Below are positions 1 through 64,000 of a stretch of 64,000 bases of DNA, in pieces. Source of the DNA: Cytophagaceae bacterium (GTDB lineage Bacteria > Bacteroidota > Bacteroidia > Cytophagales > Cytophagaceae); the NCBI GenBank assembly GCA_025455005.1, contig JALONH010000006.1:62001-126000 (forward strand), given 5' to 3'. Numbering within the stretch: the first letter of the stretch is position 1; every line of letters starts with the position of its first letter. A program made the translations under genes and the position numbers. The notes beneath the pieces are model-generated. The model searched no databases. It saw only the letters and a program-made list of their open reading frames with translations, and was not told the DNA's origin.

Positions 1-239
1 GGAAAAAAATGCTTGAATTCGCCATACAATTGAGCCGCCAACGTTTTGTTGTGACTTAAAATCAATGTGGGCTTTTTTACTTCTTGTATAACATTCGCTA
101 TAGTAAACGTCTTACCGGAACCGGTCACGCCTAATAGGATTTGACTGGGCTCTTTTTCTAGAACGCCTTTGACTAATTGACGAATCGCTTGAGGTTGATC
201 AGCGGTAGGTTGATATTGAGAAGTTAAATCAAATTCCAT
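1..239 (-). CDS. uvrB: UvrB, excinuclease ABC subunit B (N-terminal part)
   Basis: Only the first 79 codons lie in the window; the gene continues past the left edge. Reading leftward from the ATG at 239, the protein begins [19 protein letters not shown] and has the Walker A motif GVTGSGKT near residue 40, followed by [15 protein letters not shown], which is the classic UvrB start. UvrB is the damage-verifying helicase-like subunit of nucleotide excision repair, loaded by UvrA and recruiting UvrC. The 140 bp to the next gene (aroE, same strand) are AT-rich with no clear hairpin, so uvrB could be transcribed separately or by read-through. Confidence 0.97.
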
Positions 240-380
240 TTTGGTACAGTATGCTTTCCATATCAACTCCCCTGTTTAATTATTAAAATCTTACTGGGTT
301 TTAATTCGATTATTAAACCGCTTTACTTTTTATCTATTATTTTATATAAAATTAAATCAATTAGATTTACCCTCTTTACT

Positions 381-1124
381 TCATCCCATTTCATTCCAAA
401 TCTCCCAAGCCTTTTCTGCTTGTCCTACCAACATGGGTAATCCATTCATCACTTGAGCGCCTTGACTTTTACCTTTAGACATAAACTGGGTAATCTCCGG
501 ATTATAAACCAAATCATATAAAAAATGTTCACCCGTCAACGCGTTGTAAGGTAGATCCGGGTAAGTATCTACCTTGGGGTACATTCCTAAAGGTGACGTA
601 TTCACAATTAATTTGGATTTTGAGATGTACGATGTATTTAAATCTTCATACGCTATCTTATTGGTGTCCGAGACACGGGAAACTAAAGTGTGAGAAATCC
701 CTATATCTTCTAGAGCACAGACCACCGCTTTTGAGGCTCCACCGGTTCCTAACACCAGCGCGTGGGAAGGTTGATTTCCACGTAAAAAATGGACTAAACT
801 ATCTTTAAAACCATAATAATCGGAGTTGTATCCTTTTAAACGACCATCCGGCATTTTTTTAATCACGTTTACAGCTCCTATACGACATGCGGCATCATCC
901 AAAAGGTCTAGATAAGGTATTACTTGCTCTTTGTAAGGTATAGTTACGTTTAAGCCAACTAATGATGTTTGGTCTTGCCAAAGTTTTGGGAAATATTCAA
1001 TTGATTCAATTGGGAAGTTTTCATAGACCACATCCATAATATTCTCCCTAGAAAACTTATCTGTAAAATATTTTTTCGAAAAGGAGTGAGTTAATGGATA
1101 CCCTATCAAACCAAAGGTGCGCAT
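381..1124 (-). CDS. aroE: Shikimate dehydrogenase
   Basis: NADP-dependent reduction of 3-dehydroshikimate to shikimate in chorismate synthesis. The 247-residue product starts MRTFGLIGYPLTHSFSKKYF (shikimate-binding serines), has NVTIPYK with the catalytic lysine near residue 60, a conserved Asp in NSDYYGF, the Rossmann loop LGTGGASKA near 120, and ends with a GLPMLVGQAEKAWEIW helix. I start at the ATG at 1124: an upstream TTG at 1148 would add eight residues that do not fit the family, whereas this ATG aligns with usual AroE N-termini. It is the last gene of the leftward TPR / comA / DedA group, separated from it by a terminator. Confidence 0.95.
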   Translation of the reverse strand: MRTFGLIGYPLTHSFSKKYFTDKFSRENIMDVVYENFPIESIEYFPKLWQDQTSLVGLNVTIPYKEQVIPYLDLLDDAACRIGAVNVIKKMPDGRLKGYNSDYYGFKDSLVHFLRGNQPSHALVLGTGGASKAVVCALEDIGISHTLVSRVSDTNKIAYEDLNTSYISKSKLIVNTSPLGMYPKVDTYPDLPYNALTGEHFLYDLVYNPEITQFMSKGKSQGAQVMNGLPMLVGQAEKAWEIWNEMG

Positions 1125-1154
1125 AAATAAGGATGTATTAGAACTCAAAATACA

Positions 1155-1182
1155 AAAGCCCTTCCATAATTGAAAGGGCTTT
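1155..1182 (-). terminator. Hairpin terminator after the DedA gene
   Basis: AAAGCCCTT and AAGGGCTTT form a 9-bp stem. On the minus strand it is followed by TTTTGTATTTT. It lies just downstream of the DedA stop and upstream of the chosen aroE start, so aroE may get reduced read-through or use its own promoter. Confidence 0.75.
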
Positions 1183-1205
1183 AATAAATGATTATCGGTA
1201 ATAAT

Positions 1206-1856
1206 TTATTTAGATGTAGTTTTGAAAATATTTAATTGACGTAAATATTCCCATACAATAGGTAACACGGAAATGCCTACGATAAGTAAAATAACTTTTT
1301 CAAGATTTTTTTTCACCCATTCTATTTCACCAAGAAAATATCCTGCTATTAAGATTCCTAAAACCCAAATAAGGGCACCTATTATATTGTAAATTACAAA
1401 CTTTCTATAGTTCATAGTACCAATCCCGGCTACAAATGGAGCAAAGGTTCGAACAATCGGAACAAACCGAGCCATTATGATAGTTTGAGGTCCATGTTTT
1501 TCATAAAAGGATTGTGCCTTTAATAAGTGTTGTTTTTTAAAAAAACGACTATTACTGGAAAACGCTTTTGGACCAATGAATTTACCTACATGATAATTTA
1601 CAGTATCTCCAAGAATGGCTGCTAATAATAAAACACAGAAAGTAATTGGGAAACTAAGTAGGCCTATGGCAGTAAACATCCCAATAACAAAAAGCAACGA
1701 GTCGCCGGGCAAGAATGGTGTTACCACTAAACCTGTTTCTGCGAATATGATAGCAAACAGTAATACATAAATCCAAGGACCTAACATGTCAATAAAGGCT
1801 TGTAATGTCCCCTGTAAGTTGGTAAACAAGCCAACAAAAAGATCAACGTATTCCAT
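1206..1856 (-). CDS. DedA-family (SNARE-associated / VTT domain) membrane protein
   Basis: A 216-residue integral membrane protein of the DedA family. These proteins act in undecaprenyl-phosphate or phospholipid translocation and membrane homeostasis. Diagnostic segments are the re-entrant FLPGDSLLF near residue 50 and ARFVPIVRTFAPFVAGIG near 130, plus four or five hydrophobic helices. Its ATG overlaps the stop of the upstream comA-like gene by one base, indicating translational coupling. The exact substrate cannot be read from the sequence. Confidence 0.9.
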   Translation of the reverse strand: MEYVDLFVGLFTNLQGTLQAFIDMLGPWIYVLLFAIIFAETGLVVTPFLPGDSLLFVIGMFTAIGLLSFPITFCVLLLAAILGDTVNYHVGKFIGPKAFSSNSRFFKKQHLLKAQSFYEKHGPQTIIMARFVPIVRTFAPFVAGIGTMNYRKFVIYNIIGALIWVLGILIAGYFLGEIEWVKKNLEKVILLIVGISVLPIVWEYLRQLNIFKTTSK

Positions 1857-2626
1857 TACAATTTATTTAAAAAATGATGAAAGGTATCACTTCGCAAGCC
1901 CAAACGTACCGTCTCTAAAGGTATAATTTCATGAGGCGCTATGTTACCTAAATTAACGTTAGCACCACAAAGTTTTACAAAAAATACTTGTTGTTCTTTT
2001 TGAGGAGCTTCCCATATAATTTTTTCAACCGGAACAGAGCTGATAATGTCTTCCACTAAACCGGAGCGTACTTCACCGGTTGAACGGAACAATCCTACAT
2101 TTCCGGATTCACGCGCCTCGCCAATCACTTTCCATGAACCTGCTTGTAATTCCGCTTGCATTAATTTCACCCATTTAGAGGGCGGAATGATTTTTTCGGC
2201 ATCTTTTGATCCTACTTCAGACAAAACGGTTACTTGTTGAGCCAACGCTGCAATGTAATTACATTTTTCATCGTGGTTCAATTCAATCGATCCATCGGAC
2301 ACCTCCGCATGCTGTAGATTATATTTATCTAATAATTTACGGTAGTCGTCAAATTGATTCCGAACGATGAAAGCTTCAAATAACGTTCCTCCTAAATAAC
2401 AAGGAATACCGGCGGAACGGTAAATCTCAATTTTTTCTTTTAGTTTGGCTGTGACAAAAGATGTTGCCCAACCTAATTTTACAATGTCAATAAAATTCCC
2501 GCCACGTTCGATTAAGTCTTCTACTTCTCTACAACTTAATCCTTTATCCATCACCATGGTAAAACCGGACTCTCTTGGCTTTTGTGTTCTTTCCGGAACT
2601 TTTGTTAAGGTAAAATTCTGATACAT
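1856..2626 (-). CDS. Phosphosulfolactate synthase (ComA) family protein
   Basis: A 256-residue TIM-barrel protein of the ComA family, which in methanogens adds sulfite to phosphoenolpyruvate to make phosphosulfolactate, the first step to coenzyme M. Visible family features are KPRESGFTMVMDKGL at the N-terminus, DIVKLGWATS near residue 50, YLGGTLFEAF near 77, and the C-terminal IIWEAPQKEQQVFFV with GNVNL-type sequence. No other coenzyme M gene is nearby. The protein may serve another sulfonate pathway in Bacteroidota; the reaction here is inferred only. One-base overlaps link it to both neighbours. Confidence 0.82.
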   Translation of the reverse strand: MYQNFTLTKVPERTQKPRESGFTMVMDKGLSCREVEDLIERGGNFIDIVKLGWATSFVTAKLKEKIEIYRSAGIPCYLGGTLFEAFIVRNQFDDYRKLLDKYNLQHAEVSDGSIELNHDEKCNYIAALAQQVTVLSEVGSKDAEKIIPPSKWVKLMQAELQAGSWKVIGEARESGNVGLFRSTGEVRSGLVEDIISSVPVEKIIWEAPQKEQQVFFVKLCGANVNLGNIAPHEIIPLETVRLGLRSDTFHHFLNKL

Positions 2627-4029
2627 TATTGTTGATTTCGGTACTTATCAATGATTTGATACAACGCTTTCTGTGTTTCCAGTTTTGGGAAGAACTCAAA
2701 AAGTACAGTGTGTTTATCAAAGTCCAAAGTTAATGCATTTTCTAAATAAATAAAGGCTTCTTTGTATTGACCGGCTGTAATTAAATAGGCTACGGCTCTA
2801 TAATATAATTCTGCATTGGCCGGCATTTCTTCAATTCCCGTCATAACCAGATTGATAGCTTTTTCGGTATCTCCCATTTCATAATGGACAAATGACCAAT
2901 TTTTCCACACATCCGCATTATTGGGCTCCAGTACACACGCTTCTTCAAATGCTTCCAGAGAAGAAATTACATTCCCGATTTTATATTCAGCATTAGCAAT
3001 AGCCAACCAATAGTCGGAGTTGGCTTGGTCAAGTTTTACAGCTCGTTTGAAGAAATGGATGGACTCATAACTTTTATCTTGTGCTTCCAAGCATTTTCCA
3101 ATCCCAAAAAAGGCCTCATGAAAAAAAGGATCTTGTTTACTAGCTTTTTTATAAAATTCTATGGCTTTGATATAGTTGCCCAATCGTTCATGACAAAACG
3201 CAATATTATAACAAACATCTGCTCCTTTATCATCTAAGGCGATAGTTTGTTCGAAAAACTGTAGCGCTTTATCATATAAGTCTTGATAGATATAACATTC
3301 TCCGATATTATAATAAGCAGAAGAATATTGTTCATCAATCGCTATTACATATTCATAAGCTTGTATGGCTTCTTCTAATTTACCTAACTTAAAATACCCT
3401 ACACCCAGACAAAACCACGCCAAATGAGAATACGGATTGGCATCGATTAACACTTGATAATAGCTAATGCTCTCCTCAAGTTTTCCTGTTGCTTCTAAGC
3501 TATAAGAGATCTCAAAAACCGCTTCCTCATGGTTTGGATTAAGGCGAATGGTTTCTTTAAAATGTTCTATAGATTGTTCGAATTTACCCCAATCTTGATA
3601 CACTAATCCTAAATGAAAATGTACTTCATCCGGCTCTTCGCTAATGGGCAGTATTTCTTCTAAGTGTTGAATGGCGCCTTCAAAATCCTCCTGTTGGGCC
3701 ATTATATTGGCTCTCAATAATTTAGCATCTGTATCATTCGGCTGGTACAATTCAGCTTTTTCTAACCACTCAATAGCTTGGTCGTATTGCCCCATTTGAG
3801 ATAATACTTGAGCCCGTAACAGCATCATCTCTGTTGAAAACGGATGTTGTTCCATGGCCACTTCGCAGGCTTTATGAGCTTTACGTAGCTTAGATTGTTC
3901 TATGTAATAATGAATAATAATTTCGTAGACGTGTACATCTAAAAAAATAGGACTACCCGACTTCACCCCTTCTTCAAACTTCCGGGCCATGTCTCGATCT
4001 TCGTTTTGTCGTTTATTTTTTCTGGCCAT
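2626..4029 (-). CDS. Tetratricopeptide-repeat protein
   Basis: A 467-residue protein made almost entirely of about twelve 34-residue TPR units, for example HFHLGLVYQDWGKFEQSIEH and AYYNIGECYIYQDLYDKAL. It has no signal peptide and starts with a charged MARKNKRQNEDRD segment, so it is probably a cytoplasmic scaffold. It heads the coupled group TPR / comA-like / DedA. Its partner and role are unknown. The 121 bp before it contain no clear promoter of the Bacteroidota type. Confidence 0.9.
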   Translation of the reverse strand: MARKNKRQNEDRDMARKFEEGVKSGSPIFLDVHVYEIIIHYYIEQSKLRKAHKACEVAMEQHPFSTEMMLLRAQVLSQMGQYDQAIEWLEKAELYQPNDTDAKLLRANIMAQQEDFEGAIQHLEEILPISEEPDEVHFHLGLVYQDWGKFEQSIEHFKETIRLNPNHEEAVFEISYSLEATGKLEESISYYQVLIDANPYSHLAWFCLGVGYFKLGKLEEAIQAYEYVIAIDEQYSSAYYNIGECYIYQDLYDKALQFFEQTIALDDKGADVCYNIAFCHERLGNYIKAIEFYKKASKQDPFFHEAFFGIGKCLEAQDKSYESIHFFKRAVKLDQANSDYWLAIANAEYKIGNVISSLEAFEEACVLEPNNADVWKNWSFVHYEMGDTEKAINLVMTGIEEMPANAELYYRAVAYLITAGQYKEAFIYLENALTLDFDKHTVLFEFFPKLETQKALYQIIDKYRNQQ

Positions 4030-4150
4030 AATACTACGCTTTTAGAGTAATACGATTTTCTCTTCAATTAAAGCTATTAAATATTACTATAAAAACGTGC
4101 CTGGTGTACCTTTTTTTATAAACAAATCAAAAAAATCCTGAAATGCCTGA

Positions 4151-5116
4151 TTAGAGAACAATTTTATTCTTTTTTTCCAAAATAAAGTCTATTGTTTGAT
4201 CTAAAGAATATCGAGGATAAAGAAAAGTAGATTTAGCTTTTGAAGCATCGTAAATAAAGTTGGAATCGGCTGTTCGAGCGGTTTCTCTTGTGATCAATGG
4301 TTCTTTTTGATTAAAAAAACTTTTTATAGATTCCCATCTCCAAACGATTTCTTTCATCCAAGATTTCGCTTCCCACCGAGGTGGTTTTGAATGTGTCTTG
4401 TGTGCCAATACATCAAAAAAAGATTTATAGGATATGGAGTCGGTATTCAGAATATATCGTTCACCAGTAGCGAGTTGTTTCGTCAAACATTCTAGGACTA
4501 CAGCTGAAACATCTCGAACATCCACAAAATGAAGTTTACCATTGGTATAAAATAATGGTGACTGAGACGCATAGTTTATGAATCGAACACTGGCAGAGGA
4601 CTTTTCACCTTTGCCCAACAGTATCGATGGATTCAAGATTACACCTTTAATACCTTCCTCAAACCCTCTAAACACCTCTAATTCTGCCAGATGTTTGGAT
4701 ATGGCATATTGAGAGTTTTGATCAGAAGACTCCCAAGTTATTTCCTCTGTAATTATGGGTGTTATTTTGTTTCTACCTATAGCTGCTATGGAACTGATAT
4801 GAATTAAATAAGGTACTTGATGAAACAGCATGGCATCAATTAGATTTCTTGTTCCTTCTACATTCACTTCCATTAAGGACATAAATTTTTTAGGCCAAAA
4901 GCTTATGAGTGCAGCACAATGTATTACGGCTGTGCAACCTTTCACTGATTCTAAAACGAAGGTGCTGTCGGTTATAGAACCAGTTACTACTTCAACTGTA
5001 GGATTTGAAATAGTTTGCGAATGTACCATTAAGCGTACGGAATAGCCATGTTGGACTAACTCTTGTACAATTGTTTTACCTAATAATCCGGACGCACCGG
5101 TCACTAATATCTTCAT
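4151..5116 (-). CDS. NAD-dependent epimerase/dehydratase (extended SDR)
   Basis: A 321-residue extended short-chain dehydrogenase. The Rossmann motif GASGLLG is at residues 7-13, the active-site pair is YAISK near 175, and Ser-containing HISSIAAIG precedes it. The family includes nucleotide-sugar epimerases, dihydroflavonol reductase-like enzymes and 3-beta-HSD-like proteins, and the exact substrate is not clear. It overlaps the upstream phosphatase gene by 4 bp (ATGA) and ends the polysaccharide cluster, so a role in sugar-nucleotide or glycolipid modification is plausible but inferred. Confidence 0.85.
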   Translation of the reverse strand: MKILVTGASGLLGKTIVQELVQHGYSVRLMVHSQTISNPTVEVVTGSITDSTFVLESVKGCTAVIHCAALISFWPKKFMSLMEVNVEGTRNLIDAMLFHQVPYLIHISSIAAIGRNKITPIITEEITWESSDQNSQYAISKHLAELEVFRGFEEGIKGVILNPSILLGKGEKSSASVRFINYASQSPLFYTNGKLHFVDVRDVSAVVLECLTKQLATGERYILNTDSISYKSFFDVLAHKTHSKPPRWEAKSWMKEIVWRWESIKSFFNQKEPLITRETARTADSNFIYDASKAKSTFLYPRYSLDQTIDFILEKKNKIVL

Positions 5117-5859
5117 AAAGTAGCGTTCATCAGAGGTAAAGACAGTAACTTGGAATAATACTTAGATTGCCGAGCTATTGTTAATGCCTCAATATGTTTA
5201 GGAGCGTGGCAATCTGTTCCGGCAAAATGAACCCATTTTTTATCGATTAAATACTCAGCCATATGTTTCGCTCCCTTAGAATAATATCCAGATAGAGAAT
5301 TTATATTTAACTGGAATAAAGTACCCATTTCTAAAAACTGTTCATATTCCTCTTTAGCTGCATACATGTACGTGTAGCGTTCGGGGTGTGCCATGACCGG
5401 TTGATATCCTCTAGATTTCATTAAAAAAATAGCTTGATGTAACTGAGAGGGCTTATTAATATAAGATGTTTCAAATAATACATAATTGGAAGTTCCAAGC
5501 GTTAACAATGGCTTGTCCTTCTCTAAAGAATCCATAAACCATTCATCCAAATAATATTCTGCTGCTGCATCAAGAGAAAACTCTATATTCTTTTCTATTA
5601 ATGACTGTTGGACCAATTTTAGTGCAGTATGTATCGTATCCGACGTATTTTTAAAAAAATCACCCATGATATGAGGTGTTGTAATCGCTTTAGTATAGCC
5701 TAGTAGTTGTAGCGACTGTATTAAACGTATACTTGTTTCTACATTATCGGCCCCATCATCCAAACCGGGAAGGAGATGGCTATGCATATCACAGGAAATG
5801 GCAACAGGTAAAGGATTACGTTGATTGGATGAAGATACTTTATTCCACCAAGCCATCAT
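5113..5859 (-). CDS. CpsB/CapC-type PHP tyrosine phosphatase
   Basis: A 248-residue metal-dependent PHP-domain phosphatase, the partner that dephosphorylates bacterial tyrosine kinases of Wzc/CapB type. Metal ligands are visible in DMHSHLLPGLDDGADN near residue 25, the TPHIMGDF segment near 60, MAHPERY near 155 and FAGTDCHAP near 215. It lies one base after the stop of the BY-kinase gene and so very likely acts on that kinase's C-terminal tyrosine tail. It is cytoplasmic, with no signal peptide. Confidence 0.92.
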   Translation of the reverse strand: MMAWWNKVSSSNQRNPLPVAISCDMHSHLLPGLDDGADNVETSIRLIQSLQLLGYTKAITTPHIMGDFFKNTSDTIHTALKLVQQSLIEKNIEFSLDAAAEYYLDEWFMDSLEKDKPLLTLGTSNYVLFETSYINKPSQLHQAIFLMKSRGYQPVMAHPERYTYMYAAKEEYEQFLEMGTLFQLNINSLSGYYSKGAKHMAEYLIDKKWVHFAGTDCHAPKHIEALTIARQSKYYSKLLSLPLMNATL

Positions 5860-8166
5860 TTAATTCGAATCTTGTTCATAATATCCATATCCGTATCCAT
5901 ACCCATACCCATACCCATACCCCTTCGTTAATGGTACTGCATTAGCAATAACGGATAAATTTTTGAAATCACCTCTATCGATAGTGCGCTGCATTTCTTT
6001 AGACACTGCATAAGATGAATAATTAATTCGAGCTACATAAAGGGGCAAATCGGTTTTACGCATAATCAAAATACCATCTGTAACTAAACCTACCGGAGGC
6101 GTATCTATTATGATAACATCATAAAGTTCATGTAGTTCTTTTAATATCCTATCAAAATCCGGTAATAAAACCAGTTCAGAAGGGTTAGGTGGTATTGTGC
6201 CAGCACTTATGAAATCCAATGTTGCAATACTTGTTTTTTGTATACACTCTTGCAACTTATGCTTACCGATTAGCAACGTACTCATACCCTTATCATTGTT
6301 CGCATTAAATGCTAAATGCACCTTAGGTTTTCGCATATCTAAATCAATCACCACTACTCTCTTATTTGATAAAGCTATAACACCAGCTAAATTTACAGCT
6401 ACAAACGTTTTACCTTCTCCACTAAGAGTAGAAGTGACAGAAATAATCTTCTTTTCTTTTCCTGGAATTAAAAACTCAATATTAGTTCGAATAGAACGTA
6501 AAGCTTCACTAATAGCTGACTTAGGATTTTTGTCTACAAGCAATTGTGAAAATTCCATTTTTTCTTTTTGATACTCAGGTATCGTTCCTATGATAGGAGA
6601 TGGACTTAAGTTTTCTAATTCTTTAATCGATGTTATGGTATCTAAAAAGATATAACGTAAAATAACTAAAAGCACACTTAATAAAAATCCTACCCCAAAA
6701 GCTCCTAAATAAAACAAATTCTTTTTTGGGAAAATTTGTCTTGTATCCAGGGTGGGCGACTGTATAATGATGTGATTGGATGTAACAGCAGATTTTAGAA
6801 TACTTTGTTCTACATACTTTTCCATTAACAATAAATAAAATTTATCGTACAAATTGTAATGTCGCTTAAGTCTACTCATTTCTGTTTCTTTAGAAGGCAA
6901 TGACAGTAGTTCATTTTCAATTGAATATAAATTCGAATTTATGTCGTGTAATGTTTTATAGGCGTTTTGTTTTTCAATTTGTACAAGTTCGGAAACTTCT
7001 TTTTGTGTGTTTTCTATCAATACTTTTTTAGACTTTACCGCATGGGTTGATTCGCTTTGCGACAATAATAGCCGATTATATTCTTGTTGAAGATTATTCA
7101 ACAGCGTTATCTCTTCATTTAGCTGTTCATTTAATAAACTAGGTAAAGCAGGAATTAAATCATCAAAACTATCTTTAGACAAAATTCTTTTTTCTAGTTG
7201 TTCAATTAAATCGATTTGTTGCTTGGTGTTAAATTTTTCTTTTTGAAGTTCATCTATCTTGGTTGTAAATCTGCCAAAATCGGATTTAACATCCATTGAT
7301 TTAGAACGTTTCATAAAGTCCTCAAAATCATTCTCGGCCATCATTAAATCTTTTTCTGCCTTTTCAATACTGCTACTTAAGAAATCTAGGGCTTGATCAT
7401 GTGTTTTGTTTTTATTATAAACCGTTTCTATAATGTATAAAGAATCTAATGTTCGAATAATATCAAATGCTTTATGTGGTGAATAATCTTTAAAGGATAT
7501 TGATACAGTATTAGAATTAATATTAAGAATTTCTACCAGTAGATTTTTATAAATATAATTTTCTGCATCCACATCATTAGATAGTAGAATATACATTTTA
7601 AAATCTTCCGGATAATCGACAAAGTATTCTGTCTTTTTTAATATGAAAGTTGTATTTGTATGGGAACAAAGAGTGTTGTATTTTCCAATATGTTTTTCTC
7701 GGGGCTCTTTGGTTAAAAACTCATATTCAAAAGTAGAATCGCTCAATAATGTTATATCTAAAGTGTTTGTTATACTATTATTCTGAGATATTGAATCAAT
7801 GTAAACTGGAGATTTTTTATACAGTTCAGAATTTAAAATTTTCCCATATCCATAATAACTTATTTTAAGATTAAGAACGGAAATTAATTTTTTTATGATA
7901 GGTGTAGATTTAATAATTTCCATTTCCCCCATGAGGTATCTACCTTCATCCATATCTTCTAAACCTGCTGTAGAACGAATGCCGAGTCCTTTCGATTGAT
8001 TATCGTCTTTTAGTTTAATAATCAAAGACGACTGATATTCCGGTTTGGTATATCTTAAAACGATAAATACTACAAAAAAAGAAGCAACTAAGAGTATTAT
8101 AAAGTAAAACCAACTTAACTTTAATACTTTTATAAATTTAAACCAATCAAAGTTTTGTTGATACAT
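5860..8166 (-). CDS. wzc: Wzc-type polysaccharide co-polymerase with BY-kinase domain
   Basis: A 768-residue inner-membrane protein that controls capsule or exopolysaccharide chain length and export. There is an N-terminal transmembrane helix around residues 16-36, a large periplasmic Wzz-like region with long coiled coils (about 260-440), and a second transmembrane helix near 485. The cytoplasmic kinase has Walker A SGEGKT near 580, Walker A' VVVIDLDMRKPK and Walker B VIIIDTPP. The C-terminus is a run of seven GY dipeptides plus one Tyr, the autophosphorylation cluster. It is followed at once by the CpsB-type phosphatase and preceded 3 bp upstream by the Wza gene. Confidence 0.95.
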   Translation of the reverse strand: MYQQNFDWFKFIKVLKLSWFYFIILLVASFFVVFIVLRYTKPEYQSSLIIKLKDDNQSKGLGIRSTAGLEDMDEGRYLMGEMEIIKSTPIIKKLISVLNLKISYYGYGKILNSELYKKSPVYIDSISQNNSITNTLDITLLSDSTFEYEFLTKEPREKHIGKYNTLCSHTNTTFILKKTEYFVDYPEDFKMYILLSNDVDAENYIYKNLLVEILNINSNTVSISFKDYSPHKAFDIIRTLDSLYIIETVYNKNKTHDQALDFLSSSIEKAEKDLMMAENDFEDFMKRSKSMDVKSDFGRFTTKIDELQKEKFNTKQQIDLIEQLEKRILSKDSFDDLIPALPSLLNEQLNEEITLLNNLQQEYNRLLLSQSESTHAVKSKKVLIENTQKEVSELVQIEKQNAYKTLHDINSNLYSIENELLSLPSKETEMSRLKRHYNLYDKFYLLLMEKYVEQSILKSAVTSNHIIIQSPTLDTRQIFPKKNLFYLGAFGVGFLLSVLLVILRYIFLDTITSIKELENLSPSPIIGTIPEYQKEKMEFSQLLVDKNPKSAISEALRSIRTNIEFLIPGKEKKIISVTSTLSGEGKTFVAVNLAGVIALSNKRVVVIDLDMRKPKVHLAFNANNDKGMSTLLIGKHKLQECIQKTSIATLDFISAGTIPPNPSELVLLPDFDRILKELHELYDVIIIDTPPVGLVTDGILIMRKTDLPLYVARINYSSYAVSKEMQRTIDRGDFKNLSVIANAVPLTKGYGYGYGYGYGYGYYEQDSN
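5879..5923 (-). repeat. CCATAC-type hexanucleotide tandem repeat in wzc
   Basis: About seven imperfect 6-bp units (CCATAT, CCGTAT, CCATAC; the last ones identical) encode the Gly-Tyr tail of the kinase. Because the unit is 6 bp, changes in copy number would alter the number of phosphorylatable tyrosines without breaking the frame. Confidence 0.9.
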
Positions 8167-8169
8167 AAT

Positions 8170-8970
8170 TTATTGAATACTTGAAAACAATATAACTAAA
8201 GTAAGTATACTAGTGGTTGCTGAAATTAAAGGCATTATATCAACAATAGTTTCTCTAAATATCCGTCTGGATGGTTCAATATAGATGATGTCACCCGGTA
8301 CTACATCTAATTGCGCCCTTTTCATTCCCTCTATTGTATTTAAATTGATGACTTGAACATCCGGATTATTTAATTCACCTCTTATTACTTTAATATTGGT
8401 AACATTGGCATCTACTTTTACATCTCCATATAATGCCAATACTTCAATTAAATTAATGTTTTCATTAGTTAAAGGAATAATTTTGCCTCCAGATGACCCA
8501 AACACAATTACGCGTTTGGAAGTAAATTTAACTTTTACAAAAGCTCCGGTATAGAACTTTTCATATTTAACACTTAAAATACTATCGGCTTGCCCTACTG
8601 TATAGCCAACTAAATTTACTTTTCCTATTAATGGCAAATGCACTAAACTGTCCGAAGTGATTAAATATTCAATATCTTGCTTATCCTTTACAGTAGTGGA
8701 AGTTTGCCTATTAACGGGAGACAATTCTTGATTTGGATCAATCAAAAGTTCTCCATTGTTTGTATATACTCTAAAGGTAAATTTATCAAAAACATCTAAG
8801 GTATAATTACGATCGCTAACGCCTCTTTGGTTATTAATCGAATCGACAACATACGATTGATCTGTTTGGAACAACTTGTATTTATGATAAAATCTAGTAC
8901 AAGAGGAAACACCTAAAGCCAAAATTAAAACTATATAAAAAAGGAGCCTTCTTTTAAAATGGTAATGCAT
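8170..8970 (-). CDS. Wza-type polysaccharide export lipoprotein
   Basis: A 266-residue outer-membrane polysaccharide export protein. The N-terminus is a lipoprotein signal (hydrophobic core, then LGVSSC with Cys24). The family's polysaccharide-export domain covers about residues 55-145 (NYTLDVFDKFTFRVY), followed by SLBB-like segments (VKFTSKRVIVFG; VVPGDIIYIEP). A C-terminal hydrophobic helix, ending SILTLVILFSSIQ, fits the membrane-spanning helix of Wza. The first 17 bp overlap the end of rfbC, so the two are translated together. Confidence 0.9.
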   Translation of the reverse strand: MHYHFKRRLLFYIVLILALGVSSCTRFYHKYKLFQTDQSYVVDSINNQRGVSDRNYTLDVFDKFTFRVYTNNGELLIDPNQELSPVNRQTSTTVKDKQDIEYLITSDSLVHLPLIGKVNLVGYTVGQADSILSVKYEKFYTGAFVKVKFTSKRVIVFGSSGGKIIPLTNENINLIEVLALYGDVKVDANVTNIKVIRGELNNPDVQVINLNTIEGMKRAQLDVVPGDIIYIEPSRRIFRETIVDIMPLISATTSILTLVILFSSIQ

Positions 8971-9499
8971 CGATTTGACTGTTTAATGTCGGTAATAATT
9001 GATCCTTTTCTGAGACAATAGGTTCTTTAATACCCCAAGGAAGCCCTAAGGAAGGGTCAGACCAACGTATGCCGCCTTCAGAGGCTTTATGATATACATT
9101 CGTACATTTGTATTGCACTTCGCAGGGTTCTAATGTTACAAACCCATGGGCAAAGCCTTCAGGTACATATAAGAATTGCATACTTTTATCGTCTAACACA
9201 ACCGCTTCCCATTTCAAATACGTAGGGGATGACTTACGTAAATCAACTACTATATCTCGAATGCTTCCTTTGATACATCGAACCAACTTCCCTTGTGTAT
9301 ACGGTGGGCGTTGAAAATGTAAGCCCCTCAGAACATTTTGGTCTGACTTCGAATGATTGTCTTGGACAAACTCAACCGGCAAACCCGCTTTTGTGAATGT
9401 TTCTTTATTATAGGATTCCAAAAAAAAACCTCTACTATCTCCGAACACGTCGGGGGTAATTAATATTAAATCTTTTAAAGAAAGCGCTCTAAACTCCAT
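8954..9499 (-). CDS. rfbC: dTDP-4-dehydrorhamnose 3,5-epimerase
   Basis: A 181-residue RmlC-type cupin that epimerises dTDP-4-keto-6-deoxyglucose at C3 and C5 in dTDP-rhamnose synthesis. Family signatures are DVFGDSRGFFLESY near residue 18, QDNHSKSDQNVLRGLHFQ with the catalytic His near 65, and YVPEGFAHGF near 117. Length matches the family. The other rml genes (A, B, D) are not in this window, so either they are elsewhere or this acts on a related sugar. It lies between the glycosyltransferase (3 bp gap) and the Wza gene (17 bp overlap). Confidence 0.95.
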   Translation of the reverse strand: MEFRALSLKDLILITPDVFGDSRGFFLESYNKETFTKAGLPVEFVQDNHSKSDQNVLRGLHFQRPPYTQGKLVRCIKGSIRDIVVDLRKSSPTYLKWEAVVLDDKSMQFLYVPEGFAHGFVTLEPCEVQYKCTNVYHKASEGGIRWSDPSLGLPWGIKEPIVSEKDQLLPTLNSQIDALPF

Positions 9500-9502
9500 T
9501 TT

Positions 9503-10633
9503 TCATTGAATTAATCGTTGAATTAAAGCAAAATAGTGTTGGATTACAATACTTTCAGAAAAAGAATCTTGAATATGTTTCCTGCCGGCTGCTCCCATTT
9601 TCTGCAACACGATAGGGTCTTCCTGTAACGCATTTTCCATAGCTCGAAAAAGTGCTGCCGAATCTTTTGCCGTCACCACCCATCCAGATTTTAAATGGGA
9701 AACAATTTCTTCACATCCGGGAACTTGAGTCGTAATGATTGGAATTCCACAAGAGGCCGCCTCTAAAAGTACTTTTGAAGTGCCTTCTCGATAAGAAGGT
9801 AATACTACAATATCCGCCTTAGCATACCATTCCAACATATTAGTAGTGTGTGGGATGAGTTGGATGGGTGCATTCTGACACCATAATGCAGAAGACTTTA
9901 CGGTAAGACCAAATTTTTCATTACTTTCCGGTGCGCCAATAATGTAAAAACAGGCTTGTTGAGGGTATTTTTTATCCAATTCAATAGCTGCATATTTAAA
10001 CTCTTCTATCCCTTTTTCCCAAAGTAATCGAGCGGGTAAAATAAAGCAAAAACGTCCCCCTTTTGGTGGATACTGTTGGAGTTTAAATCGATTCGTATCA
10101 ACACCGGATCCCGGTATCAAAAAAGCTTTCGAGGCTTTAACCAAATTAGAAGAAATAAATAATTTCCTATCGGAATCGTTTTGAAATACGATGATTTGCG
10201 GGAATTGAAATGCTATTTTGTACAGCCATTTAGCAATCCTGGAGACACTATTTTTTTGAAGGAAAACGGTACCCAAACCGGTAACCGAATTTATGCTACG
10301 CGTATTAGCACAGGCGGCAGCTATTGCCCCATAAATATTAGGTTTAATTGTAAAATGCAATGCTAACTGAATATTGTATTTTTTATACAATCGATATAGT
10401 TGTAATACAAGAGCTGCATCTTGTATAGGACTTATTCCTTTGGGTGCTATATTTATAGGAACGAATTGTATAGGCCATTTCCGAATCGATTCGCTATATG
10501 AATCTTCCGGAGCAAATACAAAAACAGTCCAATTTTGTTTGATGAGTTCATGTATTAAAGCCTCTCTGAAATTATATATATTCCATGAGGTATTCGATAC
10601 AAGGGCAACGGTAGTAGAATGATACTCGGACAT
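9503..10633 (-). CDS. Family 4 glycosyltransferase (GT-B)
   Basis: A 376-residue GT-B glycosyltransferase. The N-terminal domain starts VALVSNTSWNIYNFREALI, and the C-terminal domain has LPARLLWEKGIEEF near residue 195 and the sugar-nucleotide motif SYREGTSKVLLEAASCGIP near 280 (the EX7E pair), then EEIV. It resembles PglA/WbpU-like enzymes that add a hexose or HexNAc to a lipid-linked sugar. It is the first gene of the leftward polysaccharide group and probably adds a residue to the repeat unit. The exact sugar is not predictable. Confidence 0.9.
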   Translation of the reverse strand: MSEYHSTTVALVSNTSWNIYNFREALIHELIKQNWTVFVFAPEDSYSESIRKWPIQFVPINIAPKGISPIQDAALVLQLYRLYKKYNIQLALHFTIKPNIYGAIAAACANTRSINSVTGLGTVFLQKNSVSRIAKWLYKIAFQFPQIIVFQNDSDRKLFISSNLVKASKAFLIPGSGVDTNRFKLQQYPPKGGRFCFILPARLLWEKGIEEFKYAAIELDKKYPQQACFYIIGAPESNEKFGLTVKSSALWCQNAPIQLIPHTTNMLEWYAKADIVVLPSYREGTSKVLLEAASCGIPIITTQVPGCEEIVSHLKSGWVVTAKDSAALFRAMENALQEDPIVLQKMGAAGRKHIQDSFSESIVIQHYFALIQRLIQ

Positions 10634-10662
10634 TTTTTCAATATAAGTTTATTCCCTGTGAA

Positions 10663-10693
10663 TTGAAAATTCATTAAAATAGTTTTAGATTTG
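10663..10693 (+). promoter_or_regulatory. Bacteroidota-type promoter for the cytochrome c / hflX operon
   Basis: TTG at 10663-10665 and TAGATTTG at 10686-10693 with a 20-bp spacer match the Bacteroidota housekeeping consensus (TTG, 19-21 bp, TAnnTTTG). Transcription would begin near 10700, 20 bp before the ATG at 10721. This argues against the in-frame TTG at 10691 as start. Confidence 0.7.
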
Positions 10694-10720
10694 ACTATCC
10701 AACACACAATAAAGCACACT

Positions 10721-11350
10721 ATGTACAAAGGAATTTCACATACCCATCTTGCAGTGGTACTTTTATTTTTAGTTTTATATACCGTAAAATTATTCTTATT
10801 AATAACGAATAAAACGGCAGCATTAGAGGCATTAAGAGCTAAAACTAAAGTGGCTGATATGATATTAGGTACGCTAATAGTCGGCACAGGGAGTTATTTA
10901 GCCTTTGTGCACCCTCAACTTCCTATGGCATACATAGTGAAAATTATAGGAGTGATTCTTTCCATTCCTTTGGGTATTATTGCAATGAAAAAATCGAACA
11001 AAGCGTTAGCATTAGTTGTGTTCGTTTTATTCTTATACCTATATGGAGTAGCCGAAACCAAGAGTTTAACTTTTTCAAAAGAAAATAAACTCATAACCAC
11101 CCTCGATGTAGAACGGGGAGATGCTGTCCAAGGCAAAACGTTATATGAAAATCTTTGTGTAAGTTGTCATGGAATAGATGGGAAACTTGGTGCAGGAGGG
11201 GCATATGATTTAAGTGCTTCCGTTTTAAAAAGAGCAGATATAGCTCATGTTATAGCTAATGGCCGGGGATCAATGGTTGGATTTAGTAATCAGTTAAAAG
11301 CTTCCGATATTGCTTCTATAGCTGCGTATGTAGAAACGCTTCGTAAATAA
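10721..11350 (+). CDS. SirB2-like membrane protein fused to a c-type cytochrome domain
   Basis: A 209-residue protein. The first 115 residues form four hydrophobic helices of SirB2-like type (starting MYKGISHTHLAVVLLFLVLY). The C-terminal 80 residues form a monohaem cytochrome c: CVSCHG haem site near residue 146, and methionine ligand candidate in GRGSMVGF near 188. It is likely an inner-membrane electron carrier with a periplasmic haem domain. The ATG at 10721 was chosen because a longer TTG start would lie inside the promoter. The stop is directly followed by the hflX ATG, so the two form an operon. Confidence 0.85.
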   Translation: MYKGISHTHLAVVLLFLVLYTVKLFLLITNKTAALEALRAKTKVADMILGTLIVGTGSYLAFVHPQLPMAYIVKIIGVILSIPLGIIAMKKSNKALALVVFVLFLYLYGVAETKSLTFSKENKLITTLDVERGDAVQGKTLYENLCVSCHGIDGKLGAGGAYDLSASVLKRADIAHVIANGRGSMVGFSNQLKASDIASIAAYVETLRK

Positions 11351-12523
11351 ATGTCAGATACTCGATCGCATAGCACTGATGTTGTCATTGAAAAGGCCAT
11401 ATTAATTGGCCTTTCTCATTTAAAACAACCATTAGAAAAAACAAAAGAATATTTACAAGAATTAGATTTTTTAGCTCGAACTGCCGGTTTGGAGGTGATG
11501 AAAGCGTTTACTCAAAAATTAGATCGACCTGATCCTAAAACGTTTATAGGAAAAGGTAAATTAGAAGAAATAGAGCTTTATTTAAAAGACTCAGGAATCA
11601 AAGTGGCTATTTTTGATGATGACTTAAGTCCTTCACAATTAAAAAACCTAGAAAAAGCTTTACAAATAAAAATCTATGATCGAAGTTTATTAATACTGGA
11701 TATATTTTCATTGCGAGCCAAAACGGTTCAATCCAGAACTCAAGTAGAGTTAGCTCGATTACAATACTTATTACCTCGACTAACCCGGATGTGGACGCAC
11801 TTAGAACGTCAACGGGGCGGAACAGGTACAAGGGGTGGAGCCGGAGAAAAAGAAATTGAAACAGATCGTCGTATCGTGCGAGATCAAATTGCCTTTCTAA
11901 AAGAAAAGCTAAAAAAAATTGACCGACAGAGTGATACCCAAAGAAAATCGAGAGAAGGGATTGTACGGGTTGCATTAGTGGGATATACCAATGTCGGAAA
12001 GTCCACCATCATGCGATTGGTCTCCAAATCTGATGTATTTGCAGAGAATAAATTATTTGCAACGGTCGATTCTACTGTACGTAAAGTTGTTTTGGATGGT
12101 ATTCCCTTTTTATTAACCGATACTGTAGGATTTATTCGTAAGCTTCCCCATTCTTTGATAGAAAGTTTCAAATCCACTTTGGATGAAGTGCGCGAAGCCG
12201 ATCTATTACTTCATGTAATTGATGTATCACATCCTTCTCATGAAGACCATATTCGTGTTGTTGAGGACACTTTGGCCGAAATACAAGCATCCGACAAACA
12301 AGTTATTTGTATTTTCAATAAAATCGATGCACTAGCACAAGATTCAGAAAACGATTCATATTTGACGCTCGATGATATTCAGCAAAACTACCGGATCAAA
12401 AATACCGCTCCCATAGTTTTTCTTTCTGCTACAGAAAAAATGAATTTGGACCAATTGCGTGCGTTACTTTCAGTGGAGGTTGCTAAAATTCATTATCGAA
12501 TATACCCAAATTACACCGTTTAA
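11351..12523 (+). CDS. hflX: HflX ribosome-associated GTPase
   Basis: A 390-residue GTPase that binds the large ribosomal subunit and splits stalled ribosomes in stress. The N-terminal HflX domain is followed by the conserved Gly-rich stretch RQRGGTGTRGGAGEKEIE near residue 155. The G domain follows: G1 GYTNVGKS near 212, G3 DTVGFIRKLP near 257 and G4 NKID near 322. Length and order are normal. It begins immediately after the cytochrome gene stop and is followed by a tRNA gene 8 bp downstream, which could be cotranscribed. Confidence 0.96.
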   Translation: MSDTRSHSTDVVIEKAILIGLSHLKQPLEKTKEYLQELDFLARTAGLEVMKAFTQKLDRPDPKTFIGKGKLEEIELYLKDSGIKVAIFDDDLSPSQLKNLEKALQIKIYDRSLLILDIFSLRAKTVQSRTQVELARLQYLLPRLTRMWTHLERQRGGTGTRGGAGEKEIETDRRIVRDQIAFLKEKLKKIDRQSDTQRKSREGIVRVALVGYTNVGKSTIMRLVSKSDVFAENKLFATVDSTVRKVVLDGIPFLLTDTVGFIRKLPHSLIESFKSTLDEVREADLLLHVIDVSHPSHEDHIRVVEDTLAEIQASDKQVICIFNKIDALAQDSENDSYLTLDDIQQNYRIKNTAPIVFLSATEKMNLDQLRALLSVEVAKIHYRIYPNYTV

Positions 12524-12531
12524 ATTTAATC

Positions 12532-12603
12532 GGCGCCGTAGTTCAATGGATAGAATAGAAGTTTCCTAAACTTTTGATGCAGGTTCGATTCCTGCCGGGG
12601 CCA
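12532..12603 (+). tRNA. tRNA-Arg (anticodon CCT)
   Basis: The cloverleaf folds by eye: D arm GTTC/GAAT, anticodon stem GAAGT/ACTTT with loop TTCCTAA (anticodon CCT, reads AGG), T stem GCAGG/CCTGC with loop TTCGATT, discriminator A. CCA is not encoded. The acceptor stem GGCGCCG/CGGGGCC has a G4-G69 mismatch. It sits 8 bp after hflX. Confidence 0.92.
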
Positions 12604-12668
12604 CAATCTGTTACTAATAACGTAAATTTTGTATATAATATAGTATTTCCTATCTTAGATAAGCATTC

Positions 12669-13292
12669 ATGAAAACACATCTAACATTTTTCATTGCTCT
12701 TATTTTGTTTTTCACTTCCTACTCCGGAATTTGCCAAAATGCCTATTGGGGATTAAAAGGTGGATTGAATATAAATAAGGTTGGAGGTATTGATTTAGAT
12801 AACAGTATGTATGCCGGATTTAACCTAGGCATTTTTGGCACGTTTGTGATCAATGACCGAATTTCTTTTAGTCATGAAATCAGTTATTCAAATAGAGGTT
12901 TTAATAGTGAACTTCTAAATGGCGAAGCGTATTCTTTTCGTTTGAAATACATCGACATTCCTTGGATGCTCAACTATCATTTTAATCCGGCAATATTTGC
13001 TCAAATAGGCGTTCAGCCTTCTGTATATGCGTTCTTCAAGCCGGCTCAATATGACTCTATCCCCTATACAAAATACAATGCCAATCCATTTGATTTTAGT
13101 GGTTTTATAGGAGCAGGAGTAATTCTAAAAAACAATCTGATTTTTGGTGCCCGAATCAATCAATCTATTTCTAAGACATTCAATATATCCGAGGCAGGTG
13201 GCAAACAATTAACCATGCAATTTTACATTGGTTATGCCATCAACCGTAAGATTCGAAGACGGTATAATTTTGGCAGTTCAGGTAGCAGATAA
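12669..13292 (+). CDS. Outer-membrane beta-barrel protein (PorT-like family)
   Basis: A 207-residue secreted protein with a signal peptide ending near SGICQ (residue 23) and then YWGLKGGLNINKVGG, the usual start of the small Bacteroidota outer-membrane beta-barrel domain. Alternating aromatic strands continue to IGYAINRKI near the C-terminus. Function is unknown; relatives are called PorT or porin family. It converges with glmS, ending 7 bp from the glmS stop. Confidence 0.8.
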   Translation: MKTHLTFFIALILFFTSYSGICQNAYWGLKGGLNINKVGGIDLDNSMYAGFNLGIFGTFVINDRISFSHEISYSNRGFNSELLNGEAYSFRLKYIDIPWMLNYHFNPAIFAQIGVQPSVYAFFKPAQYDSIPYTKYNANPFDFSGFIGAGVILKNNLIFGARINQSISKTFNISEAGGKQLTMQFYIGYAINRKIRRRYNFGSSGSR

Positions 13293-13299
13293 GAAATAC

Positions 13300-15135
13300 T
13301 TATTCTACCGTAACACTCTTTGCCAAATTTCTAGGCTGATCTACATTACACCCTCTCAAGACAGCTATGTGATAAGACAATAACTGAAGCGGGATAACCG
13401 AAACGATAGGCATTAGGGATTCATGCGTGGCAGGAACTTCTATCGTATATTCAGCCATTTTCTTTATGTGTTCATCTCCCTCTGTTACGACAGCGATAAC
13501 CCTCCCTTTACGAGCGCGAACCTCTTGAATGTTTGACACTATTTTTTCATACGTGTTATCCTGAGTAGCGATAACACATACCGGCATCTCTTCATCTATA
13601 AGGGCTATGGGACCGTGTTTCATTTCAGCAGCGGGATACCCTTCTGCATGGATATAAGAAATCTCTTTTAACTTTAATGCTCCTTCTAATGCTACCGGGA
13701 AGTTATAGCCTCTGCCTAAATACAAAAAGTTTTTGGCGTCTTTAAACCGTTCTGCTATCTCTAAAATAATAGCATTGTTTTTAAGCGCTTGCTCTACTTT
13801 TGCAGGAATGTTTTCTAACTCAAACAAAAGACTATGGTATACGCTGTCAGTAATGGTACCTTTTTTATTCCCAACGATAATAGCCATCATAGCTAAAACG
13901 GTAACCTGACCGGTAAAGGCTTTGGTACTGGCTACGCCTATTTCCGGGCCTGCGTGCAAATAGGCCCCTTCGTGGGAGGCTCGAGCTATAGAAGAACCAA
14001 CAACATTACAAACACCAAAGATAATAGCCCCTTTGGATTTTGCTAATTCAATAGCGGCAAGTGTATCAGCTGTTTCTCCGGATTGAGAAATTGCGATTAC
14101 AACATCCCCTTCCCTAATAATTGGGTTTCTATATCTAAATTCAGAGGCGTATTCTACTTCAACCGGGATACGAGCAAAATCTTCAAATAAATATTCTGCT
14201 ACTAAACCGGCGTGCCAAGATGTGCCGCATGCTACTATGATGATACGTTCTGCTTGAACTAATTTATTAGCATACTGTCGAATGCCACCTAGTTGTAAGT
14301 GTCCATTTGCGGCTATTACTCTTCCTCTTAAGCAATCGGTAATGGATTTAGGTTGTTCAAAAATTTCCTTCAACATAAAATGAGGGAACCCCCCTTTTTC
14401 AATTTGGTCTAACTCCAAATCTAATTTCTGTATGTAAGGTGTTTGCTTCGTCGCATGAATGTTGGTAATTGATAGTTCCCCTTTTTTTATGGTAGCTATT
14501 TCATGGTCATTTAAGTAAACGACTTCGCTGGTATATTCAATTATTGGGGTAGCATCCGATGCTAAAAAAAACTCTCCTTTCCCTATACCAATAACCAAAG
14601 GGCTTCCTTTTCTAGCGGCAATTAACATGTCTTTATCGTGTTTGCTGATAACGACAATAGCATAAGCACCAACTACCATAGATAAGGCTAATCGTACCGC
14701 TTCCTCTAGTGAGCAATCGTTGTTCGATTGAACATCTTCAATCAAATGAATAAACACTTCCGAATCAGTTTCACTTAAAAATTGATGTCCTCTTGCTTGT
14801 AATTCAGTTTTTAATGATGCGTAGTTTTCTATAATTCCATTATGAATAATAGCCAGTTCTTTATTAGAGCTGTAGTGCGGATGTGCATTTACATCGTTTG
14901 GCTCCCCATGTGTTGCCCATCGGGTATGACCTATACCTATTGTACTATTTACTTGTAAATGCTCTAGTACTTTTTCCAGTTCTGAAACCTTGCCTTTTTT
15001 CTTATAAATATTCAAATCGCCATTTAACAGAGCTACACCGGCACTATCATATCCTCTATATTCTAATCGCTTCAATCCTTTTATAATAATAGGACAAGCG
15101 TTTCGATGGCCTACATAAGCAACGATTCCACACAT
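13300..15135 (-). CDS. glmS: Glutamine--fructose-6-phosphate aminotransferase
   Basis: A 611-residue enzyme making glucosamine-6-phosphate from fructose-6-phosphate and glutamine, the entry step to peptidoglycan and lipid A amino sugars. The class II glutaminase domain starts with the N-terminal nucleophile Cys2 (MCGIVAYVGH), with GHTRWATHGEP near residue 73. Two SIS domains follow (ACGTSWHAG near 302; FLYLGRGYNFPVALEGALKLKEISYIHA near 470, in part), ending LRGCNVDQPRNLAKSVTVE. It lies 3 bp after the DUF4270 gene in the glgA-like / DUF4270 / glmS operon. No glmS ribozyme is visible. Confidence 0.98.
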   Translation of the reverse strand: MCGIVAYVGHRNACPIIIKGLKRLEYRGYDSAGVALLNGDLNIYKKKGKVSELEKVLEHLQVNSTIGIGHTRWATHGEPNDVNAHPHYSSNKELAIIHNGIIENYASLKTELQARGHQFLSETDSEVFIHLIEDVQSNNDCSLEEAVRLALSMVVGAYAIVVISKHDKDMLIAARKGSPLVIGIGKGEFFLASDATPIIEYTSEVVYLNDHEIATIKKGELSITNIHATKQTPYIQKLDLELDQIEKGGFPHFMLKEIFEQPKSITDCLRGRVIAANGHLQLGGIRQYANKLVQAERIIIVACGTSWHAGLVAEYLFEDFARIPVEVEYASEFRYRNPIIREGDVVIAISQSGETADTLAAIELAKSKGAIIFGVCNVVGSSIARASHEGAYLHAGPEIGVASTKAFTGQVTVLAMMAIIVGNKKGTITDSVYHSLLFELENIPAKVEQALKNNAIILEIAERFKDAKNFLYLGRGYNFPVALEGALKLKEISYIHAEGYPAAEMKHGPIALIDEEMPVCVIATQDNTYEKIVSNIQEVRARKGRVIAVVTEGDEHIKKMAEYTIEVPATHESLMPIVSVIPLQLLSYHIAVLRGCNVDQPRNLAKSVTVE

Positions 15136-15138
15136 AAC

Positions 15139-16515
15139 TTAAAACTTTTTTACAACCGTGTAATACACATCTAGCCTAACAGGTTTGGGCCCGAAGGTTG
15201 GGGTATAGGTATAATTTACAAAAAAACTATTTACGGATGGTATCAACGCAATACCATCAGAACTAATTTCATTAAACATTAGTGCTTGAACGTAATCTGT
15301 AATTTCAGCAGTATAACTACCGGATGAATTATCATAAGACATACTGACCGGAAAACCTGTTCCTGTTTGTGGTCTACCACTCACCTGAACTAACGATGGA
15401 ATCGTACTTTTAAATTTAACTTCATTGGAAGGCAATAGTTCGGCTAATACAAAAGTAGGTACCGGAGGATTGTTGGGAAAATCTGTTGTATCTGGATTCA
15501 TACGTAAAACCGCTCTATTGATCACTATCACTGAATCCACGTTTGATTTCCATTGATTCAGGGATGGAAATCTAAGCTTTATGAATGTACCTGTTCCGGA
15601 TTGTGCTAATACATAATTACCGGTCATAGCGGACGAAACCTCATCGCCTTTATTAAGCAGACCTGAAAATAGCGTTGCCGATTTATCCGCTTGAATTTTA
15701 TTAAAGGAAGTTAATCCTGCTGGAAAATAAAACACCTGTGTTTTCGAAACGCCGCTTTGTTTAAACCAAACTTGAAGGTAGGATGATTGAGCAAAGACGG
15801 TATTATCTGAAGAAGAGGAAGAACGGTTCGCAGTAATGACAGAAGCAATGTTTGTTCCTTGTATCATAATACCGTTGAAATTAGATTGAAACTCATCCGA
15901 AGTAGCATCGTCTAAGGCAGAGAGCAAAGTTTGACCAAAGGTATTGCTGAGGGTAAATCGAATAACATCCTTTGATTTAGGTCGAGGTTTAAAGGTAACC
16001 GTTCCGACCGGTGTCGTATTAAACGTTACGAAATCAGTGTTGGCTCTGTATTGGAAATTAGGATCTAAAGCGGTTGTTAGTTCATGAACGGATAACGTAT
16101 TATCTAACATCGTATCTCCTACAACGTAATTATAATCAAAAATTAATTTTACAGAATCCACTATTGCGCCGGTAAAATCTACACGAGAAGCAGCTAAAGC
16201 TCTTGGTATTAATCGAAGATATGCGGCAGCTTGAGTAGTTCCGCCGGCGGAATGGTTCACTTGGCCAAACGTAAAAAAAGTGGGCTGGTTAGTGATAATC
16301 GAATCGTCCAACAACAAGGTCGAACTTATAACGACTGCCGTATCGGTAAACTTTGTATAAATACTTCCATCTCCGGGCAACTGTTGTAAATTAAATTCCT
16401 TTGCTTCTTTCTTACAAGCCTGAATACTTAAAACAGAGAAACAAAAAAGTACCTTTATAACTAGGCTTGAATTAGCCCACCAATTGGTTATAGAAGTTGT
16501 AATATTTTTCCTCAT
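15139..16515 (-). CDS. DUF4270-type lipoprotein
   Basis: A 458-residue exported lipoprotein. The signal peptide is unusually long, with about 25 residues before the hydrophobic core, ending in the lipobox SIQAC. The mature part has features of Bacteroidota DUF4270 proteins: a beta-rich body with INRAVLRMNPDTTDFPNNPP near residue 315 and a C-terminal VRLDVYYTVVKKF. Function is not known. It overlaps the end of the glgA-like gene by 44 bp; no later ATG leaves the signal peptide intact, so the overlap is probably real. glmS follows 3 bp downstream. Confidence 0.78.
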   Translation of the reverse strand: MRKNITTSITNWWANSSLVIKVLFCFSVLSIQACKKEAKEFNLQQLPGDGSIYTKFTDTAVVISSTLLLDDSIITNQPTFFTFGQVNHSAGGTTQAAAYLRLIPRALAASRVDFTGAIVDSVKLIFDYNYVVGDTMLDNTLSVHELTTALDPNFQYRANTDFVTFNTTPVGTVTFKPRPKSKDVIRFTLSNTFGQTLLSALDDATSDEFQSNFNGIMIQGTNIASVITANRSSSSSDNTVFAQSSYLQVWFKQSGVSKTQVFYFPAGLTSFNKIQADKSATLFSGLLNKGDEVSSAMTGNYVLAQSGTGTFIKLRFPSLNQWKSNVDSVIVINRAVLRMNPDTTDFPNNPPVPTFVLAELLPSNEVKFKSTIPSLVQVSGRPQTGTGFPVSMSYDNSSGSYTAEITDYVQALMFNEISSDGIALIPSVNSFFVNYTYTPTFGPKPVRLDVYYTVVKKF

Positions 16516-17290
16516 CTAAATTTTCTGATTGTGTGGGCATCAACTCCAACTTCTTCAGCTTTTCTACATCTGAAAACAATTTACTGATACTATCAGTGTA
16601 GTCTGTTTCCGTGCGAATCACTGCATCTGAATATTCCATCCCAATTTTAACAAAACCTTCGTAATCTGCATTTTTCAAATGAGACAACATATTGTCTTCT
16701 ATGTCTAACATTTTAACTTTATGCAATAAATCCTTACCAAACTTAAATTTAAGCGGATTATTGTATACAGTAAAAACGGATTTAGCACCTTTAAATACAG
16801 GATCTAGTTTATAACGTGTTTTTAAGTACAATGGTATTAAACTCGTCATCCAATCATTACAATGAATGATATCCGGAGACCAACCTAGTTTTTTTACCGT
16901 TTCCATAACGCCTTTACAGAAAAAGACTGTTCGTTCGTCGTTATCGTCGTAAAAATTGTTGGCTTTATCGTGAAAAACGTATTTACGTTGAAAATAATCA
17001 TCATTGTCGATGAAATAGACTTGTAACTTAGCATTTGGAATAGAGGCCACTTTAATAATAAGCGGTTTTTCCTCATCCCCTACGGATATATTAATGCCGG
17101 ACAAACGAACCACCTCATGTAATCTATTTTTACGCTCGTTAATCAATCCAAAGCGGGGAATTAATATACGAACCTCAAAACCACGTTCTTGCATGGCTTG
17201 AGGTAGTTTTCTTAACATTTGACCTACTTCGGAGTATTGTAAAAAAGGATTGATTTCGCTGGCTACGTAAAGGATGCGTAATTTAGACAT
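16472..17290 (-). CDS. Glycogen/starch synthase-like N-terminal GT5 domain protein
   Basis: A 272-residue protein matching only the N-terminal Rossmann half of GT5 glycogen synthases (LRILYVASEINPF; PDIIHCNDWMTSLIPLYLK near residue 145; KSVFTVYNNP near 180). The KxGG ADP-glucose motif expected near residue 18 is replaced by QYSEVGQ, and the whole C-terminal GT-B domain is absent. It is therefore unlikely to be an active glycogen synthase by itself, though annotation pipelines may call it that. It heads the operon with the DUF4270 gene and glmS and is divergent from panC. Confidence 0.82.
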   Translation of the reverse strand: MSKLRILYVASEINPFLQYSEVGQMLRKLPQAMQERGFEVRILIPRFGLINERKNRLHEVVRLSGINISVGDEEKPLIIKVASIPNAKLQVYFIDNDDYFQRKYVFHDKANNFYDDNDERTVFFCKGVMETVKKLGWSPDIIHCNDWMTSLIPLYLKTRYKLDPVFKGAKSVFTVYNNPLKFKFGKDLLHKVKMLDIEDNMLSHLKNADYEGFVKIGMEYSDAVIRTETDYTDSISKLFSDVEKLKKLELMPTQSENLDEEKYYNFYNQLVG

Positions 17291-17334
17291 GTGCCTTGGG
17301 TTTGGAGTTTACAGTTTTTACAACTAAAACGCTA

Positions 17335-17365
17335 CAAAAGTACAAAAAAAATGTTGCATTATCAA
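17335..17365 (-). promoter_or_regulatory. Bacteroidota-type promoter for the glgA-like / DUF4270 / glmS operon
   Basis: On the minus strand, TTG (17365-17363), a 20-bp spacer and TACTTTTG (17342-17335) match the TTG-N20-TAnnTTTG consensus exactly. Transcription would start near 17329, about 40 bp before the ATG at 17290. Confidence 0.7.
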
Positions 17366-17420
17366 TGTTCGGCTGGAACGCCCTTGTTTATTCGAGGAAA
17401 TTCGACAGTTTTGCAGCCAA

Positions 17421-18266
17421 ATGATCGTGCTGCACACCCTTTCAGAATACCGAAATTTAAGGCGAAATTTCAGTTCAGAGGAACAAACCGTAGGGTTTGT
17501 TCCTACAATGGGCGCTTTGCATGAAGGGCATTTAAGTCTAGTTGAACAATCTAAGAGAGAGAATGATCGAACGGTAGTGAGTATTTTTGTAAATCCTTTA
17601 CAATTTAATAATGCAGAGGACTACGAAAAATATCCCTTAACCCTAAAAAAAGACATTCAATTATTGGAATCTGTAGGATGCGACATTTTATTTGCTCCTT
17701 CAAAAGACGCTATGTATCCTCGTCCGGTAGAGTTGCAAATGGAATTTGGGGCTATCACATCCGCGATGGAAGGAGCATCCAGACCCGGTCATTTTTCCGG
17801 AGTAGGGGTAGTAGTCAGTAAATTATTCAATATTATTCAACCTACACGAGCTTATTTCGGTCAGAAAGACATTCAACAACTTTGTGTCATTCGACAATTA
17901 GTTGAAGACTTAAATTTCCCAATTCAAATCGTTTCTTGTCCGATAGCTCGAAATGAGAAGGGACTTGCATTATCATCAAGAAATCAACGGTTAAGTCCTG
18001 AAGGTTTAGAACTTGCTTCCCAATTATACCGTACTCTTATTATAACCGCCGAACAATCGACTCTTACAACGCCACAGCAGGCCATATCAGTCGGCCTTCA
18101 GTATCTTAAGAACTACCCGGATATTCGCTTAGACTATCTGGAAATAGTAGATACCATACAATTAAAATCCTTATCTTCGTTTACTGTACGAGAACCTTTC
18201 GTTATATGCATAGCCGCGTATGTGGAAGGTGTTCGACTTATAGATAATCTAATTATTCAAGCATAA
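17421..18266 (+). CDS. panC: Pantothenate synthetase
   Basis: A 281-residue ATP-dependent ligase joining pantoate and beta-alanine. Signatures are [14 protein letters not shown] near residue 28 (HxGH), FVNPLQF near 57, FGQKDIQQL near 148 and [10 protein letters not shown] near 180. It is followed 10 bp later by panD, which supplies beta-alanine. A TTG-N19-CAGTTTTG element at 17384-17413 could be its promoter, which would give an almost leaderless message; this is tentative. Confidence 0.97.
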
Positions 18267-18276
18267 ACCTGTAGAC

Positions 18277-18621
18277 ATGCAGATTCAACTCTTAAAATCA
18301 AAAATTCACCGCGTTAAAGTTACTCAAGCCGAATTACATTATGTCGGCAGTATTACCATAGATGAGGCCTTATTAGAGGCTGCCAATATTATAGAAAATG
18401 AAAAAGTACAAGTAGTGAATCTGAATAATGGAGAACGCTTAGAGACATATGTGATCAAAGGGGAGCGGAATAGTGGCGTTATTTGCATGAATGGCCCTGC
18501 CGCTCGGAAAGTACAAGTTGGAGACATTGTTATTATTATCTCTTATTGTTCTATGGATTTTGAAGCTGCTAAAAAATATACCCCCACTCTCCTTTTTCCC
18601 GGGGAAAACAATACACTATAA
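18277..18621 (+). CDS. panD: Aspartate 1-decarboxylase
   Basis: A 114-residue pyruvoyl enzyme converting L-aspartate to beta-alanine for pantothenate synthesis. The self-cleavage site is YVGS with Gly24-Ser25, where Ser25 becomes the pyruvoyl group. The downstream [18 protein letters not shown] and [12 protein letters not shown] segments are the usual core. The stop overlaps the start of the next gene by one base, so panC, panD and the flippase-like gene form one transcription unit. Confidence 0.97.
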
Positions 18622-19637
18622 TGCCTTCTTACTTTTCTAAAAGCGTTCAATACATCCTTATGCTGGGCATAGGTGTGTTTTTAATGTGGTTGGTATTTAA
18701 AGATGTAGACACTGCGCTAATTTGGAAGGGGTTTTCAGAAGCGCGCTACGAATGGATTGCATTAGCACTGGGTGTGTCCTTGGCGGCGCATTACAGTAGG
18801 GCTGTACGTTGGAAATTATTAATGGAACCTCTTGGTTATTCCCCCTCTAATTTTCGAACGTTTTTAGCCGTTATGACGGGCTATTTCGCGAATTCATTAC
18901 TCCCAAGAGCCGGAGAAGTGAGTCGATGTTATGTTTTAAAAAGAACCGACCATGTTCCGTTTAACATTGCCTTTGGCTCGGTCGTAGCCGAACGTGTAAT
19001 CGATGTTGTTTGTCTATTCCTTATGACCGGTTTAGCATTTGTTGTGGAGTTCGATTTCATTTCATCGTTTGTACAAACACATATCTTTAAAACCTCCTCT
19101 TCAGGATCTACACAACAGTATTTTCCTATTTTAGTCGGCTTTAGTGCTCTCGGTATCCTGTTCCTCTTATTGTTTCGATTTAGGAAGGCATTACTGCGAT
19201 TCTCTATTATTCAAAAAATATGGTCCTTTGTGTTGGGGCTATGGGATGGAATGACCAGTGTTGTACAACTAAAACGTCGTTGGGAGTTTCTCTTTCATAC
19301 CGTATTTATTTGGTTTTGCTATTTTTTAATGATGTACATTATATTCTATAGTTTACCCTCAACTGCCGGTTTGGGGTTAAAAGCCGCATTAGTCGTGATG
19401 GTAGTCGGTGGTTTTGGCATGTCTGCTCCTGTTACTGCGGGAATGGGGGCCTATCATTTTATGGTAGCAGCGGCTTTGCACATCTATGGTGTAAGTACGG
19501 AGCAAGGCAAAATTTTTGCTATTATCAGCCACTCTTCCCAAACCTTATCCCTACTTCTGATAGGCGGTATTTGCGCATTGATATCCTTTGGCATTACCGT
19601 CACCCCTAAACCCATAACCTCCCCGACCAATGAATAG
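18621..19637 (+). CDS. Lysylphosphatidylglycerol synthase TM-region / flippase-like protein
   Basis: A 338-residue polytopic membrane protein of the YbhN/AglD flippase-like family, with about eight hydrophobic helices. Family landmarks are [16 protein letters not shown] near residue 60, [20 protein letters not shown] near 95 (the conserved RxGE), and [14 protein letters not shown] near 275. It lacks the cytosolic lysyltransferase domain, so a lipid or glycolipid translocation role is more likely than aminoacylation. It is coupled to panD (1-bp overlap) and overlaps the next gene by 8 bp. Confidence 0.85.
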
Positions 19638-20112
19638 TAGTACAAAAATAATAACTCGCTCGGAGGCACAGGAGCAGATAGGCCAATGGAAAGATAACGG
19701 CGAAGAGGTGGTCTTCACGAATGGTTGCTTTGACATTTTACACTTGGGTCATGTCGATTATCTAGAAAAATCCAGGGCACTAGGTACCAAACTAGTGGTC
19801 GGCATTAACACGGATGCGAGTGTTCGTCGACTAAAAGGACCGGATCGACCTATGAACAATGAAATAGCTCGAGCCCGAATTCTTGCAGCGTTAGCTTGTG
19901 TCGATGCTGTCATATTGTTCGAAGAAGACACTCCATTGGAACTCATTTCTGACATTTTGCCCGATATTTTAGTAAAAGGAAGCGATTACACAGTAGATAA
20001 AATAGTTGGAGCAGATATTGTTTTAGAACATGGAGGTTCGGTAAAAACAATTAATTTAGTAGATGGTTATTCTACTACCGGATTGATTAATAAAATAAAG
20101 ACTAAATCTTAA
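19630..20112 (+). CDS. rfaE2: D-glycero-beta-D-manno-heptose 1-phosphate adenylyltransferase
   Basis: A 160-residue nucleotidyltransferase corresponding to the C-terminal half of HldE. It has [20 protein letters not shown] near residue 30 (HxGH class), [18 protein letters not shown] near 60, and ends with [11 protein letters not shown]. It makes ADP-heptose for the LPS inner core. The kinase half (HldA-like) is not in this window. The start overlaps the flippase-like gene by 8 bp, suggesting a shared envelope-lipid function for this group. Confidence 0.94.
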
Positions 20113-20117
20113 TACTT

Positions 20118-20816
20118 ATGATGATTATAATTATTTCTGTTGTGACCATAGCTATCAGTTGGTATGTAAGTCATAAATTAAAATCAAAATTTAAAGAGTA
20201 TTCCCAGTTCACTTTACTCTCCGGAATGAGTGGAAAAGAAGTAGCGGAAAAAATGTTACGGGATAATGGGATTTACGATGTGCGAGTGATATGTGTTGAA
20301 GGGCAACTGACGGACCACTATAATCCGGCTGAGAAAACAGTGAATTTAAGTCAAGAGGTATACCATGGTCGGAGTGCCGCTTCTGCAGCCGTGTCGGCAC
20401 ATGAATGTGGACATGCGGTTCAACATGCTACACAGTATTCTATGTTAACGATGCGCACTACTCTTGTTCCCATTCAAAATGTGAGCGCAACGATTATGAA
20501 TGTCATCATGATGGCACTTATGTTTGGAGGTATATTTATGGGTGGAGTGGGCCTCTTGCCTCAAATGTTACTAATTATAGTAGCGTGTAATTTAGTATTT
20601 ACATTGTTTGCTTTTATTACCTTACCTGTTGAGTTTGATGCCAGTAAACGAGCCTTAGCTTGGATAGAATCTACCGGGGTCACAAACAACGCTGAACACG
20701 CTATGGCAAAAGATGCATTGAAATGGGCCGCTATGACGTATGTAGTAGCAGCTCTAGGAGCGTTAGCTCAATTGGTATATTACGCCTCTTTGTTATTAGG
20801 TTCTCGAGACGAATAA
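20118..20816 (+). CDS. Membrane zinc metallopeptidase (YugP-like)
   Basis: A 232-residue integral membrane protein of the neutral zinc metallopeptidase family. The active-site HECGH lies near residue 95 (VSAHECGHAVQHA), and the glutamate in LPVEFDASKRALAW near 172 is a third ligand candidate. There is one N-terminal helix and three or four after the active site. Substrate is unknown. It ends the panC-led run and is followed by a strong terminator. Confidence 0.88.
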   Translation: MMIIIISVVTIAISWYVSHKLKSKFKEYSQFTLLSGMSGKEVAEKMLRDNGIYDVRVICVEGQLTDHYNPAEKTVNLSQEVYHGRSAASAAVSAHECGHAVQHATQYSMLTMRTTLVPIQNVSATIMNVIMMALMFGGIFMGGVGLLPQMLLIIVACNLVFTLFAFITLPVEFDASKRALAWIESTGVTNNAEHAMAKDALKWAAMTYVVAALGALAQLVYYASLLLGSRDE

Positions 20817-20832
20817 TTATTACTAGTTGAAT

Positions 20833-20868
20833 AAAAAAAGAGGGAGATCATACTCCCTCTTTTTTTTT
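20833..20868 (+). terminator. Strong intrinsic terminator after the zinc peptidase gene
   Basis: GAGGGAG and CTCCCTC pair with a 6-base loop. The stem is extended by a run of A on one side and nine T on the other, giving a classic rho-independent terminator for the panC-led operon. The flanking A run allows function in both directions. Confidence 0.9.
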
Positions 20869-20912
20869 AACCCCCGGACGGTTTTTACGTATAGATTTAA
20901 AATTTACATCCT

Positions 20913-22058
20913 ATGGAAATCAGACTTTCGGAAGAACAAGTGGCGGTTCAGCAGGCAGCAAAAGATTTTGCAAGACACGAACTTTTACCCGGAGTAATCG
21001 AGCGGGATGAAGCGCAACAGTTTGCCGTCGGTCCGGTTCAAGCTTTAGGTCAATTAGGTTTTATGGGTATGATGACGGATCCTTCTTTTGGAGGCTCCGG
21101 AATGGATACCCTTTCATATGTTTTGGCTATAGAAGAAATTTCTAAAATAGATGCTTCTGTGGCGGTCTGTATGTCTGTTAACAATAGTTTAGTTTGTTGG
21201 GGATTAGAAAAATACGGTAGTGAAGAACAAAAAAAGAAGTATTTAACCCCTTTAGCTTCCGGCGAGAAAATAGGTGCGTTTTGTTTATCCGAACCCGAAG
21301 CCGGTTCCGATGCCACTTCCCAACATACAATAGCAGAAGATAAAGGCGATTATTACCTTTTAAATGGAACAAAAAACTGGATAACCAATGGAAATTCAGC
21401 TTCGATATATTTAGTCATTGCACAAACGGACAAAGACAAAAAACATAAAGGGATTAATGTATTCATTGTAGAGCGGGAGATGCCGGGCTTTACGGTTGGT
21501 AAAAAAGAAAATAAAATGGGAATTCGTTCCTCCGATACACATGCCTTAATGTTTCAAGACGTCCGCGTTCCTAAAGCCAATCGAATCGGTCCGGATGGAT
21601 TTGGATTTACATTTGCTATGCAAACCTTGAATGGAGGGCGCATTGGGATAGCGGCACAAGCTTTAGGTATAGCGGCCGGAGCCTACGATTTAGCCCTACA
21701 GTATGCTCGAGAACGCAAAGCTTTTGGAGTACCGATAATAGAACACCAAGCCATACAATTTAAATTAGCAGAAATGGCGACCAAAATAGAAGCGGCTCGA
21801 CTTTTAGTATACAAAGCCGCAACGATTAAAGATGCCGACCAAGATTATACCCAATCAGCAGCTATGGCAAAGTTATATGCCTCGACCATTGCTATGGAAG
21901 TGACAACGGAAGCCGTTCAAATTCACGGAGGATATGGATACGTTAAAGAATTTCATGTAGAGCGCTTCATGCGTGATGCCAAGATTACACAAATTTATGA
22001 GGGCACTTCTGAAATTCAAAAATTGGTATTAGCTCGTGAGCTTTTCCAAAAAGCATAG
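20913..22058 (+). CDS. Acyl-CoA dehydrogenase
   Basis: A 381-residue FAD-dependent dehydrogenase of the short/branched-chain type. Signatures are CLSEPEAGSDATS near residue 130, WITNGNSASIYLVIAQT near 160, and the C-terminal GGYGYVKEFHVERFMRDAKI with the catalytic glutamate in IYEGTSEIQ near 367. It oxidises an acyl-CoA to a trans-2-enoyl-CoA and passes electrons to ETF. It stands alone between a terminator and an AraC-type regulator. Chain-length preference cannot be told. Confidence 0.95.
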   Translation: MEIRLSEEQVAVQQAAKDFARHELLPGVIERDEAQQFAVGPVQALGQLGFMGMMTDPSFGGSGMDTLSYVLAIEEISKIDASVAVCMSVNNSLVCWGLEKYGSEEQKKKYLTPLASGEKIGAFCLSEPEAGSDATSQHTIAEDKGDYYLLNGTKNWITNGNSASIYLVIAQTDKDKKHKGINVFIVEREMPGFTVGKKENKMGIRSSDTHALMFQDVRVPKANRIGPDGFGFTFAMQTLNGGRIGIAAQALGIAAGAYDLALQYARERKAFGVPIIEHQAIQFKLAEMATKIEAARLLVYKAATIKDADQDYTQSAAMAKLYASTIAMEVTTEAVQIHGGYGYVKEFHVERFMRDAKITQIYEGTSEIQKLVLARELFQKA

Positions 22059-22177
22059 GAAGTTCAATATTTCATAGATGAATGGACTTAGATAAGAAAA
22101 ACCACATTCCCTAATGGTGTTAAAAAAGTACAAAAACTTTCTTTTGTTTAATTTTAGGTATAGTTTTTCCCAATAAT

Positions 22178-22218
22178 TTTTGACATTGTTCGTCTATTAC
22201 ATTAGATTTGTACAAATC
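22178..22218 (+). promoter_or_regulatory. Promoter with overlapping palindromic operator for the AraC-type gene
   Basis: TTG at 22180-22182, a 20-bp spacer and TAGATTTG at 22203-22210 give an exact Bacteroidota promoter. A perfect 14-bp palindrome, GATTTGTACAAATC at 22205-22218, covers the -7 box and the predicted start point, a typical place for a repressor site. Confidence 0.65.
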
Positions 22219-22272
22219 ACATAACCCTATTAGAGTTGTTTTTTCTTGTAAAATTACAAATACCGGTTAGAC

Positions 22273-23196
22273 ATGGAAGATTATAATAAAATCATCGAGT
22301 CCCTCGGAGTTCGTTTTATCAAATCAAAATCGATAAAAATTATTCACTCCCTTACAGTAGACAATTATTATGATGTAAGCAATACAATATTGTTATTACA
22401 CAAAGGTGAAATTACCTTTGGAGAAGAGCGTTCCAAAGTTAAAGAAGGTGATTTATTGTTTATTCCCGGTGGAAAATCTGCCAGCGTTACATACGGTGGC
22501 GGGAATACCGTAAAATTGACAAATGAAGAATTACTGACCAACAGAGAAAAGTTTTTAAGTTCTGTTGTAGACCCTGCATTGATTGGTACAGATCCTAGTT
22601 CCTTTAGTTATGTATCCTTTGAGGCTAAAGTGTTTGACTCTGTAAACTTTTTTGCATCATTAGATATTTCTCCTTTCGTTATTTCTCACAACCCGATTAT
22701 CTCTTCCTATATATTAGATACGGTATCAGAAGATTTAAAAGCAGAACCGGGACGTGATCGAGTAATCAATTTAAATACAGATAGAATTGTAGTTGAAATA
22801 ATACGATACATTTTGCGTCAAAATCTATTTGTAGAAAAACTGGCGACCAACAGTACCTACTTCAAAGATCCAAGACTGTTAGATATTTTTGCATACATCA
22901 AACAAAATATCAGTGGAGATTTATCCAACAAAGTGTTAGCCGGTGTAGCCAATGTTTCAGAAGACTATGTAGGTCAATACTTCAAAATGTTGACCGGCAT
23001 CAATCCCCAAGATTACATTGAATACCAACGGATGGAGAAAGCGGTTGACTTATTGCGTACATCAAAGAAAAGTATTCGCGAGATCGGAACAGATGTAGGG
23101 TATAAAGATACAGCCTATTTTTGTCGCCGTTTCAAAATGATGTTTGGAATACCGGCCGGAAAAATGCGAAGAAGAGAATCGTTGATGAATATATAA
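22273..23196 (+). CDS. AraC-family transcriptional regulator
   Basis: A 307-residue regulator. The N-terminal part (about residues 35-75, ILLLHKGEITFGEERSKVKEGDLLFIPGG) looks like a cupin-type effector domain. The C-terminal 100 residues carry the two helix-turn-helix motifs (LAGVANVSEDYVGQYFKMLT; IREIGTDVGYKDTAYFCRRF), ending with FGIPAGKMRRRE. The ligand and targets are unknown. It has its own promoter and a terminator directly after it, so it is monocistronic. It may control the flanking acyl-CoA dehydrogenase, but nothing in the sequence proves this. Confidence 0.92.
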   Translation: MEDYNKIIESLGVRFIKSKSIKIIHSLTVDNYYDVSNTILLLHKGEITFGEERSKVKEGDLLFIPGGKSASVTYGGGNTVKLTNEELLTNREKFLSSVVDPALIGTDPSSFSYVSFEAKVFDSVNFFASLDISPFVISHNPIISSYILDTVSEDLKAEPGRDRVINLNTDRIVVEIIRYILRQNLFVEKLATNSTYFKDPRLLDIFAYIKQNISGDLSNKVLAGVANVSEDYVGQYFKMLTGINPQDYIEYQRMEKAVDLLRTSKKSIREIGTDVGYKDTAYFCRRFKMMFGIPAGKMRRRESLMNI

Positions 23197-23203
23197 AATG
23201 ATA

Positions 23204-23245
23204 GGGAGCCAACTATTACAAGAATTGTTGCCTCCCTTTTATTTT
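23204..23245 (+). terminator. Terminator after the AraC-type gene
   Basis: GGGAGCCAAC pairs with TTGGCCTCCC-like sequence (one internal mismatch) and is followed by TTTTATTTT. It separates the AraC gene from the convergent secreted-protein gene that ends at 23263. Confidence 0.65.
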
Positions 23246-23262
23246 ATAATTTTTAGAATAAA

Positions 23263-25686
23263 TTATGAAATTATCAAACGCTTTGACGTTTTTCCTCTAT
23301 CTGTTTCTATTTGTATAAGATATACACCGGGTGAAAATCTCTCGGTTAGTAGGGTGGTTGAATTAGTATAGGAAGTAGCCTCTAGTAATACTTTACCTTC
23401 AGATGATATAAGTTTAATTTTAGCATATGACATTTCCGGAACTTGTATTGTAACAAAATCAACAGAAGGATTGGGGTATACAGTTGCGTCTATTTCCGGA
23501 GTGACATGCTGGGTAGAGGTAGGCAAAGTAGGTAAACAATCACAATCATTTGTATAAACTTCAAATTCTAAGAGGCGGTAGTACAATGTATTTAATTGTG
23601 TTAAATTCAATCTAACATACCGTGCTTTTACATTTGCTAAATGGTCGTATAAATCAACAGCACCATTCGATCCGGTTATGGTAGTTAAAACTGTAAAATT
23701 TACATTATCTGTAGATGTTTCAATTGAGTAGTTTTTAGCATAAAACACCCAATCCCAATGAAGTTTAATGGCAGATATCACCTTAGGTTGTATTAAATCT
23801 ACAGTAATTGTTGCATTTTGACTACCTAATGGAGAGCCCCATGCGGAGTTTAAATTACCATCGATTACATTCTGTGCAGCGTTCCCCGCAGTTGCATCAG
23901 CAGTACCGGATGATGTGACAGCACCAAATTTTGATTCAGACAAACCTATTGTAGTAGGGTCAGCATTTACCCATACGGGAACATTTTCAGCACTTACATT
24001 CGAACCTATAGCCTCAAATTGTGCTTTGGTCATAAAATGTATTTTAGGGAGATAACATTTCATAAATCCATTGCGCCAATTTTGTCCAACGAGTGTTTTA
24101 TCATATAGTGTAGCAGAAAAATCAGAATGTGCAAAATCTAAATTATGTTCATGAGGTGCTAAGGGAAATCTCCAATCAGGAGCAACACATAACCAGCGAA
24201 TGAGAAGCCCTAGCTCGCTTTGAGTGCCCCAATCTACCCACGAAACACCATTTGTAATGGTAGCATTGGACGGTCGATCTGTTGGTCTTGAATAGGCTAT
24301 CACATAATTTCTATTATTATCGAGTGCTACATCATCATCCGATATAGCATGGACTGTGGTAGCCGGTAAGGGGGAGAACGGATCCTGATCAATACCACAA
24401 ATACTCCAATAGCGTAATTCAGCGGCAGTCATTGTAGCCTCTCCATTACGTGTAGAGGGAAATGTGGGAAGTTTTCCCGTAAGAACAGCTACCATTCCCG
24501 GTGGAACCGTTACCGTTCTTCCCATATAACTAACATAATTATTTGTAGTAGCATGAGGTTCAATGTTACCCGGAGCAGGTTGATTTTCTCCACGTCCAGT
24601 CCAACCAAGATCTATTGCACGAACTCGAGCAGCGCTATCGGTCCAATTATTTGTTATACATATCCCATTCAATATACTTCTAGAAATACTCCAAGACTTA
24701 AACCAACCAACAGAAGGACCAATATTCTGATTGGGTTGCGTTATCACTACTCGGTTTTTAATAGTAGCGTTGGCTCGTTTTGTCAAATTTGAAAAGTCAG
24801 AGCCAATAAAATATTTTTGTCCATTAGGTAATTCGAAATATACTTTAGGCATAGGCACTCCTCCTAATGCATTGACATTATTATCCGGTTCATAAATGCG
24901 AATCCATACATTGCCTAAGTCCCATGGACCTTGAAGCGAATCCGGCAATGCGTTTCCGGTAATGTATTGAAAACCTAATGGTCCCTGATATGTTAACAAC
25001 GCTCCCTTGATAGAATTATTCGTTCTATATGGATACGTATGGGCTGTCCCATTTAGTGTTGTAGGATTACCTGTAGTTAAATCTACTTCAACTTTGTATT
25101 TTCTATTAGTAGCATTTCTATTGGCACCTACACGAAAGGGATTTGTATGTCCGGGTAAAGGTTGAATATCAGCATCTACTAACGATACTTCTGCTGAGCC
25201 AAATTGACGTTGAGCATAGTACTCAGAACCGTTTAAAGGTGGAGTCACTTGAATGGAGAAAAAACGACAATGTGGGAATTCTCCTTCAATAATTAATTTA
25301 CTTCCAAAGGGTGCTAATGAGGTGCCCAGGAGCAAATAGGTTATCTTAGGGTCCGGAATTCCTGCATACAAGGAGTCTTTGTTTATGGGTTTTGCAAAAC
25401 GAGTAGCCCATGTTTCCTCCGGTGTTACATCATCCGGATGTTTTAAATAAAAGTTTTTAGAATCCGAAATACCATCCGGTATTAGTCGGGCAGGAATTTG
25501 TGCCGGGACTTTACCTTCTGTCCATAGTACGATATATTTTTCAAGTGAATCGGATAATTTTATTGCTTCGTTCACTACATCTTGTGGCGGGCGATGAGGA
25601 TATGGATTAGATGGAGGTAAACAGGCATTTAAAAGTAATAATGCTGACCATACACATATACGAACAATTAGTAGTGGGTGATACAT
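23263..25686 (-). CDS. Large exported protein: unknown domain + discoidin-like domain + T9SS sorting domain
   Basis: An 807-residue protein. Residues 1-22 form a signal peptide ending in a lipobox (LNAC). Residues 23-560 are a conserved domain of unknown function, shared with the gene at 35857-37587 (for example PYPHRPP, APFGSKLIIEGEFPHCRFF, GHTNPF, WTGRGENQPAP, VIAYSRPTDRPSNAT). Residues about 590-715 look like an F5/8-type C (discoidin/CBM32) domain. The last 75 residues are a type A T9SS sorting domain (VYPNPSVDFVTIQVP ... GVYLIQIETDRGKTSKRLII). This predicts a cell-surface or secreted product. The combination of lipobox and T9SS domain is unusual. Confidence 0.85.
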   Translation of the reverse strand: MYHPLLIVRICVWSALLLLNACLPPSNPYPHRPPQDVVNEAIKLSDSLEKYIVLWTEGKVPAQIPARLIPDGISDSKNFYLKHPDDVTPEETWATRFAKPINKDSLYAGIPDPKITYLLLGTSLAPFGSKLIIEGEFPHCRFFSIQVTPPLNGSEYYAQRQFGSAEVSLVDADIQPLPGHTNPFRVGANRNATNRKYKVEVDLTTGNPTTLNGTAHTYPYRTNNSIKGALLTYQGPLGFQYITGNALPDSLQGPWDLGNVWIRIYEPDNNVNALGGVPMPKVYFELPNGQKYFIGSDFSNLTKRANATIKNRVVITQPNQNIGPSVGWFKSWSISRSILNGICITNNWTDSAARVRAIDLGWTGRGENQPAPGNIEPHATTNNYVSYMGRTVTVPPGMVAVLTGKLPTFPSTRNGEATMTAAELRYWSICGIDQDPFSPLPATTVHAISDDDVALDNNRNYVIAYSRPTDRPSNATITNGVSWVDWGTQSELGLLIRWLCVAPDWRFPLAPHEHNLDFAHSDFSATLYDKTLVGQNWRNGFMKCYLPKIHFMTKAQFEAIGSNVSAENVPVWVNADPTTIGLSESKFGAVTSSGTADATAGNAAQNVIDGNLNSAWGSPLGSQNATITVDLIQPKVISAIKLHWDWVFYAKNYSIETSTDNVNFTVLTTITGSNGAVDLYDHLANVKARYVRLNLTQLNTLYYRLLEFEVYTNDCDCLPTLPTSTQHVTPEIDATVYPNPSVDFVTIQVPEMSYAKIKLISSEGKVLLEATSYTNSTTLLTERFSPGVYLIQIETDRGKTSKRLIIS

Positions 25687-25930
25687 AGTTTTTTTTACAT
25701 AGGTAATTAAAATAATAATGGCGTATACGAATACTGAACAAAAGCAGTTTTTTTATGAACGATAGTTCATGATTTCTATAAATGGAATTTGCTGTGTTTT
25801 CACTATTATGTTCATTCAAGAAAATGCGCTCTTAGTTCAAAATATAGACAAGATAGTATAATAGGTGCTATACTTACACCCAGTATGAATGCATACGTAT
25901 TTTCTATCTCATCCTTAACCCATAAGCATT

Positions 25931-26632
25931 ATGTTAAAAAATTTATTCACTTTCATTATTAGTTGTTCCTTACACTACATCAGTATAGCTCAAATCAACA
26001 CAGGTGTTCGATTAGGGAGTAATTTTATGCAAATTAAAAATGAAAATTCGAACGCATCTGTTATTGAATTAAATACAGAAGCTGCAGTTGGATTACAAGC
26101 CGGATTTTTACTAGACATTAAATTAAACGACTACTTACGGATACGTCCGGAAATAGTATATAATTTATATCGATCTAAAACTCCAACTTTAGATTTTTTT
26201 GGGGTTAGTACTATAGGAAAATTTTCGTACCATTATATTTCCATTCCTTTAAACATGGTTGGTACAATACCTTTAGGAAGTTCGTCCCTACAACTATTTT
26301 TCGGACCACAACTAAGTGCGGCTCTAGGGGCTACAACTACAGTTGAAACTACTATACTGGGAAATACAACCGTTGATAAACAGCAATCCATACCCGGAAA
26401 AGAAGATGATATAAGTGATGACGATACATATGTAAATCCTATTATGACCGGGATGAATATAGGTGCTGCCTATCAATATAAAAGGGTTTTAATTAATCTA
26501 AGTTACTTCCATGGATTGTCGAACCTAACGGCATTTTACACGGACGATACTTTAAATGATTCTAGAAAAAATTCTTCCTTCACCTTTAATGGAGTCAATC
26601 TTGGAATAGCGTATCTTTTTGGAGGAAAATAA
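25931..26632 (+). CDS. Outer-membrane beta-barrel protein
   Basis: A 233-residue exported protein with a signal peptide ending near SIAQ (residue 21), followed by INTGVRLGSNFMQIK, the standard opening of the Bacteroidota porin-family beta-barrel domain. Strands such as YHYISIPLNMVGTIPLG and LQLFFGPQLSAALG follow, and it ends GVNLGIAYLFGGK. An acidic loop (GKEDDISDDDTY) near residue 157 may face outside. Function is unknown. The 244 bp before it are AT-rich with no convincing promoter. Confidence 0.8.
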   Translation: MLKNLFTFIISCSLHYISIAQINTGVRLGSNFMQIKNENSNASVIELNTEAAVGLQAGFLLDIKLNDYLRIRPEIVYNLYRSKTPTLDFFGVSTIGKFSYHYISIPLNMVGTIPLGSSSLQLFFGPQLSAALGATTTVETTILGNTTVDKQQSIPGKEDDISDDDTYVNPIMTGMNIGAAYQYKRVLINLSYFHGLSNLTAFYTDDTLNDSRKNSSFTFNGVNLGIAYLFGGK

Positions 26633-26649
26633 TATTTTATTTCATACAT

Positions 26650-26687
26650 AAAGCGGGCATTTCATAATATGTTGAAATGTCCGCTTT
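26650..26687. terminator. Bidirectional terminator between convergent genes
   Basis: AAAGCGGGCATTTCA and TGAAATGTCCGCTTT form a 15-bp stem with one G-T pair and an 8-base loop. It lies between the barrel gene (rightward) and the SDR gene (leftward). Confidence 0.8.
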
Positions 26688-26742
26688 ATAAATAAGGTTC
26701 ATATCGTTTTTTTTGCCTGTTGTATTTGAAAAAAATAGTCGC

Positions 26743-27531
26743 TTACCTCTTCCACAATACAGGTGCATCGTTCGCTCTCCATGTGACTTCTGCTCCACCA
26801 TCAATAACAATATATTGACCGATCATAAATCGAGCATTATCTACCAATAAAAATTTAACTAAATCCGCAATATCTTCCGGTAGCGCATGAGCCCCTAAAG
26901 GCTTGGGTAAGCTATTGATTCCTGCCGCTTTTCTTGGGTCTTGCATATCTTTCTCCAGCAGGGCTGTCAGCACAACACCCGGTGCTATAGCATTCATTGA
27001 TATGCCACTTCCTGCCCAATTGGGCATTCCGGCTTGCTGTCGCATCCACTTCGTAATGGCTGTTTTACTTACTTGATACGTATATTCCGGACACTCTCTG
27101 ATATGATTTAATGCCCCGTTTACATCATTGTTTAAGAGTGCGTCAACAGGAGCTGTAGGAATATTAGGTGTTATCACAACTGAATTCGAAGCATTGATCA
27201 CTACTCGAGCGTGTTTTGATTTTTTTAGTAAAGGCTGTAACCCTTCTAATAATTGAACTATACCAAAATAATTCAGCCCGAAGACCAGTCGAGCATTTTC
27301 ACTATCAACACCAGCATTCGCAAAGACCCCATCAATAGAGCCTTCCGATATTATAGTAATCTGCTCGATAGCGAAACGAACCCCTTCTTCCGTCGATAAA
27401 TCGGCTTCGATTTCGGCATCCGGAGTATTGCTCACCCCTATCACTCGAATACCTATTGACTCCAGCAATTTTCGAGTACTTAGTCCCATACCCGTTTGGG
27501 ACCCTGTGATTACAATAGTTCTATTATTCAT
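26743..27531 (-). CDS. Short-chain dehydrogenase/reductase
   Basis: A 262-residue classical SDR. The cofactor loop TGSQTGMG is at residues 10-17, NAG near 91, and the active site Ser (INASNSVV near 135) with YQVSK near 172. The C-terminal IGQYIVIDGGAEVTW is typical. It resembles 3-alpha-hydroxysteroid dehydrogenase-type SDRs, but the substrate is uncertain. It is the last gene of the leftward asparagine-catabolism run, 13 bp after the DASS carrier; its link to that pathway is unclear. Confidence 0.88.
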   Translation of the reverse strand: MNNRTIVITGSQTGMGLSTRKLLESIGIRVIGVSNTPDAEIEADLSTEEGVRFAIEQITIISEGSIDGVFANAGVDSENARLVFGLNYFGIVQLLEGLQPLLKKSKHARVVINASNSVVITPNIPTAPVDALLNNDVNGALNHIRECPEYTYQVSKTAITKWMRQQAGMPNWAGSGISMNAIAPGVVLTALLEKDMQDPRKAAGINSLPKPLGAHALPEDIADLVKFLLVDNARFMIGQYIVIDGGAEVTWRANDAPVLWKR

Positions 27532-27544
27532 ATCTATTTATTTT

Positions 27545-28915
27545 TTATTTTAATACCCATACAACTGCAAAGGCTATAAGTGGCCCTAGAGTTGCCATTA
27601 CGAATCCAGTATAAAGAAAATCTTTTTGTTTTAATACGCCTGTACTATAGGCGATAGCATTGGAAGGAGAGGACACCGGTAACAATAAAGAAGTAGAAGA
27701 AGCTATCGCTATGATGGCAGCTACTTCTTTTTCCATCCCAGGCAGTACAGTCATCACTAATGGTATCATTAGACTACTCGCGGCTGTATTACTCATTATA
27801 TTGGAGACTAACATGGATACATAACAAAAAATCAATAGCATACTTATTGGGCTAATGGGTAGTAATAATAGTTTATCTGAATAATAGCGTAATAAATTCG
27901 TCTCTTCCAATGCCAATCCTAAAGACAATCCACCCGCTACCAAAAATAAAGTATCCCAAGGTAATTGCTTAATATCTTTCGCAACTAAAACACCACTCAG
28001 TGGCAACAGTAGAATAGGAAACGCACTGATAGCGGCCACTGATACGTGATGAATAGAAGTCGTCAACCAAAACAACACAGTTAATACGACAATCACGATA
28101 ACCATCGTTTTGTGAGAACGGGGTACTTCTTCCGCTTGACTCCCTCCCATTCCATTTAAATCGATAGTCGGAACCCCTCGTAAAAAAAAGTAATACAAAG
28201 TACCGGCATTGAGTACTAAAAACAATAGCATAATAGGAACACCAAAAACCATCCAATCAACAAAACTCATAGTTATATTTTGTTTGGTTAATAAACTTGA
28301 AGCTATAGAGTTTGGAGGCGAACCTATAATCGTAGCCATACCTCCTATAGTAGAAGCAACCGGTATACCCACTACTAACGCTTTTGCCAATCCATTTTCT
28401 TTACCCAAGTGAAGGAGTAAAGGTCCTACGGCGGCAATCAACATGGCGGTGGTGGCGGTGTTGGACATCAACATGGATAATACCATCGTTAAGATTAAAA
28501 TAGAAAAAAGAATTTTTACCGGACTATTCCCCGATATTCTTAATGCCCATTGAAAAATATCTTTATCTAGTGTTGTTTTAGTCATGGCGGAAGCAATAAA
28601 AAAACCTCCCATAATGAGCCAAATACCGGTACTTGAAAAGGTGTTCACGTAGGGTAATACATCCCTTGGTTCCGGATTTAAATAATCATTACCTAATGTA
28701 AATACTAGATAGGCCATAATCAGAATGCTTACAACATAGGCCGGAATAGCTTCCGAGAGCCATAGAGCAATGGAGAAGAATAAGAGAAATAGTACATAGG
28801 TTTGCGACCGATTGAATTCCGGTTCTTGAACAAACCATAAAAGGACAAAAGCAATAAGACCGGAAAGAATAATCTTACCGGTCTTAGAAGTGATACTATA
28901 TTTCATTTGATTCAT
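27545..28915 (-). CDS. DASS-family (SLC13) anion:sodium symporter, probably C4-dicarboxylate
   Basis: A 456-residue carrier with about eleven helices. It has the two SNT substrate/sodium motifs that define the DASS family, MLMSNTATTAM near residue 150 and IMSNTAASSLM near 370, as well as GSPPNSIA near 200 and SSPSNAIAYSTG near 420. Family members move succinate, fumarate, malate, citrate or sulfate with sodium. Placed directly after the asparaginase, aspartase and porin genes, the most likely substrate here is fumarate or aspartate; this is inference from context. Confidence 0.9.
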   Translation of the reverse strand: MNQMKYSITSKTGKIILSGLIAFVLLWFVQEPEFNRSQTYVLFLLFFSIALWLSEAIPAYVVSILIMAYLVFTLGNDYLNPEPRDVLPYVNTFSSTGIWLIMGGFFIASAMTKTTLDKDIFQWALRISGNSPVKILFSILILTMVLSMLMSNTATTAMLIAAVGPLLLHLGKENGLAKALVVGIPVASTIGGMATIIGSPPNSIASSLLTKQNITMSFVDWMVFGVPIMLLFLVLNAGTLYYFFLRGVPTIDLNGMGGSQAEEVPRSHKTMVIVIVVLTVLFWLTTSIHHVSVAAISAFPILLLPLSGVLVAKDIKQLPWDTLFLVAGGLSLGLALEETNLLRYYSDKLLLLPISPISMLLIFCYVSMLVSNIMSNTAASSLMIPLVMTVLPGMEKEVAAIIAIASSTSLLLPVSSPSNAIAYSTGVLKQKDFLYTGFVMATLGPLIAFAVVWVLK

Positions 28916-28921
28916 TCTTAA

Positions 28922-30109
28922 TTAAAATATACCTAAAGGTGTTACAAATCCTACCGTTACCCTTCCGGTCGAATAATCATCTGCAAAACCTCGACCCTCT
29001 GCATAATTGGAATAATTGTATACACGACCAACATAATTGACATAAAAGCGCAAATTCAAATCTTCAAAGGGATAATATTCGACGGTAGGAATAAATCCCC
29101 AAGCTGTTCGGATTAGGTCAGTATCCTTAGCAGGGTCCGGATCATTTTTCCATTTTGCTATATCCATCATGGCAAACAGAGCAAAATTCCATTTCTTATT
29201 TAGTCGATAATGAATATGAGTCCAATGTCCAATATACTCTGTATTCTTCAACGCAAACGCATATAAACTATCTGGAATCGTTTCGCTGGCTACACCTGTT
29301 CTATCCAGTTGTTCATTACTAATCTTTAAGTCATACGCCACAACCAATTTGCCTAGATTTAATTGATTACCGAAAGCAAAATAATTCATATATAAACCTT
29401 GCGCTTCAGTAAATAAAGAATAGGACCAAATAGTTTGAAATTTACCGCCAAATAAGTTACCTCTCCAATTGGAAACGAACGCTAAAGGAGCTTTTGCTTC
29501 AATTGCATTCGGTTGAGCTCCGTATAATTCTTGGAAGGATTTAGTTCTGGAATTTAAGGCTTGAAAGGAGAAACTATGGTTTTTATGGGCAGCATATCCT
29601 ACCCCTACACCGGTTAAGAAATTATCTGCATACTCAATTATATCTGAATACTCATAAATGTCAATCGGATTATAATCGAACTCAAAACCACCCCAATCGG
29701 CACACATTTTTCCGGCGCTAAAATTAAGCCGTTTGGAAGCATCGATTCGTATGTACGCTAAGTCCGTAGATCTGCTGATGTTATCTATAGATTCAGATGT
29801 TTGAGCACGTGTATACCGATCTCTAAAACGGAAATAGACCCGACGGTGAACCATCCCTCTGAATTCTAACCTAAACTGTTCATTTCTAAAACGCGATTGA
29901 ATGTAGGTGCCATCCATGAATTCATTTCGAAAAGCAAAATTCATATTGGCTATCATACTCATGTTCTTGAGTAACCCTTGTTTTTCCTCCGGAATCAACG
30001 TCTTGTAATAAGTAGTATCACCTGTTTGCCGCTCCTGGCGCTGTGCAACAGCTATACTAGTCCCTATCATTAAACCTATACATACCAATATGTAACGTCT
30101 CATACCCAT
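28922..30109 (-). CDS. Outer-membrane porin (phosphate/anion porin-like)
   Basis: A 395-residue exported beta-barrel. The signal peptide ends near IAVAQ (residue 23), and strands such as FRLEFRGMVHRRVYFRFRDRY near 80 and LNLRFYVNYVGRVY near 345 follow the pattern of OprP/OprO-like porins of Bacteroidota. The C-terminus ends in Phe (VTPLGIF), as expected for barrel insertion. Position 7 bp before the DASS carrier gene and 20 bp after the asparaginase gene suggests it admits asparagine or dicarboxylates. Confidence 0.8.
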   Translation of the reverse strand: MGMRRYILVCIGLMIGTSIAVAQRQERQTGDTTYYKTLIPEEKQGLLKNMSMIANMNFAFRNEFMDGTYIQSRFRNEQFRLEFRGMVHRRVYFRFRDRYTRAQTSESIDNISRSTDLAYIRIDASKRLNFSAGKMCADWGGFEFDYNPIDIYEYSDIIEYADNFLTGVGVGYAAHKNHSFSFQALNSRTKSFQELYGAQPNAIEAKAPLAFVSNWRGNLFGGKFQTIWSYSLFTEAQGLYMNYFAFGNQLNLGKLVVAYDLKISNEQLDRTGVASETIPDSLYAFALKNTEYIGHWTHIHYRLNKKWNFALFAMMDIAKWKNDPDPAKDTDLIRTAWGFIPTVEYYPFEDLNLRFYVNYVGRVYNYSNYAEGRGFADDYSTGRVTVGFVTPLGIF

Positions 30110-30128
30110 AAACGATATCTTAAAAAAA

Positions 30129-31199
30129 TTAATATTGAATGAAAAGCTGTTGTAATTCTTCTCTGCTTCTATCTTTCAAGAGCGCTAACATTAATAAGAT
30201 ACGGGCTTTTTGAGGATTTAAATCATCGGAGGAAATACATCCATACGTTTTATCATCAATTTCCCCTTCTATCAATACCGCACCAATAGGAATACGAGTG
30301 GCTCGTACCACGTGTACCCCTTTTGCTGTAGCTCTTTTTACTGCTTTCAACATATCTTCTGTCATATTACCATCCCCAACGCCTGCTATAACAATTCCTT
30401 TAGAGCCGGATTTAACAAGGTAATCAATCATATCACCGGAGGCGTCTGCATAACAATATACGATATCAACTTTCGGTAAATCTTTTATGCCATTCGTAGA
30501 AAATTCACTGGAAGTGGTATGCAAGCCGGATGGGCCATGAAAGAATTTTACTTGACCAAAAATTACTGTTCCTAATAGACCTTCTTGAGGTGATTGGAAT
30601 GTGTGGACCGGAGTTGATATCATTTTCTTCACATCATGAGCAGAATGTATTTCATCGTTCAACACTACTAACACACCTTTTCCTTTCGACTCTGCATGTG
30701 CTGCTACTGCTACTGCATTGTATAAATTCAATGGACCATCTGCACTCAAGGCAGTAGAAGGGCGCATAGAGCCTGTCAATACTACGGGCTTATTACTTTT
30801 AATTACTAAGTTTAAGAAATACGCCGTTTCTTCCTGTGTATCTGTACCATGTGTAATAACAATACCATCTACATCGGATGATGCGAGTAATTCATTGATA
30901 CGTGTGGCTAAATCCAACCAAATCTTTATGCTCATGTCTTGAGAGCCTACATTCGATACTTGTTCACCTTTTAGATTAGCCAGTTTTCGAATATTAGGTA
31001 CCGAGCTAATCATGGTGTCTATAGATATTTTACCGGAAGTATACGCCGATCCGGTAGCGCTGGCGCCGGCACCGGCTATTGTTCCCCCGGTAGCAAGTAC
31101 GCGTACATTTGGTAGTTTTTGTTGTGCTACGGCAGCTATTTGTAAACAGACTGCCAATAATGTTATCGTTAAATAGTGAAGAGGTGTTTTTGTTTCCAT
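30129..31199 (-). CDS. ansB: Periplasmic (type II) L-asparaginase
   Basis: A 356-residue enzyme hydrolysing asparagine to aspartate and ammonia. The signal peptide (residues 1-25, ending AAVAQ) is followed by VLATGGTIAG with the nucleophile Thr and GIVITHGTDTQEETAYFL near residue 113 with the catalytic Thr-Asp pair. Length and motifs fit the high-affinity periplasmic class. It lies 36 bp downstream of aspA on the same strand, so its product aspartate is the direct substrate of the next enzyme. Confidence 0.95.
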   Translation of the reverse strand: METKTPLHYLTITLLAVCLQIAAVAQQKLPNVRVLATGGTIAGAGASATGSAYTSGKISIDTMISSVPNIRKLANLKGEQVSNVGSQDMSIKIWLDLATRINELLASSDVDGIVITHGTDTQEETAYFLNLVIKSNKPVVLTGSMRPSTALSADGPLNLYNAVAVAAHAESKGKGVLVVLNDEIHSAHDVKKMISTPVHTFQSPQEGLLGTVIFGQVKFFHGPSGLHTTSSEFSTNGIKDLPKVDIVYCYADASGDMIDYLVKSGSKGIVIAGVGDGNMTEDMLKAVKRATAKGVHVVRATRIPIGAVLIEGEIDDKTYGCISSDDLNPQKARILLMLALLKDRSREELQQLFIQY

Positions 31200-31235
31200 A
31201 GGTCCATGCCTTTAAGTGTAAAAGATAGTTAAGTA

Positions 31236-32726
31236 TTATTGTCCTGTAACCGATTTAGGGTCTAGTAATTGTTTGATTTGTTCCTCGGTTAATAATTTTT
31301 TCTCCCGAATGAGTTCCAGTATCCCTTTATTAGTTTCTAATGCTTCTTTGGCCAACTCTGTTGTTTTTTCATATCCTAAAATTGGATTCAATGCGGTTAC
31401 AATACCTACGCTTCTATCGATATAACGCTGAACCGTTGCCGTATTAACAGTAATACCGTCGATACAGTTTTTTGCAAACAACGCAACCGTATTCGTTAGC
31501 AATAGTTGCGATTCAAATAATGAGACAGCAACGACCGGTTCGTAAGCATTTAATTGTAGCAACCCGTCTTGAGAAGCTAGTGTTACCGTAACATCGTTTC
31601 CGATTACTGTAAAACAAATTTGATTCATCAATTCCGGCATTACTGGATTTACTTTGCCGGGCATAATAGAAGATCCGGGTTGTAACGCAGGTAAATTAAT
31701 TTCGAACAATCCGGTTCTAGGACCGGATGCAAGAATAATTAAATCGGAACTAATTTTAGATAAAGTAACGGCTACATTTTTTAAGGCAGCAGAATATAAA
31801 ACAAAGCCTTGCATATTGGTCGTGGCGGCTACAAGGTCTTTGCTTAATACGATAGGTTTATTTACAATTTTAGCTAAATGCGCAGCACACTTTGGAGCAT
31901 AACCCGGAGCAGCCGTAATACCGGTACCTATGGCGGTAGCCCCCATGTTGATTTCATATAAGTAAACCTCCGATTGTTTCAATGCTGCAATCGCTGCATC
32001 CAGTTGATTACCGAAAGCATGAAACTCTTGACCTACAGTCATTGGAACAGCATCTTGTCCTTCCGTACGACCCATCTTTAAGATGTCTTTAAATGCTTCT
32101 CCTTTAGCATGAAAGGACTGTGATAATTGTTCTAAAGCAGCCACTACTTTAGCATTGTGAAGGATTAAAGCGACTTTGATTGTCGTAGGGTAAGCATCAT
32201 TTGTAGACTGACCACTGTTTAAATCATCGTGTGGTTCTATAATGTGGTACTCCCCTTTTTTATGACCACTTAATTCCAATGCAATATTGGCTAAGGTTTC
32301 GTTAGCGTTCATATTGGCAGATGTGCCGGCTCCCCCTTGGTACATATCTACTAAAAACTGATCGTGGTATTTACCTTCCATTACTGCTAGGCAAGCCTTT
32401 TCTATAGCCGCTAATTTTTCGATACTTAAACGACCTACTTCCACGTTAGCCCGAGCAGCCGCTAGTTTCACCATGGCAAAAGCTCGTACATAATCAGGAA
32501 AGTCAAACGTATGTTGGTTGCTTATAGTAAAATTTTCCAATGCTCGAGCTGTCTGAACTCCGTAGTAGGCAGAAGTCGGTAATTCTTTTGTTCCTAATAA
32601 ATCTTTCTCTTGACGTGTAGTAGGCACGGATGGAGGCGTTGCTTTTTTCTTTTGTGCAAAGGAAGGGGAAGCAGAAAGAATACACCCTACCATACAGCCA
32701 TAAATAAAGATTCGTTTCATAGTCAT
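31236..32726 (-). CDS. aspA: Aspartate ammonia-lyase with an N-terminal export signal
   Basis: A 496-residue aspartase that deaminates aspartate to fumarate. The family signature GSSIMPGKVNPVMPE is near residue 345, with NLNSGQST-like sequence near 170 and TNMQG near 305. The body matches usual aspartases of about 465-470 residues, but here it is preceded by about 50 extra residues: a basic start, the core IFIYGCMVGCILSA and an SFA-Q cleavage site, then a low-complexity KKKATPPSVPTT linker. This is a clear Sec signal, so the enzyme is predicted to be periplasmic. It heads the operon with ansB, porin, DASS carrier and SDR. Confidence 0.92.
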   Translation of the reverse strand: MTMKRIFIYGCMVGCILSASPSFAQKKKATPPSVPTTRQEKDLLGTKELPTSAYYGVQTARALENFTISNQHTFDFPDYVRAFAMVKLAAARANVEVGRLSIEKLAAIEKACLAVMEGKYHDQFLVDMYQGGAGTSANMNANETLANIALELSGHKKGEYHIIEPHDDLNSGQSTNDAYPTTIKVALILHNAKVVAALEQLSQSFHAKGEAFKDILKMGRTEGQDAVPMTVGQEFHAFGNQLDAAIAALKQSEVYLYEINMGATAIGTGITAAPGYAPKCAAHLAKIVNKPIVLSKDLVAATTNMQGFVLYSAALKNVAVTLSKISSDLIILASGPRTGLFEINLPALQPGSSIMPGKVNPVMPELMNQICFTVIGNDVTVTLASQDGLLQLNAYEPVVAVSLFESQLLLTNTVALFAKNCIDGITVNTATVQRYIDRSVGIVTALNPILGYEKTTELAKEALETNKGILELIREKKLLTEEQIKQLLDPKSVTGQ

Positions 32727-32764
32727 TAAATAGTTTATTGTAAAAGTAAATAAATGGATATTAC

Positions 32765-33826
32765 TTAATAGTTAAGTCTTAAATTGTCTACCTGTAATAC
32801 ACTTCCTACTCCCCCTTTAAAGAAGAAGCCTTGGGCGGAAGAGGTAGCCACAAATGTAATATGTGTTGGAGTGTCGGTTGCGGAACCATATAAATTGTTA
32901 GATGGAAACATATTAGAATAATAATTATTCGGGAGTGCACCATAGATTAAATCAACCGTAGTGCTTGTCCATGTAGTTACAGTAGCTCCCGTTCTAAAAT
33001 TAGCTGTTGCAATTCGTTTGATCGAGTTAGGATTCGACCTGTCTTCCAATAATAAATAAATATCACAAGAATCAAGCCCGCCGGCGATAGTGTTCCCTTG
33101 ACCATCTTTATATGGAGTACCTGGTGCATACTTATAATCAATGGTAAAGGATATCGGTTTTTTGGTGTATTCAATTCCAAAAACAGGAGAAGCTGTAGGA
33201 TTGGCAATATTTAACACAAAATCCCCGGTGAATATAGAACCGGCTGCCATACGAGTTCCGGCTATGGCAGCAAGAGACCCTAAGTCTTTTGTTTCTAAGC
33301 GAACCGCATAGTTAGCATTACCTAAGTTTTCCGGACTGGTATTCGCCAGAGAAAAAGTCAACACCCCTTCATTACCGGACGCCCAAATGGTGGAAGTCGC
33401 ACTAGAACCGAGTTCTTGACAAGTCCCGGAAGAATAGTTGGCAGTATACCAAGTGTTAAAATCTGAATGAATAAGTTGGGGTGTACTACTTTCCACTTCT
33501 ACTAATATAGTGTACGTTTTTTTACTTCCATCCTCAGCTAGTACATCATAGGTGAGGGTATCGCTAAAGTCTCTTGCTAAGGTACTATCCGGTGATAATC
33601 GAGCGAAATTGGATACTTGAATTCGTTCCGGTCGCAGATTAAAATTGACAGTATTGCCCGGCATGGTAATTCGAATGAGTGCACTGTCCTCCAATATCAA
33701 GCTGGAACCAATTTGACCGGGTAACTGAAAAGACAGCAACTGTTTGAAAGAGGACAAGCCGAACCTGTCTTCTTTTATACAAGAGAATACACTACAACAT
33801 AAGAGTAAGGACCAGAATGTTTTCAT
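32765..33826 (-). CDS. PCMD-type lipoprotein
   Basis: A 353-residue lipoprotein. I start at the ATG at 33826, because the 13 residues from an upstream ATG would precede the signal peptide; from here MKTFWSLLLCCSVFSC gives a proper lipobox with Cys16. Residues about 85-110 look like a short beta domain, and the C-terminal 230 residues (HSDFNTWY ... FTGDFVLNIANP ... VGSVLQVDNLRLNY) resemble the putative carbohydrate metabolism domain of Bacteroidota surface lipoproteins. It follows the broken barrel gene by 1 bp, suggesting they act together. Confidence 0.75.
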   Translation of the reverse strand: MKTFWSLLLCCSVFSCIKEDRFGLSSFKQLLSFQLPGQIGSSLILEDSALIRITMPGNTVNFNLRPERIQVSNFARLSPDSTLARDFSDTLTYDVLAEDGSKKTYTILVEVESSTPQLIHSDFNTWYTANYSSGTCQELGSSATSTIWASGNEGVLTFSLANTSPENLGNANYAVRLETKDLGSLAAIAGTRMAAGSIFTGDFVLNIANPTASPVFGIEYTKKPISFTIDYKYAPGTPYKDGQGNTIAGGLDSCDIYLLLEDRSNPNSIKRIATANFRTGATVTTWTSTTVDLIYGALPNNYYSNMFPSNNLYGSATDTPTHITFVATSSAQGFFFKGGVGSVLQVDNLRLNY

Positions 33827-33827
33827 T

Positions 33828-34576
33828 TTAAAAATACGCACTAACGCCAATATTGATGCGTGCAAGATTTAGTTTAAGTTGAACGTCACCATCTCTGGAT
33901 TTTGCTGAATCATCCCCATTAACTGATTTGGTGGTAGATACATGGCTTATATTAAATACATTGATGGACAAGTCCAGTGCTACATTATCGATAATGAAAA
34001 ACGTCATGCCGGCATCTGTCGCCAATCGAAATTCTTGTATTGTTTTCAGTTCTCTATTTAAATCGACAGCTGTGGTAGTCGCCTTGAGTACTTGTTTGTT
34101 CTCATACCCTAAAAAGGGTTTGAAATAAATATAATATCGGTTATTATGCGATAAAGGAATATACGTTTTAATAAAGGAAGTAAAGGAAAATCCTTGACCA
34201 AATTGCTGCACAAGATAACGTTCATTCTGTAAGCTGTAGGATTCTTTCAATTGTGAAAATTCGTAGGCTATCCCTAATCCTAAGGCAACATTTTCTCTAT
34301 AAAAAAACCGGATTCCACTTTTAGGTTGGCTGCATTTCGTCTCCCGTTGACATCGGTCCGCAACAAATCAAAATTCTCTATATCTTTAGAACGTTTGAGG
34401 TCAATACTGAAAGATATAAATTTACGCCCTTTGTAGAGAGGCGTAAATTTATAATCAATTTCTGTAATTTGTTTGTTGAGTTGAGAACTGTCTTTGCTCC
34501 CTTGTGCATACACGTATAAAACGGAATGAAATATCAACCCGGCAAAAAAATAGCGTAAGGCTCTGGAGAGAAACAT
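33828..34576 (-). pseudogene. Outer-membrane beta-barrel gene with a frame change at an A7/T7 run
   Basis: Two consecutive reading frames make one barrel protein. The first (34576-34280) has a signal peptide ending VYAQ and runs to ESGFFIEKMLP-stop. The second continues as GFFYRENVALGLGIAYEFSQ into the frame containing LKESYSLQNERYL. They join perfectly if one extra T is read in the run of seven T on the coding strand (34307-34301). This is a 1-base deletion, an assembly error, slipped-strand variation, or -1 slippage on T TTT TTT. The joined product is about 250 residues, ends in Phe (GVSAYF), and is flanked by a secreted protein and a PCMD-like lipoprotein. Confidence 0.85.
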
Positions 34577-34999
34577 TTATTTTTTTAGAACATCAATCAC
34601 AAATAAATTTACTAAGGCTCCGCTTTCCGAAATATAGGTTTGACTTCTGCCGTTATGGATTATAGTATCCATTGGAATACCATATTTTACAAAGGCATTG
34701 GGATCGGCTTTTTTAATAGCTTTTTCGTAAACTCCTTTGGAATTTTTTATAAGTAAAGGAGCTATGAAACGATTATTTTCCACACGTATCATTCCCTCTC
34801 TACAAACACGAGTGATGGAACTATCTTCTCTGTAGCGGACAGTCATAATAATTTTATGCATGCCATTTGTCATGTTATAAACCCCTTTGGCTGTAAATAA
34901 GGAGTCATAATATTTGTAACACTTTGCCGTATCTGTAGCAATCTGAGCATTGGAGTAAAGTGCAAGGGAGAAGAAAACAATAAGGAATGAAAATTTCAT
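34577..34999 (-). CDS. Small secreted protein of unknown function
   Basis: A 140-residue protein with a signal peptide ending at SNAQ (residue 19). The mature part is beta-rich and includes KIIMTVRYREDSSITRVCREG and GIPMDTIIHNGRSQTY, with two cysteines. I do not recognise the family. It abuts the broken barrel gene directly (no gap) and is probably the first gene of a small cell-surface operon with that barrel and the PCMD-like lipoprotein. Confidence 0.7.
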   Translation of the reverse strand: MKFSFLIVFFSLALYSNAQIATDTAKCYKYYDSLFTAKGVYNMTNGMHKIIMTVRYREDSSITRVCREGMIRVENNRFIAPLLIKNSKGVYEKAIKKADPNAFVKYGIPMDTIIHNGRSQTYISESGALVNLFVIDVLKK

Positions 35000-35031
35000 A
35001 TGAAAGATTTAAAATGTTGAAACATAAGGTG

Positions 35032-35053
35032 CAGGGACTAGTCTTAGTCCCTG
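35032..35053. repeat. Perfect 9-bp inverted repeat with T tract
   Basis: CAGGGACTA, 4-base loop, TAGTCCCTG, then TTTTT on the plus strand. It overlaps the last codons of the small lysine-rich gene. Orientation of the T tract would stop rightward transcription, but no rightward gene precedes it. Confidence 0.7.
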
Positions 35054-35154
35054 TTTTTAGAATCTTTTTTTGCTTTTTTTTCGGCTCTCTTTTCTTTTAG
35101 TGATTTAGTAGACTCTTTTTTAGTCTCCTTCTTCATGTTGGTTCCTTTAGACAT
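35044..35154 (-). CDS. Small lysine-rich protein (36 aa)
   Basis: A 36-residue open frame starting at ATG 35154: MSKGTNMKKETKKESTKSL then a Lys/Glu/Ala tail ending KNRD. Nearly half the residues are lysine or glutamate and there are no hydrophobic segments. Small basic proteins starting MSKGTNMKKE occur in Bacteroidota and may bind nucleic acid, but the function is unknown. It lies just upstream of the secreted-protein gene on the same strand. The long A/T runs in the sequence reflect lysine codons. Confidence 0.65.
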   Translation of the reverse strand: MSKGTNMKKETKKESTKSLKEKRAEKKAKKDSKNRD

Positions 35155-35318
35155 AGAATGAATAATTTAATTTTTTGAATTCACTATAATTATAAGTAAA
35201 ATAATTAATATAAGGAAAGTCAACTAATAAAAATCTATCATTGGAGTTTATTTTATAACATCTAGCTCGTAAAAGTATTATAACTTAAACATATATTTAT
35301 AAAAAGTTTAATCCCTAT

Positions 35319-35824
35319 ATGAAAAAACTTTTACTTCTTATTATTCTTTCCTATTTCTGTTATACGGCATCTGCCGAATATTTTCTCATGAAAATAATAC
35401 CAAGTAATAGAAGCGAAAATTAAATATCGGTCTATTTATATGATTAGGTGGAACGCAATCAACTTATTGGCCCAGTTTAGATGCACGTTATTACAATACG
35501 AACGTACGATTATCCATTACTCCCAAAGCCTTTGGGTTTGGAGTGATACAAGAATTTGCTGTATTTAGTCACAACATCAATATTATCGGCACCCTTGCTT
35601 ATTTAAGAGGTAAAGAAAGTATTTACTTGAATGATATCACTACCTACAACATGTATGCGGCATTAACAGGTATTAAAATTTATATGGGCAGTCATTTTTA
35701 TTCGGAGTTTCAACTTGGAGGGGCCTATGTAAACAATGAAACACCTAACAAAGCAGATGATAATTACTTTAAATTTTATGGTTCATTTGGTTTAGGATAT
35801 AAAATTTTCAAAAACTTTCAATAA
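35319..35824 (+). pseudogene. Decayed outer-membrane beta-barrel gene
   Basis: From ATG 35319 a signal peptide (MKKLLLLIILSYFCYTASA) runs on to SNRSEN and a stop. The barrel body continues in the -1 frame (KLNIGLFI, then a TGA at about 35436, then LGGTQSTYWPSLDARYY and on to FGLGYKIFKNFQ at 35824). So there are two lesions: a one-base loss in the AAAA run near 35425 and an in-frame TGA. The intact product would have been about 168 residues. A short GTG-started remainder at 35543 could in theory be translated but would lack a signal peptide. Confidence 0.8.
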
Positions 35825-35836
35825 CCCTTTAACAAT

Positions 35837-35863
35837 AAAATAGTCGCATTAAGCGACTATTTT
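35837..35863. terminator. Bidirectional terminator
   Basis: AAAATAGTCGC, loop ATTAA, GCGACTATTTT: an 11-bp perfect stem with T/A tracts on both sides, between the decayed barrel gene and the convergent lipoprotein gene whose stop codon lies inside the stem. Confidence 0.85.
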
Positions 35864-37587
35864 ATTTTATAAATAGGTAGTGCACTCGGATCCTGCTTTA
35901 TATATAATTTTTCAAAATCTTCTTTTCTCATATAATGTCCTTTTGGAAGATAAGGACCCAGAAAACCCTCATGTGAATTCTTGCCTATCAGCTGAATGTT
36001 ATATTGTTTACCCGCCCAATCGGATTGCCCCCAAGGTAAATTGGTCTCATTAGGTGCTATAGGCATTACCCATTCCGGACCAACAGAAATCCAACGAAGG
36101 GTAAACGATTGAATCGATGTTTCATTCCAATTCACCCACGTAACCCCATTATCTTTTGTTGCATTAGTGGGTTTGTCTCCCGGTCGGGAGTAAACGATTA
36201 CATAATCTCTAGTTGAAGTCAGTTCTACCTCATCGTCCATTACACTTGTCACCTCAACGCCGGCTAATTTGGTAAACGGGAAGCTGGCATCATAGCTGGT
36301 AATAGACCAATAGCGGCATTGAGCGGTATCCAATGTTGCAGCGCCCATCCGTGTATGGGGAAATGTAGGCATACGACCGGTTAATACATATACATATCCT
36401 TTTTTAATGGATGTTCCTGTTGTCAAGTAGCCGGTATAATTACAGCCGGTAGCATGCGGTTCGTAAGACGCCGGTGCCGGTTGGTCTTGTCCTCTTCCGG
36501 TTACTCCTAAGTCCAACTGTCGGACATATTCTTTATGCTTTTCCCGAACGCGGTCTTTGTATAATGCAACCGTTAGTCCTTGCGCAATAATGCGGAAAAT
36601 ACCAAATTGTTTGTACCAGCCTACATGAGGATTATGAAAGCTTAAGGGATGACTATTTCCTATTGCTCTAACTTTTAACCTTTGTTCGGAATGTTTTTCA
36701 AAGGCAGAAAAATCGCACTGTATATAAAACTTTTCTCCGGTAGGCAATTCATAATGTACTTTCGGAAAACCAACACCGGCAGAAGGGAACTTGTCATGAT
36801 CGATACCATAATAACGAATCCATATGTCACCAAAATCAAAGGGTCCTCTACCATGTGCTCCTATTCCCTTCTTTTCTCCCCACGGACCTTGTGGTTGTAT
36901 GCCCGATCCATAGCGAATCGTACCGGGAGCTCGATAAAAAGGGGGGCGGTGTGATGGGTCAAGTGCGGAAGGATTACCCATTGCCATTCGATATTCCACT
37001 TTATAGGATCGCTTTTTCCCAAGCCTATATCCATTCGGAAGGAATGGATTGGTATGACCGGAATCCGGAATAATATCCGTGTCAACAATACCCACTTCCC
37101 CTTTTCCCGCCCATTTGTCGTATCGATATTCCAAAGGGTCAAAAGGAGGTGACATTTGTATATTAAAGAATCGACAATACGGAAACGCTCCTTCTATCAC
37201 AACTTTTGATCCAAAGGGAGCATATACAACCGGCATCAACAAGTAGGTACAATGTGGATCCGGAAAACTTCCCATCAACCGATCAAAGTCGATGGCATGT
37301 GCATTTCGAGAGACCCACTGTGTTTCCCAACGAATAGAATCGTATTTAACCAATCGGAAAGAATGAAACAGTGCCGGATTATATCCTTTGGGTAATAAAG
37401 AGTCCGGTAATTCAGCGCGTGCTTTGCCGGCGTACCACAATCGTATATACTGCTCCAGTCGATTCGAAAGTTGTAAAGCTTCGCGAGTTAATTCTTCCGC
37501 CGGTCTATAAGGATATTGTGGAGGCTTAGGAAGACAAGCCATTACCAATAGAAAAAAGAAAAATCGATAAGAGACGCTTTTTTTCAT
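35857..37587 (-). CDS. Lipoprotein of unknown family, paralogue of the 23-25 kb protein
   Basis: A 576-residue lipoprotein. I start at ATG 37587, giving MKKSVSYRFFFFLLVMAC with the lipobox VMAC; an open frame extends upstream but overlaps the divergent kinase gene and lacks sense. The whole mature protein is related to residues 23-560 of the protein at 23263-25686: shared APFGSK...IEGAFPYCRFFNIQ, GHTNPF, VTGRGQDQPAP, LTGRMPTFPHTR, VIVYSRPGDKPTNAT and WVNWNETS. It lacks the discoidin and T9SS domains. It is divergent from a LytS-type kinase, which may control it. Function is unknown. Confidence 0.8.
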   Translation of the reverse strand: MKKSVSYRFFFFLLVMACLPKPPQYPYRPAEELTREALQLSNRLEQYIRLWYAGKARAELPDSLLPKGYNPALFHSFRLVKYDSIRWETQWVSRNAHAIDFDRLMGSFPDPHCTYLLMPVVYAPFGSKVVIEGAFPYCRFFNIQMSPPFDPLEYRYDKWAGKGEVGIVDTDIIPDSGHTNPFLPNGYRLGKKRSYKVEYRMAMGNPSALDPSHRPPFYRAPGTIRYGSGIQPQGPWGEKKGIGAHGRGPFDFGDIWIRYYGIDHDKFPSAGVGFPKVHYELPTGEKFYIQCDFSAFEKHSEQRLKVRAIGNSHPLSFHNPHVGWYKQFGIFRIIAQGLTVALYKDRVREKHKEYVRQLDLGVTGRGQDQPAPASYEPHATGCNYTGYLTTGTSIKKGYVYVLTGRMPTFPHTRMGAATLDTAQCRYWSITSYDASFPFTKLAGVEVTSVMDDEVELTSTRDYVIVYSRPGDKPTNATKDNGVTWVNWNETSIQSFTLRWISVGPEWVMPIAPNETNLPWGQSDWAGKQYNIQLIGKNSHEGFLGPYLPKGHYMRKEDFEKLYIKQDPSALPIYKIK

Positions 37588-37733
37588 ATCATTTTTTATT
37601 ACTATAGAAATATAGGAATTTGAAAGGGATAAGGGAATCGTATTGTCCATTTTCTGAACCAACCGCTCTATTTTCTGAATCAACCTTGAGTCTTCTGTTA
37701 TGGTTACTAATAAAATAATATGATATTTGGTAA

Positions 37734-38759
37734 ATGAATCGATGGCTCTTTCAACGAATCTTATTACATACAATACTTTGGCTTTTATTCATAAGTGTCA
37801 GTATGTATTATTTTTCATTTTGGTTGCCCGAAGCCGGAATTGATGCGGGGTTGTTAAAAATATTACTATACGTACTTTCTTGGACCTTTTATTTGATGAT
37901 ACTCCCCTATTTGGATTATTATGTATTAGTTCCTACGTTATTATTTAAAAAGAAATATATAGCCTTTATTAGTCTCAATTTTTCACTTATTGTATTGTTT
38001 AGTTATGTTAAAATGTTTGTAGATGCCTTGTTTCTGGAAACAGAACCTAAATGGCTCTTTTCATTTTTACATTTTGTGTCAGCTATGCCCTATCTTTTTA
38101 TATTTAGTTTAGCCACCTGCCTGTTAAGACTTGCGGAAGAATGGCTAAACCGATTGAGTATACAAGAAGCCTTAATAAAAGACAAAATAGAAGCTGAATT
38201 AAAATTCTTAAAAGCTCAAATAAATCCTCATTTTTTATTTAATACGTTAAATAATATTTATTCCCTAACGTATACCCAATCACCTAAGGCAGCCCCGGCT
38301 CTATTGAAGTTATCAGAAATGTTACGCTACATGTTGTATGATTCGAATCAACAGGAGGTGACGATACAACAAGAAGTAACTTTTTTGAATAACTATATAG
38401 AATTTATGACCTTAAAAGAACGCTGGAAAAACAAAGTGCATATATCCATATCCATCGAACATGAGAGTATTCGCCTACCTCCTTTATTGTTCATCAATTT
38501 TATCGAAAACGCCTTTAAACACGGTAATTTAGAGGCTGAACATTCTTTTATTGGTATATATTTAACGGCACAATTAGATCAAATTTCTTTCAAGGTAGAA
38601 AATACGTTTAATGAATCTTGGAGTAAAGATCATACTTCTGGTATAGGAATTAAAAATGTTTTTGCACGTTTAGAGCGATTATATCCCGGGAAATATAGTT
38701 TGATAGAACACATCGAAAATAATGTATATACCATACATCTAAACTTATTACTATCATGA
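37734..38759 (+). CDS. LytS/YehU-type sensor histidine kinase
   Basis: A 341-residue kinase with four hydrophobic helices in residues 1-130, then the His_kinase domain: phosphoacceptor in LKAQINPHFLFNTLNNIYSL near 165 and the ATP-binding N-box LLFINFIENAFKHGN near 250, ending in GIGIKNVFARLERLYPG. It has no separate sensor domain, so the membrane part probably senses. It overlaps the response regulator gene by 4 bp and is divergent from the unknown-family lipoprotein gene. Confidence 0.93.
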   Translation: MNRWLFQRILLHTILWLLFISVSMYYFSFWLPEAGIDAGLLKILLYVLSWTFYLMILPYLDYYVLVPTLLFKKKYIAFISLNFSLIVLFSYVKMFVDALFLETEPKWLFSFLHFVSAMPYLFIFSLATCLLRLAEEWLNRLSIQEALIKDKIEAELKFLKAQINPHFLFNTLNNIYSLTYTQSPKAAPALLKLSEMLRYMLYDSNQQEVTIQQEVTFLNNYIEFMTLKERWKNKVHISISIEHESIRLPPLLFINFIENAFKHGNLEAEHSFIGIYLTAQLDQISFKVENTFNESWSKDHTSGIGIKNVFARLERLYPGKYSLIEHIENNVYTIHLNLLLS

Positions 38760-39439
38760 GCCCCTTAAACATTGTAGTGATCGATGATGAAGATTTAGCC
38801 GTTCAATTGGTAGAAACGTATTTAAAACAACGCCAAGAAGACACTAACATAAAAACGTTTTTTTCTGCTTCTGAGGCTTCTACTTTTTTACTTCGTAATA
38901 GACCCGATATTTTAATTACTGATATTCAAATGCCCGAAATGAGCGGATTAGAAATTATATCAGAACACGTTTCTAAAAAAACTAAAGTTATTATTATATC
39001 TGCTTATCCAAGTTATGCCATTAATGCCTATGACCTAGATGTTATAGATTTTATTGTCAAACCGGCTGCCCCTGAAAGATTTCAAAAAGCAATAGATAAA
39101 GCTATCTCGGCACTTCTTACGGATACAAAATCGTCAACGGTATACTTACAGTTTAAGTATGATTATAAAAATATTCAAATTCTTCAATCTTCCATCTTAT
39201 ATATCGAAGGCTTTAAGCAGTATATTAAAATACATACAGAAGGGAAAGTTTATATTTTACTCGCCCGACTAAAAAATATTATAGATGATTTAGATTCGGA
39301 TTTATTTATAAAGTCACATAAATCGTATATTATCAATATTCAACATATTGAGAAATTTAATACAAAGTCTGTTTGGATTAAAGGCCAAGAGATTCCCTTG
39401 TCTAAAGGAGTATCTACGGTGTTGCAACAGAAAGTATAA
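38756..39439 (+). CDS. LytTR-family response regulator
   Basis: A 227-residue regulator. The receiver domain has VVIDDEDLA near residue 8, the phosphoacceptor in PDILITDIQMPEMSG near 55 and the conserved lysine in DFIVKPA near 102. The LytTR DNA-binding domain covers about 135-225 (ILYIEGFKQYIKIHT; LFIKSHKSYIINIQHIEKF). It is coupled to the upstream kinase. Its 3' end overlaps the 3' end of the convergent DISM regulator gene by 26 bp, so expression of the two may interfere. Confidence 0.94.
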   Translation: MSPLNIVVIDDEDLAVQLVETYLKQRQEDTNIKTFFSASEASTFLLRNRPDILITDIQMPEMSGLEIISEHVSKKTKVIIISAYPSYAINAYDLDVIDFIVKPAAPERFQKAIDKAISALLTDTKSSTVYLQFKYDYKNIQILQSSILYIEGFKQYIKIHTEGKVYILLARLKNIIDDLDSDLFIKSHKSYIINIQHIEKFNTKSVWIKGQEIPLSKGVSTVLQQKV

Positions 39440-41227
39440 ACAACTCTTTTAAAGTATAGGATTTACCTAAAGTCGTTATATGGTCTGTAATTTTTTGTTT
39501 GAAGGCATGAACGGTCGCTTTTCGCAAATCCAATTTAATTGACAATTGCTCGTAACTATATGGCGACTGATGTACAGTAAAAAATAAAATCTTAAACGCC
39601 TTATCTAACGGTATTTTACTTCCTTGAAAAATAGTATGTTGTTTAATAAGCGCTTTGTGACCACATGTGTTACATATTCTAGCGTGTTGACTCCAATCGA
39701 TTGCCGTATCTGAACTATCACACGAGTTACATCGATATTGACTTTCTTCATTTTTTAACCGATCTAAAAAAAGGTAACACTCTTCTTCCTTACGAAACAG
39801 TTGATCAAAAGTAGACTCTGTAATAACATGGAAAATTCTATTCCAACGCTCAGATAGAATTAACTTATCCTTATCATACACTATTTTATCTAAGGCTGAA
39901 TTTATCTTTTGAATTTCAATCGTTCGTTCTGCCACTTTATCATTTAACTCTCTATTGACACGTTGTGAAATCCATTCTTTCTCTTGTAGTTCTTGTATCA
40001 ATTGTTGTTGTAATTCTTGATTGGCTTGAAGACTGACAATGACTTCCTGCTTGGCTGCTAATCGTGCATTGCGTTCGATTCTCCATTGATCTCCAAACGC
40101 AAGAATTTGACAAAACATTTCTACTATCACCCCTAACTGCGATGCATACACAGTAAACATTGAATTAGGAATCCAATGAATACTTTCTAAACTATGAATT
40201 AAAAAACCCATAAAAAAAACAATATACCCTATTGCTATCAAACGAACCTCTTCAACACCCTTTACCCATAGATATACAGAAGACACACAAGCAGGTAATA
40301 ACAAAAAGGTGTCGAATACAATGAGCGTTAAACCTTCCTGGAAGAAAAACCAACTAAATAAAAAAAATAAAACTCGTAGAACGATTAAACTACTATGTAC
40401 TTTATATAAAAGGGGCGTCCTATCCTTCACTTGCATAAACTGCATATAATAAATGGATTGTGCTGCTAGTGCAACCAAAGATAAAAGAGCATACAAATAG
40501 TCATTGGAAACCGAAACAATAGGATATACATACAATTGGGACCAACCATCCTGCGTTGCAGAAAACAAGCTAAATGCAATCATGTATACGGCATACCATA
40601 TATGTACCACTCTTCTGGTATACAGAAATAAAGCCGTGTTTAATAAAAACATAATGAAAACAAATCCATAAAAAATACCTAACAGTGTGGCTTCTTGTGT
40701 AGCGTATTCAATCCAATCGGTATACTCTTTTATATTACAAAATAAGGCGTGTCCTACTGCCGATTGTATTTTAAATATATAGTATCTGCTTCGGGTAAAG
40801 AGGTTACAGTGTTTTTGTTAAATAAAAAATCAGCATTCGCCGACCTCCAATTTCCCGCTTGTAGATACTTCCATTCTCCTTTCGATGAAGTAGCATACCA
40901 AATATCTATTGAATTTAGTCGATGGTCAGGGAACTCCAAGACATAGTGAGAAGGCGGTAAAACGAGCACGGTATAGGTATAATAAGCCCCGGTATCGGCA
41001 ATAAAAATAGGTCCTCCTTCCTGAATGTACTGCCCCACTTTTTGGGGTTGGGCAAAAAATGAATCGGTTGGGTTTACTTCACAAGAATAATAATATACGG
41101 GACCGGAAAAATAGACGGAATCGTTTATGTACACCCGAATGGGAGTAAGCGCCTTCGATTGAAAAGGCAAAACGCTGATAGCCATCAATATGATGCAGAA
41201 TAGCAGAAAAGTATGCCGTTGAGCCAT
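39414..41227 (-). pseudogene. 7TM-DISM sensor with transposase-like zinc-ribbon output; frame change at T TTA AAA
   Basis: Two frames form one protein of about 600 residues. Frame one (ATG 41227 to stop 40754) gives a signal peptide and a periplasmic DISMED2-like domain (SHYVLEFPDHRLNSIDIWY). Frame two continues as IQSAVGHALFCNIKEYTDW, then the 7TM region (LLGIFYGFVFIMFLLNTAL), a coiled coil, and a C-terminal four-cysteine ribbon (CNSC, CNTC) with HTIFQGSKIPLDKAF and a helix-turn-helix, as in IS1595-type transposases. The frames join by -1 slippage on T TTA AAA or by one missing base in the AAAA run (40772-40769). A TAGATTTG -7 box lies at 41308-41301 on the minus strand. Confidence 0.8.
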
Positions 41228-41581
41228 CGAGCCTGATAAATAAATAGTATAAGTACCCCGTTGAGGTGGTATTTTAATAACTACCAACTCAAGCGTAATG
41301 CAAATCTATAAAATTTACTTAAAATACAGATAATCAATTATTAAAATAAAAAACAGATGCGTAATAAACGATCAAAAAAGTTCCCTTTTTGTCCCATCCA
41401 AAACCAATTAAACCTACAATTCCGGCTGTTGCGATAGGGATGTCTGTATCTTTGTATAGTAGTCAGACGGATCTACCTTCTTAGTTTATCAATAGATTTG
41501 CTAAAAAATTGATAATCAATTAAAACCGAACACAGAGCCTTAACCTTCTCTCTGCCCCAACATATGATGAAGCCCTAAAAA
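41228..41581. other. Intergenic region with repeats, no gene seen
   Basis: The 350 bp between the DISM gene and the GH1 gene carry no plausible gene. They hold a possible -7 box for the DISM gene (41301-41308, minus), two copies of the 12-mer GATAATCAATTA (41329-41340 and 41511-41522), and the left arm of a 13-bp inverted repeat described separately. Confidence 0.7.
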
Positions 41582-41594
41582 TTAAGGCTCTGTG
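41531..41594. repeat. 13-bp perfect inverted repeat at the 3' end of the GH1 gene
   Basis: CACAGAGCCTTAA (41531-41543) is matched by TTAAGGCTCTGTG (41582-41594), with a 38-bp spacer. The right arm lies in the last codons and stop of the GH1 gene. It may fold as a long hairpin terminator for that gene or be a remnant of a small mobile element. Confidence 0.75.
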
Positions 41595-42952
41595 ATTTCG
41601 GTAATTTCTCCTTGAATAAATTCCCCATACCACCTTCCGGATTCTTTTAATACTCTTTTTTGGGTTTTTCGATCAGTTTTAACCAATCCAAACTTAGGAA
41701 TATAGCCTTCCGCCCATTCAAAGTTATCTGTCCAAGTCCAAACAAAATACCCCTTAACCGGAAACCCTTCCGCTTTTGCTCGGAACAATTGGGCTATATG
41801 TTGTTGTAGATACTCTTTTCGATGATAGTCAAGGATTAATTCCGGATGATCGGGGTCCTCAAATGCCGCACCATTTTCAGTTATGTAAATATCCGGAATG
41901 CCTTTATACGAGCTAAACTGTTTAATCATTTCGTACAAGGCATCCGGGAAAACTTCCCAATTCATTTGTGTATAGGGTACCTTTCGATGAGCGGGACTTA
42001 CTAATTTGGCTTGTAAATAAGGTGTCCACCAACTGTGGCGAACGATTTCTCTTGTATAGTTTTGTATGCCTATAAAATCAAATGGAAAAGCCATCCGCGA
42101 TTCATCTCCGGGCTTCATATACGATTTTATATCTTGTAACGGTTTTAAATCTGCCGTTGGGTATCCTAAACCAAGGATGGGTTCTAAGAATATACGATTT
42201 AATAAGGTGTCTACTTTTTGAGCTGCACGAACATCGCGCTCGGATGATCGATAGGGTTCTATATAGGAACAAGAAAATGTAGTGCCTATCGTAGCTTCCG
42301 GATCTAAACGTCGCAGTATACGACCTCCCTCTGCCATACACAAAACCGCATGATGTATTGCAGGTAAAAAATTTTTCATACCCATACGCCCCGGAGCGTG
42401 TACGCCTAAAAAATATCCTGCACCCACAAAAACCATCGGTTCGTTTAATACCATCCAATGTTTTACTCGATCACCAAATGCCTTCCAGCAAACCTGAACA
42501 TAGTGGGCAAACCATTCTACAATGGCGCGGTTTGTCCATCCACCTTGTTGTTCCAAAGCATAAGGAAGATCCCAATGATATAAAGTAACCCATGGGGTTA
42601 TACCTTGAGCTAAACAGTAATCAATTACCCGATTATAATAGTCGATACCTTTCGTATTAATGTCACCTGTACCTTGAGGCAGAATGCGAGGCCAAGAAAG
42701 AGAAAAGCGAAAATGTGGTATTCCGGTTTGTTTTAACAGACGGATATCTTCTTCGTATCGGTTATAAAAATCGCAGGCGATAACGGCCGAAGATCGGTCT
42801 TTGATTTTACGTTGTTGTGTTTCTGTGAAAACATCCCAAATGGATAAGCCTTTACCATCTGTTAAATGCGCGCCTTCGGTTTGATAGGCTGAAGAAGAAA
42901 CACCCCATATAAAGTCGTCGCCCAGCAACGACGGGTCTAATATCCTATTCAT
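41582..42952 (-). CDS. Family 1 glycoside hydrolase (beta-glucosidase-like)
   Basis: A 456-residue GH1 (beta/alpha)8 enzyme. The N-terminal FIWGVSSSAYQTEG, acid/base MVLNEPMVF near residue 167 and nucleophile IYITENGAAF near 360 are all present, and WTWTDNFEWAEGY near 410 is the usual aglycone region. No signal peptide, so it is cytoplasmic and probably hydrolyses an imported or lipid-derived beta-glucoside or galactoside. Its start overlaps the stop of the upstream glycosyltransferase gene by one base. Confidence 0.96.
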   Translation of the reverse strand: MNRILDPSLLGDDFIWGVSSSAYQTEGAHLTDGKGLSIWDVFTETQQRKIKDRSSAVIACDFYNRYEEDIRLLKQTGIPHFRFSLSWPRILPQGTGDINTKGIDYYNRVIDYCLAQGITPWVTLYHWDLPYALEQQGGWTNRAIVEWFAHYVQVCWKAFGDRVKHWMVLNEPMVFVGAGYFLGVHAPGRMGMKNFLPAIHHAVLCMAEGGRILRRLDPEATIGTTFSCSYIEPYRSSERDVRAAQKVDTLLNRIFLEPILGLGYPTADLKPLQDIKSYMKPGDESRMAFPFDFIGIQNYTREIVRHSWWTPYLQAKLVSPAHRKVPYTQMNWEVFPDALYEMIKQFSSYKGIPDIYITENGAAFEDPDHPELILDYHRKEYLQQHIAQLFRAKAEGFPVKGYFVWTWTDNFEWAEGYIPKFGLVKTDRKTQKRVLKESGRWYGEFIQGEITEITEP

Positions 42953-43995
42953 TATAGTGAAACACTTAATTCATCTTCCCATAATTTGGATAAGTGAGAA
43001 GAAGATACGCCGGCGTGTTTTTTTAATATTTGATCTATGATTTTTTCTGTAATGTCCGGATAATCTACCGGAATTACTTTCCCATAGGTTAACCAATCTT
43101 CTATTCGATCTAATTTGTTCTTTTTTAAATTTTTCAATACAGTTACGCCCATATCACTTAACGCTGCTGCATTACAATGTTGTTCATACTGCCCTTTCAT
43201 TGGAATCACCAAAAGTTTTTTCTTTAAAAACAAAGCCTCTGCCGGCGTTTCAAATCCCGCGCCACACATGACACCGGAGCTGCTCGCCATACTTTGAACA
43301 AAGGCTTCGTTTCGAATTGGGAAAACAGACACATTTTTACTCTGATAAGATTTTTTTGTATGTTTCGAAAATACATGCCACTCCACCGACTCAAAATGAT
43401 GAAAACGTTTTATTAATTTTTCTTCTTCAAAAGCGGGTAAATAAACTGTAATATGACCGAGATTCGTTACAAGAGCTTGTCGAATTTGTTGACGTATAAC
43501 CGGCGTATAGGTAAAACGATCGTACCGTTCAAAGTGGAAGCCATATTTAACAGTAGAAGGCGCATAAATGCGCAGGATGGTCTGTCCTAACAAATCAATC
43601 TTCGATGGTTTCGGCGCGTAGGACGATAGTACAGACGATTGATGACTTAAGCTGATGCACGGTTTGTTGGCCGCATAAGCTGCCCAAGCGGACACCGGTT
43701 CAAAATCATTGATAATTAAATCGTATTCGTGAATGGGTAGGGTTTTAATTTCATCATACAAGCGTTTTGATTTTAATTGAATAAACGTTTGCAACATATC
43801 CACGCCCCCATTCTTACCAAATATAAAACTTAGCCCTTTGTATTTATATTTAACAGGGAATGGCAATTCGATATCCGATTGAATACCGCTAATTAAAACA
43901 TCGGTTGTTACTTTTTTTTGTAATAACGGCACTATATCCAAGGCTCTACTCACATGACCGTTACCCGTGCCTTGAATCGCGTAAAGTATTTTCAT
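42952..43995 (-). CDS. Glycosyltransferase (MurG/GT28-like GT-B fold)
   Basis: A 347-residue GT-B enzyme starting MKILYAIQGTGNGHVSRAL, the Gly-rich acceptor loop of GT28-like proteins, with CGAGFETPAEALFLKKKLLVIPMKGQYEQ-type donor region near residue 240. The donor is probably a UDP-sugar, and the acceptor may be a lipid. It is coupled to the GH1 gene. The divergent gene 290 bp away encodes a UDP-diacylglucosamine hydrolase-like protein, so a glycolipid role is plausible. The 288-bp gap before it (43996-44283) shows no convincing gene. Confidence 0.82.
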   Translation of the reverse strand: MKILYAIQGTGNGHVSRALDIVPLLQKKVTTDVLISGIQSDIELPFPVKYKYKGLSFIFGKNGGVDMLQTFIQLKSKRLYDEIKTLPIHEYDLIINDFEPVSAWAAYAANKPCISLSHQSSVLSSYAPKPSKIDLLGQTILRIYAPSTVKYGFHFERYDRFTYTPVIRQQIRQALVTNLGHITVYLPAFEEEKLIKRFHHFESVEWHVFSKHTKKSYQSKNVSVFPIRNEAFVQSMASSSGVMCGAGFETPAEALFLKKKLLVIPMKGQYEQHCNAAALSDMGVTVLKNLKKNKLDRIEDWLTYGKVIPVDYPDITEKIIDQILKKHAGVSSSHLSKLWEDELSVSL

Positions 43996-44283
43996 ATTCG
44001 AGTACTTAAAGATCTACTTGGAAAGTAAAACTGTGTCCACCGAGCTATTACATACCGTTCGATTTTGGTTTGGATCCATTTCCATAGTTGCTGTATCATA
44101 TCTTTTCACATGATTTGGTTTACATAAAAATAGGTACAGCGTATTAGTAGAACGTCTTGCTAATGTTAAGGGAAGTTTAAGAATTCGTGACCGAATGTGC
44201 AAATCAACCAAAAGTTTAACGTTAACTTAAAATTGCCTTTACGTAAGCGGCATATTAAAGCGGTTACTTTGTAAAAACCCCGC

Positions 44284-45165
44284 ATGAAAACACATTACCG
44301 CACCATCGTTTTATCGGACATACATTTAGGTACTTCAGGCTCTAAAGCACGCGAAGTTACTTCCTTTTTAAAAGATCACACTTGTGACACCCTTATTCTT
44401 AATGGAGATATAATCGATGGTTGGCAACTTCAGAAATATGGCAAATGGAAAAAAGCCCATACTAAATTTTTTAAACGGGTCATTAAGATGGCGGAGCAAC
44501 AAAAAACGAATGTCATATATTTACGCGGTAACCATGATGATTTTTTAGATCAAGTATTGCCGATGAAATGGGGTAATGTATCCGTTATTCGAGATATGAT
44601 TTATGAAGATGCGCAAGGGCGTAGAATGTTAGTGTTACACGGTGATGTATTTGATACCATAACAACGAATTTAAAATGGATTGCGCAGTTAGGAGACATT
44701 GGTTATACCTTTTTATTATGGTTAAATAAACACTATAATAATTACAGAAAAAAAAGAGGCTTACCTTATTACTCTTTGTCTCAAGCTGTAAAACATAAAG
44801 TAAAAGGAGCTGTTTCCTATATCTCGAAATATGAAGAACAGTTGGCCGAATTAGCCAAAGCAAAGAAATGCCAAGGAGTAATTTGCGGCCATATACACCA
44901 ACCGGCTATCAAACAATACGGTGAAATATTATATTTGAATAGCGGGGATTGGGTAGAGTCGTTAACCGGTTTGATTGAAACCACTTCCGGAGAATGGAAA
45001 TTGGTGTACTTCAATGAACAATTCGAAAACAAAGAAACCGAAACGGAAGAAGTAGAAGAAGATTCTTTAATCATTCAACGGTTAATGGCGCATAAAGATG
45101 TAATAGTCTTAAATCCCAGGTTAATCGCCATGAACGGCAAGGATGATAACCTGTTAAATGCATAA
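44284..45165 (+). CDS. UDP-2,3-diacylglucosamine diphosphatase-like metallophosphoesterase
   Basis: A 293-residue calcineurin-like phosphoesterase. All metal-binding motifs are visible: LSDIHLG near residue 12, NGDIIDGW near 39, RGNHDDFLDQ near 81, LHGDVFD near 117 and CGHIHQP near 204. It resembles LpxH/LpxI-type hydrolases and the wider Bacteroidota group often named UDP-2,3-diacylglucosamine diphosphatase; the exact substrate is not proven. The C-terminal 40 residues are acidic and variable. Next gene is 3 bp downstream. Confidence 0.88.
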   Translation: MKTHYRTIVLSDIHLGTSGSKAREVTSFLKDHTCDTLILNGDIIDGWQLQKYGKWKKAHTKFFKRVIKMAEQQKTNVIYLRGNHDDFLDQVLPMKWGNVSVIRDMIYEDAQGRRMLVLHGDVFDTITTNLKWIAQLGDIGYTFLLWLNKHYNNYRKKRGLPYYSLSQAVKHKVKGAVSYISKYEEQLAELAKAKKCQGVICGHIHQPAIKQYGEILYLNSGDWVESLTGLIETTSGEWKLVYFNEQFENKETETEEVEEDSLIIQRLMAHKDVIVLNPRLIAMNGKDDNLLNA

Positions 45166-45168
45166 TGT

Positions 45169-45483
45169 ATGAATACCTCTGTAGTATCCTTTATCCAAGA
45201 TTTACTTCAAAAACAAGTACTAAAACGCTACCCTATTCCGGTGAATGTAGTACTAAACAATGGTAATATAGAGTTGAAAGGATTTCGGATTTACGACTTC
45301 AATGATGAAACAAAAATAGTGAAAGGCATGACCTTACAAGAAGAATATGCATCTGTAAGAGAGAATCGCAAGCCTGTTTTTGCCTTTTTTACATTGGATG
45401 ATATTAAATCGGTTGAAAATTCTACCGCAGGGTATATGTTTGTAGATAATTACGAACAGATGGATCAATTACGCTCAGTATAA
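45169..45483 (+). CDS. Conserved-looking small protein of unknown function
   Basis: A 104-residue cytoplasmic protein without signal peptide or membrane segment. It begins MNTSVVSFIQDLLQKQVLKRY and has alternating beta/alpha character (VNVVLNNGNIELKGFRIYDF). It starts 3 bp after the metallophosphoesterase stop, so it is probably cotranscribed with it. I do not recognise the family. The last 9 bp overlap the end of the convergent gene. Confidence 0.6.
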   Translation: MNTSVVSFIQDLLQKQVLKRYPIPVNVVLNNGNIELKGFRIYDFNDETKIVKGMTLQEEYASVRENRKPVFAFFTLDDIKSVENSTAGYMFVDNYEQMDQLRSV

Positions 45484-45708
45484 TGTAAAGCGTTCTTCTT
45501 TTAATTTTTCATTTAAATAAGAAATGGTTAGACGGTAAGTCCCTTTTAAAAGTCCGGATACATCTAATTTCAAACAGTTTTTCCCTTCTGTCAACTCTTT
45601 CCATGTTGACATTTTAACTTCCCCTACAATATTAAAAATTTTAATTTGTACCCGTTGATCGGAATGCGCTTCCAAGTTAAGTTCTAAAATTTGATTAATT
45701 GTATGCAT
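45475..45708 (-). CDS. Short stand-alone protein resembling a T9SS sorting domain
   Basis: A 77-residue protein with no signal peptide. From residue 8 it follows the pattern of the type A T9SS C-terminal domain: VQIKIFNIVGEVKM, then NCLKLDVSGLLKGTYRLTISY and a basic tail KLKEERFTLY. Normal sorting domains sit at the end of large exported proteins. Here there is no cargo and no export signal, so it is either the remnant of a lost secreted protein or a small cytoplasmic protein with the same fold. Confidence 0.6.
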   Translation of the reverse strand: MHTINQILELNLEAHSDQRVQIKIFNIVGEVKMSTWKELTEGKNCLKLDVSGLLKGTYRLTISYLNEKLKEERFTLY

Positions 45709-45964
45709 TTACAAAAGCAGAGCCTATTTGTTACCTGAATGTTATTTTAATGGATTACTAAAAGCTAGATTTCTGTTTCTAATGTTAAGAAATTATAAAC
45801 AACAAAATATAGTATACTGTCTGATTTAATGGATGTTGTATTATTTTCAAATAGTTGTATTTAACCTAATTGTTAAGTAAACATCAACGGTACGTTAATA
45901 ATTTAAAATCGGTTAGAAACTATAAATACTTTGAACATTTTTGCAGCGCTTTGTTTTCAAAAAT

Positions 45965-47233
45965 ATGTTAAAATTAGTGACTAAAGGTCTGTTAGCAGGT
46001 CTTTTATTGTCTACTATTGGGAGAGTAGTAGGACAAGTAGATTCCACAAAATCAGCTGTGCCAACCGTTGTTGATAGTCCAAAACCAGTTGTTAAAAAAC
46101 AACCTGTCTGGAGTTTTAAAAGTGGCATTGGAATAACCGCACCGGATAGTTTATTTTCAGTAAATTTTCGGTTTCGTATGCAAAACCGCTTTTCGTACTT
46201 AACAAGATCAGCAGAAGACTGGAGTGCGGATGAGATTGAAGCTAGAGTTAGACGTTTACGTTTGAGATTAGATGGCTTTGTAGTGAATCCTAAATTAACA
46301 TACTACATTCAATTATCATTTTCTAGAGGCGACATGGACTGGACTGTTAGAGAGAATAATAAGATTAATTCTAGTCCTAATATCGTTCGAGATGCCGTTA
46401 TATTTTATAAACCAAATCATCATTGGACTTTCGCTTTTGGACAAACAAAATTACCTGGCAATAGACAACGTGTTGTTTCCTCAGGTGAATTGCAGTTTGC
46501 TGATAGATCCATTGTTAACTCTACGTTTAACATTGATCGTGATTTTGGATTCTTTGCTACATATGAAAGTAAAATAGGAAAATCTGTTTATTTATTAAAA
46601 GGGGCTTTAACAAGTGGTGAGGGGAGAAATTCAGTGATTTCGAATCAAGGTATGGCTTACACGGGCCGTTTTGAATTTTTACCTTTTGGGAAATTCAATA
46701 ATAGAGGTGATTATTATGAAGGCGATTTAGAGAGAGAGCAAAAGCCAAAAGTTTCCTTAGCCGCTGGATACCACCTAAACGAAAGTGCCGCTCGTCAATT
46801 TGGCACTTTGGGTAAAGACTTGTACGCCAATAGAACCATGACTGCCTTTATTGCTGACGCTTTATTTAAGTATAAGGGATTTGCATTATATACAGAGTAT
46901 ATAAATCGCAATGCTTCAAATCCGGTAACTTATAATAGTTCAAAAACGGATAGTCTGGTTATATATACTGGTTATGGCATGATGGCGCAAGCTAGTTTCA
47001 TATTCAAAAACAATGTAGAAATAGCAGGAAGAGTAGCGCAAGTAACTCCTTACAAAAGCGTCCAAACGAGTCAATTACAATTAAGAACATATACCTTAGG
47101 TGTTACAAAATATTTAAATAAACATAGAGTAAAACTTCAAGGCAATATTTCTTACGAAACAGATTATTCCTATACTACGAATCAATCCAAAAATGCCTGG
47201 CTAACAACATTCCAAATAGAACTCGGAATTTAA
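45965..47233 (+). CDS. Phosphate-selective porin (OprP/OprO family)
   Basis: A 422-residue outer-membrane porin. I start at ATG 45965; a TTG eight codons earlier adds non-signal residues. The signal peptide ends near VVGQ (residue 25), followed by a short proline-rich linker and the barrel (FSVNFRFRMQNRFSYL; RRLRLRLDGFVVNPKLTYYIQL near residue 80, in part), closing with TFQIELGI. It lies upstream of pstSCAB-phoU and very likely delivers phosphate to the periplasm. The 256 bp before it are AT-rich with no convincing promoter match. Confidence 0.88.
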   Translation: MLKLVTKGLLAGLLLSTIGRVVGQVDSTKSAVPTVVDSPKPVVKKQPVWSFKSGIGITAPDSLFSVNFRFRMQNRFSYLTRSAEDWSADEIEARVRRLRLRLDGFVVNPKLTYYIQLSFSRGDMDWTVRENNKINSSPNIVRDAVIFYKPNHHWTFAFGQTKLPGNRQRVVSSGELQFADRSIVNSTFNIDRDFGFFATYESKIGKSVYLLKGALTSGEGRNSVISNQGMAYTGRFEFLPFGKFNNRGDYYEGDLEREQKPKVSLAAGYHLNESAARQFGTLGKDLYANRTMTAFIADALFKYKGFALYTEYINRNASNPVTYNSSKTDSLVIYTGYGMMAQASFIFKNNVEIAGRVAQVTPYKSVQTSQLQLRTYTLGVTKYLNKHRVKLQGNISYETDYSYTTNQSKNAWLTTFQIELGI

Positions 47234-47345
47234 AACACTTATAGTCAAATAGATGATTATAATAACTAAATAAAACACAATTAATTAATATAGAACAAAT
47301 AAATCTTAATAAATAACTCGTTAATTTCGCAACCATAAGTATAAT

Positions 47346-48368
47346 ATGAAAAAATCAATCGTATTTCTAATTTCTGCTGCATTACTTTGGTCTTGTGGCG
47401 GTTCTGAAAAAACTAAATCAACCGATTCTACAGCCATCGTTGGTGGAGATATCAAAATAGACGGTTCTAGTACTGTTTATCCAATTTCAGAAGCATTTGC
47501 TGAAGAATTCCAAAAAGAAAACAATGAAGTAAAAGTTACAGTAGCTGTATCCGGTACAGGTGGTGGTTTCAAGAAGTTTATCCGTAAAGAAATCGATGTA
47601 ACCGGTGCTTCACGTCCTATTAAAAAATCAGAAAATGAGGATGCCGTAAAAGCCGGAATTGAATACTATGAGATCCCTGTTGCTTATGATGGTTTAGCAG
47701 TTGTAATTAACCCTCAAAATACATGGGTGGATTTTTTAACAGTTGAAGAGTTAAAAAAAATATGGGAGCCTGCAGCACAAGGTAAAATTGTGAAATGGAA
47801 TCAGATACGCCCTAACTGGCCAAACGAGGAAATTCATTTATTCGGTGCTGGCACAGAATCAGGGACATTTGATTATTTCACTGAAGCCATAGTAGGTGAA
47901 TCCAAGGCTTGTCGGGGTGATTATACCGCATCTGAAGACGATAACGTATTAGTTCAAGGTGTAGCTGGAGATAAATTAGCTTTGGCGTTTTTTGGCTATG
48001 CTTATTACAAAGAAAACGCTCCTAAGTTAAAGATAGTACCCATTGATGATAAAAATGATACTAATGGTAAAGGCGCAATAGCTCCAAATGAATCTTCTAT
48101 TATAGATGGTTCCTATCAGCCTCTTTCTAGACCATTATTCATATACGTTAATAAGGCTTCTGCTGATCGTACTGAGGTAAGTGCTTTTGTTAACTATGCC
48201 TTACAAAATGCCTCCATATTGGTTCCGGAGACAGGATATGTTCCTTTAACTTCCGCTACATATGTTTTAGCTAAAAAAAGATTTGATACTAAAAAAACCG
48301 GCTCTGTGTTCCTACAACTTGAATCTACAGTAGGTGTAAAATTAGAGGATGTTTTAAAAGTCGAATAA
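47346..48368 (+). CDS. pstS: PstS, phosphate-binding lipoprotein
   Basis: A 340-residue periplasmic phosphate-binding protein, lipid-anchored: MKKSIVFLISAALLWSC gives a lipobox with Cys17. The phosphate site includes DGSSTVYPISEAF near residue 38, GTGGGFKKF near 70, DVTGASRPIK near 85 and AGTESGTFDYF near 167. It belongs to the SphX-like group without the E. coli-type N-terminus. It starts 112 bp after the porin gene and begins the ABC transporter operon. Confidence 0.96.
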   Translation: MKKSIVFLISAALLWSCGGSEKTKSTDSTAIVGGDIKIDGSSTVYPISEAFAEEFQKENNEVKVTVAVSGTGGGFKKFIRKEIDVTGASRPIKKSENEDAVKAGIEYYEIPVAYDGLAVVINPQNTWVDFLTVEELKKIWEPAAQGKIVKWNQIRPNWPNEEIHLFGAGTESGTFDYFTEAIVGESKACRGDYTASEDDNVLVQGVAGDKLALAFFGYAYYKENAPKLKIVPIDDKNDTNGKGAIAPNESSIIDGSYQPLSRPLFIYVNKASADRTEVSAFVNYALQNASILVPETGYVPLTSATYVLAKKRFDTKKTGSVFLQLESTVGVKLEDVLKVE

Positions 48369-48375
48369 TGACTAC

Positions 48376-49251
48376 ATGAAATTAAAAGAAAAAATTATTG
48401 AGGGATTCCTTCTATCCTGTAGTTTGTTAACTATACTCACTACGGTTGGTATAATTGGAGTCCTGATTGTTGAAACCTTTGGTTTTTTTCAAGAAGTTTC
48501 TTTTTGGGAGTTCATTTCTGATAAAGAATGGACTCCCTTATTTGCTGATAAACATTTCGGTATATTACCATTACTTACCGGGACCCTTTTAACAACATTA
48601 ATTGCTATTATTGTAGCTGTCCCTTTAGGAATTACGATTGCAATTTATTTAAGTGAATACGCCCATCCTAGCATTCGTACATTTATAAAACCATCTTTAG
48701 AAATTCTAGCAGCTATCCCAACCGTGGTATATGGATATTTTGCATTAGTTTATGTTACTCCAATGTTACAATATTTCATCCCATCGTTATCCGGTTTCAA
48801 TGCTCTTTCTCCTGGTATTGTTATGGGAGTTATGATTCTTCCACTAGTATCCTCTCTCAGTGAGGATGCTCTATACTCTGTACCTAAAACCTTACGAGAA
48901 GGCTCATTAGCAATGGGCGCTACAAAATTCCAAACTGCGTTCAGAGTTGTAGTGCCCGCAGCCTTTTCCGGTATTGCTGTTTCTATCATACTTTCCGTAT
49001 CCAGAGCCATAGGAGAAACGATGATTGTGGCAATTGCCGCCGGTCAACAGCCTCGACTAACTTTTAATCCTCTCGTGCCGATTGAAACCGCCACTACCTA
49101 TATTGTACAAGTGTCGCAAGGTGACTTACCTCAAGATTCCATTGAATATAAAACGATTTATGCTGTAGGGATGAGTTTGTTTGTTATAACATTGTTGTTG
49201 AATAATATCAGTTTTTGGTTAAAGAAAAAATACCACCAAGCTTACAAATAA
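48376..49251 (+). CDS. pstC: PstC, phosphate ABC transporter permease
   Basis: A 291-residue inner-membrane permease with six helices. The EAA-type coupling loop is SLREGSLAMGATKFQ-like (TLREGSLAMGATKFQT near residue 178), followed by AIGETMIVAIAAG, the conserved PstC segment near 213. It pairs with PstA to form the phosphate channel. It starts 7 bp after pstS and ends 3 bp before pstA. Confidence 0.96.
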   Translation: MKLKEKIIEGFLLSCSLLTILTTVGIIGVLIVETFGFFQEVSFWEFISDKEWTPLFADKHFGILPLLTGTLLTTLIAIIVAVPLGITIAIYLSEYAHPSIRTFIKPSLEILAAIPTVVYGYFALVYVTPMLQYFIPSLSGFNALSPGIVMGVMILPLVSSLSEDALYSVPKTLREGSLAMGATKFQTAFRVVVPAAFSGIAVSIILSVSRAIGETMIVAIAAGQQPRLTFNPLVPIETATTYIVQVSQGDLPQDSIEYKTIYAVGMSLFVITLLLNNISFWLKKKYHQAYK

Positions 49252-49254
49252 GAT

Positions 49255-50151
49255 ATGGCAAAGAAGTTACGCAAACGCATGAGTCATAAGCATACCAAAC
49301 GGCTTAAATTTTATGAGACTCAAGATAGTATATTTAAATACGTTGCGATGTCTTTTACAGGTATAGGGATTATCGTACTTGGATTATTATTATTTAATGT
49401 TTTCAGTAGCGGACTCAGTAGAATTGATTGGGATTTCCTTACCTCTTTCCCATCTCGAAGAGCGTCATCGGCCGGTATTTTTGCTGCCTGGACCGGAACC
49501 TTATGGATTATGGTTTTGACTACTTTAATTGCCTTTCCTATTGGTGTTTCAGCCGGTATTTATATGGAAGAATATAACAATAAAAGTAAATTATCGAATA
49601 TCATAGAAATTAATATTTCCAACCTAGCCGGCGTACCATCAATTATCTATGGCCTATTAGGTTTAGAAATATTTGCTCGGGCTATGGGTTTGGGTGGCTC
49701 CATACTTACCGGCGCCTTAACCTTATCGTTACTGATACTTCCGATTATAATCGTTTCTACACGAGAATCGCTTAAAACTGTTCCATATTCCATTCGTGAG
49801 GCTTCCTATGCTCTTGGCGCATCTAAATGGCAAACCATTTGGGCGCAGGTTCTCCCGGCCTCTCTACCCGGAATTGTTACGGGTGTTATTCTGGCCATCT
49901 CCCGAGCGATAGGAGAAACGGCACCACTCGTTGTAATTGGCGCCCTAACCTTTGTTTCCTTCATTCCTACAAGTTTTACAGATGAATTCACGGTTTTACC
50001 TATTCAGATTTTCAATTGGGTTTCTAGACCACAAATTGAATTTACTCAAAATGCAGCAGCAGCCATTATTATCTTATTATCTATTACTTTTATTATGAAT
50101 GGTATTGCTGTATACTTACGCTACCGTTGGCAGAAAAAAGTAAAGTGGTAA
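49255..50151 (+). CDS. pstA: PstA, phosphate ABC transporter permease
   Basis: A 298-residue permease, the second membrane subunit. After a basic N-terminus ([16 protein letters not shown]) there are six helices, the coupling loop [18 protein letters not shown] near residue 180, and [17 protein letters not shown] near 216, which is diagnostic for PstA. It is 25 bp upstream of pstB. Confidence 0.96.
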
Positions 50152-50176
50152 GACCTACAAAAGATTTCGAATTAAT

Positions 50177-50926
50177 ATGAAAATAGAAGCAAAAGACGTA
50201 CACGTGTATTATGGCATGGACCACACTTTAAAAGGTGTATCCATGAGCATCAAAAAAAATACCGTTACGGCACTCATAGGACCGTCCGGTTGTGGTAAAT
50301 CTACCTTTCTACGTTGTATGAACCGGATGAATGATTTAATTGACCATTGTAAAGTACAAGGTTCTATCACGGTAGACGGCGTTGATATATATGGTGATGG
50401 AGTTAACGTTAACGAATTGCGTAAAGCGGTAGGAATGGTTTTTCAAAAGCCTAATCCATTTCCAAAATCCATATTCGAAAATGTAGCCTACGGTTTACGC
50501 GTGAATGGTGAATCCAACAAAGAATACATTCAAGACAAAGTAGAATGGGCATTAAAACAAGCTGCCCTTTGGGATGAAGTACGAGATAAAACAAAAAAAT
50601 CAGCTCTCGCTCTTTCGGGTGGACAACAACAACGTCTTTGTATCGCCCGAGCATTGGCAGTAGAACCTTCGATTTTATTAATGGATGAACCGGCTTCCGC
50701 TCTTGACCCCATTTCTACTGCAAAAATAGAAGAACTCATCTATAATCTAAAAGCAGAATATACGATCTTAATCGTAACGCATAACATGCAACAAGCAACG
50801 CGTACCAGCGACAAAACAGCCTTTTTCTATATGGGCGAATTAGTCGAATTTGATGATACCCGCACCTTGTTTACCAACCCTAAAAAAGAACGTACACAAA
50901 ACTACATCACCGGACGTTTCGGTTGA
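50177..50926 (+). CDS. pstB: PstB, phosphate ABC transporter ATPase
   Basis: A 249-residue ABC ATPase. Walker [10 protein letters not shown] near residue 34, the Q-loop VFQKPNPFP near 94, signature [15 protein letters not shown] near 152, Walker [14 protein letters not shown] near 172 and the switch His in VTHNMQQA near 205. The [11 protein letters not shown] segment after Walker A is typical of PstB. It energises phosphate import and is followed 55 bp later by phoU. Confidence 0.98.
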
Positions 50927-50981
50927 TTCAACTTTTTATACCACTCCACGTATACAAGAACACTATTAACTTTATACTATT

Positions 50982-51656
50982 ATGAATCTTCTGGAAACCG
51001 AATTAGGAGAATTAAAAAGCGAACTAGTAGACATGACGCTCTTAGCCAAAAGTCAAATGGAGAGAGCGGTAACCGCTTTTTACACACATGACCATGATTT
51101 GGCCAAAGAGGTTATTTTAAATGAAAAACGTGTCAATGGGAGCGAATTAAAAATTGATAGTCGCTGCGAGCATATTCTAGCATTGTTTAATCCGGTTGCG
51201 ATTGACTTACGTTTTGTAGTGGCATCGCTCAAAATGGTGTCCGACTTGGAACGGATAGGCGACAACGCGGAAGGAATATCGAATTATATCATTCGATATG
51301 AAAAACCGTTTGATCCGGAATTGATAGAAAAATTACGATTCAAAGAGATGACCAACATCGCCTTAGAAATGTTAACTATTTTATGCGAATCATTTGAAAC
51401 CGATAATACTAAATTAGCGCGTACCGTTTTTTCCAAAGATGATGTTTTAGATGAAATCAACATGGCATCGAATCAAGTTGTTACGGATTACATTCGTCAA
51501 CATGCAGGAAATGAAGAAAAAATTAAACAAGCGATTTACTTACTTTCTATTATCCGTAAAATGGAGCGTGTAGGAGATTATGTAACTAATATTGCGGAAG
51601 AAATAATTTTTTATGTGAAAGCAAAAGTGTTAAAACATAAGAAAAACAAAGAATAA
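50982..51656 (+). CDS. phoU: PhoU, phosphate signalling regulator
   Basis: A 224-residue all-helical protein with two PhoU three-helix repeats. The metal-cluster motifs appear as VASLKMVSDLERIGDNAEG near residue 85 and IRKMERVGDYVTNIAEE near 190 (E/DxxxD pattern). PhoU restrains the PstSCAB transporter and its cognate kinase when phosphate is ample. The PhoR/PhoB pair is not in this window. It is followed 4 bp later by an exported-protein gene. Confidence 0.96.
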   Translation: MNLLETELGELKSELVDMTLLAKSQMERAVTAFYTHDHDLAKEVILNEKRVNGSELKIDSRCEHILALFNPVAIDLRFVVASLKMVSDLERIGDNAEGISNYIIRYEKPFDPELIEKLRFKEMTNIALEMLTILCESFETDNTKLARTVFSKDDVLDEINMASNQVVTDYIRQHAGNEEKIKQAIYLLSIIRKMERVGDYVTNIAEEIIFYVKAKVLKHKKNKE

Positions 51657-51660
51657 TACT

Positions 51661-52515
51661 GTGCCTTCCCTAGCACCCGTATCTATTGTCCTTCGCCTCT
51701 TCTGCATACTCCTATATGTATGCTCATTCTCTACTTTAGGACAAACTACCTCAGATGATCAAGCTGTAGTACGATCGAATGATGGTATTTTTCAGACATC
51801 ACATCGAATGGCATTTACCGTTCCGGATGAGCGATCCACTTTTGAAATGACCTTTACACCAAATTGGAACCAAGAATACCCGGGACTTATCGCTACCGAT
51901 AGAGCTCGATTCACAGCTCAACTTGGCTACCATCGTTTGATTGAATCCGCCTGGGGATATGGAATGCAGAGCCGACTCCACTGGGTATACAATAACAACG
52001 GCAATGGTATCCAGTATGCTCTTTTACAAAATCAATGGTATGGTCAACATATTAGTTATATAGGGAAGTTTAACTTATACAAACAAGCATACATCGTTCA
52101 TCAGTACTTTGGTAAGAATACACTAAATGGCTCTACCCGTAGACCGGCAGAGGGGAAATTCATGTTACGTATTGTATTAACTCGATCGTTTTCATTAAGC
52201 CGCTCTTTGGGTCTTATCACTCAAGCCAACACGTATTTCGCTTGGCAAATCAACTGGAATCAAGATAATGCATTGTATAATTATAAAAATCGATTTATTG
52301 ACCAAACACAATGGCAGCTTCAATGTGGTGTCATGTGGAAACAACAACTTTACATTGGCGTGTATGGCTCCATCACGACCAATTATATTAAAACTGCAGC
52401 TGCAGTAGACCCTATAACCAACACTAGAAATCCATTTTTTGGAATTACTACGCTGTTCTATTTCTCCTCGGATAAAATAGAAAAACTTAACATTCACCCA
52501 ATTACCTATTGGTAA
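51661..52515 (+). CDS. Exported protein, probable outer-membrane barrel (DUF2490-like)
   Basis: A 284-residue protein with a signal peptide ending STLGQ (residue 28), starting with GTG at 51661; the next ATG would lose the signal. The rest has amphipathic strands rich in W and Y (AWGYGMQSRLHWVYNN; YFAWQINWNQDNALYNYKNR) as in single-chain outer-membrane barrels. It starts 4 bp after phoU, so it may belong to the phosphate regulon. Function is unknown. Confidence 0.68.
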   Translation: MPSLAPVSIVLRLFCILLYVCSFSTLGQTTSDDQAVVRSNDGIFQTSHRMAFTVPDERSTFEMTFTPNWNQEYPGLIATDRARFTAQLGYHRLIESAWGYGMQSRLHWVYNNNGNGIQYALLQNQWYGQHISYIGKFNLYKQAYIVHQYFGKNTLNGSTRRPAEGKFMLRIVLTRSFSLSRSLGLITQANTYFAWQINWNQDNALYNYKNRFIDQTQWQLQCGVMWKQQLYIGVYGSITTNYIKTAAAVDPITNTRNPFFGITTLFYFSSDKIEKLNIHPITYW

Positions 52516-52560
52516 AGTGGGAATATTTGTACAACACCTACTTTCCCAGTATATTAGTAT

Positions 52561-52929
52561 ATGTTAAAATTATTCTTTCAACTTTGGAAAGCAGGTGCCT
52601 TGTCGGATGCTATGCAAATAGTGTTTCAAGGAAAAGTGAACGAATGGAAAGTTCGTTTTTTCAAAAAACTAGCTCATGTATTTGCCAGTGTCATCATGCT
52701 CATCATAGTGTCCTTTGTGTTTCTGATGATGTTCTTGTTCCTTGGTTTGGGAGTGAGTATATGGTTGAATGGTTTATTAGAAAGTAATTATCAAGGTTTC
52801 CTAATAGTAGGAGGCGTTTTCTTTATCTGTGCTCTTCTATTATCGATGTCCATACGAAGAGGAACCCTACAACGCCGTTTGTTTGAAACAATGATGCGTA
52901 TATTAGAAAAAGATACGTCGCCTGAATAG
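52561..52929 (+). CDS. Small membrane protein (phage-holin-superfamily / DUF1469-like)
   Basis: A 122-residue protein with two strong transmembrane helices (about residues 40-68 and 80-100) and a basic C-terminal tail, the layout of the putative holin-X/DUF1469 group, which occurs in many bacteria outside phages. No other phage gene is nearby, so lysis is unlikely. It starts 45 bp after the previous gene and ends 10 bp before the GGGP-synthase gene, suggesting cotranscription and a membrane-lipid context. Confidence 0.7.
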   Translation: MLKLFFQLWKAGALSDAMQIVFQGKVNEWKVRFFKKLAHVFASVIMLIIVSFVFLMMFLFLGLGVSIWLNGLLESNYQGFLIVGGVFFICALLLSMSIRRGTLQRRLFETMMRILEKDTSPE

Positions 52930-52939
52930 TTGATTGGAT

Positions 52940-53701
52940 ATGGGTAAACATATTTTACAGCGATTAGAAAGTAATATAGAGAAGGGTATTAAATCCTTTG
53001 CTGTGTTACTAGATCCGGACAAATTAGATCAAGTGACCTTACTAAAAACGATTCAACTGGCTGTTGAATGCCAGGTAGATTTTTTCTTTTTGGGAGGTAG
53101 TTTATTAACGCGATATCAATTACCCAATATCGTTCGTACAATAAAGGATCATTCGTCTATTCCGGTGATATTATTTCCGGGAAGCAACTTACAAATTGAA
53201 CCAACGGCAGATGCCTTATTATTTTTATCCTTGATATCCGGTAGAAACCCGGAGTTCCTAATAGGACAACATGTGATTTCTGCACCTATAGTGCGCAAAA
53301 GTAATTTAGAAGTATTGCCTACAGGGTATATCTTAATTGATTGCGGCAAACCCACCACTGTATCGTATGTATCCAACACTACACCCATTCCATATGATAA
53401 ACCGGCTATAGCAGCCTGTACTGCGATGGCAGGGGAAATGTTGGGATTAAAAATGATGTACTTGGATGGCGGTAGTGGAGCACAACAACCTGTAAGTCGT
53501 AAGATGATCGCTACTGTTCGGAAATCCGTACAAGTTCCAATAATTGTGGGTGGCGGACTGAACACACCGGATAAAGCCGTGGATGCGTTACAGGCCGGAG
53601 CCGACGTCGTTGTAGTAGGTAATAGTATAGAAGACGATCCAAGTTTAATGATCGAAATGGCAGAGCGGATTCGAGAATATAATCTGGAACATAAAAAATA
53701 A
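52940..53701 (+). CDS. Geranylgeranylglyceryl/heptaprenylglyceryl phosphate synthase family
   Basis: A 253-residue TIM-barrel prenyltransferase that joins a polyprenyl diphosphate to sn-glycerol-1-phosphate, forming an ether bond. ATG 52940 is used; a TTG two codons earlier is less likely. Diagnostic parts are AVLLDPDKL near residue 20, FFLGGSLLT near 47, VILFPGSNLQI near 73, MYLDGGSGAQQPVS near 170 and the phosphate loops VGGGLNTPDKA and VVVGNSIE near 200-225. Bacteroidota carry a distinct group of these enzymes; what the ether product does in them is not established here. Confidence 0.92.
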   Translation: MGKHILQRLESNIEKGIKSFAVLLDPDKLDQVTLLKTIQLAVECQVDFFFLGGSLLTRYQLPNIVRTIKDHSSIPVILFPGSNLQIEPTADALLFLSLISGRNPEFLIGQHVISAPIVRKSNLEVLPTGYILIDCGKPTTVSYVSNTTPIPYDKPAIAACTAMAGEMLGLKMMYLDGGSGAQQPVSRKMIATVRKSVQVPIIVGGGLNTPDKAVDALQAGADVVVVGNSIEDDPSLMIEMAERIREYNLEHKK

Positions 53702-53814
53702 AAGTCGAATCATTTTTTACAAAAGTACATCCCCACATAGTCGCGTGCTAGACAAGGTTATGAATAGATGATTGTAAAAATAGCGTGTCGCTAAAGTTCG
53801 ATTAGGGCAAGGGC

Positions 53815-53856
53815 TATATACGATATAATACATCCATTAGTATTATATCGTATATA
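53815..53856. repeat. 17-bp perfect inverted repeat
   Basis: TATATACGATATAATAC, an 8-base loop, then its exact reverse complement at 53840-53856. It lies 113 bp after the GGGP-synthase gene and 24 bp before the decayed lipoprotein gene. The stem is almost only A and T, and A-rich sequence follows on the plus strand. It could be a terminator for leftward transcription or a protein-binding site. Confidence 0.9.
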
Positions 53857-53879
53857 AAAATAACTAGTAATAAATTATC

Positions 53880-54503
53880 ATGTTACGTTTAAAATTAACA
53901 TTACTATATTTTCTTTTTTATTCATTATTATCTTGCGATAACAATTCAGGAACAATAAAAGAATATTCACCTAATGATAGTACTAGAATAATATATAAAG
54001 CCACAAACGACACTTGTGGATTTAATTATATTTACAATAAAGATTAAATATTGTTAAATAAACAATATTTAATTAATGGTAAAATACATGGGCCTTATTT
54101 AACTTATTATGAAAATGGCAATGTTATGGACTCGGCTATTATTATTAATAATAAAATATTGAGTCATTATTATTATACTTCTGACATGAAGTTAAATCGA
54201 ACAGGTGTTGGGAATTGTTTTTGTTATTATCAATATTACACTAGTGGAGATTTATTTGAAAAATTTTGTGTAAGTGAATATAAAATCAACAATCGGACAG
54301 ACTATGTAAGAGACTCTAGTATAATATATAAAAACGAGGAAGAGGTATTTAAACTTATATATTATAATGATAGTGTATATTTCTATAGTAAGAATAAACT
54401 ATACGATACTAAAACTAAAATAAATAGTTATTATTATTACAAGTTAGAAATAAAAAATAAAATTGGTATTGACACAATACTAGTTCCATGGTTGTTCAAT
54501 TAA
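53880..54503 (+). pseudogene. MORN-repeat-like lipoprotein gene with an in-frame stop
   Basis: From ATG 53880 the frame gives a lipoprotein start (MLRLKLTLLYFLFYSLLSC, lipobox LLSC) and continues to YIYNKD, then TAA at 54045. The same frame resumes at once (ILLNKQYLINGKIHGPYLTY) and is open to 54503. The second part has MORN/YwqK-like units (NGKIHGPYLTYYENGNVM). One nonsense change in a gene for a 207-residue lipoprotein explains all this. Codon use is extremely AT-rich compared with genes on either side, suggesting acquired DNA. Confidence 0.75.
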
Positions 54504-54524
54504 ATTTCAACAATCAATTTAACA

Positions 54525-54986
54525 ATGTATATAAATTATTTACGATCTAATAAAGACAACAATGTTATTGACAGTGTTATATTACTTATATTAATATTGT
54601 TTATCGTAATAGGATTTATAATAAATATAATCATTGGGATTATATTTATTATTATTCTTATTTCTCAATTTACTATCTGTAAAGGGTCTATTATTGACTT
54701 TAACAATAAATCTATCTTTGTATTTCGAGAAATACTTTGGTTTAAAATTAAAAAATCTATAAATATTAACGATTACAATGCGTATCGAGTTAAGAAAATT
54801 ATAATTGGCTCAAGTTATAGCTCAAGATCGTCAAATAGTACTGTTGTTAAACGATATTATTCATTAGAAATTTTTAATACTAATAATGGATTAAAACTAG
54901 AAATAGCTACTGATGATAAGAAGTATATAAATGAAATAAGTACAAAACTTGAAAATATTTTTAATTACGCTAATCAATCCAACTAG
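54525..54986 (+). CDS. Small membrane protein of unknown function
   Basis: A 153-residue protein. Residues 15-50 form one or two very hydrophobic, isoleucine-rich helices (LILILFIVIGFIINIIIGII). The rest is a beta-rich domain (IIDFNNKSIFVFREILWF; RYYSLEIFNTNNGLKLEIAT) like the PH-type or bacterial immunity-protein membrane domains. I do not recognise the family. It follows the decayed MORN-like gene by 21 bp and shares its extreme AT bias. Confidence 0.65.
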   Translation: MYINYLRSNKDNNVIDSVILLILILFIVIGFIINIIIGIIFIIILISQFTICKGSIIDFNNKSIFVFREILWFKIKKSININDYNAYRVKKIIIGSSYSSRSSNSTVVKRYYSLEIFNTNNGLKLEIATDDKKYINEISTKLENIFNYANQSN

Positions 54987-55293
54987 TACCTTAAGCAGCC
55001 TAGTCAAATTTCCTCCGCTGTTAGCGCAGTTCTTTTGTTCCCTAATCGCCGCGGTATCCGCTGTTGTGTCAATCGACCAACAGCCCACTATAGTTAAAAT
55101 GTAATAAAGTGTTTGTTATTACTTAGCTATGTAAATAATAAAAAATAATTAACTTAGGTAGGTGGTCGGTGCTCTTGAGGAGCACACAACCACGGAAGCG
55201 TTAGAGATAAGGAAACAATATAGGAACGCCAACAGGGGAGAAAGAATTTCGAATTAACTCAAATCATTTGGTTTACCAAAAAAAGTTAAAACA
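54987..55293. other. Noncoding stretch with palindromes in an AT-rich patch
   Basis: No gene is evident. GC-richer blocks (about 54995-55090 and 55155-55245) stand inside AT-rich DNA. TCCGCTGTT occurs twice. A nested hairpin at 55162-55193 pairs GTGGT with ACCAC and GTGCTC with GAGCAC. The word GGTCGGTG here recurs, with its inverse, at 55720-55795. It looks like debris of an older gene or an element end. Confidence 0.6.
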
Positions 55294-55698
55294 ATGCTAA
55301 TATCTAATAAATATCGACTTTGGTTGTTTGCTATAATATTTAGCTCAATGTTAATTTCAATATCTTCAATTCATATAATTTTACCCTTATTTATAATTGA
55401 ATATGTTCTTCTTATAGAAATATTTAATATGAAAATTAATAATGATTTCATTTTAATATTGTTGTTGTTATTTTACTCAACTATTTTTCAAATTTTAGTG
55501 CTAGCTCAATTTATTTTAGATAAGAATAGAAAAGTCAGTGATATCGGAATAATCATGATTACTCTCCTAATATTATTTATTATTATATATGATTGGGTTA
55601 ACAACAAGGAATATTTGGTTGTATTCACATCAATTCCCTATAACATCCTTGTGGTTATATATTTTATTTATAGAAAAAAACAAAGTTTTAGAAAATAA
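55294..55698 (+). CDS. Small polytopic membrane protein of unknown function
   Basis: A 134-residue protein with four hydrophobic helices (for example LWLFAIIFSSMLISISSIHI and IGIIMITLLILFIIIYDW) and a short basic tail YRKKQSFRK. No conserved residues let me assign a family. It lies inside the AT-rich patch, separated from its neighbours by palindromic noncoding DNA, and could be an orphan immunity or membrane protein. Confidence 0.6.
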   Translation: MLISNKYRLWLFAIIFSSMLISISSIHIILPLFIIEYVLLIEIFNMKINNDFILILLLLFYSTIFQILVLAQFILDKNRKVSDIGIIMITLLILFIIIYDWVNNKEYLVVFTSIPYNILVVIYFIYRKKQSFRK

Positions 55699-55927
55699 AG
55701 CCCCCTCCCTCCCGCCTTGGTCGGTGTTCCCAAGGTTCAGTGAGGTAAAAAAGAAGGAAGTCATTAATTCACATGGGGCACCGACCAATGTTTTAATATG
55801 GTATAGAATTGTTTGTGACGCGGTAAAAATTAGTAGAGAAAGTTGTAAGAGTATTTTACCGCTAAACACAAACAAAGGCGTGGTGGAGTGTACCGCTAAA
55901 CAATAACAACGGCAAAAGTACATTAAT
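55699..55927. repeat. Noncoding stretch with inverted and direct repeats
   Basis: TTGGTCGGTG (near 55719) is matched by CACCGACCAA (ending near 55793). GCGGTAAAA (55820-55828) is matched by TTTTACCGC (55854-55862). TACCGCTAAACA occurs twice (55857-55868 and 55891-55902). No convincing gene is present. The open frame across the stretch reads into the repeats and has no family resemblance. Confidence 0.65.
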
Positions 55928-55964
55928 AAAAAAAGAGCTACTTAGACAAGTAGCTCTTTTTTTT
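55928..55964. terminator. Strong bidirectional terminator after gltD
   Basis: GAGCTACTT, 4-base loop, AAGTAGCTC, flanked by seven A and eight T. It is a rho-independent terminator for leftward gltBD transcription and for anything coming from the AT-rich patch. Confidence 0.9.
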
Positions 55965-55982
55965 ATTCTTATTTAAAATCTA

Positions 55983-57482
55983 TTAATACACGGTGGCAAG
56001 TGTACCCATATCTTTCGACTCAAGAGTACTTACACCCATTAAATATTCATCTACTTTACGAGCGGCTTCACGGCCTTCTGAAATAGCCCAAACAACTAAG
56101 GATTGTCCTCTACGCATATCACCGGCAACAAACACTTTATCTACATTTGTTTTATACGATGCATCTGCTTTAACATTTCCTCGTTCGTCCACCTCAACCC
56201 CTAAATCAGAAATCAATCCATTGCGTTGCGGGTGTACAAAGCCCATAGCTAATAAAGCTAATTCACATGGAATGTCCCGTTCCGTCCCAGGTAATTCTTG
56301 GTATTTAGGAAGTTTAGTTTCAGGTGCTGTCACCCATCCCATCTCCGCTATACGCAATGCTTTTAGATTACCTTGACCATCCCCTACAAATTCTTTTGTA
56401 GTAATAGACCATAAACGATCACATCCTTCTTCATGTGAAGTAGAGGTACGTAAAATCATTGGCCAATTCGGCCAAGGTGTTTGTTCGTTTTTATTTTCAG
56501 GTGGTTTCGGCATTAATTCAAATTGTAAAACCCCTTTAGCACCATGACGATTGGACGTACCTACACAATCTGAACCGGTATCTCCCCCACCAATCACTAC
56601 TACGTTTTTATCTTTTGCCGATAAAGAACCGTTTTTATAGGCAGAACCGGTATGATCTACTTTTAGATCGATATTGGCTACACGTTTATTCTGTTGACTT
56701 AAAAATTCCATTGCAAAATGAACTCCTTTTAAGTCTCTACCCGGAATATTTAAATCTCTGGGAACGGTTGAACCGCCGGTTAAAACGATAGCATCGAAGT
56801 TCGCTACTAATTCTTTAGCCGTTATATCAACCCCTACATTTACATTGGTTTTGAAGATAACGCCTTCCTCTTCCATGAACTTAACACGACGTTCTACTAC
56901 CCATTTCTCCAGTTTAAAATCCGGAATACCATATCGTAATAGCCCACCTATTTGATCAGCACGCTCAAACAACGTGACCGTATGTCCGGCACTGTTTAAC
57001 TGAGCTGATGCGGCTAGACCGGCAGGACCGGAACCCACTACAGCAATTTTCTTACCGGTGCGTTGTTTCGGTTGTTTCGGTTGAATTATACCTTTTGCAA
57101 AAGCCGTCTCTGCAATGGATTTTTCTATATTTTCAATCGTAACCGGTGGTTTATTAATCCCTAATACGCAAGAAGCTTCACAAGGGGCCGGACAAATTCT
57201 TCCGGTAAATTCCGGAAAATTGTTGGTTGAAAATAATATTTCAGCGGCCTCTTCCCAATCTTGACGATAAACGGCATCATTAAACTCGGGAATAATATTA
57301 CCGAGTGGACAACCACTGTGACAAAACGGAACTCCGCAGTTCATGCAGCGCGCCGCTTGGTTTTTAATTTGTCCGTCGGAGAAATCGAGGTATAACTCTT
57401 TATAATCCGACAATCTTTTTTTAGGATCTCTCTTGGCCGGCAACTCTCTGCCGAACTCCATGAAACCGGTAGGCTTACCCAT
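55983..57482 (-). CDS. gltD: Glutamate synthase small subunit
   Basis: A 499-residue FAD/NADPH subunit that passes electrons to the large subunit. N-terminal cysteines for the iron-sulfur clusters are visible (CMNCGVPFCHSGCPLGN near residue 47; CPAPCEASC near 98). The FAD loop VVGSGPAGLAAS is near 150 and the NADPH loop VIGGGDTGSDC near 297. It overlaps gltB by 8 bp. Together they make two glutamates from glutamine and 2-oxoglutarate. Confidence 0.97.
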   Translation of the reverse strand: MGKPTGFMEFGRELPAKRDPKKRLSDYKELYLDFSDGQIKNQAARCMNCGVPFCHSGCPLGNIIPEFNDAVYRQDWEEAAEILFSTNNFPEFTGRICPAPCEASCVLGINKPPVTIENIEKSIAETAFAKGIIQPKQPKQRTGKKIAVVGSGPAGLAASAQLNSAGHTVTLFERADQIGGLLRYGIPDFKLEKWVVERRVKFMEEEGVIFKTNVNVGVDITAKELVANFDAIVLTGGSTVPRDLNIPGRDLKGVHFAMEFLSQQNKRVANIDLKVDHTGSAYKNGSLSAKDKNVVVIGGGDTGSDCVGTSNRHGAKGVLQFELMPKPPENKNEQTPWPNWPMILRTSTSHEEGCDRLWSITTKEFVGDGQGNLKALRIAEMGWVTAPETKLPKYQELPGTERDIPCELALLAMGFVHPQRNGLISDLGVEVDERGNVKADASYKTNVDKVFVAGDMRRGQSLVVWAISEGREAARKVDEYLMGVSTLESKDMGTLATVY

Positions 57483-60400
57483 TAATTACAACCTCCTTAT
57501 TTCCTTGATTTTGTTTTCTTTTTAATAATACAGCTTTATAATCGGTTGGCATAACTTTAACAAAGTCTTTCACTGCCTTATCCCATTGTTTTAATATGGC
57601 TTCCGCAACATCACTCTTAGTGTATTTGAAATGATTTTCGATTAGGGTGCGTAAGGTTTGAATATCTTCTGCATCGATCGTATCAAACTCAATCATCTCC
57701 ATATTACAACGTGCCGGGAATTTCTTTGTTTTATCGTATACGTAAGCAATCCCGCCGCTCATACCGGCAGCAAAGTTACGTCCGGTTTCACCTAATATAA
57801 CAGCGATACCTCCGGTCATATATTCGCAACCGTGATCACCAACACCCTCTACTACTGCTTTTGCGCCTGAATTTCGAACGCAGAATCGTTCACCGGCCAT
57901 ACCTCTTATGTACGCATCTCCGGATGTAGCACCATAAAAGGCAACATTGCCCACAATGATATTTTCGCTAGGTACAAATGTCGCTGTTGCAGGCGGATAT
58001 AAAGCCAAACGTCCACCTGAAAGTCCTTTTCCAAAGTAATCGTTCGATTCACCTTCCACTTCTAAGAATAAGCCCGGTGCAGCAAAAGCGCCGAAGCTTT
58101 GGCCGGCTGAACCTAAAAACTTATAATGAATGGTTTCTTCCGGTAATCCATTGCCTTTGTATTTAGAGGAAACTTCATACGACAACATAGCTCCAACCGA
58201 GCGATCAATATTTTCAATTCTATATTCTTTGGAAACTTTCGTTCCTTTTTCTAGAGCTGCAGCAGCGTCTTTAATCATGCTACGATCCAAAACAGTATCG
58301 ATACCATGGTCTTGTGCTTCTGACTTGAATAACCCTACTTCAGGACCCGCATTTTCTTGGTATAATACAGCGCTTAGGTCTAACTCTTTATACTTCCAAT
58401 GTTGAATATCAGCACGCTTCTCTAATAATTGCGACTGCCCAACCATTTCATTAATAGAACGGAAGCCCAACTCTGCCATGATTTCTCTTAGCTCTTGCGC
58501 CATGAACGTAAACATATTCACAACATGTTCCGGCTTACCACTGAATAACTCTCTTAACTCTTTGTTTTGAGTAGCTACACCAACCGGACAAGTATTCAAG
58601 TGACATTTACGCATCATAATACAACCGACAGAAACCAATGCTGCTGTTGCTACACCAAATTCTTCTGCACCTAAAAGTATGGCTACTGCTATATCTTTAC
58701 CGGTACGTATTTGTCCGTCAGCTTGTACCGTAATACGGCTTCTTAATTTATTACGAACCAAGGTTTGATGTGTTTCGGCTAAGCCTAACTCCCAAGGTAA
58801 TCCGGCATGTCGAATAGAACTGATAGGAGATGCTCCGGTTCCGCCATCATGTCCGGCAATCAATACCACATCTGCATGTGCTTTACAAACACCGGCTGCA
58901 ATCGTACCTACTCCGGCTTCGGATACCAATTTCACGCTAACGCGAGAGTTGGGATTGGAATTTTTTAAATCAAATATTAATTGAGCTAAATCTTCAATGG
59001 AATAGATATCATGATGTGGAGGTGGAGAAATCAACCCGACACCCGGAGTGGAGTGGCGAACTCGTCCTATCCAATCGTCCACTTTATGTCCGGGCAATTG
59101 TCCCCCTTCACCGGGCTTAGCCCCTTGAGCCATTTTAATTTGTAACTCATCGGCATTTGCCAAATAATAACTGGTTACACCGAAACGTCCGGAGGCTACT
59201 TGTTTGATAGCAGAACGTTCCCAATCTCCGTTCGGCTTCCGTTCGAAGCGAATTTCATCTTCGCCGCCTTCACCTGAATTAGACTTGCCACCGATACGGT
59301 TCATCGCTATCGCCAGTGTAGAATGGGCTTCATGAGATATCGAACCAAAAGACATGGCGCCTGTAGCAAAGCGACGGAATATCGCTTCTACCGGTTCTAC
59401 TTCATCTATGGATATAGGTGTTCTATTCTTTTTGAATTGTAACAAGCCTCTAAGCGTTAGCGCTTTTTCTGTTTGTTCATTGATTAAACCGGCGTATTTT
59501 TTATATACACTGTAATCACCGCTTCTGCAAGACTGTTGTAATAAGTGAATGGTTTGAGGATTGAACATATGGTGTTCGCCTCGACGCTTCCACTGATAAA
59601 TACCTCCTACTTCTAATTTTGGACGTGCTACCGGAACCGGTGGATAGGCTTGACGTAATTTGGTAACGCCTTCTTTTGCGATACCATCTAAAGACAATCC
59701 ACCTATACGTGAAACAGTTCCCGTAAAGTATTTATCTACTACTTCTTTTCGGATACCAAGCGCTTCGAAAATTTGAGCGCCTTGGTAAGATTGAAGAGTA
59801 GAGATACCCATTTTAGAAAATACTTTCAATAAGCCGCCATTGACTGCCTTAATAAAATTGTAGGATAATTTTTCTTCCGATAATTCGGTTTGTAATTCTC
59901 CACTGCGTTTCATTCCGATAACCGTTTCAAACGCCAGGTACGGGTTTACAGCTGAAGCGCCATACCCGATTAGAGTCGCAAAATGGTGTACTTCCCATGC
60001 ATCACCACATTCCACAACGATACCAACTTTACCGCGTAATCCTTCTTTAATTAAATGATGGTGTACAGCTGCTGTAGCTAATAACGATGGGATAGGTGCA
60101 TGATCGGAATCTACTTTTCTATCCGATAATAAAATAATCGAATAACCGTCGTTAACGGCATCGGTTGCATATTTACAAACGCGGTTTAATGCTTTCTCTA
60201 AAGCACCTGCAGAACCATCTGCTTTATAATTGATCTCAATCGTTTTGGATTGGAAATTTTTATCATCCAATTGACGCAACTTTTCCAATTCTTTGTTGGT
60301 CAACACCGGTTGATGCAATTCCACCATACGACAATGGGATGGTGATTCTTCCAACAAGTTTAAAGATCCACCTACATAGGACACCAATGACATAACCATG

Positions 60401-62016
60401 CGCTCACGAATAGGATCTATCGGAGGATTGGTAACTTGTGCAAAGAGTTGTTTAAAATAGTTGGAGAGATGTAAGGCTTGTTCGGATAAAATGGCTAATG
60501 GGGCATCGTTCCCCATAGAACCTATGGGTTCGTAACCGGTGGTCACCATATCCGTGATGATCATTCGCAAGTCTTCGGATGTATACCCGAAAACTTGTTG
60601 TTTTTTTAATAAAGCAGCATCATCCGGTTGTTGATAAGCCATTTGAGGCTCCGGTTGCTCGGATAATTTAATTTTATTTTTTAACCATTCTTTGTAAGGT
60701 TGACGAGAACAAATATCATTCTTTAATTCTTCATCTGATATGATGCGTCCTTGTTCAAGATCGGCTACAAACATTTTTCCTGGTTGTAAACGCCCTTTAG
60801 AAACGATTTTAGCCGGATCTACTTCCAATACACCGGCTTCGGATGCCATAATTACCATGTCATCGTCTGTTACGCAGTAACGGGAAGGACGTAAACCATT
60901 ACGGTCTAATGTAGCACCTACAATTTTCCCATCCGTAAAGGATATGGAAGCAGGACCATCCCATGGTTCCATGAGTGTAGCGTGGTATTCGTAAAATGCC
61001 TTTTTTACTTCAGACATAGACTCATTACCATCCCAAGCTTCCGGAACCAACATCATCATCACATGAGGAAGGGAACGACCACTTAACACCAAAAGCTCTA
61101 TTACATTATCTAAGTTGGCCGAATCCGAATTACCCGGATCGCAAATCGGCAACAACATTTCAATTTCTTCTTTGGTAAATAAACTAGAAGTTAACAACGA
61201 CTCTTGAGCTCGCATCCAATTGACATTCCCTTTTACCGTGTTAATTTCTCCATTGTGAGCGATGTAACGAAACGGTTGTGCTAATTTAAACGATGGAAAC
61301 GTGTTGGTAGAAAAACGAGAGTGTACAACCGCTAAGGCAGATACTACTTCTTTTTTACGTAAATCAGAGTAAAAAGCTTTTACTTGCGCAGTGGTTAACT
61401 GACCTTTATAAATTATCGTTTTTGAAGAAAGGGAAGTAAAGTAGAAACGTTCTGTAACCGCAGGGTGGTTCAACGTTTCTCGAACAATACGAGTAGAATA
61501 GTTTCGCAGAACATATAATTTACGTTCAAACGTTTCCGTGTCTTTTACAGACTCCGGACGTTTTATAAATACCTGTTCTACATCCGGCTCGACATCTTTT
61601 GCGCTTTGACCAATCATATGGTCTTCCACCGGAACAGAGCGATACCCTAAAACCTGTAATCCTAATTTTTCAGCTTGTCGATTAAAAATGGTTCGACATT
61701 CTTCCTTCAGCTTTTGATCTTTAGGAAAAAACATCATACCTACACCATAGTCACCGAAGGCAGGAAGCTTAATGCCAATCTTGACACACTCGTCCACGAA
61801 GAACTCATGTGGTAATTGAATTAATATACCTGCACCGTCGCCCGTATTGGTTTCACAACCACAGGCGCCACGGTGTTCCATGCGCTCTAACATATGTAAA
61901 GCGTTGGCTACGATCTCATGAGATTTTCTACCTTTTAAATTAGCTACAAAGCCAATACCACAGGAGTCATGCTCAAAACTTGGATCGTAAAGACCGGTTG
62001 GATTGTTCTCTCTCAT
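57475..62016 (-). CDS. gltB: Glutamate synthase large subunit
   Basis: A 1513-residue enzyme. The class II amidotransferase domain begins with the nucleophile in HDSCGIGFVANL near Cys19, after a short propeptide. The central and FMN-binding synthase domains follow (SNSGEGGEDEIRF near 905; AGHDGGTGASPISSIRH near 1050; GCIMMRKCHLNTCPVGVATQ near 1130, the 3Fe-4S cysteines). The C-terminal GXGXG beta-helix contains GLSGGRLALYPP and GDHGCEYMTGG. Length is normal. It is the first gene of gltBD and the assimilation partner of glutamine synthetase, which is not in this window. Confidence 0.98.
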   Translation of the reverse strand: MRENNPTGLYDPSFEHDSCGIGFVANLKGRKSHEIVANALHMLERMEHRGACGCETNTGDGAGILIQLPHEFFVDECVKIGIKLPAFGDYGVGMMFFPKDQKLKEECRTIFNRQAEKLGLQVLGYRSVPVEDHMIGQSAKDVEPDVEQVFIKRPESVKDTETFERKLYVLRNYSTRIVRETLNHPAVTERFYFTSLSSKTIIYKGQLTTAQVKAFYSDLRKKEVVSALAVVHSRFSTNTFPSFKLAQPFRYIAHNGEINTVKGNVNWMRAQESLLTSSLFTKEEIEMLLPICDPGNSDSANLDNVIELLVLSGRSLPHVMMMLVPEAWDGNESMSEVKKAFYEYHATLMEPWDGPASISFTDGKIVGATLDRNGLRPSRYCVTDDDMVIMASEAGVLEVDPAKIVSKGRLQPGKMFVADLEQGRIISDEELKNDICSRQPYKEWLKNKIKLSEQPEPQMAYQQPDDAALLKKQQVFGYTSEDLRMIITDMVTTGYEPIGSMGNDAPLAILSEQALHLSNYFKQLFAQVTNPPIDPIRERMVMSLVSYVGGSLNLLEESPSHCRMVELHQPVLTNKELEKLRQLDDKNFQSKTIEINYKADGSAGALEKALNRVCKYATDAVNDGYSIILLSDRKVDSDHAPIPSLLATAAVHHHLIKEGLRGKVGIVVECGDAWEVHHFATLIGYGASAVNPYLAFETVIGMKRSGELQTELSEEKLSYNFIKAVNGGLLKVFSKMGISTLQSYQGAQIFEALGIRKEVVDKYFTGTVSRIGGLSLDGIAKEGVTKLRQAYPPVPVARPKLEVGGIYQWKRRGEHHMFNPQTIHLLQQSCRSGDYSVYKKYAGLINEQTEKALTLRGLLQFKKNRTPISIDEVEPVEAIFRRFATGAMSFGSISHEAHSTLAIAMNRIGGKSNSGEGGEDEIRFERKPNGDWERSAIKQVASGRFGVTSYYLANADELQIKMAQGAKPGEGGQLPGHKVDDWIGRVRHSTPGVGLISPPPHHDIYSIEDLAQLIFDLKNSNPNSRVSVKLVSEAGVGTIAAGVCKAHADVVLIAGHDGGTGASPISSIRHAGLPWELGLAETHQTLVRNKLRSRITVQADGQIRTGKDIAVAILLGAEEFGVATAALVSVGCIMMRKCHLNTCPVGVATQNKELRELFSGKPEHVVNMFTFMAQELREIMAELGFRSINEMVGQSQLLEKRADIQHWKYKELDLSAVLYQENAGPEVGLFKSEAQDHGIDTVLDRSMIKDAAAALEKGTKVSKEYRIENIDRSVGAMLSYEVSSKYKGNGLPEETIHYKFLGSAGQSFGAFAAPGLFLEVEGESNDYFGKGLSGGRLALYPPATATFVPSENIIVGNVAFYGATSGDAYIRGMAGERFCVRNSGAKAVVEGVGDHGCEYMTGGIAVILGETGRNFAAGMSGGIAYVYDKTKKFPARCNMEMIEFDTIDAEDIQTLRTLIENHFKYTKSDVAEAILKQWDKAVKDFVKVMPTDYKAVLLKRKQNQGNKEVVING

Positions 62017-62107
62017 TCTTAACTTCTCTATCTGATTAATTATAAAGGACTTTAATCTGCGGATTTCCTTCTGCGGGAAAACCCTTCCCTACGGAATAGA
62101 TATCCTG

Positions 62108-62141
62108 TTTTGAGGGCAAGTCTTCCAAAGTTACCTCAAAA
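62108..62141 (-). promoter_or_regulatory. Candidate gltB promoter -7 box within an inverted repeat
   Basis: On the minus strand TAACTTTG (62133-62126) matches TAnnTTTG and lies about 110 bp before the gltB ATG. No good -33 TTG is found at the right distance. TTTTGAGG (62108-62115) and CCTCAAAA (62134-62141) are exact inverse copies that bracket the box, so a regulator site is plausible. The rest of the 344-bp divergent region (62017-62360) shows nothing clear. Confidence 0.45.
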
Positions 62142-62360
62142 TCACTATTTAAGGAATGGAACTAAGCCATTATTCTTACATAACTCTATTATTTCTTAGA
62201 AATATCCTATAAGAGTATGTTTTAACCCAATTTATCTACTGTGGGAACTTTAAAAATACATATAAAAATAAAAAACTCAAAATTGGATTCTAATAAGATG
62301 AATGAATTGTGCAATTTCGAAGTAGAATTTCAATGTGAACCCTTAACCCCCTTTTGAACG

Positions 62361-64000
62361 ATGAAATCCTATTTTCGCACGCTTTTGTATTTCTTCATGG
62401 GTATATTCTTTTTGGCTACGCTTCCGGTGAGAGCTCAGCTACCGAATTTAAATGGTATTCCTAAACCAAATTTAGGTTCTCCTATTTTAAAACAAACAGC
62501 GCGAACCGTAGCTGTTAGTCAATTGGAAAAAAGTCGTTCGGAATACGACACGACTGCATTAAACTATGCCCTATCGCTAAGCGACAATGCCGGACTTTAT
62601 GAGAATGAAGAAAAATGGCAAAAAAATCAAAAGATGTTGTTGGAATTTTTACAACGTACAGATGGTGTAGAAAACGATTGGGAATCCAATGCGAACAGTT
62701 TAAACGAAGTAGGAGAAATGATGTATGCGTCAAATAAATTTAAATCTGCTGATACTGCATTTCAACAAAGTCGTCGATTGTATGAATTCCATAGTGCTAC
62801 GGATAAAGAGGAATATGCTCGTGTCATCGCCAATTTAGGCTTACTCTACCACACCATGGGTAGGTATAGTGCTGCTGAAAAATATACACTTAAAGCTATA
62901 GCGTGGAGAGAATCCAATGATAAGACCGGTTCATTAGGATACGCTGTGTTGTTAAATAATCTAGGTGTATTGTACAAAGAGATGGGTAAATACTCTGAAT
63001 CTGAATTGTATTTACAGAAAGCATTAGATTTACAAGCGGCACGAACCGGAAAAGAGTCGGCTACCTATGCTATAGTACTAAACAACGTAGCCATGATGGA
63101 AGAAGAAATGGGTCGATACGATATAGCTATTAAACATCTGTTGGAAAGTCAACGCATAGCGCTTCAAAAAATGTCTGAAAAATCAACGACCTACCAACGC
63201 ATGTTGATTAATTCCGCACTCGTTTATCAAGAAACAAAACAGTATACAAAAGCTGATGAGATTTATCTTAGAGCCATTAAAATAAAAGAGGCACGCTTAG
63301 GAACCGCTCATCCGGATTATGCTCATATTTTAAATTTACAAGGAGAACTGTATGTCTCCATGAAAAAATATTCAGAAGCAGAAGTCTTATTTAAAAAAGC
63401 ATCTGACATCTATTTGAAAAAATTTGGCAGTGAACACCCTTCGTATGCATCTGCTCTATACAACTTAGGAACGTTATATAGAATTCAGGGAAAAATTAAT
63501 GATGCTGCAACACCTTTAAGCAAAGCATTAGGTATTCGAAAAAATGTTCTATCCGACAAACATCCGGATGTGTTATTAAGCATGGAAAGTATGGCCTTAT
63601 TACTTTGGCAACAAGGTATAGCAGTAGAAACAAACAAATTATATGTTGACATTTTAAATAAAAATATAGCACTGATCCACGAATATTTTGCTCCATTAAG
63701 TGAAGCAGAAAAATCTCGGTTTTGGGATAAGATGGCGCCACAGTTTAATCACTATGCTTCATTCGTAGCGCAATACGGAAAAGAAGTTCCGGAGGCATGT
63801 TCTAATCTTTACAACTATACTTTAGCAACTAAAGCCATACTATTAAATGCCGGAACACGTATCCGAACACAAATTTTACAGAGCGGTGATGTAGAATTAA
63901 TTTCCTCTTACCAAAAATGGGTAGATACGAAAGAGAATTTAGCTCGTTTGTATACACTTAGTAAAACTGATATTCAACAACAAAAAATAAACATAGATTC
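62361..64000 (+). CDS. TPR-repeat protein of the TPR-CHAT type (N-terminal part)
   Basis: Open from ATG 62361 to the end of the window (546 codons), continuing beyond it. The signal peptide ends near PVRAQ (residue 26). About eight tetratricopeptide units of the kinesin-light-chain type follow (VIANLGLLYHTMGRYSAAEK; LLNNLGVLYKEMGKYSESEL). The last 100 residues (LSEAEKSRFWDKM; LYNYTLATKAILLN) match the linker that precedes a CHAT (caspase-like) protease domain in Bacteroidota proteins. The CHAT domain itself is outside. Divergent from gltB; function is unknown. Confidence 0.85.
   Translation, partial: MKSYFRTLLYFFMGIFFLATLPVRAQLPNLNGIPKPNLGSPILKQTARTVAVSQLEKSRSEYDTTALNYALSLSDNAGLYENEEKWQKNQKMLLEFLQRTDGVENDWESNANSLNEVGEMMYASNKFKSADTAFQQSRRLYEFHSATDKEEYARVIANLGLLYHTMGRYSAAEKYTLKAIAWRESNDKTGSLGYAVLLNNLGVLYKEMGKYSESELYLQKALDLQAARTGKESATYAIVLNNVAMMEEEMGRYDIAIKHLLESQRIALQKMSEKSTTYQRMLINSALVYQETKQYTKADEIYLRAIKIKEARLGTAHPDYAHILNLQGELYVSMKKYSEAEVLFKKASDIYLKKFGSEHPSYASALYNLGTLYRIQGKINDAATPLSKALGIRKNVLSDKHPDVLLSMESMALLLWQQGIAVETNKLYVDILNKNIALIHEYFAPLSEAEKSRFWDKMAPQFNHYASFVAQYGKEVPEACSNLYNYTLATKAILLNAGTRIRTQILQSGDVELISSYQKWVDTKENLARLYTLSKTDIQQQKINID

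Follow-up and report, generated by a model that had tools for sequence, protein, structure and literature searches.

A predicted exported aspartase homologue linked to asparaginase II in a Cytophagaceae bacterium and in relatives from several phyla

The aspA-ansB gene run

The window analyzed here is a stretch of 64,000 nucleotides from a Cytophagaceae bacterium (assembly GCA_025455005.1, contig JALONH010000006.1, forward-strand positions 62,001 to 126,000), and all coordinates below are positions within it. Five co-directional open reading frames (ORFs) lie on its minus strand in the order SDR-DASS-porin-ansB-aspA, with aspA leading the run and gaps of 36, 19, 6, and 13 bp from aspA through ansB, porin, and DASS to SDR. 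The features are as follows.

26743-27531, minus strand: SDR oxidoreductase, in the same gene run but not conserved in related loci
27545-28915, minus strand: DASS-family sodium-coupled anion symporter, 456 aa
28922-30109, minus strand: outer-membrane porin, Porin_O_P family, 395 aa, with a signal-like start
30129-31199, minus strand: ansB, type II L-asparaginase, 356 aa, with its own signal peptide
31236-32726, minus strand: aspA, predicted exported aspartate ammonia-lyase homologue, 496 aa
32655-32726, minus strand: signal-peptide coding stretch of aspA, 24 codons, MTMKRIFIYGCMVGCILSASPSFA (position computed from the aspA start)
32765-33865, minus strand: PCMD-domain protein with a lipoprotein-like start, 38 bp upstream of aspA on the same strand and probably unrelated to the pathway

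An earlier sequence-only reading had proposed that these five genes form one operon, and both the gene order and the family assignments agree with it. AnsB scores 438.9 bits against the type II asparaginase model TIGR00520 (cut-off 314.3), and its signal is visible by inspection. The DASS carrier scores 231.9 bits against TIGR00785 (cut-off 198.6); among proteins of solved structure it best matches transporters of the NadC family, including VcINDY.

The aspA product contains the Lyase_1 (PF00206, 287 bits) and FumaraseC_C (PF10415, 69 bits) domains. It exceeds the cut-off of the aspartate ammonia-lyase subfamily model NF008909 (649 bits; cut-off 510) and falls below that of the NCBIfam aspA equivalog TIGR00839 (604 bits; cut-off 681). 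A misnamed class II fumarase was ruled out, since the aspartase models outscore the fumarase model (649 and 604 versus 431 bits) and AspA stands apart from FumC in our tree. The SS-loop GSSIMPGKVNP with its catalytic serine (Ser352-Ser353) and the GTS and STND motifs are all present. No other fumarase/aspartase-type Lyase_1 gene occurs in this genome; the remaining two Lyase_1 genes are read as purB-like and argH-like.

Aspartase is usually described as cytoplasmic. This protein begins with a signal peptide assigned by eye to residues 1 to 24, followed by a linker (about residues 25 to 37) and the enzyme proper (residues 38 to 494). In the sequence MTMKRIFIYGCMVGCILSASPSFA-QKKK, a basic n-region is followed by a hydrophobic core and then by S-F-A, an A-x-A-like end. 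It has the marks of a Sec/SPI substrate, with small residues at −3 and −1, no lipobox, and no T9SS tail. The signal call combines inspection with a home-made score whose cut-off, 2.3, was picked after the distribution was known; in the window protein this score cuts after A19, slightly earlier than the A24 chosen by eye. The Sec signal proposed from the single sequence is thus borne out by its n-region, core, and cleavage-like end, and by its occurrence throughout the clade described below. The extension itself, put earlier at about 50 residues, is shorter: residue 38 aligns with residue 6 of Escherichia coli AspA, which gives about 32 residues. Three other accounts of this N-terminus were rejected. 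A chance hydrophobic start is ruled out because the signal is a trait of the clade; an outer-membrane lipoprotein, because inspection showed no lipobox (both Cys11 and Cys15 fall within the hydrophobic stretch); and a T9SS cargo, because the Pfam result holds no Por_Secre_tail sorting domain.

A signal-bearing clade with an altered pocket

To place the enzyme among its relatives, we used the best 80 of 336 relatives confirmed in a scan of genome contigs, a choice that biases the set to close relatives, so the clade may be larger than reported here. Dereplication reduced 152 sequences to 95, and L057, L058, and L081 were removed before the tree was built. In the resulting tree of 84 aspartases, computed with the column of the pocket glutamate masked, 51 dereplicated members from several phyla form one clade with 100/100 support on a long stem (0.27). 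A further 36 members outside the tree were assigned by similarity: for every one compared, the nearest kept row falls inside the clade. The comparison covered all of them but L081, whose sequence is interrupted by an in-frame stop close to the end.

Among the matches listed, a signal peptide was scored in 85 of 87 clade members (the exceptions are L093 and L122), compared with 1 of 48 other AspA, a set that includes L057 despite its cut N-terminus, and none of 17 FumC. The single match outside the clade, probably a false one, comes from L170, where it immediately precedes the enzyme core within a long fused ORF. When sequences were grouped by identity alone (54% cut) under the same score, a signal was found in 84 of 93 versus 2 of 45; misses on the high-identity side include long fused-ORF aspartases of 54 to 56% identity that fall outside the clade. 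Mean cysteine content in the dereplicated set is 3.4 in the 51 clade rows and 6.5 in the 34 other rows, or about half (p ~4e-11, without correction for relatedness), and fewer cysteines are expected of a protein outside the reducing cytoplasm. At one locus, L077, a cytosolic-type AspA is encoded next to an exported one. On sequence evidence, then, the predicted export of aspartase is a trait of a multi-phylum clade and not a one-gene oddity.

These data bear on whether the signal is used at all. AspA could instead be cytosolic, acting after aspartate uptake from an internal start or with an unused signal, as in Actinobacillus succinogenes, where a cluster with matching genes is depicted with AspA in the cytosol (available portion of PMC10634366). 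A downstream start had been named as grounds for refuting the export reading, and on this point the evidence divides: in the window gene a single GTG codon (V34) separates signal from enzyme core and is a possible internal start, but 64 of 80 signal-bearing clade members have no ATG, GTG, or TTG from the predicted cleavage site up to the core. Given also the signal in 85 of 87 members, the cysteine depletion, and the presence of both forms at L077, we consider a cytosolic AspA very unlikely.

The clade differs from other aspartases in its active site as well. Glu222 of the window AspA occupies the position of His188 in AspB and Gln191 in E. coli AspA. Across the clade this position is Glu in 85 of 87 members and Gln in 2, whereas it is Gln in 47 of 48 other AspA and His in 1; the three characterized aspartases that we aligned have Gln, Gln, and His. 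This near-fixed change would be invisible to a reader of any single sequence. A second clade marker is NA[YF]EP, found in 86 of 87 members, versus NV[MF]EP in the 48 other AspA. In AspB the residue at the His188 position touches the substrate amine, according to the available text of PMC11744663. A glutamate in this amine/alpha-carboxylate pocket, unlike the residue in the three characterized aspartases aligned, could alter activity on L-aspartate, and for this reason we refer to the protein as an aspartase homologue.

The glutamate might have shifted preference toward another amino-dicarboxylate or an N-substituted aspartate, in which case the exported enzyme would not be a plain aspartase and its linkage to ansB would reflect a wider role in amino-acid scavenging common to both. 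The distribution of Glu (85 of 87 members of the clade, 0 of 48 other AspA), its contact with the amine in AspB (PMC11744663, in part), the score below the TIGR00839 cut-off, and the long stem of 0.27 all agree with such a shift. The remaining pocket motifs (GRT, the SS-loop GSSIMPGKVNP, GTS, and STND), however, are kept in almost all clade members; the linkage is tight to an asparaginase, whose product is aspartate; and L125, signal-bearing with Gln, still adjoins ansB. We therefore regard a change of substrate as unlikely, and the homologue probably works as an aspartase, as judged from its sequence.

Conserved neighbors of the exported aspartases

The exported aspA has an ansB on its own strand no more than 1.5 kb away at 66 of the 80 loci listed, compared with 1 of 20 control AspA loci (2 of 20 if L178 [L055] is counted, whose fragmentary ansB-like matches in two frames fall below the score cut; another control, L173, has a flank of only 292 bases on one side). 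Several of the 14 loci without it are short contigs; among the 45 loci with 6 kb of flank on each side, 4 have none. Flavobacterium anhuiense (L073/L080) is one example of a bacterium with the aspA and ansB pair. The neighboring AnsB score as signal-bearing in 65 of 68 cases, with L075 (2.29), L121, and L095 below the cut. The survey suggested by the sequence-only reading thus favors both of its premises, with signals in 85 of 87 clade members and ansB at 66 of 80 loci listed, and we consider the predicted export of aspartase and its linkage to ansB well supported.

Other neighbors recur on the same strand within 6 kb. Of the 80 loci listed, 30 have DcuA/B, 30 DcaP, 34 Porin_O_P, 5 DASS, and 4 GltS, with 0 of 20 controls for each, although the neighbor query sequences were taken from the exported loci themselves. 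DcaP is a dicarboxylate-specific porin. Loci with C4-dicarboxylate carriers or porins come from several phyla, as anticipated if outer-membrane entry and inner-membrane C4-dicarboxylate transport belong to the pathway. The SDR gene, once counted as a pathway member, drops out: under the score cut used, none of the 80 loci of relatives has a match to this SDR on the same strand within 6 kb.

Glutaminases occur at 14 of 80 loci, and all 14 examined score as signal-bearing. These glutaminases, and AnsB and AspA, both of which would free ammonia in the periplasm, are compatible with an exported reaction whose purpose is external ammonia (raising local pH or releasing nitrogen) and not fumarate carbon. 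The recurrence of C4-dicarboxylate carriers and of DcaP and Porin_O_P, absent from all 20 controls, points instead to carbon recovery, and we hold the ammonia purpose to be decidedly unlikely. The genome to which the window belongs encodes a class I fumarase; no DcuA/B was found in it, and its glutaminase has no signal peptide on inspection, which leaves the wider module incomplete there. The enzyme families, signal peptides, gene linkage, and multi-phylum conservation described to this point can be read directly from the sequences.

A proposed periplasmic route and its relation to known systems

We judge it fairly likely that these genes together make up a periplasmic asparagine-to-fumarate pathway, and from them we infer the cell location and catalytic activity of the enzymes, the direction of the reaction, the uptake of fumarate itself, and the benefit to the cell. 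Asparagine or aspartate would enter through the porin. The signal-bearing AnsB would convert asparagine to aspartate and ammonia, and the signal-bearing AspA would convert aspartate to fumarate and a second ammonia in the periplasm. Fumarate would then be taken up by the adjoining C4-dicarboxylate carrier, DASS here and DcuA/B in many relatives, and would join the TCA cycle via the cytoplasmic class I fumarase; its uptake, together with ammonia loss through the porins, would draw the equilibrium forward. As a counterpoint, Dcu carriers nearby may import aspartate instead, going by the available portion of PMC10634366.

The exported enzyme might also run in reverse, making aspartate for import from external ammonia and fumarate. 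The reaction is reversible (PMC11744663, in part), and the A. succinogenes DcuA favors aspartate for uptake (PMC10634366, in part), but a same-strand asparaginase would supply both aspartate and ammonia and so push net flow toward fumarate, which makes reversal extremely unlikely.

Judging from their genes, the Cytophagaceae bacterium and its relatives from several further phyla appear to export a normally intracellular enzyme. There is about an even chance, in our estimation, that there is a multi-phylum periplasmic module that separates the nitrogen of amino acids from their carbon ahead of the inner membrane, with the amine pocket of its aspartase clade re-tuned (Gln/His to Glu) as an adaptation to work in that compartment. 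Its content would be asparaginase and exported aspartase, to which some loci add exported glutaminase, porins, and C4-dicarboxylate carriers. If export is indeed conserved in this clade, many bacteria in the environment would take up the carbon of asparagine and aspartate in the form of fumarate and leave the nitrogen outside as ammonia. This would bear on amino-acid nitrogen mineralization in soils and waters, on the reading of aspA annotations in metabolic models, and on how much change a thoroughly studied biocatalyst can accept in its amine pocket.

We found no description of an exported bacterial aspartase, or of such a periplasmic deamination module, in the open-access library searched. 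A "secreted aspartase" was recorded for one yeast strain in a plate-type secreted-enzyme test in a Candida paper (PMC12016522, in part), which we set aside as a precedent, taking it to be unrelated to bacterial AspA. In Arcobacter, aspA sits beside asparaginase 2 by locus number, and the available portion of PMC5495459 mentions no exported aspartase. The DcaP porins and the DASS and Dcu carriers belong to known families that occur in these clusters.

The closest parallel is the ansB-aspA-dcuA cluster of A. succinogenes (Asuc_0140-0142), which likewise brings together a periplasmic asparaginase II, an aspartase, and a C4-dicarboxylate carrier, and in which asparagine carbon likewise ends as fumarate (PMC10634366, in part). 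There, however, the aspartase is assigned to the cytoplasm by the authors, so that the compound crossing the membrane is aspartate; with a signal peptide on the aspartase, as in the window, fumarate would cross in its place. In Campylobacter jejuni, an added Sec signal on AnsB-s similarly moves a deamidating enzyme to the periplasm, and its product, rather than asparagine, is imported, but only this first step is moved, in some strains only, and the import is of aspartate (PMC4178425, in part). C. jejuni AspA, unlike the signal-bearing AspA here, is listed with cytoplasmic enzymes in the available portion of PMC8708908. When compared with E. coli AspA (1jsw), Bacillus AspB (1j3u/3r6v), and the Elizabethkingia enzyme (6wng), the window protein is homologous over residues 37/38 to 488-493 and shares the conserved SS-loop, while its clade is set apart by the signal peptide, the amine-pocket glutamate, fewer cysteines, and a separate place in the tree.

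The aspA gene run and the N terminus of its product

Five open reading frames lie head to tail on the minus strand of the window (32726-26743), bearing out the sequence-only reading, which had placed aspA beside ansB, a porin, a DASS carrier, and an SDR. Matches to family profiles give their identities, and successive frames are separated by 36, 19, 6, and 13 bp. A gene 38 bp upstream of aspA may be co-transcribed with it.

32765-33865, minus: PCMD/DUF5018 protein with a lipoprotein-like start
31236-32726, minus: aspA
downstream of aspA, minus, in this order: ansB, Porin_O_P protein, DASS carrier
26743-27531, minus: SDR

Two other minus-strand genes of the window (23263-25686 and 35857-37773) encode a pair of paralogues sharing 41% identity across 566 columns; the former has an F5/8 type C domain as well as a type IX secretion tail, and the latter has no Pfam match.

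The window AspA, 496 aa long, begins with MTMKRIFIYGCMVGCILSASPSFA, which on inspection reads as a plain Sec/SPI signal and then a short linker, the same two elements that had been proposed previously. The extension itself had been put at about 50 residues; homology alignment places the start of the enzyme proper at residue 38, opposite residue 6 of E. coli AspA, and the extension is therefore ~32 residues. Solved aspartases align with the window protein across residues 37/38 to 488-493, and its catalytic loop is intact, as are the other substrate motifs compared. Against NF008909, an aspartase subfamily of NCBIfam, it scores 649 bits (cut-off, 510), and against the class II fumarase model 431 bits (cut-off, 665); it falls below the cut-off of a narrower aspA equivalog (604 versus 681). 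Signal-like N-terminal stretches are also seen, by inspection, on the window AnsB and porin.

The window genome holds three Lyase_1 genes. Beside aspA, a second matches AspA only in part, at 28% identity, and the third is absent from the matches listed; we read these two as resembling purB and argH. This genome has a class I fumarase, and no class II fumarase was found in it; among the 18 other members of the family searched, 17 have a match of fumC type, 38 to 40% identical to the window AspA at the best match, some of these being partial.

Predicted export, active-site pocket, and likely history of the clade

A pattern-based scan of a genome collection (84,980 species) confirmed 336 relatives of AspA; nearly all of the best 80 of these 336, one of which comes from a Calditrichaceae MAG, carry a signal peptide when their N termini are read. 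Aspartases of the window's order that are 46 to 52% identical have their first residues at the enzyme core or close to it. A simple score called a signal in 85 of 87 members of the exported-type clade, versus 1 of the 48 other aspartases and none of the 17 fumarases; grouping by identity alone, the same score gave 84/93 versus 2/45. The sequence-only reading had raised a downstream start as the alternative. In 64 of the 80 signal-bearing members tested, the stretch from the predicted cleavage site to the core contains no start codon, and a cytosolic product of that kind is therefore unavailable to those 64; the window gene, one of the other 16, has a single GTG there.

The clade also differs in its pocket. 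Residue 222 of the window AspA aligns with Gln191 of E. coli and with His188 of AspB, the Bacillus aspartase, in which His188 and Asn142 belong to the carboxylate pocket and contact the amine as well (PMC11744663). Of 87 clade members, 85 have Glu at this position and the remaining two, L122 and L125, have Gln; among the 48 other aspartases, Gln occurs in 47 and His in 1. The motif NA[YF]EP, found in 86/87 members, replaces the NV[MF]EP of those 48. Independently of the signal call, the enzyme part averages 3.4 cysteines across 51 dereplicated rows of the clade versus 6.5 across 34 of other aspartases (relatedness ignored), a deficit that fits life outside the reducing cytoplasm.

All 51 dereplicated members form a single clade, with a stem length of 0.27, both in a tree of 95 rows including fumarases and in one of 84 rows with the Glu column masked (SH-aLRT 100; bootstrap/SH-aLRT 100/100). 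L122, which has no signal and keeps Gln, is its deepest branch, and the next fork includes L125, which has a signal and Gln; this branching suggests that export arose before or together with the change to Glu. The fewest changes on the 84-row masked tree are two for the signal and three for the Glu/Gln residue. Members are assigned to Bacteroidota, Acidobacteriota, Pseudomonadota, Myxococcota, Chlorobiota, Chlamydiota, and Candidatus Latescibacterota; because many come from metagenome bins, lone unusual phyla may be binning errors.

A survey of the window's phylum, presumably Bacteroidota, as advised previously, shows the clade to be rare there: matches of 67% or more occur in 7 of 392 sampled genomes of the phylum, and clade matches in 2/194 genomes of the order and 1/19 of the family. 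Those ranking next in the phylum (51 to 56%; L148-L170), as far as they were placed in the tree, lie outside the clade. The phylum also holds aspartases in open frames of 617 to 655 aa with an N-terminal extension (L184, from the same genome as L148; L149-L153, L155, L157-L159, L161, L163, L166, and L170). That of L184 looks like a CRP-like, cyclic-nucleotide-binding domain joined to a cytosolic-type AspA.

Neighbouring genes at related loci

At 66 of 80 loci (best 80 of 336), ansB is found on the same strand no more than 1.5 kb away, versus 1 of 20 control aspartase loci, or 2/20 when a fragmentary match at L178 is counted. The linkage holds for loci with full 1.5-kb flanks (56/62 versus 1/19 controls) and for dereplicated loci (28/34). 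Where 6 kb is available on both sides, such a same-strand ansB is missing from 4 of 45 loci (L111, L122, L123, and L132), L111 having it on the opposite strand. The linked AnsB proteins score as signal-bearing in 65 of 68 tested.

Same-strand neighbours no more than 6 kb away at the best 80 of 336 loci include DcuA/B at 30, DcaP at 30, Porin_O_P at 34, glutaminase at 14, DASS at 5, and GltS at 4, and none of these at the 20 controls, counts somewhat biased toward exported loci because the query proteins were taken from them. The SDR recurs at 0 of the 80 under the same limits. A signal is likewise scored in each of the 14 glutaminases tested.

Glutaminase A genes lie near exported aspartases at L063, L064, L072, L078, L082, L085, L103, L109, and others, and an Amidohydro_2 protein accompanies several of the 14. 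Adjoining the glutaminase gene of the window genome, between two genes, is a ~190-bp unit in two tandem copies (L191:964-1339; segments 87 to 97% alike). At L077 (F. aquariorum; 6504-9377), a cytosolic-type aspartase sits directly upstream of the exported AspA, in tandem.

A predicted periplasmic route and its known counterparts

In the proposed route, the second enzyme, AspA, would also work outside the inner membrane, beside periplasmic AnsB, and therefore fumarate, in place of aspartate, would be imported. The carrier would be DASS in the window, whose protein matches VcINDY, a carrier of C4-dicarboxylates, and Dcu in many relatives. Dcu carriers accept aspartate and fumarate alike (PMC10634366), so Dcu neighbours alone cannot decide which crosses. 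Nitrogen would be left outside as ammonia, and carbon would enter in a form that the TCA cycle or respiration can use directly.

The open-access literature covered yielded no periplasmic, exported, secreted, or extracellular bacterial aspartase, nor one among asparaginase-aspartase clusters. The nearest precedent is a Campylobacter asparaginase described with an added signal (PMC4178425). The counterpart already known is found in A. succinogenes, in whose ansB-aspA-dcuA cluster AnsB is periplasmic, DcuA imports aspartate, and AspA works inside (PMC10634366), whereas AspA is predicted to lie outside here. Judged from sequence, ours is apparently a known pathway in which the second step, carried out by an enzyme of a distinct clade, has shifted to the other side of the membrane.
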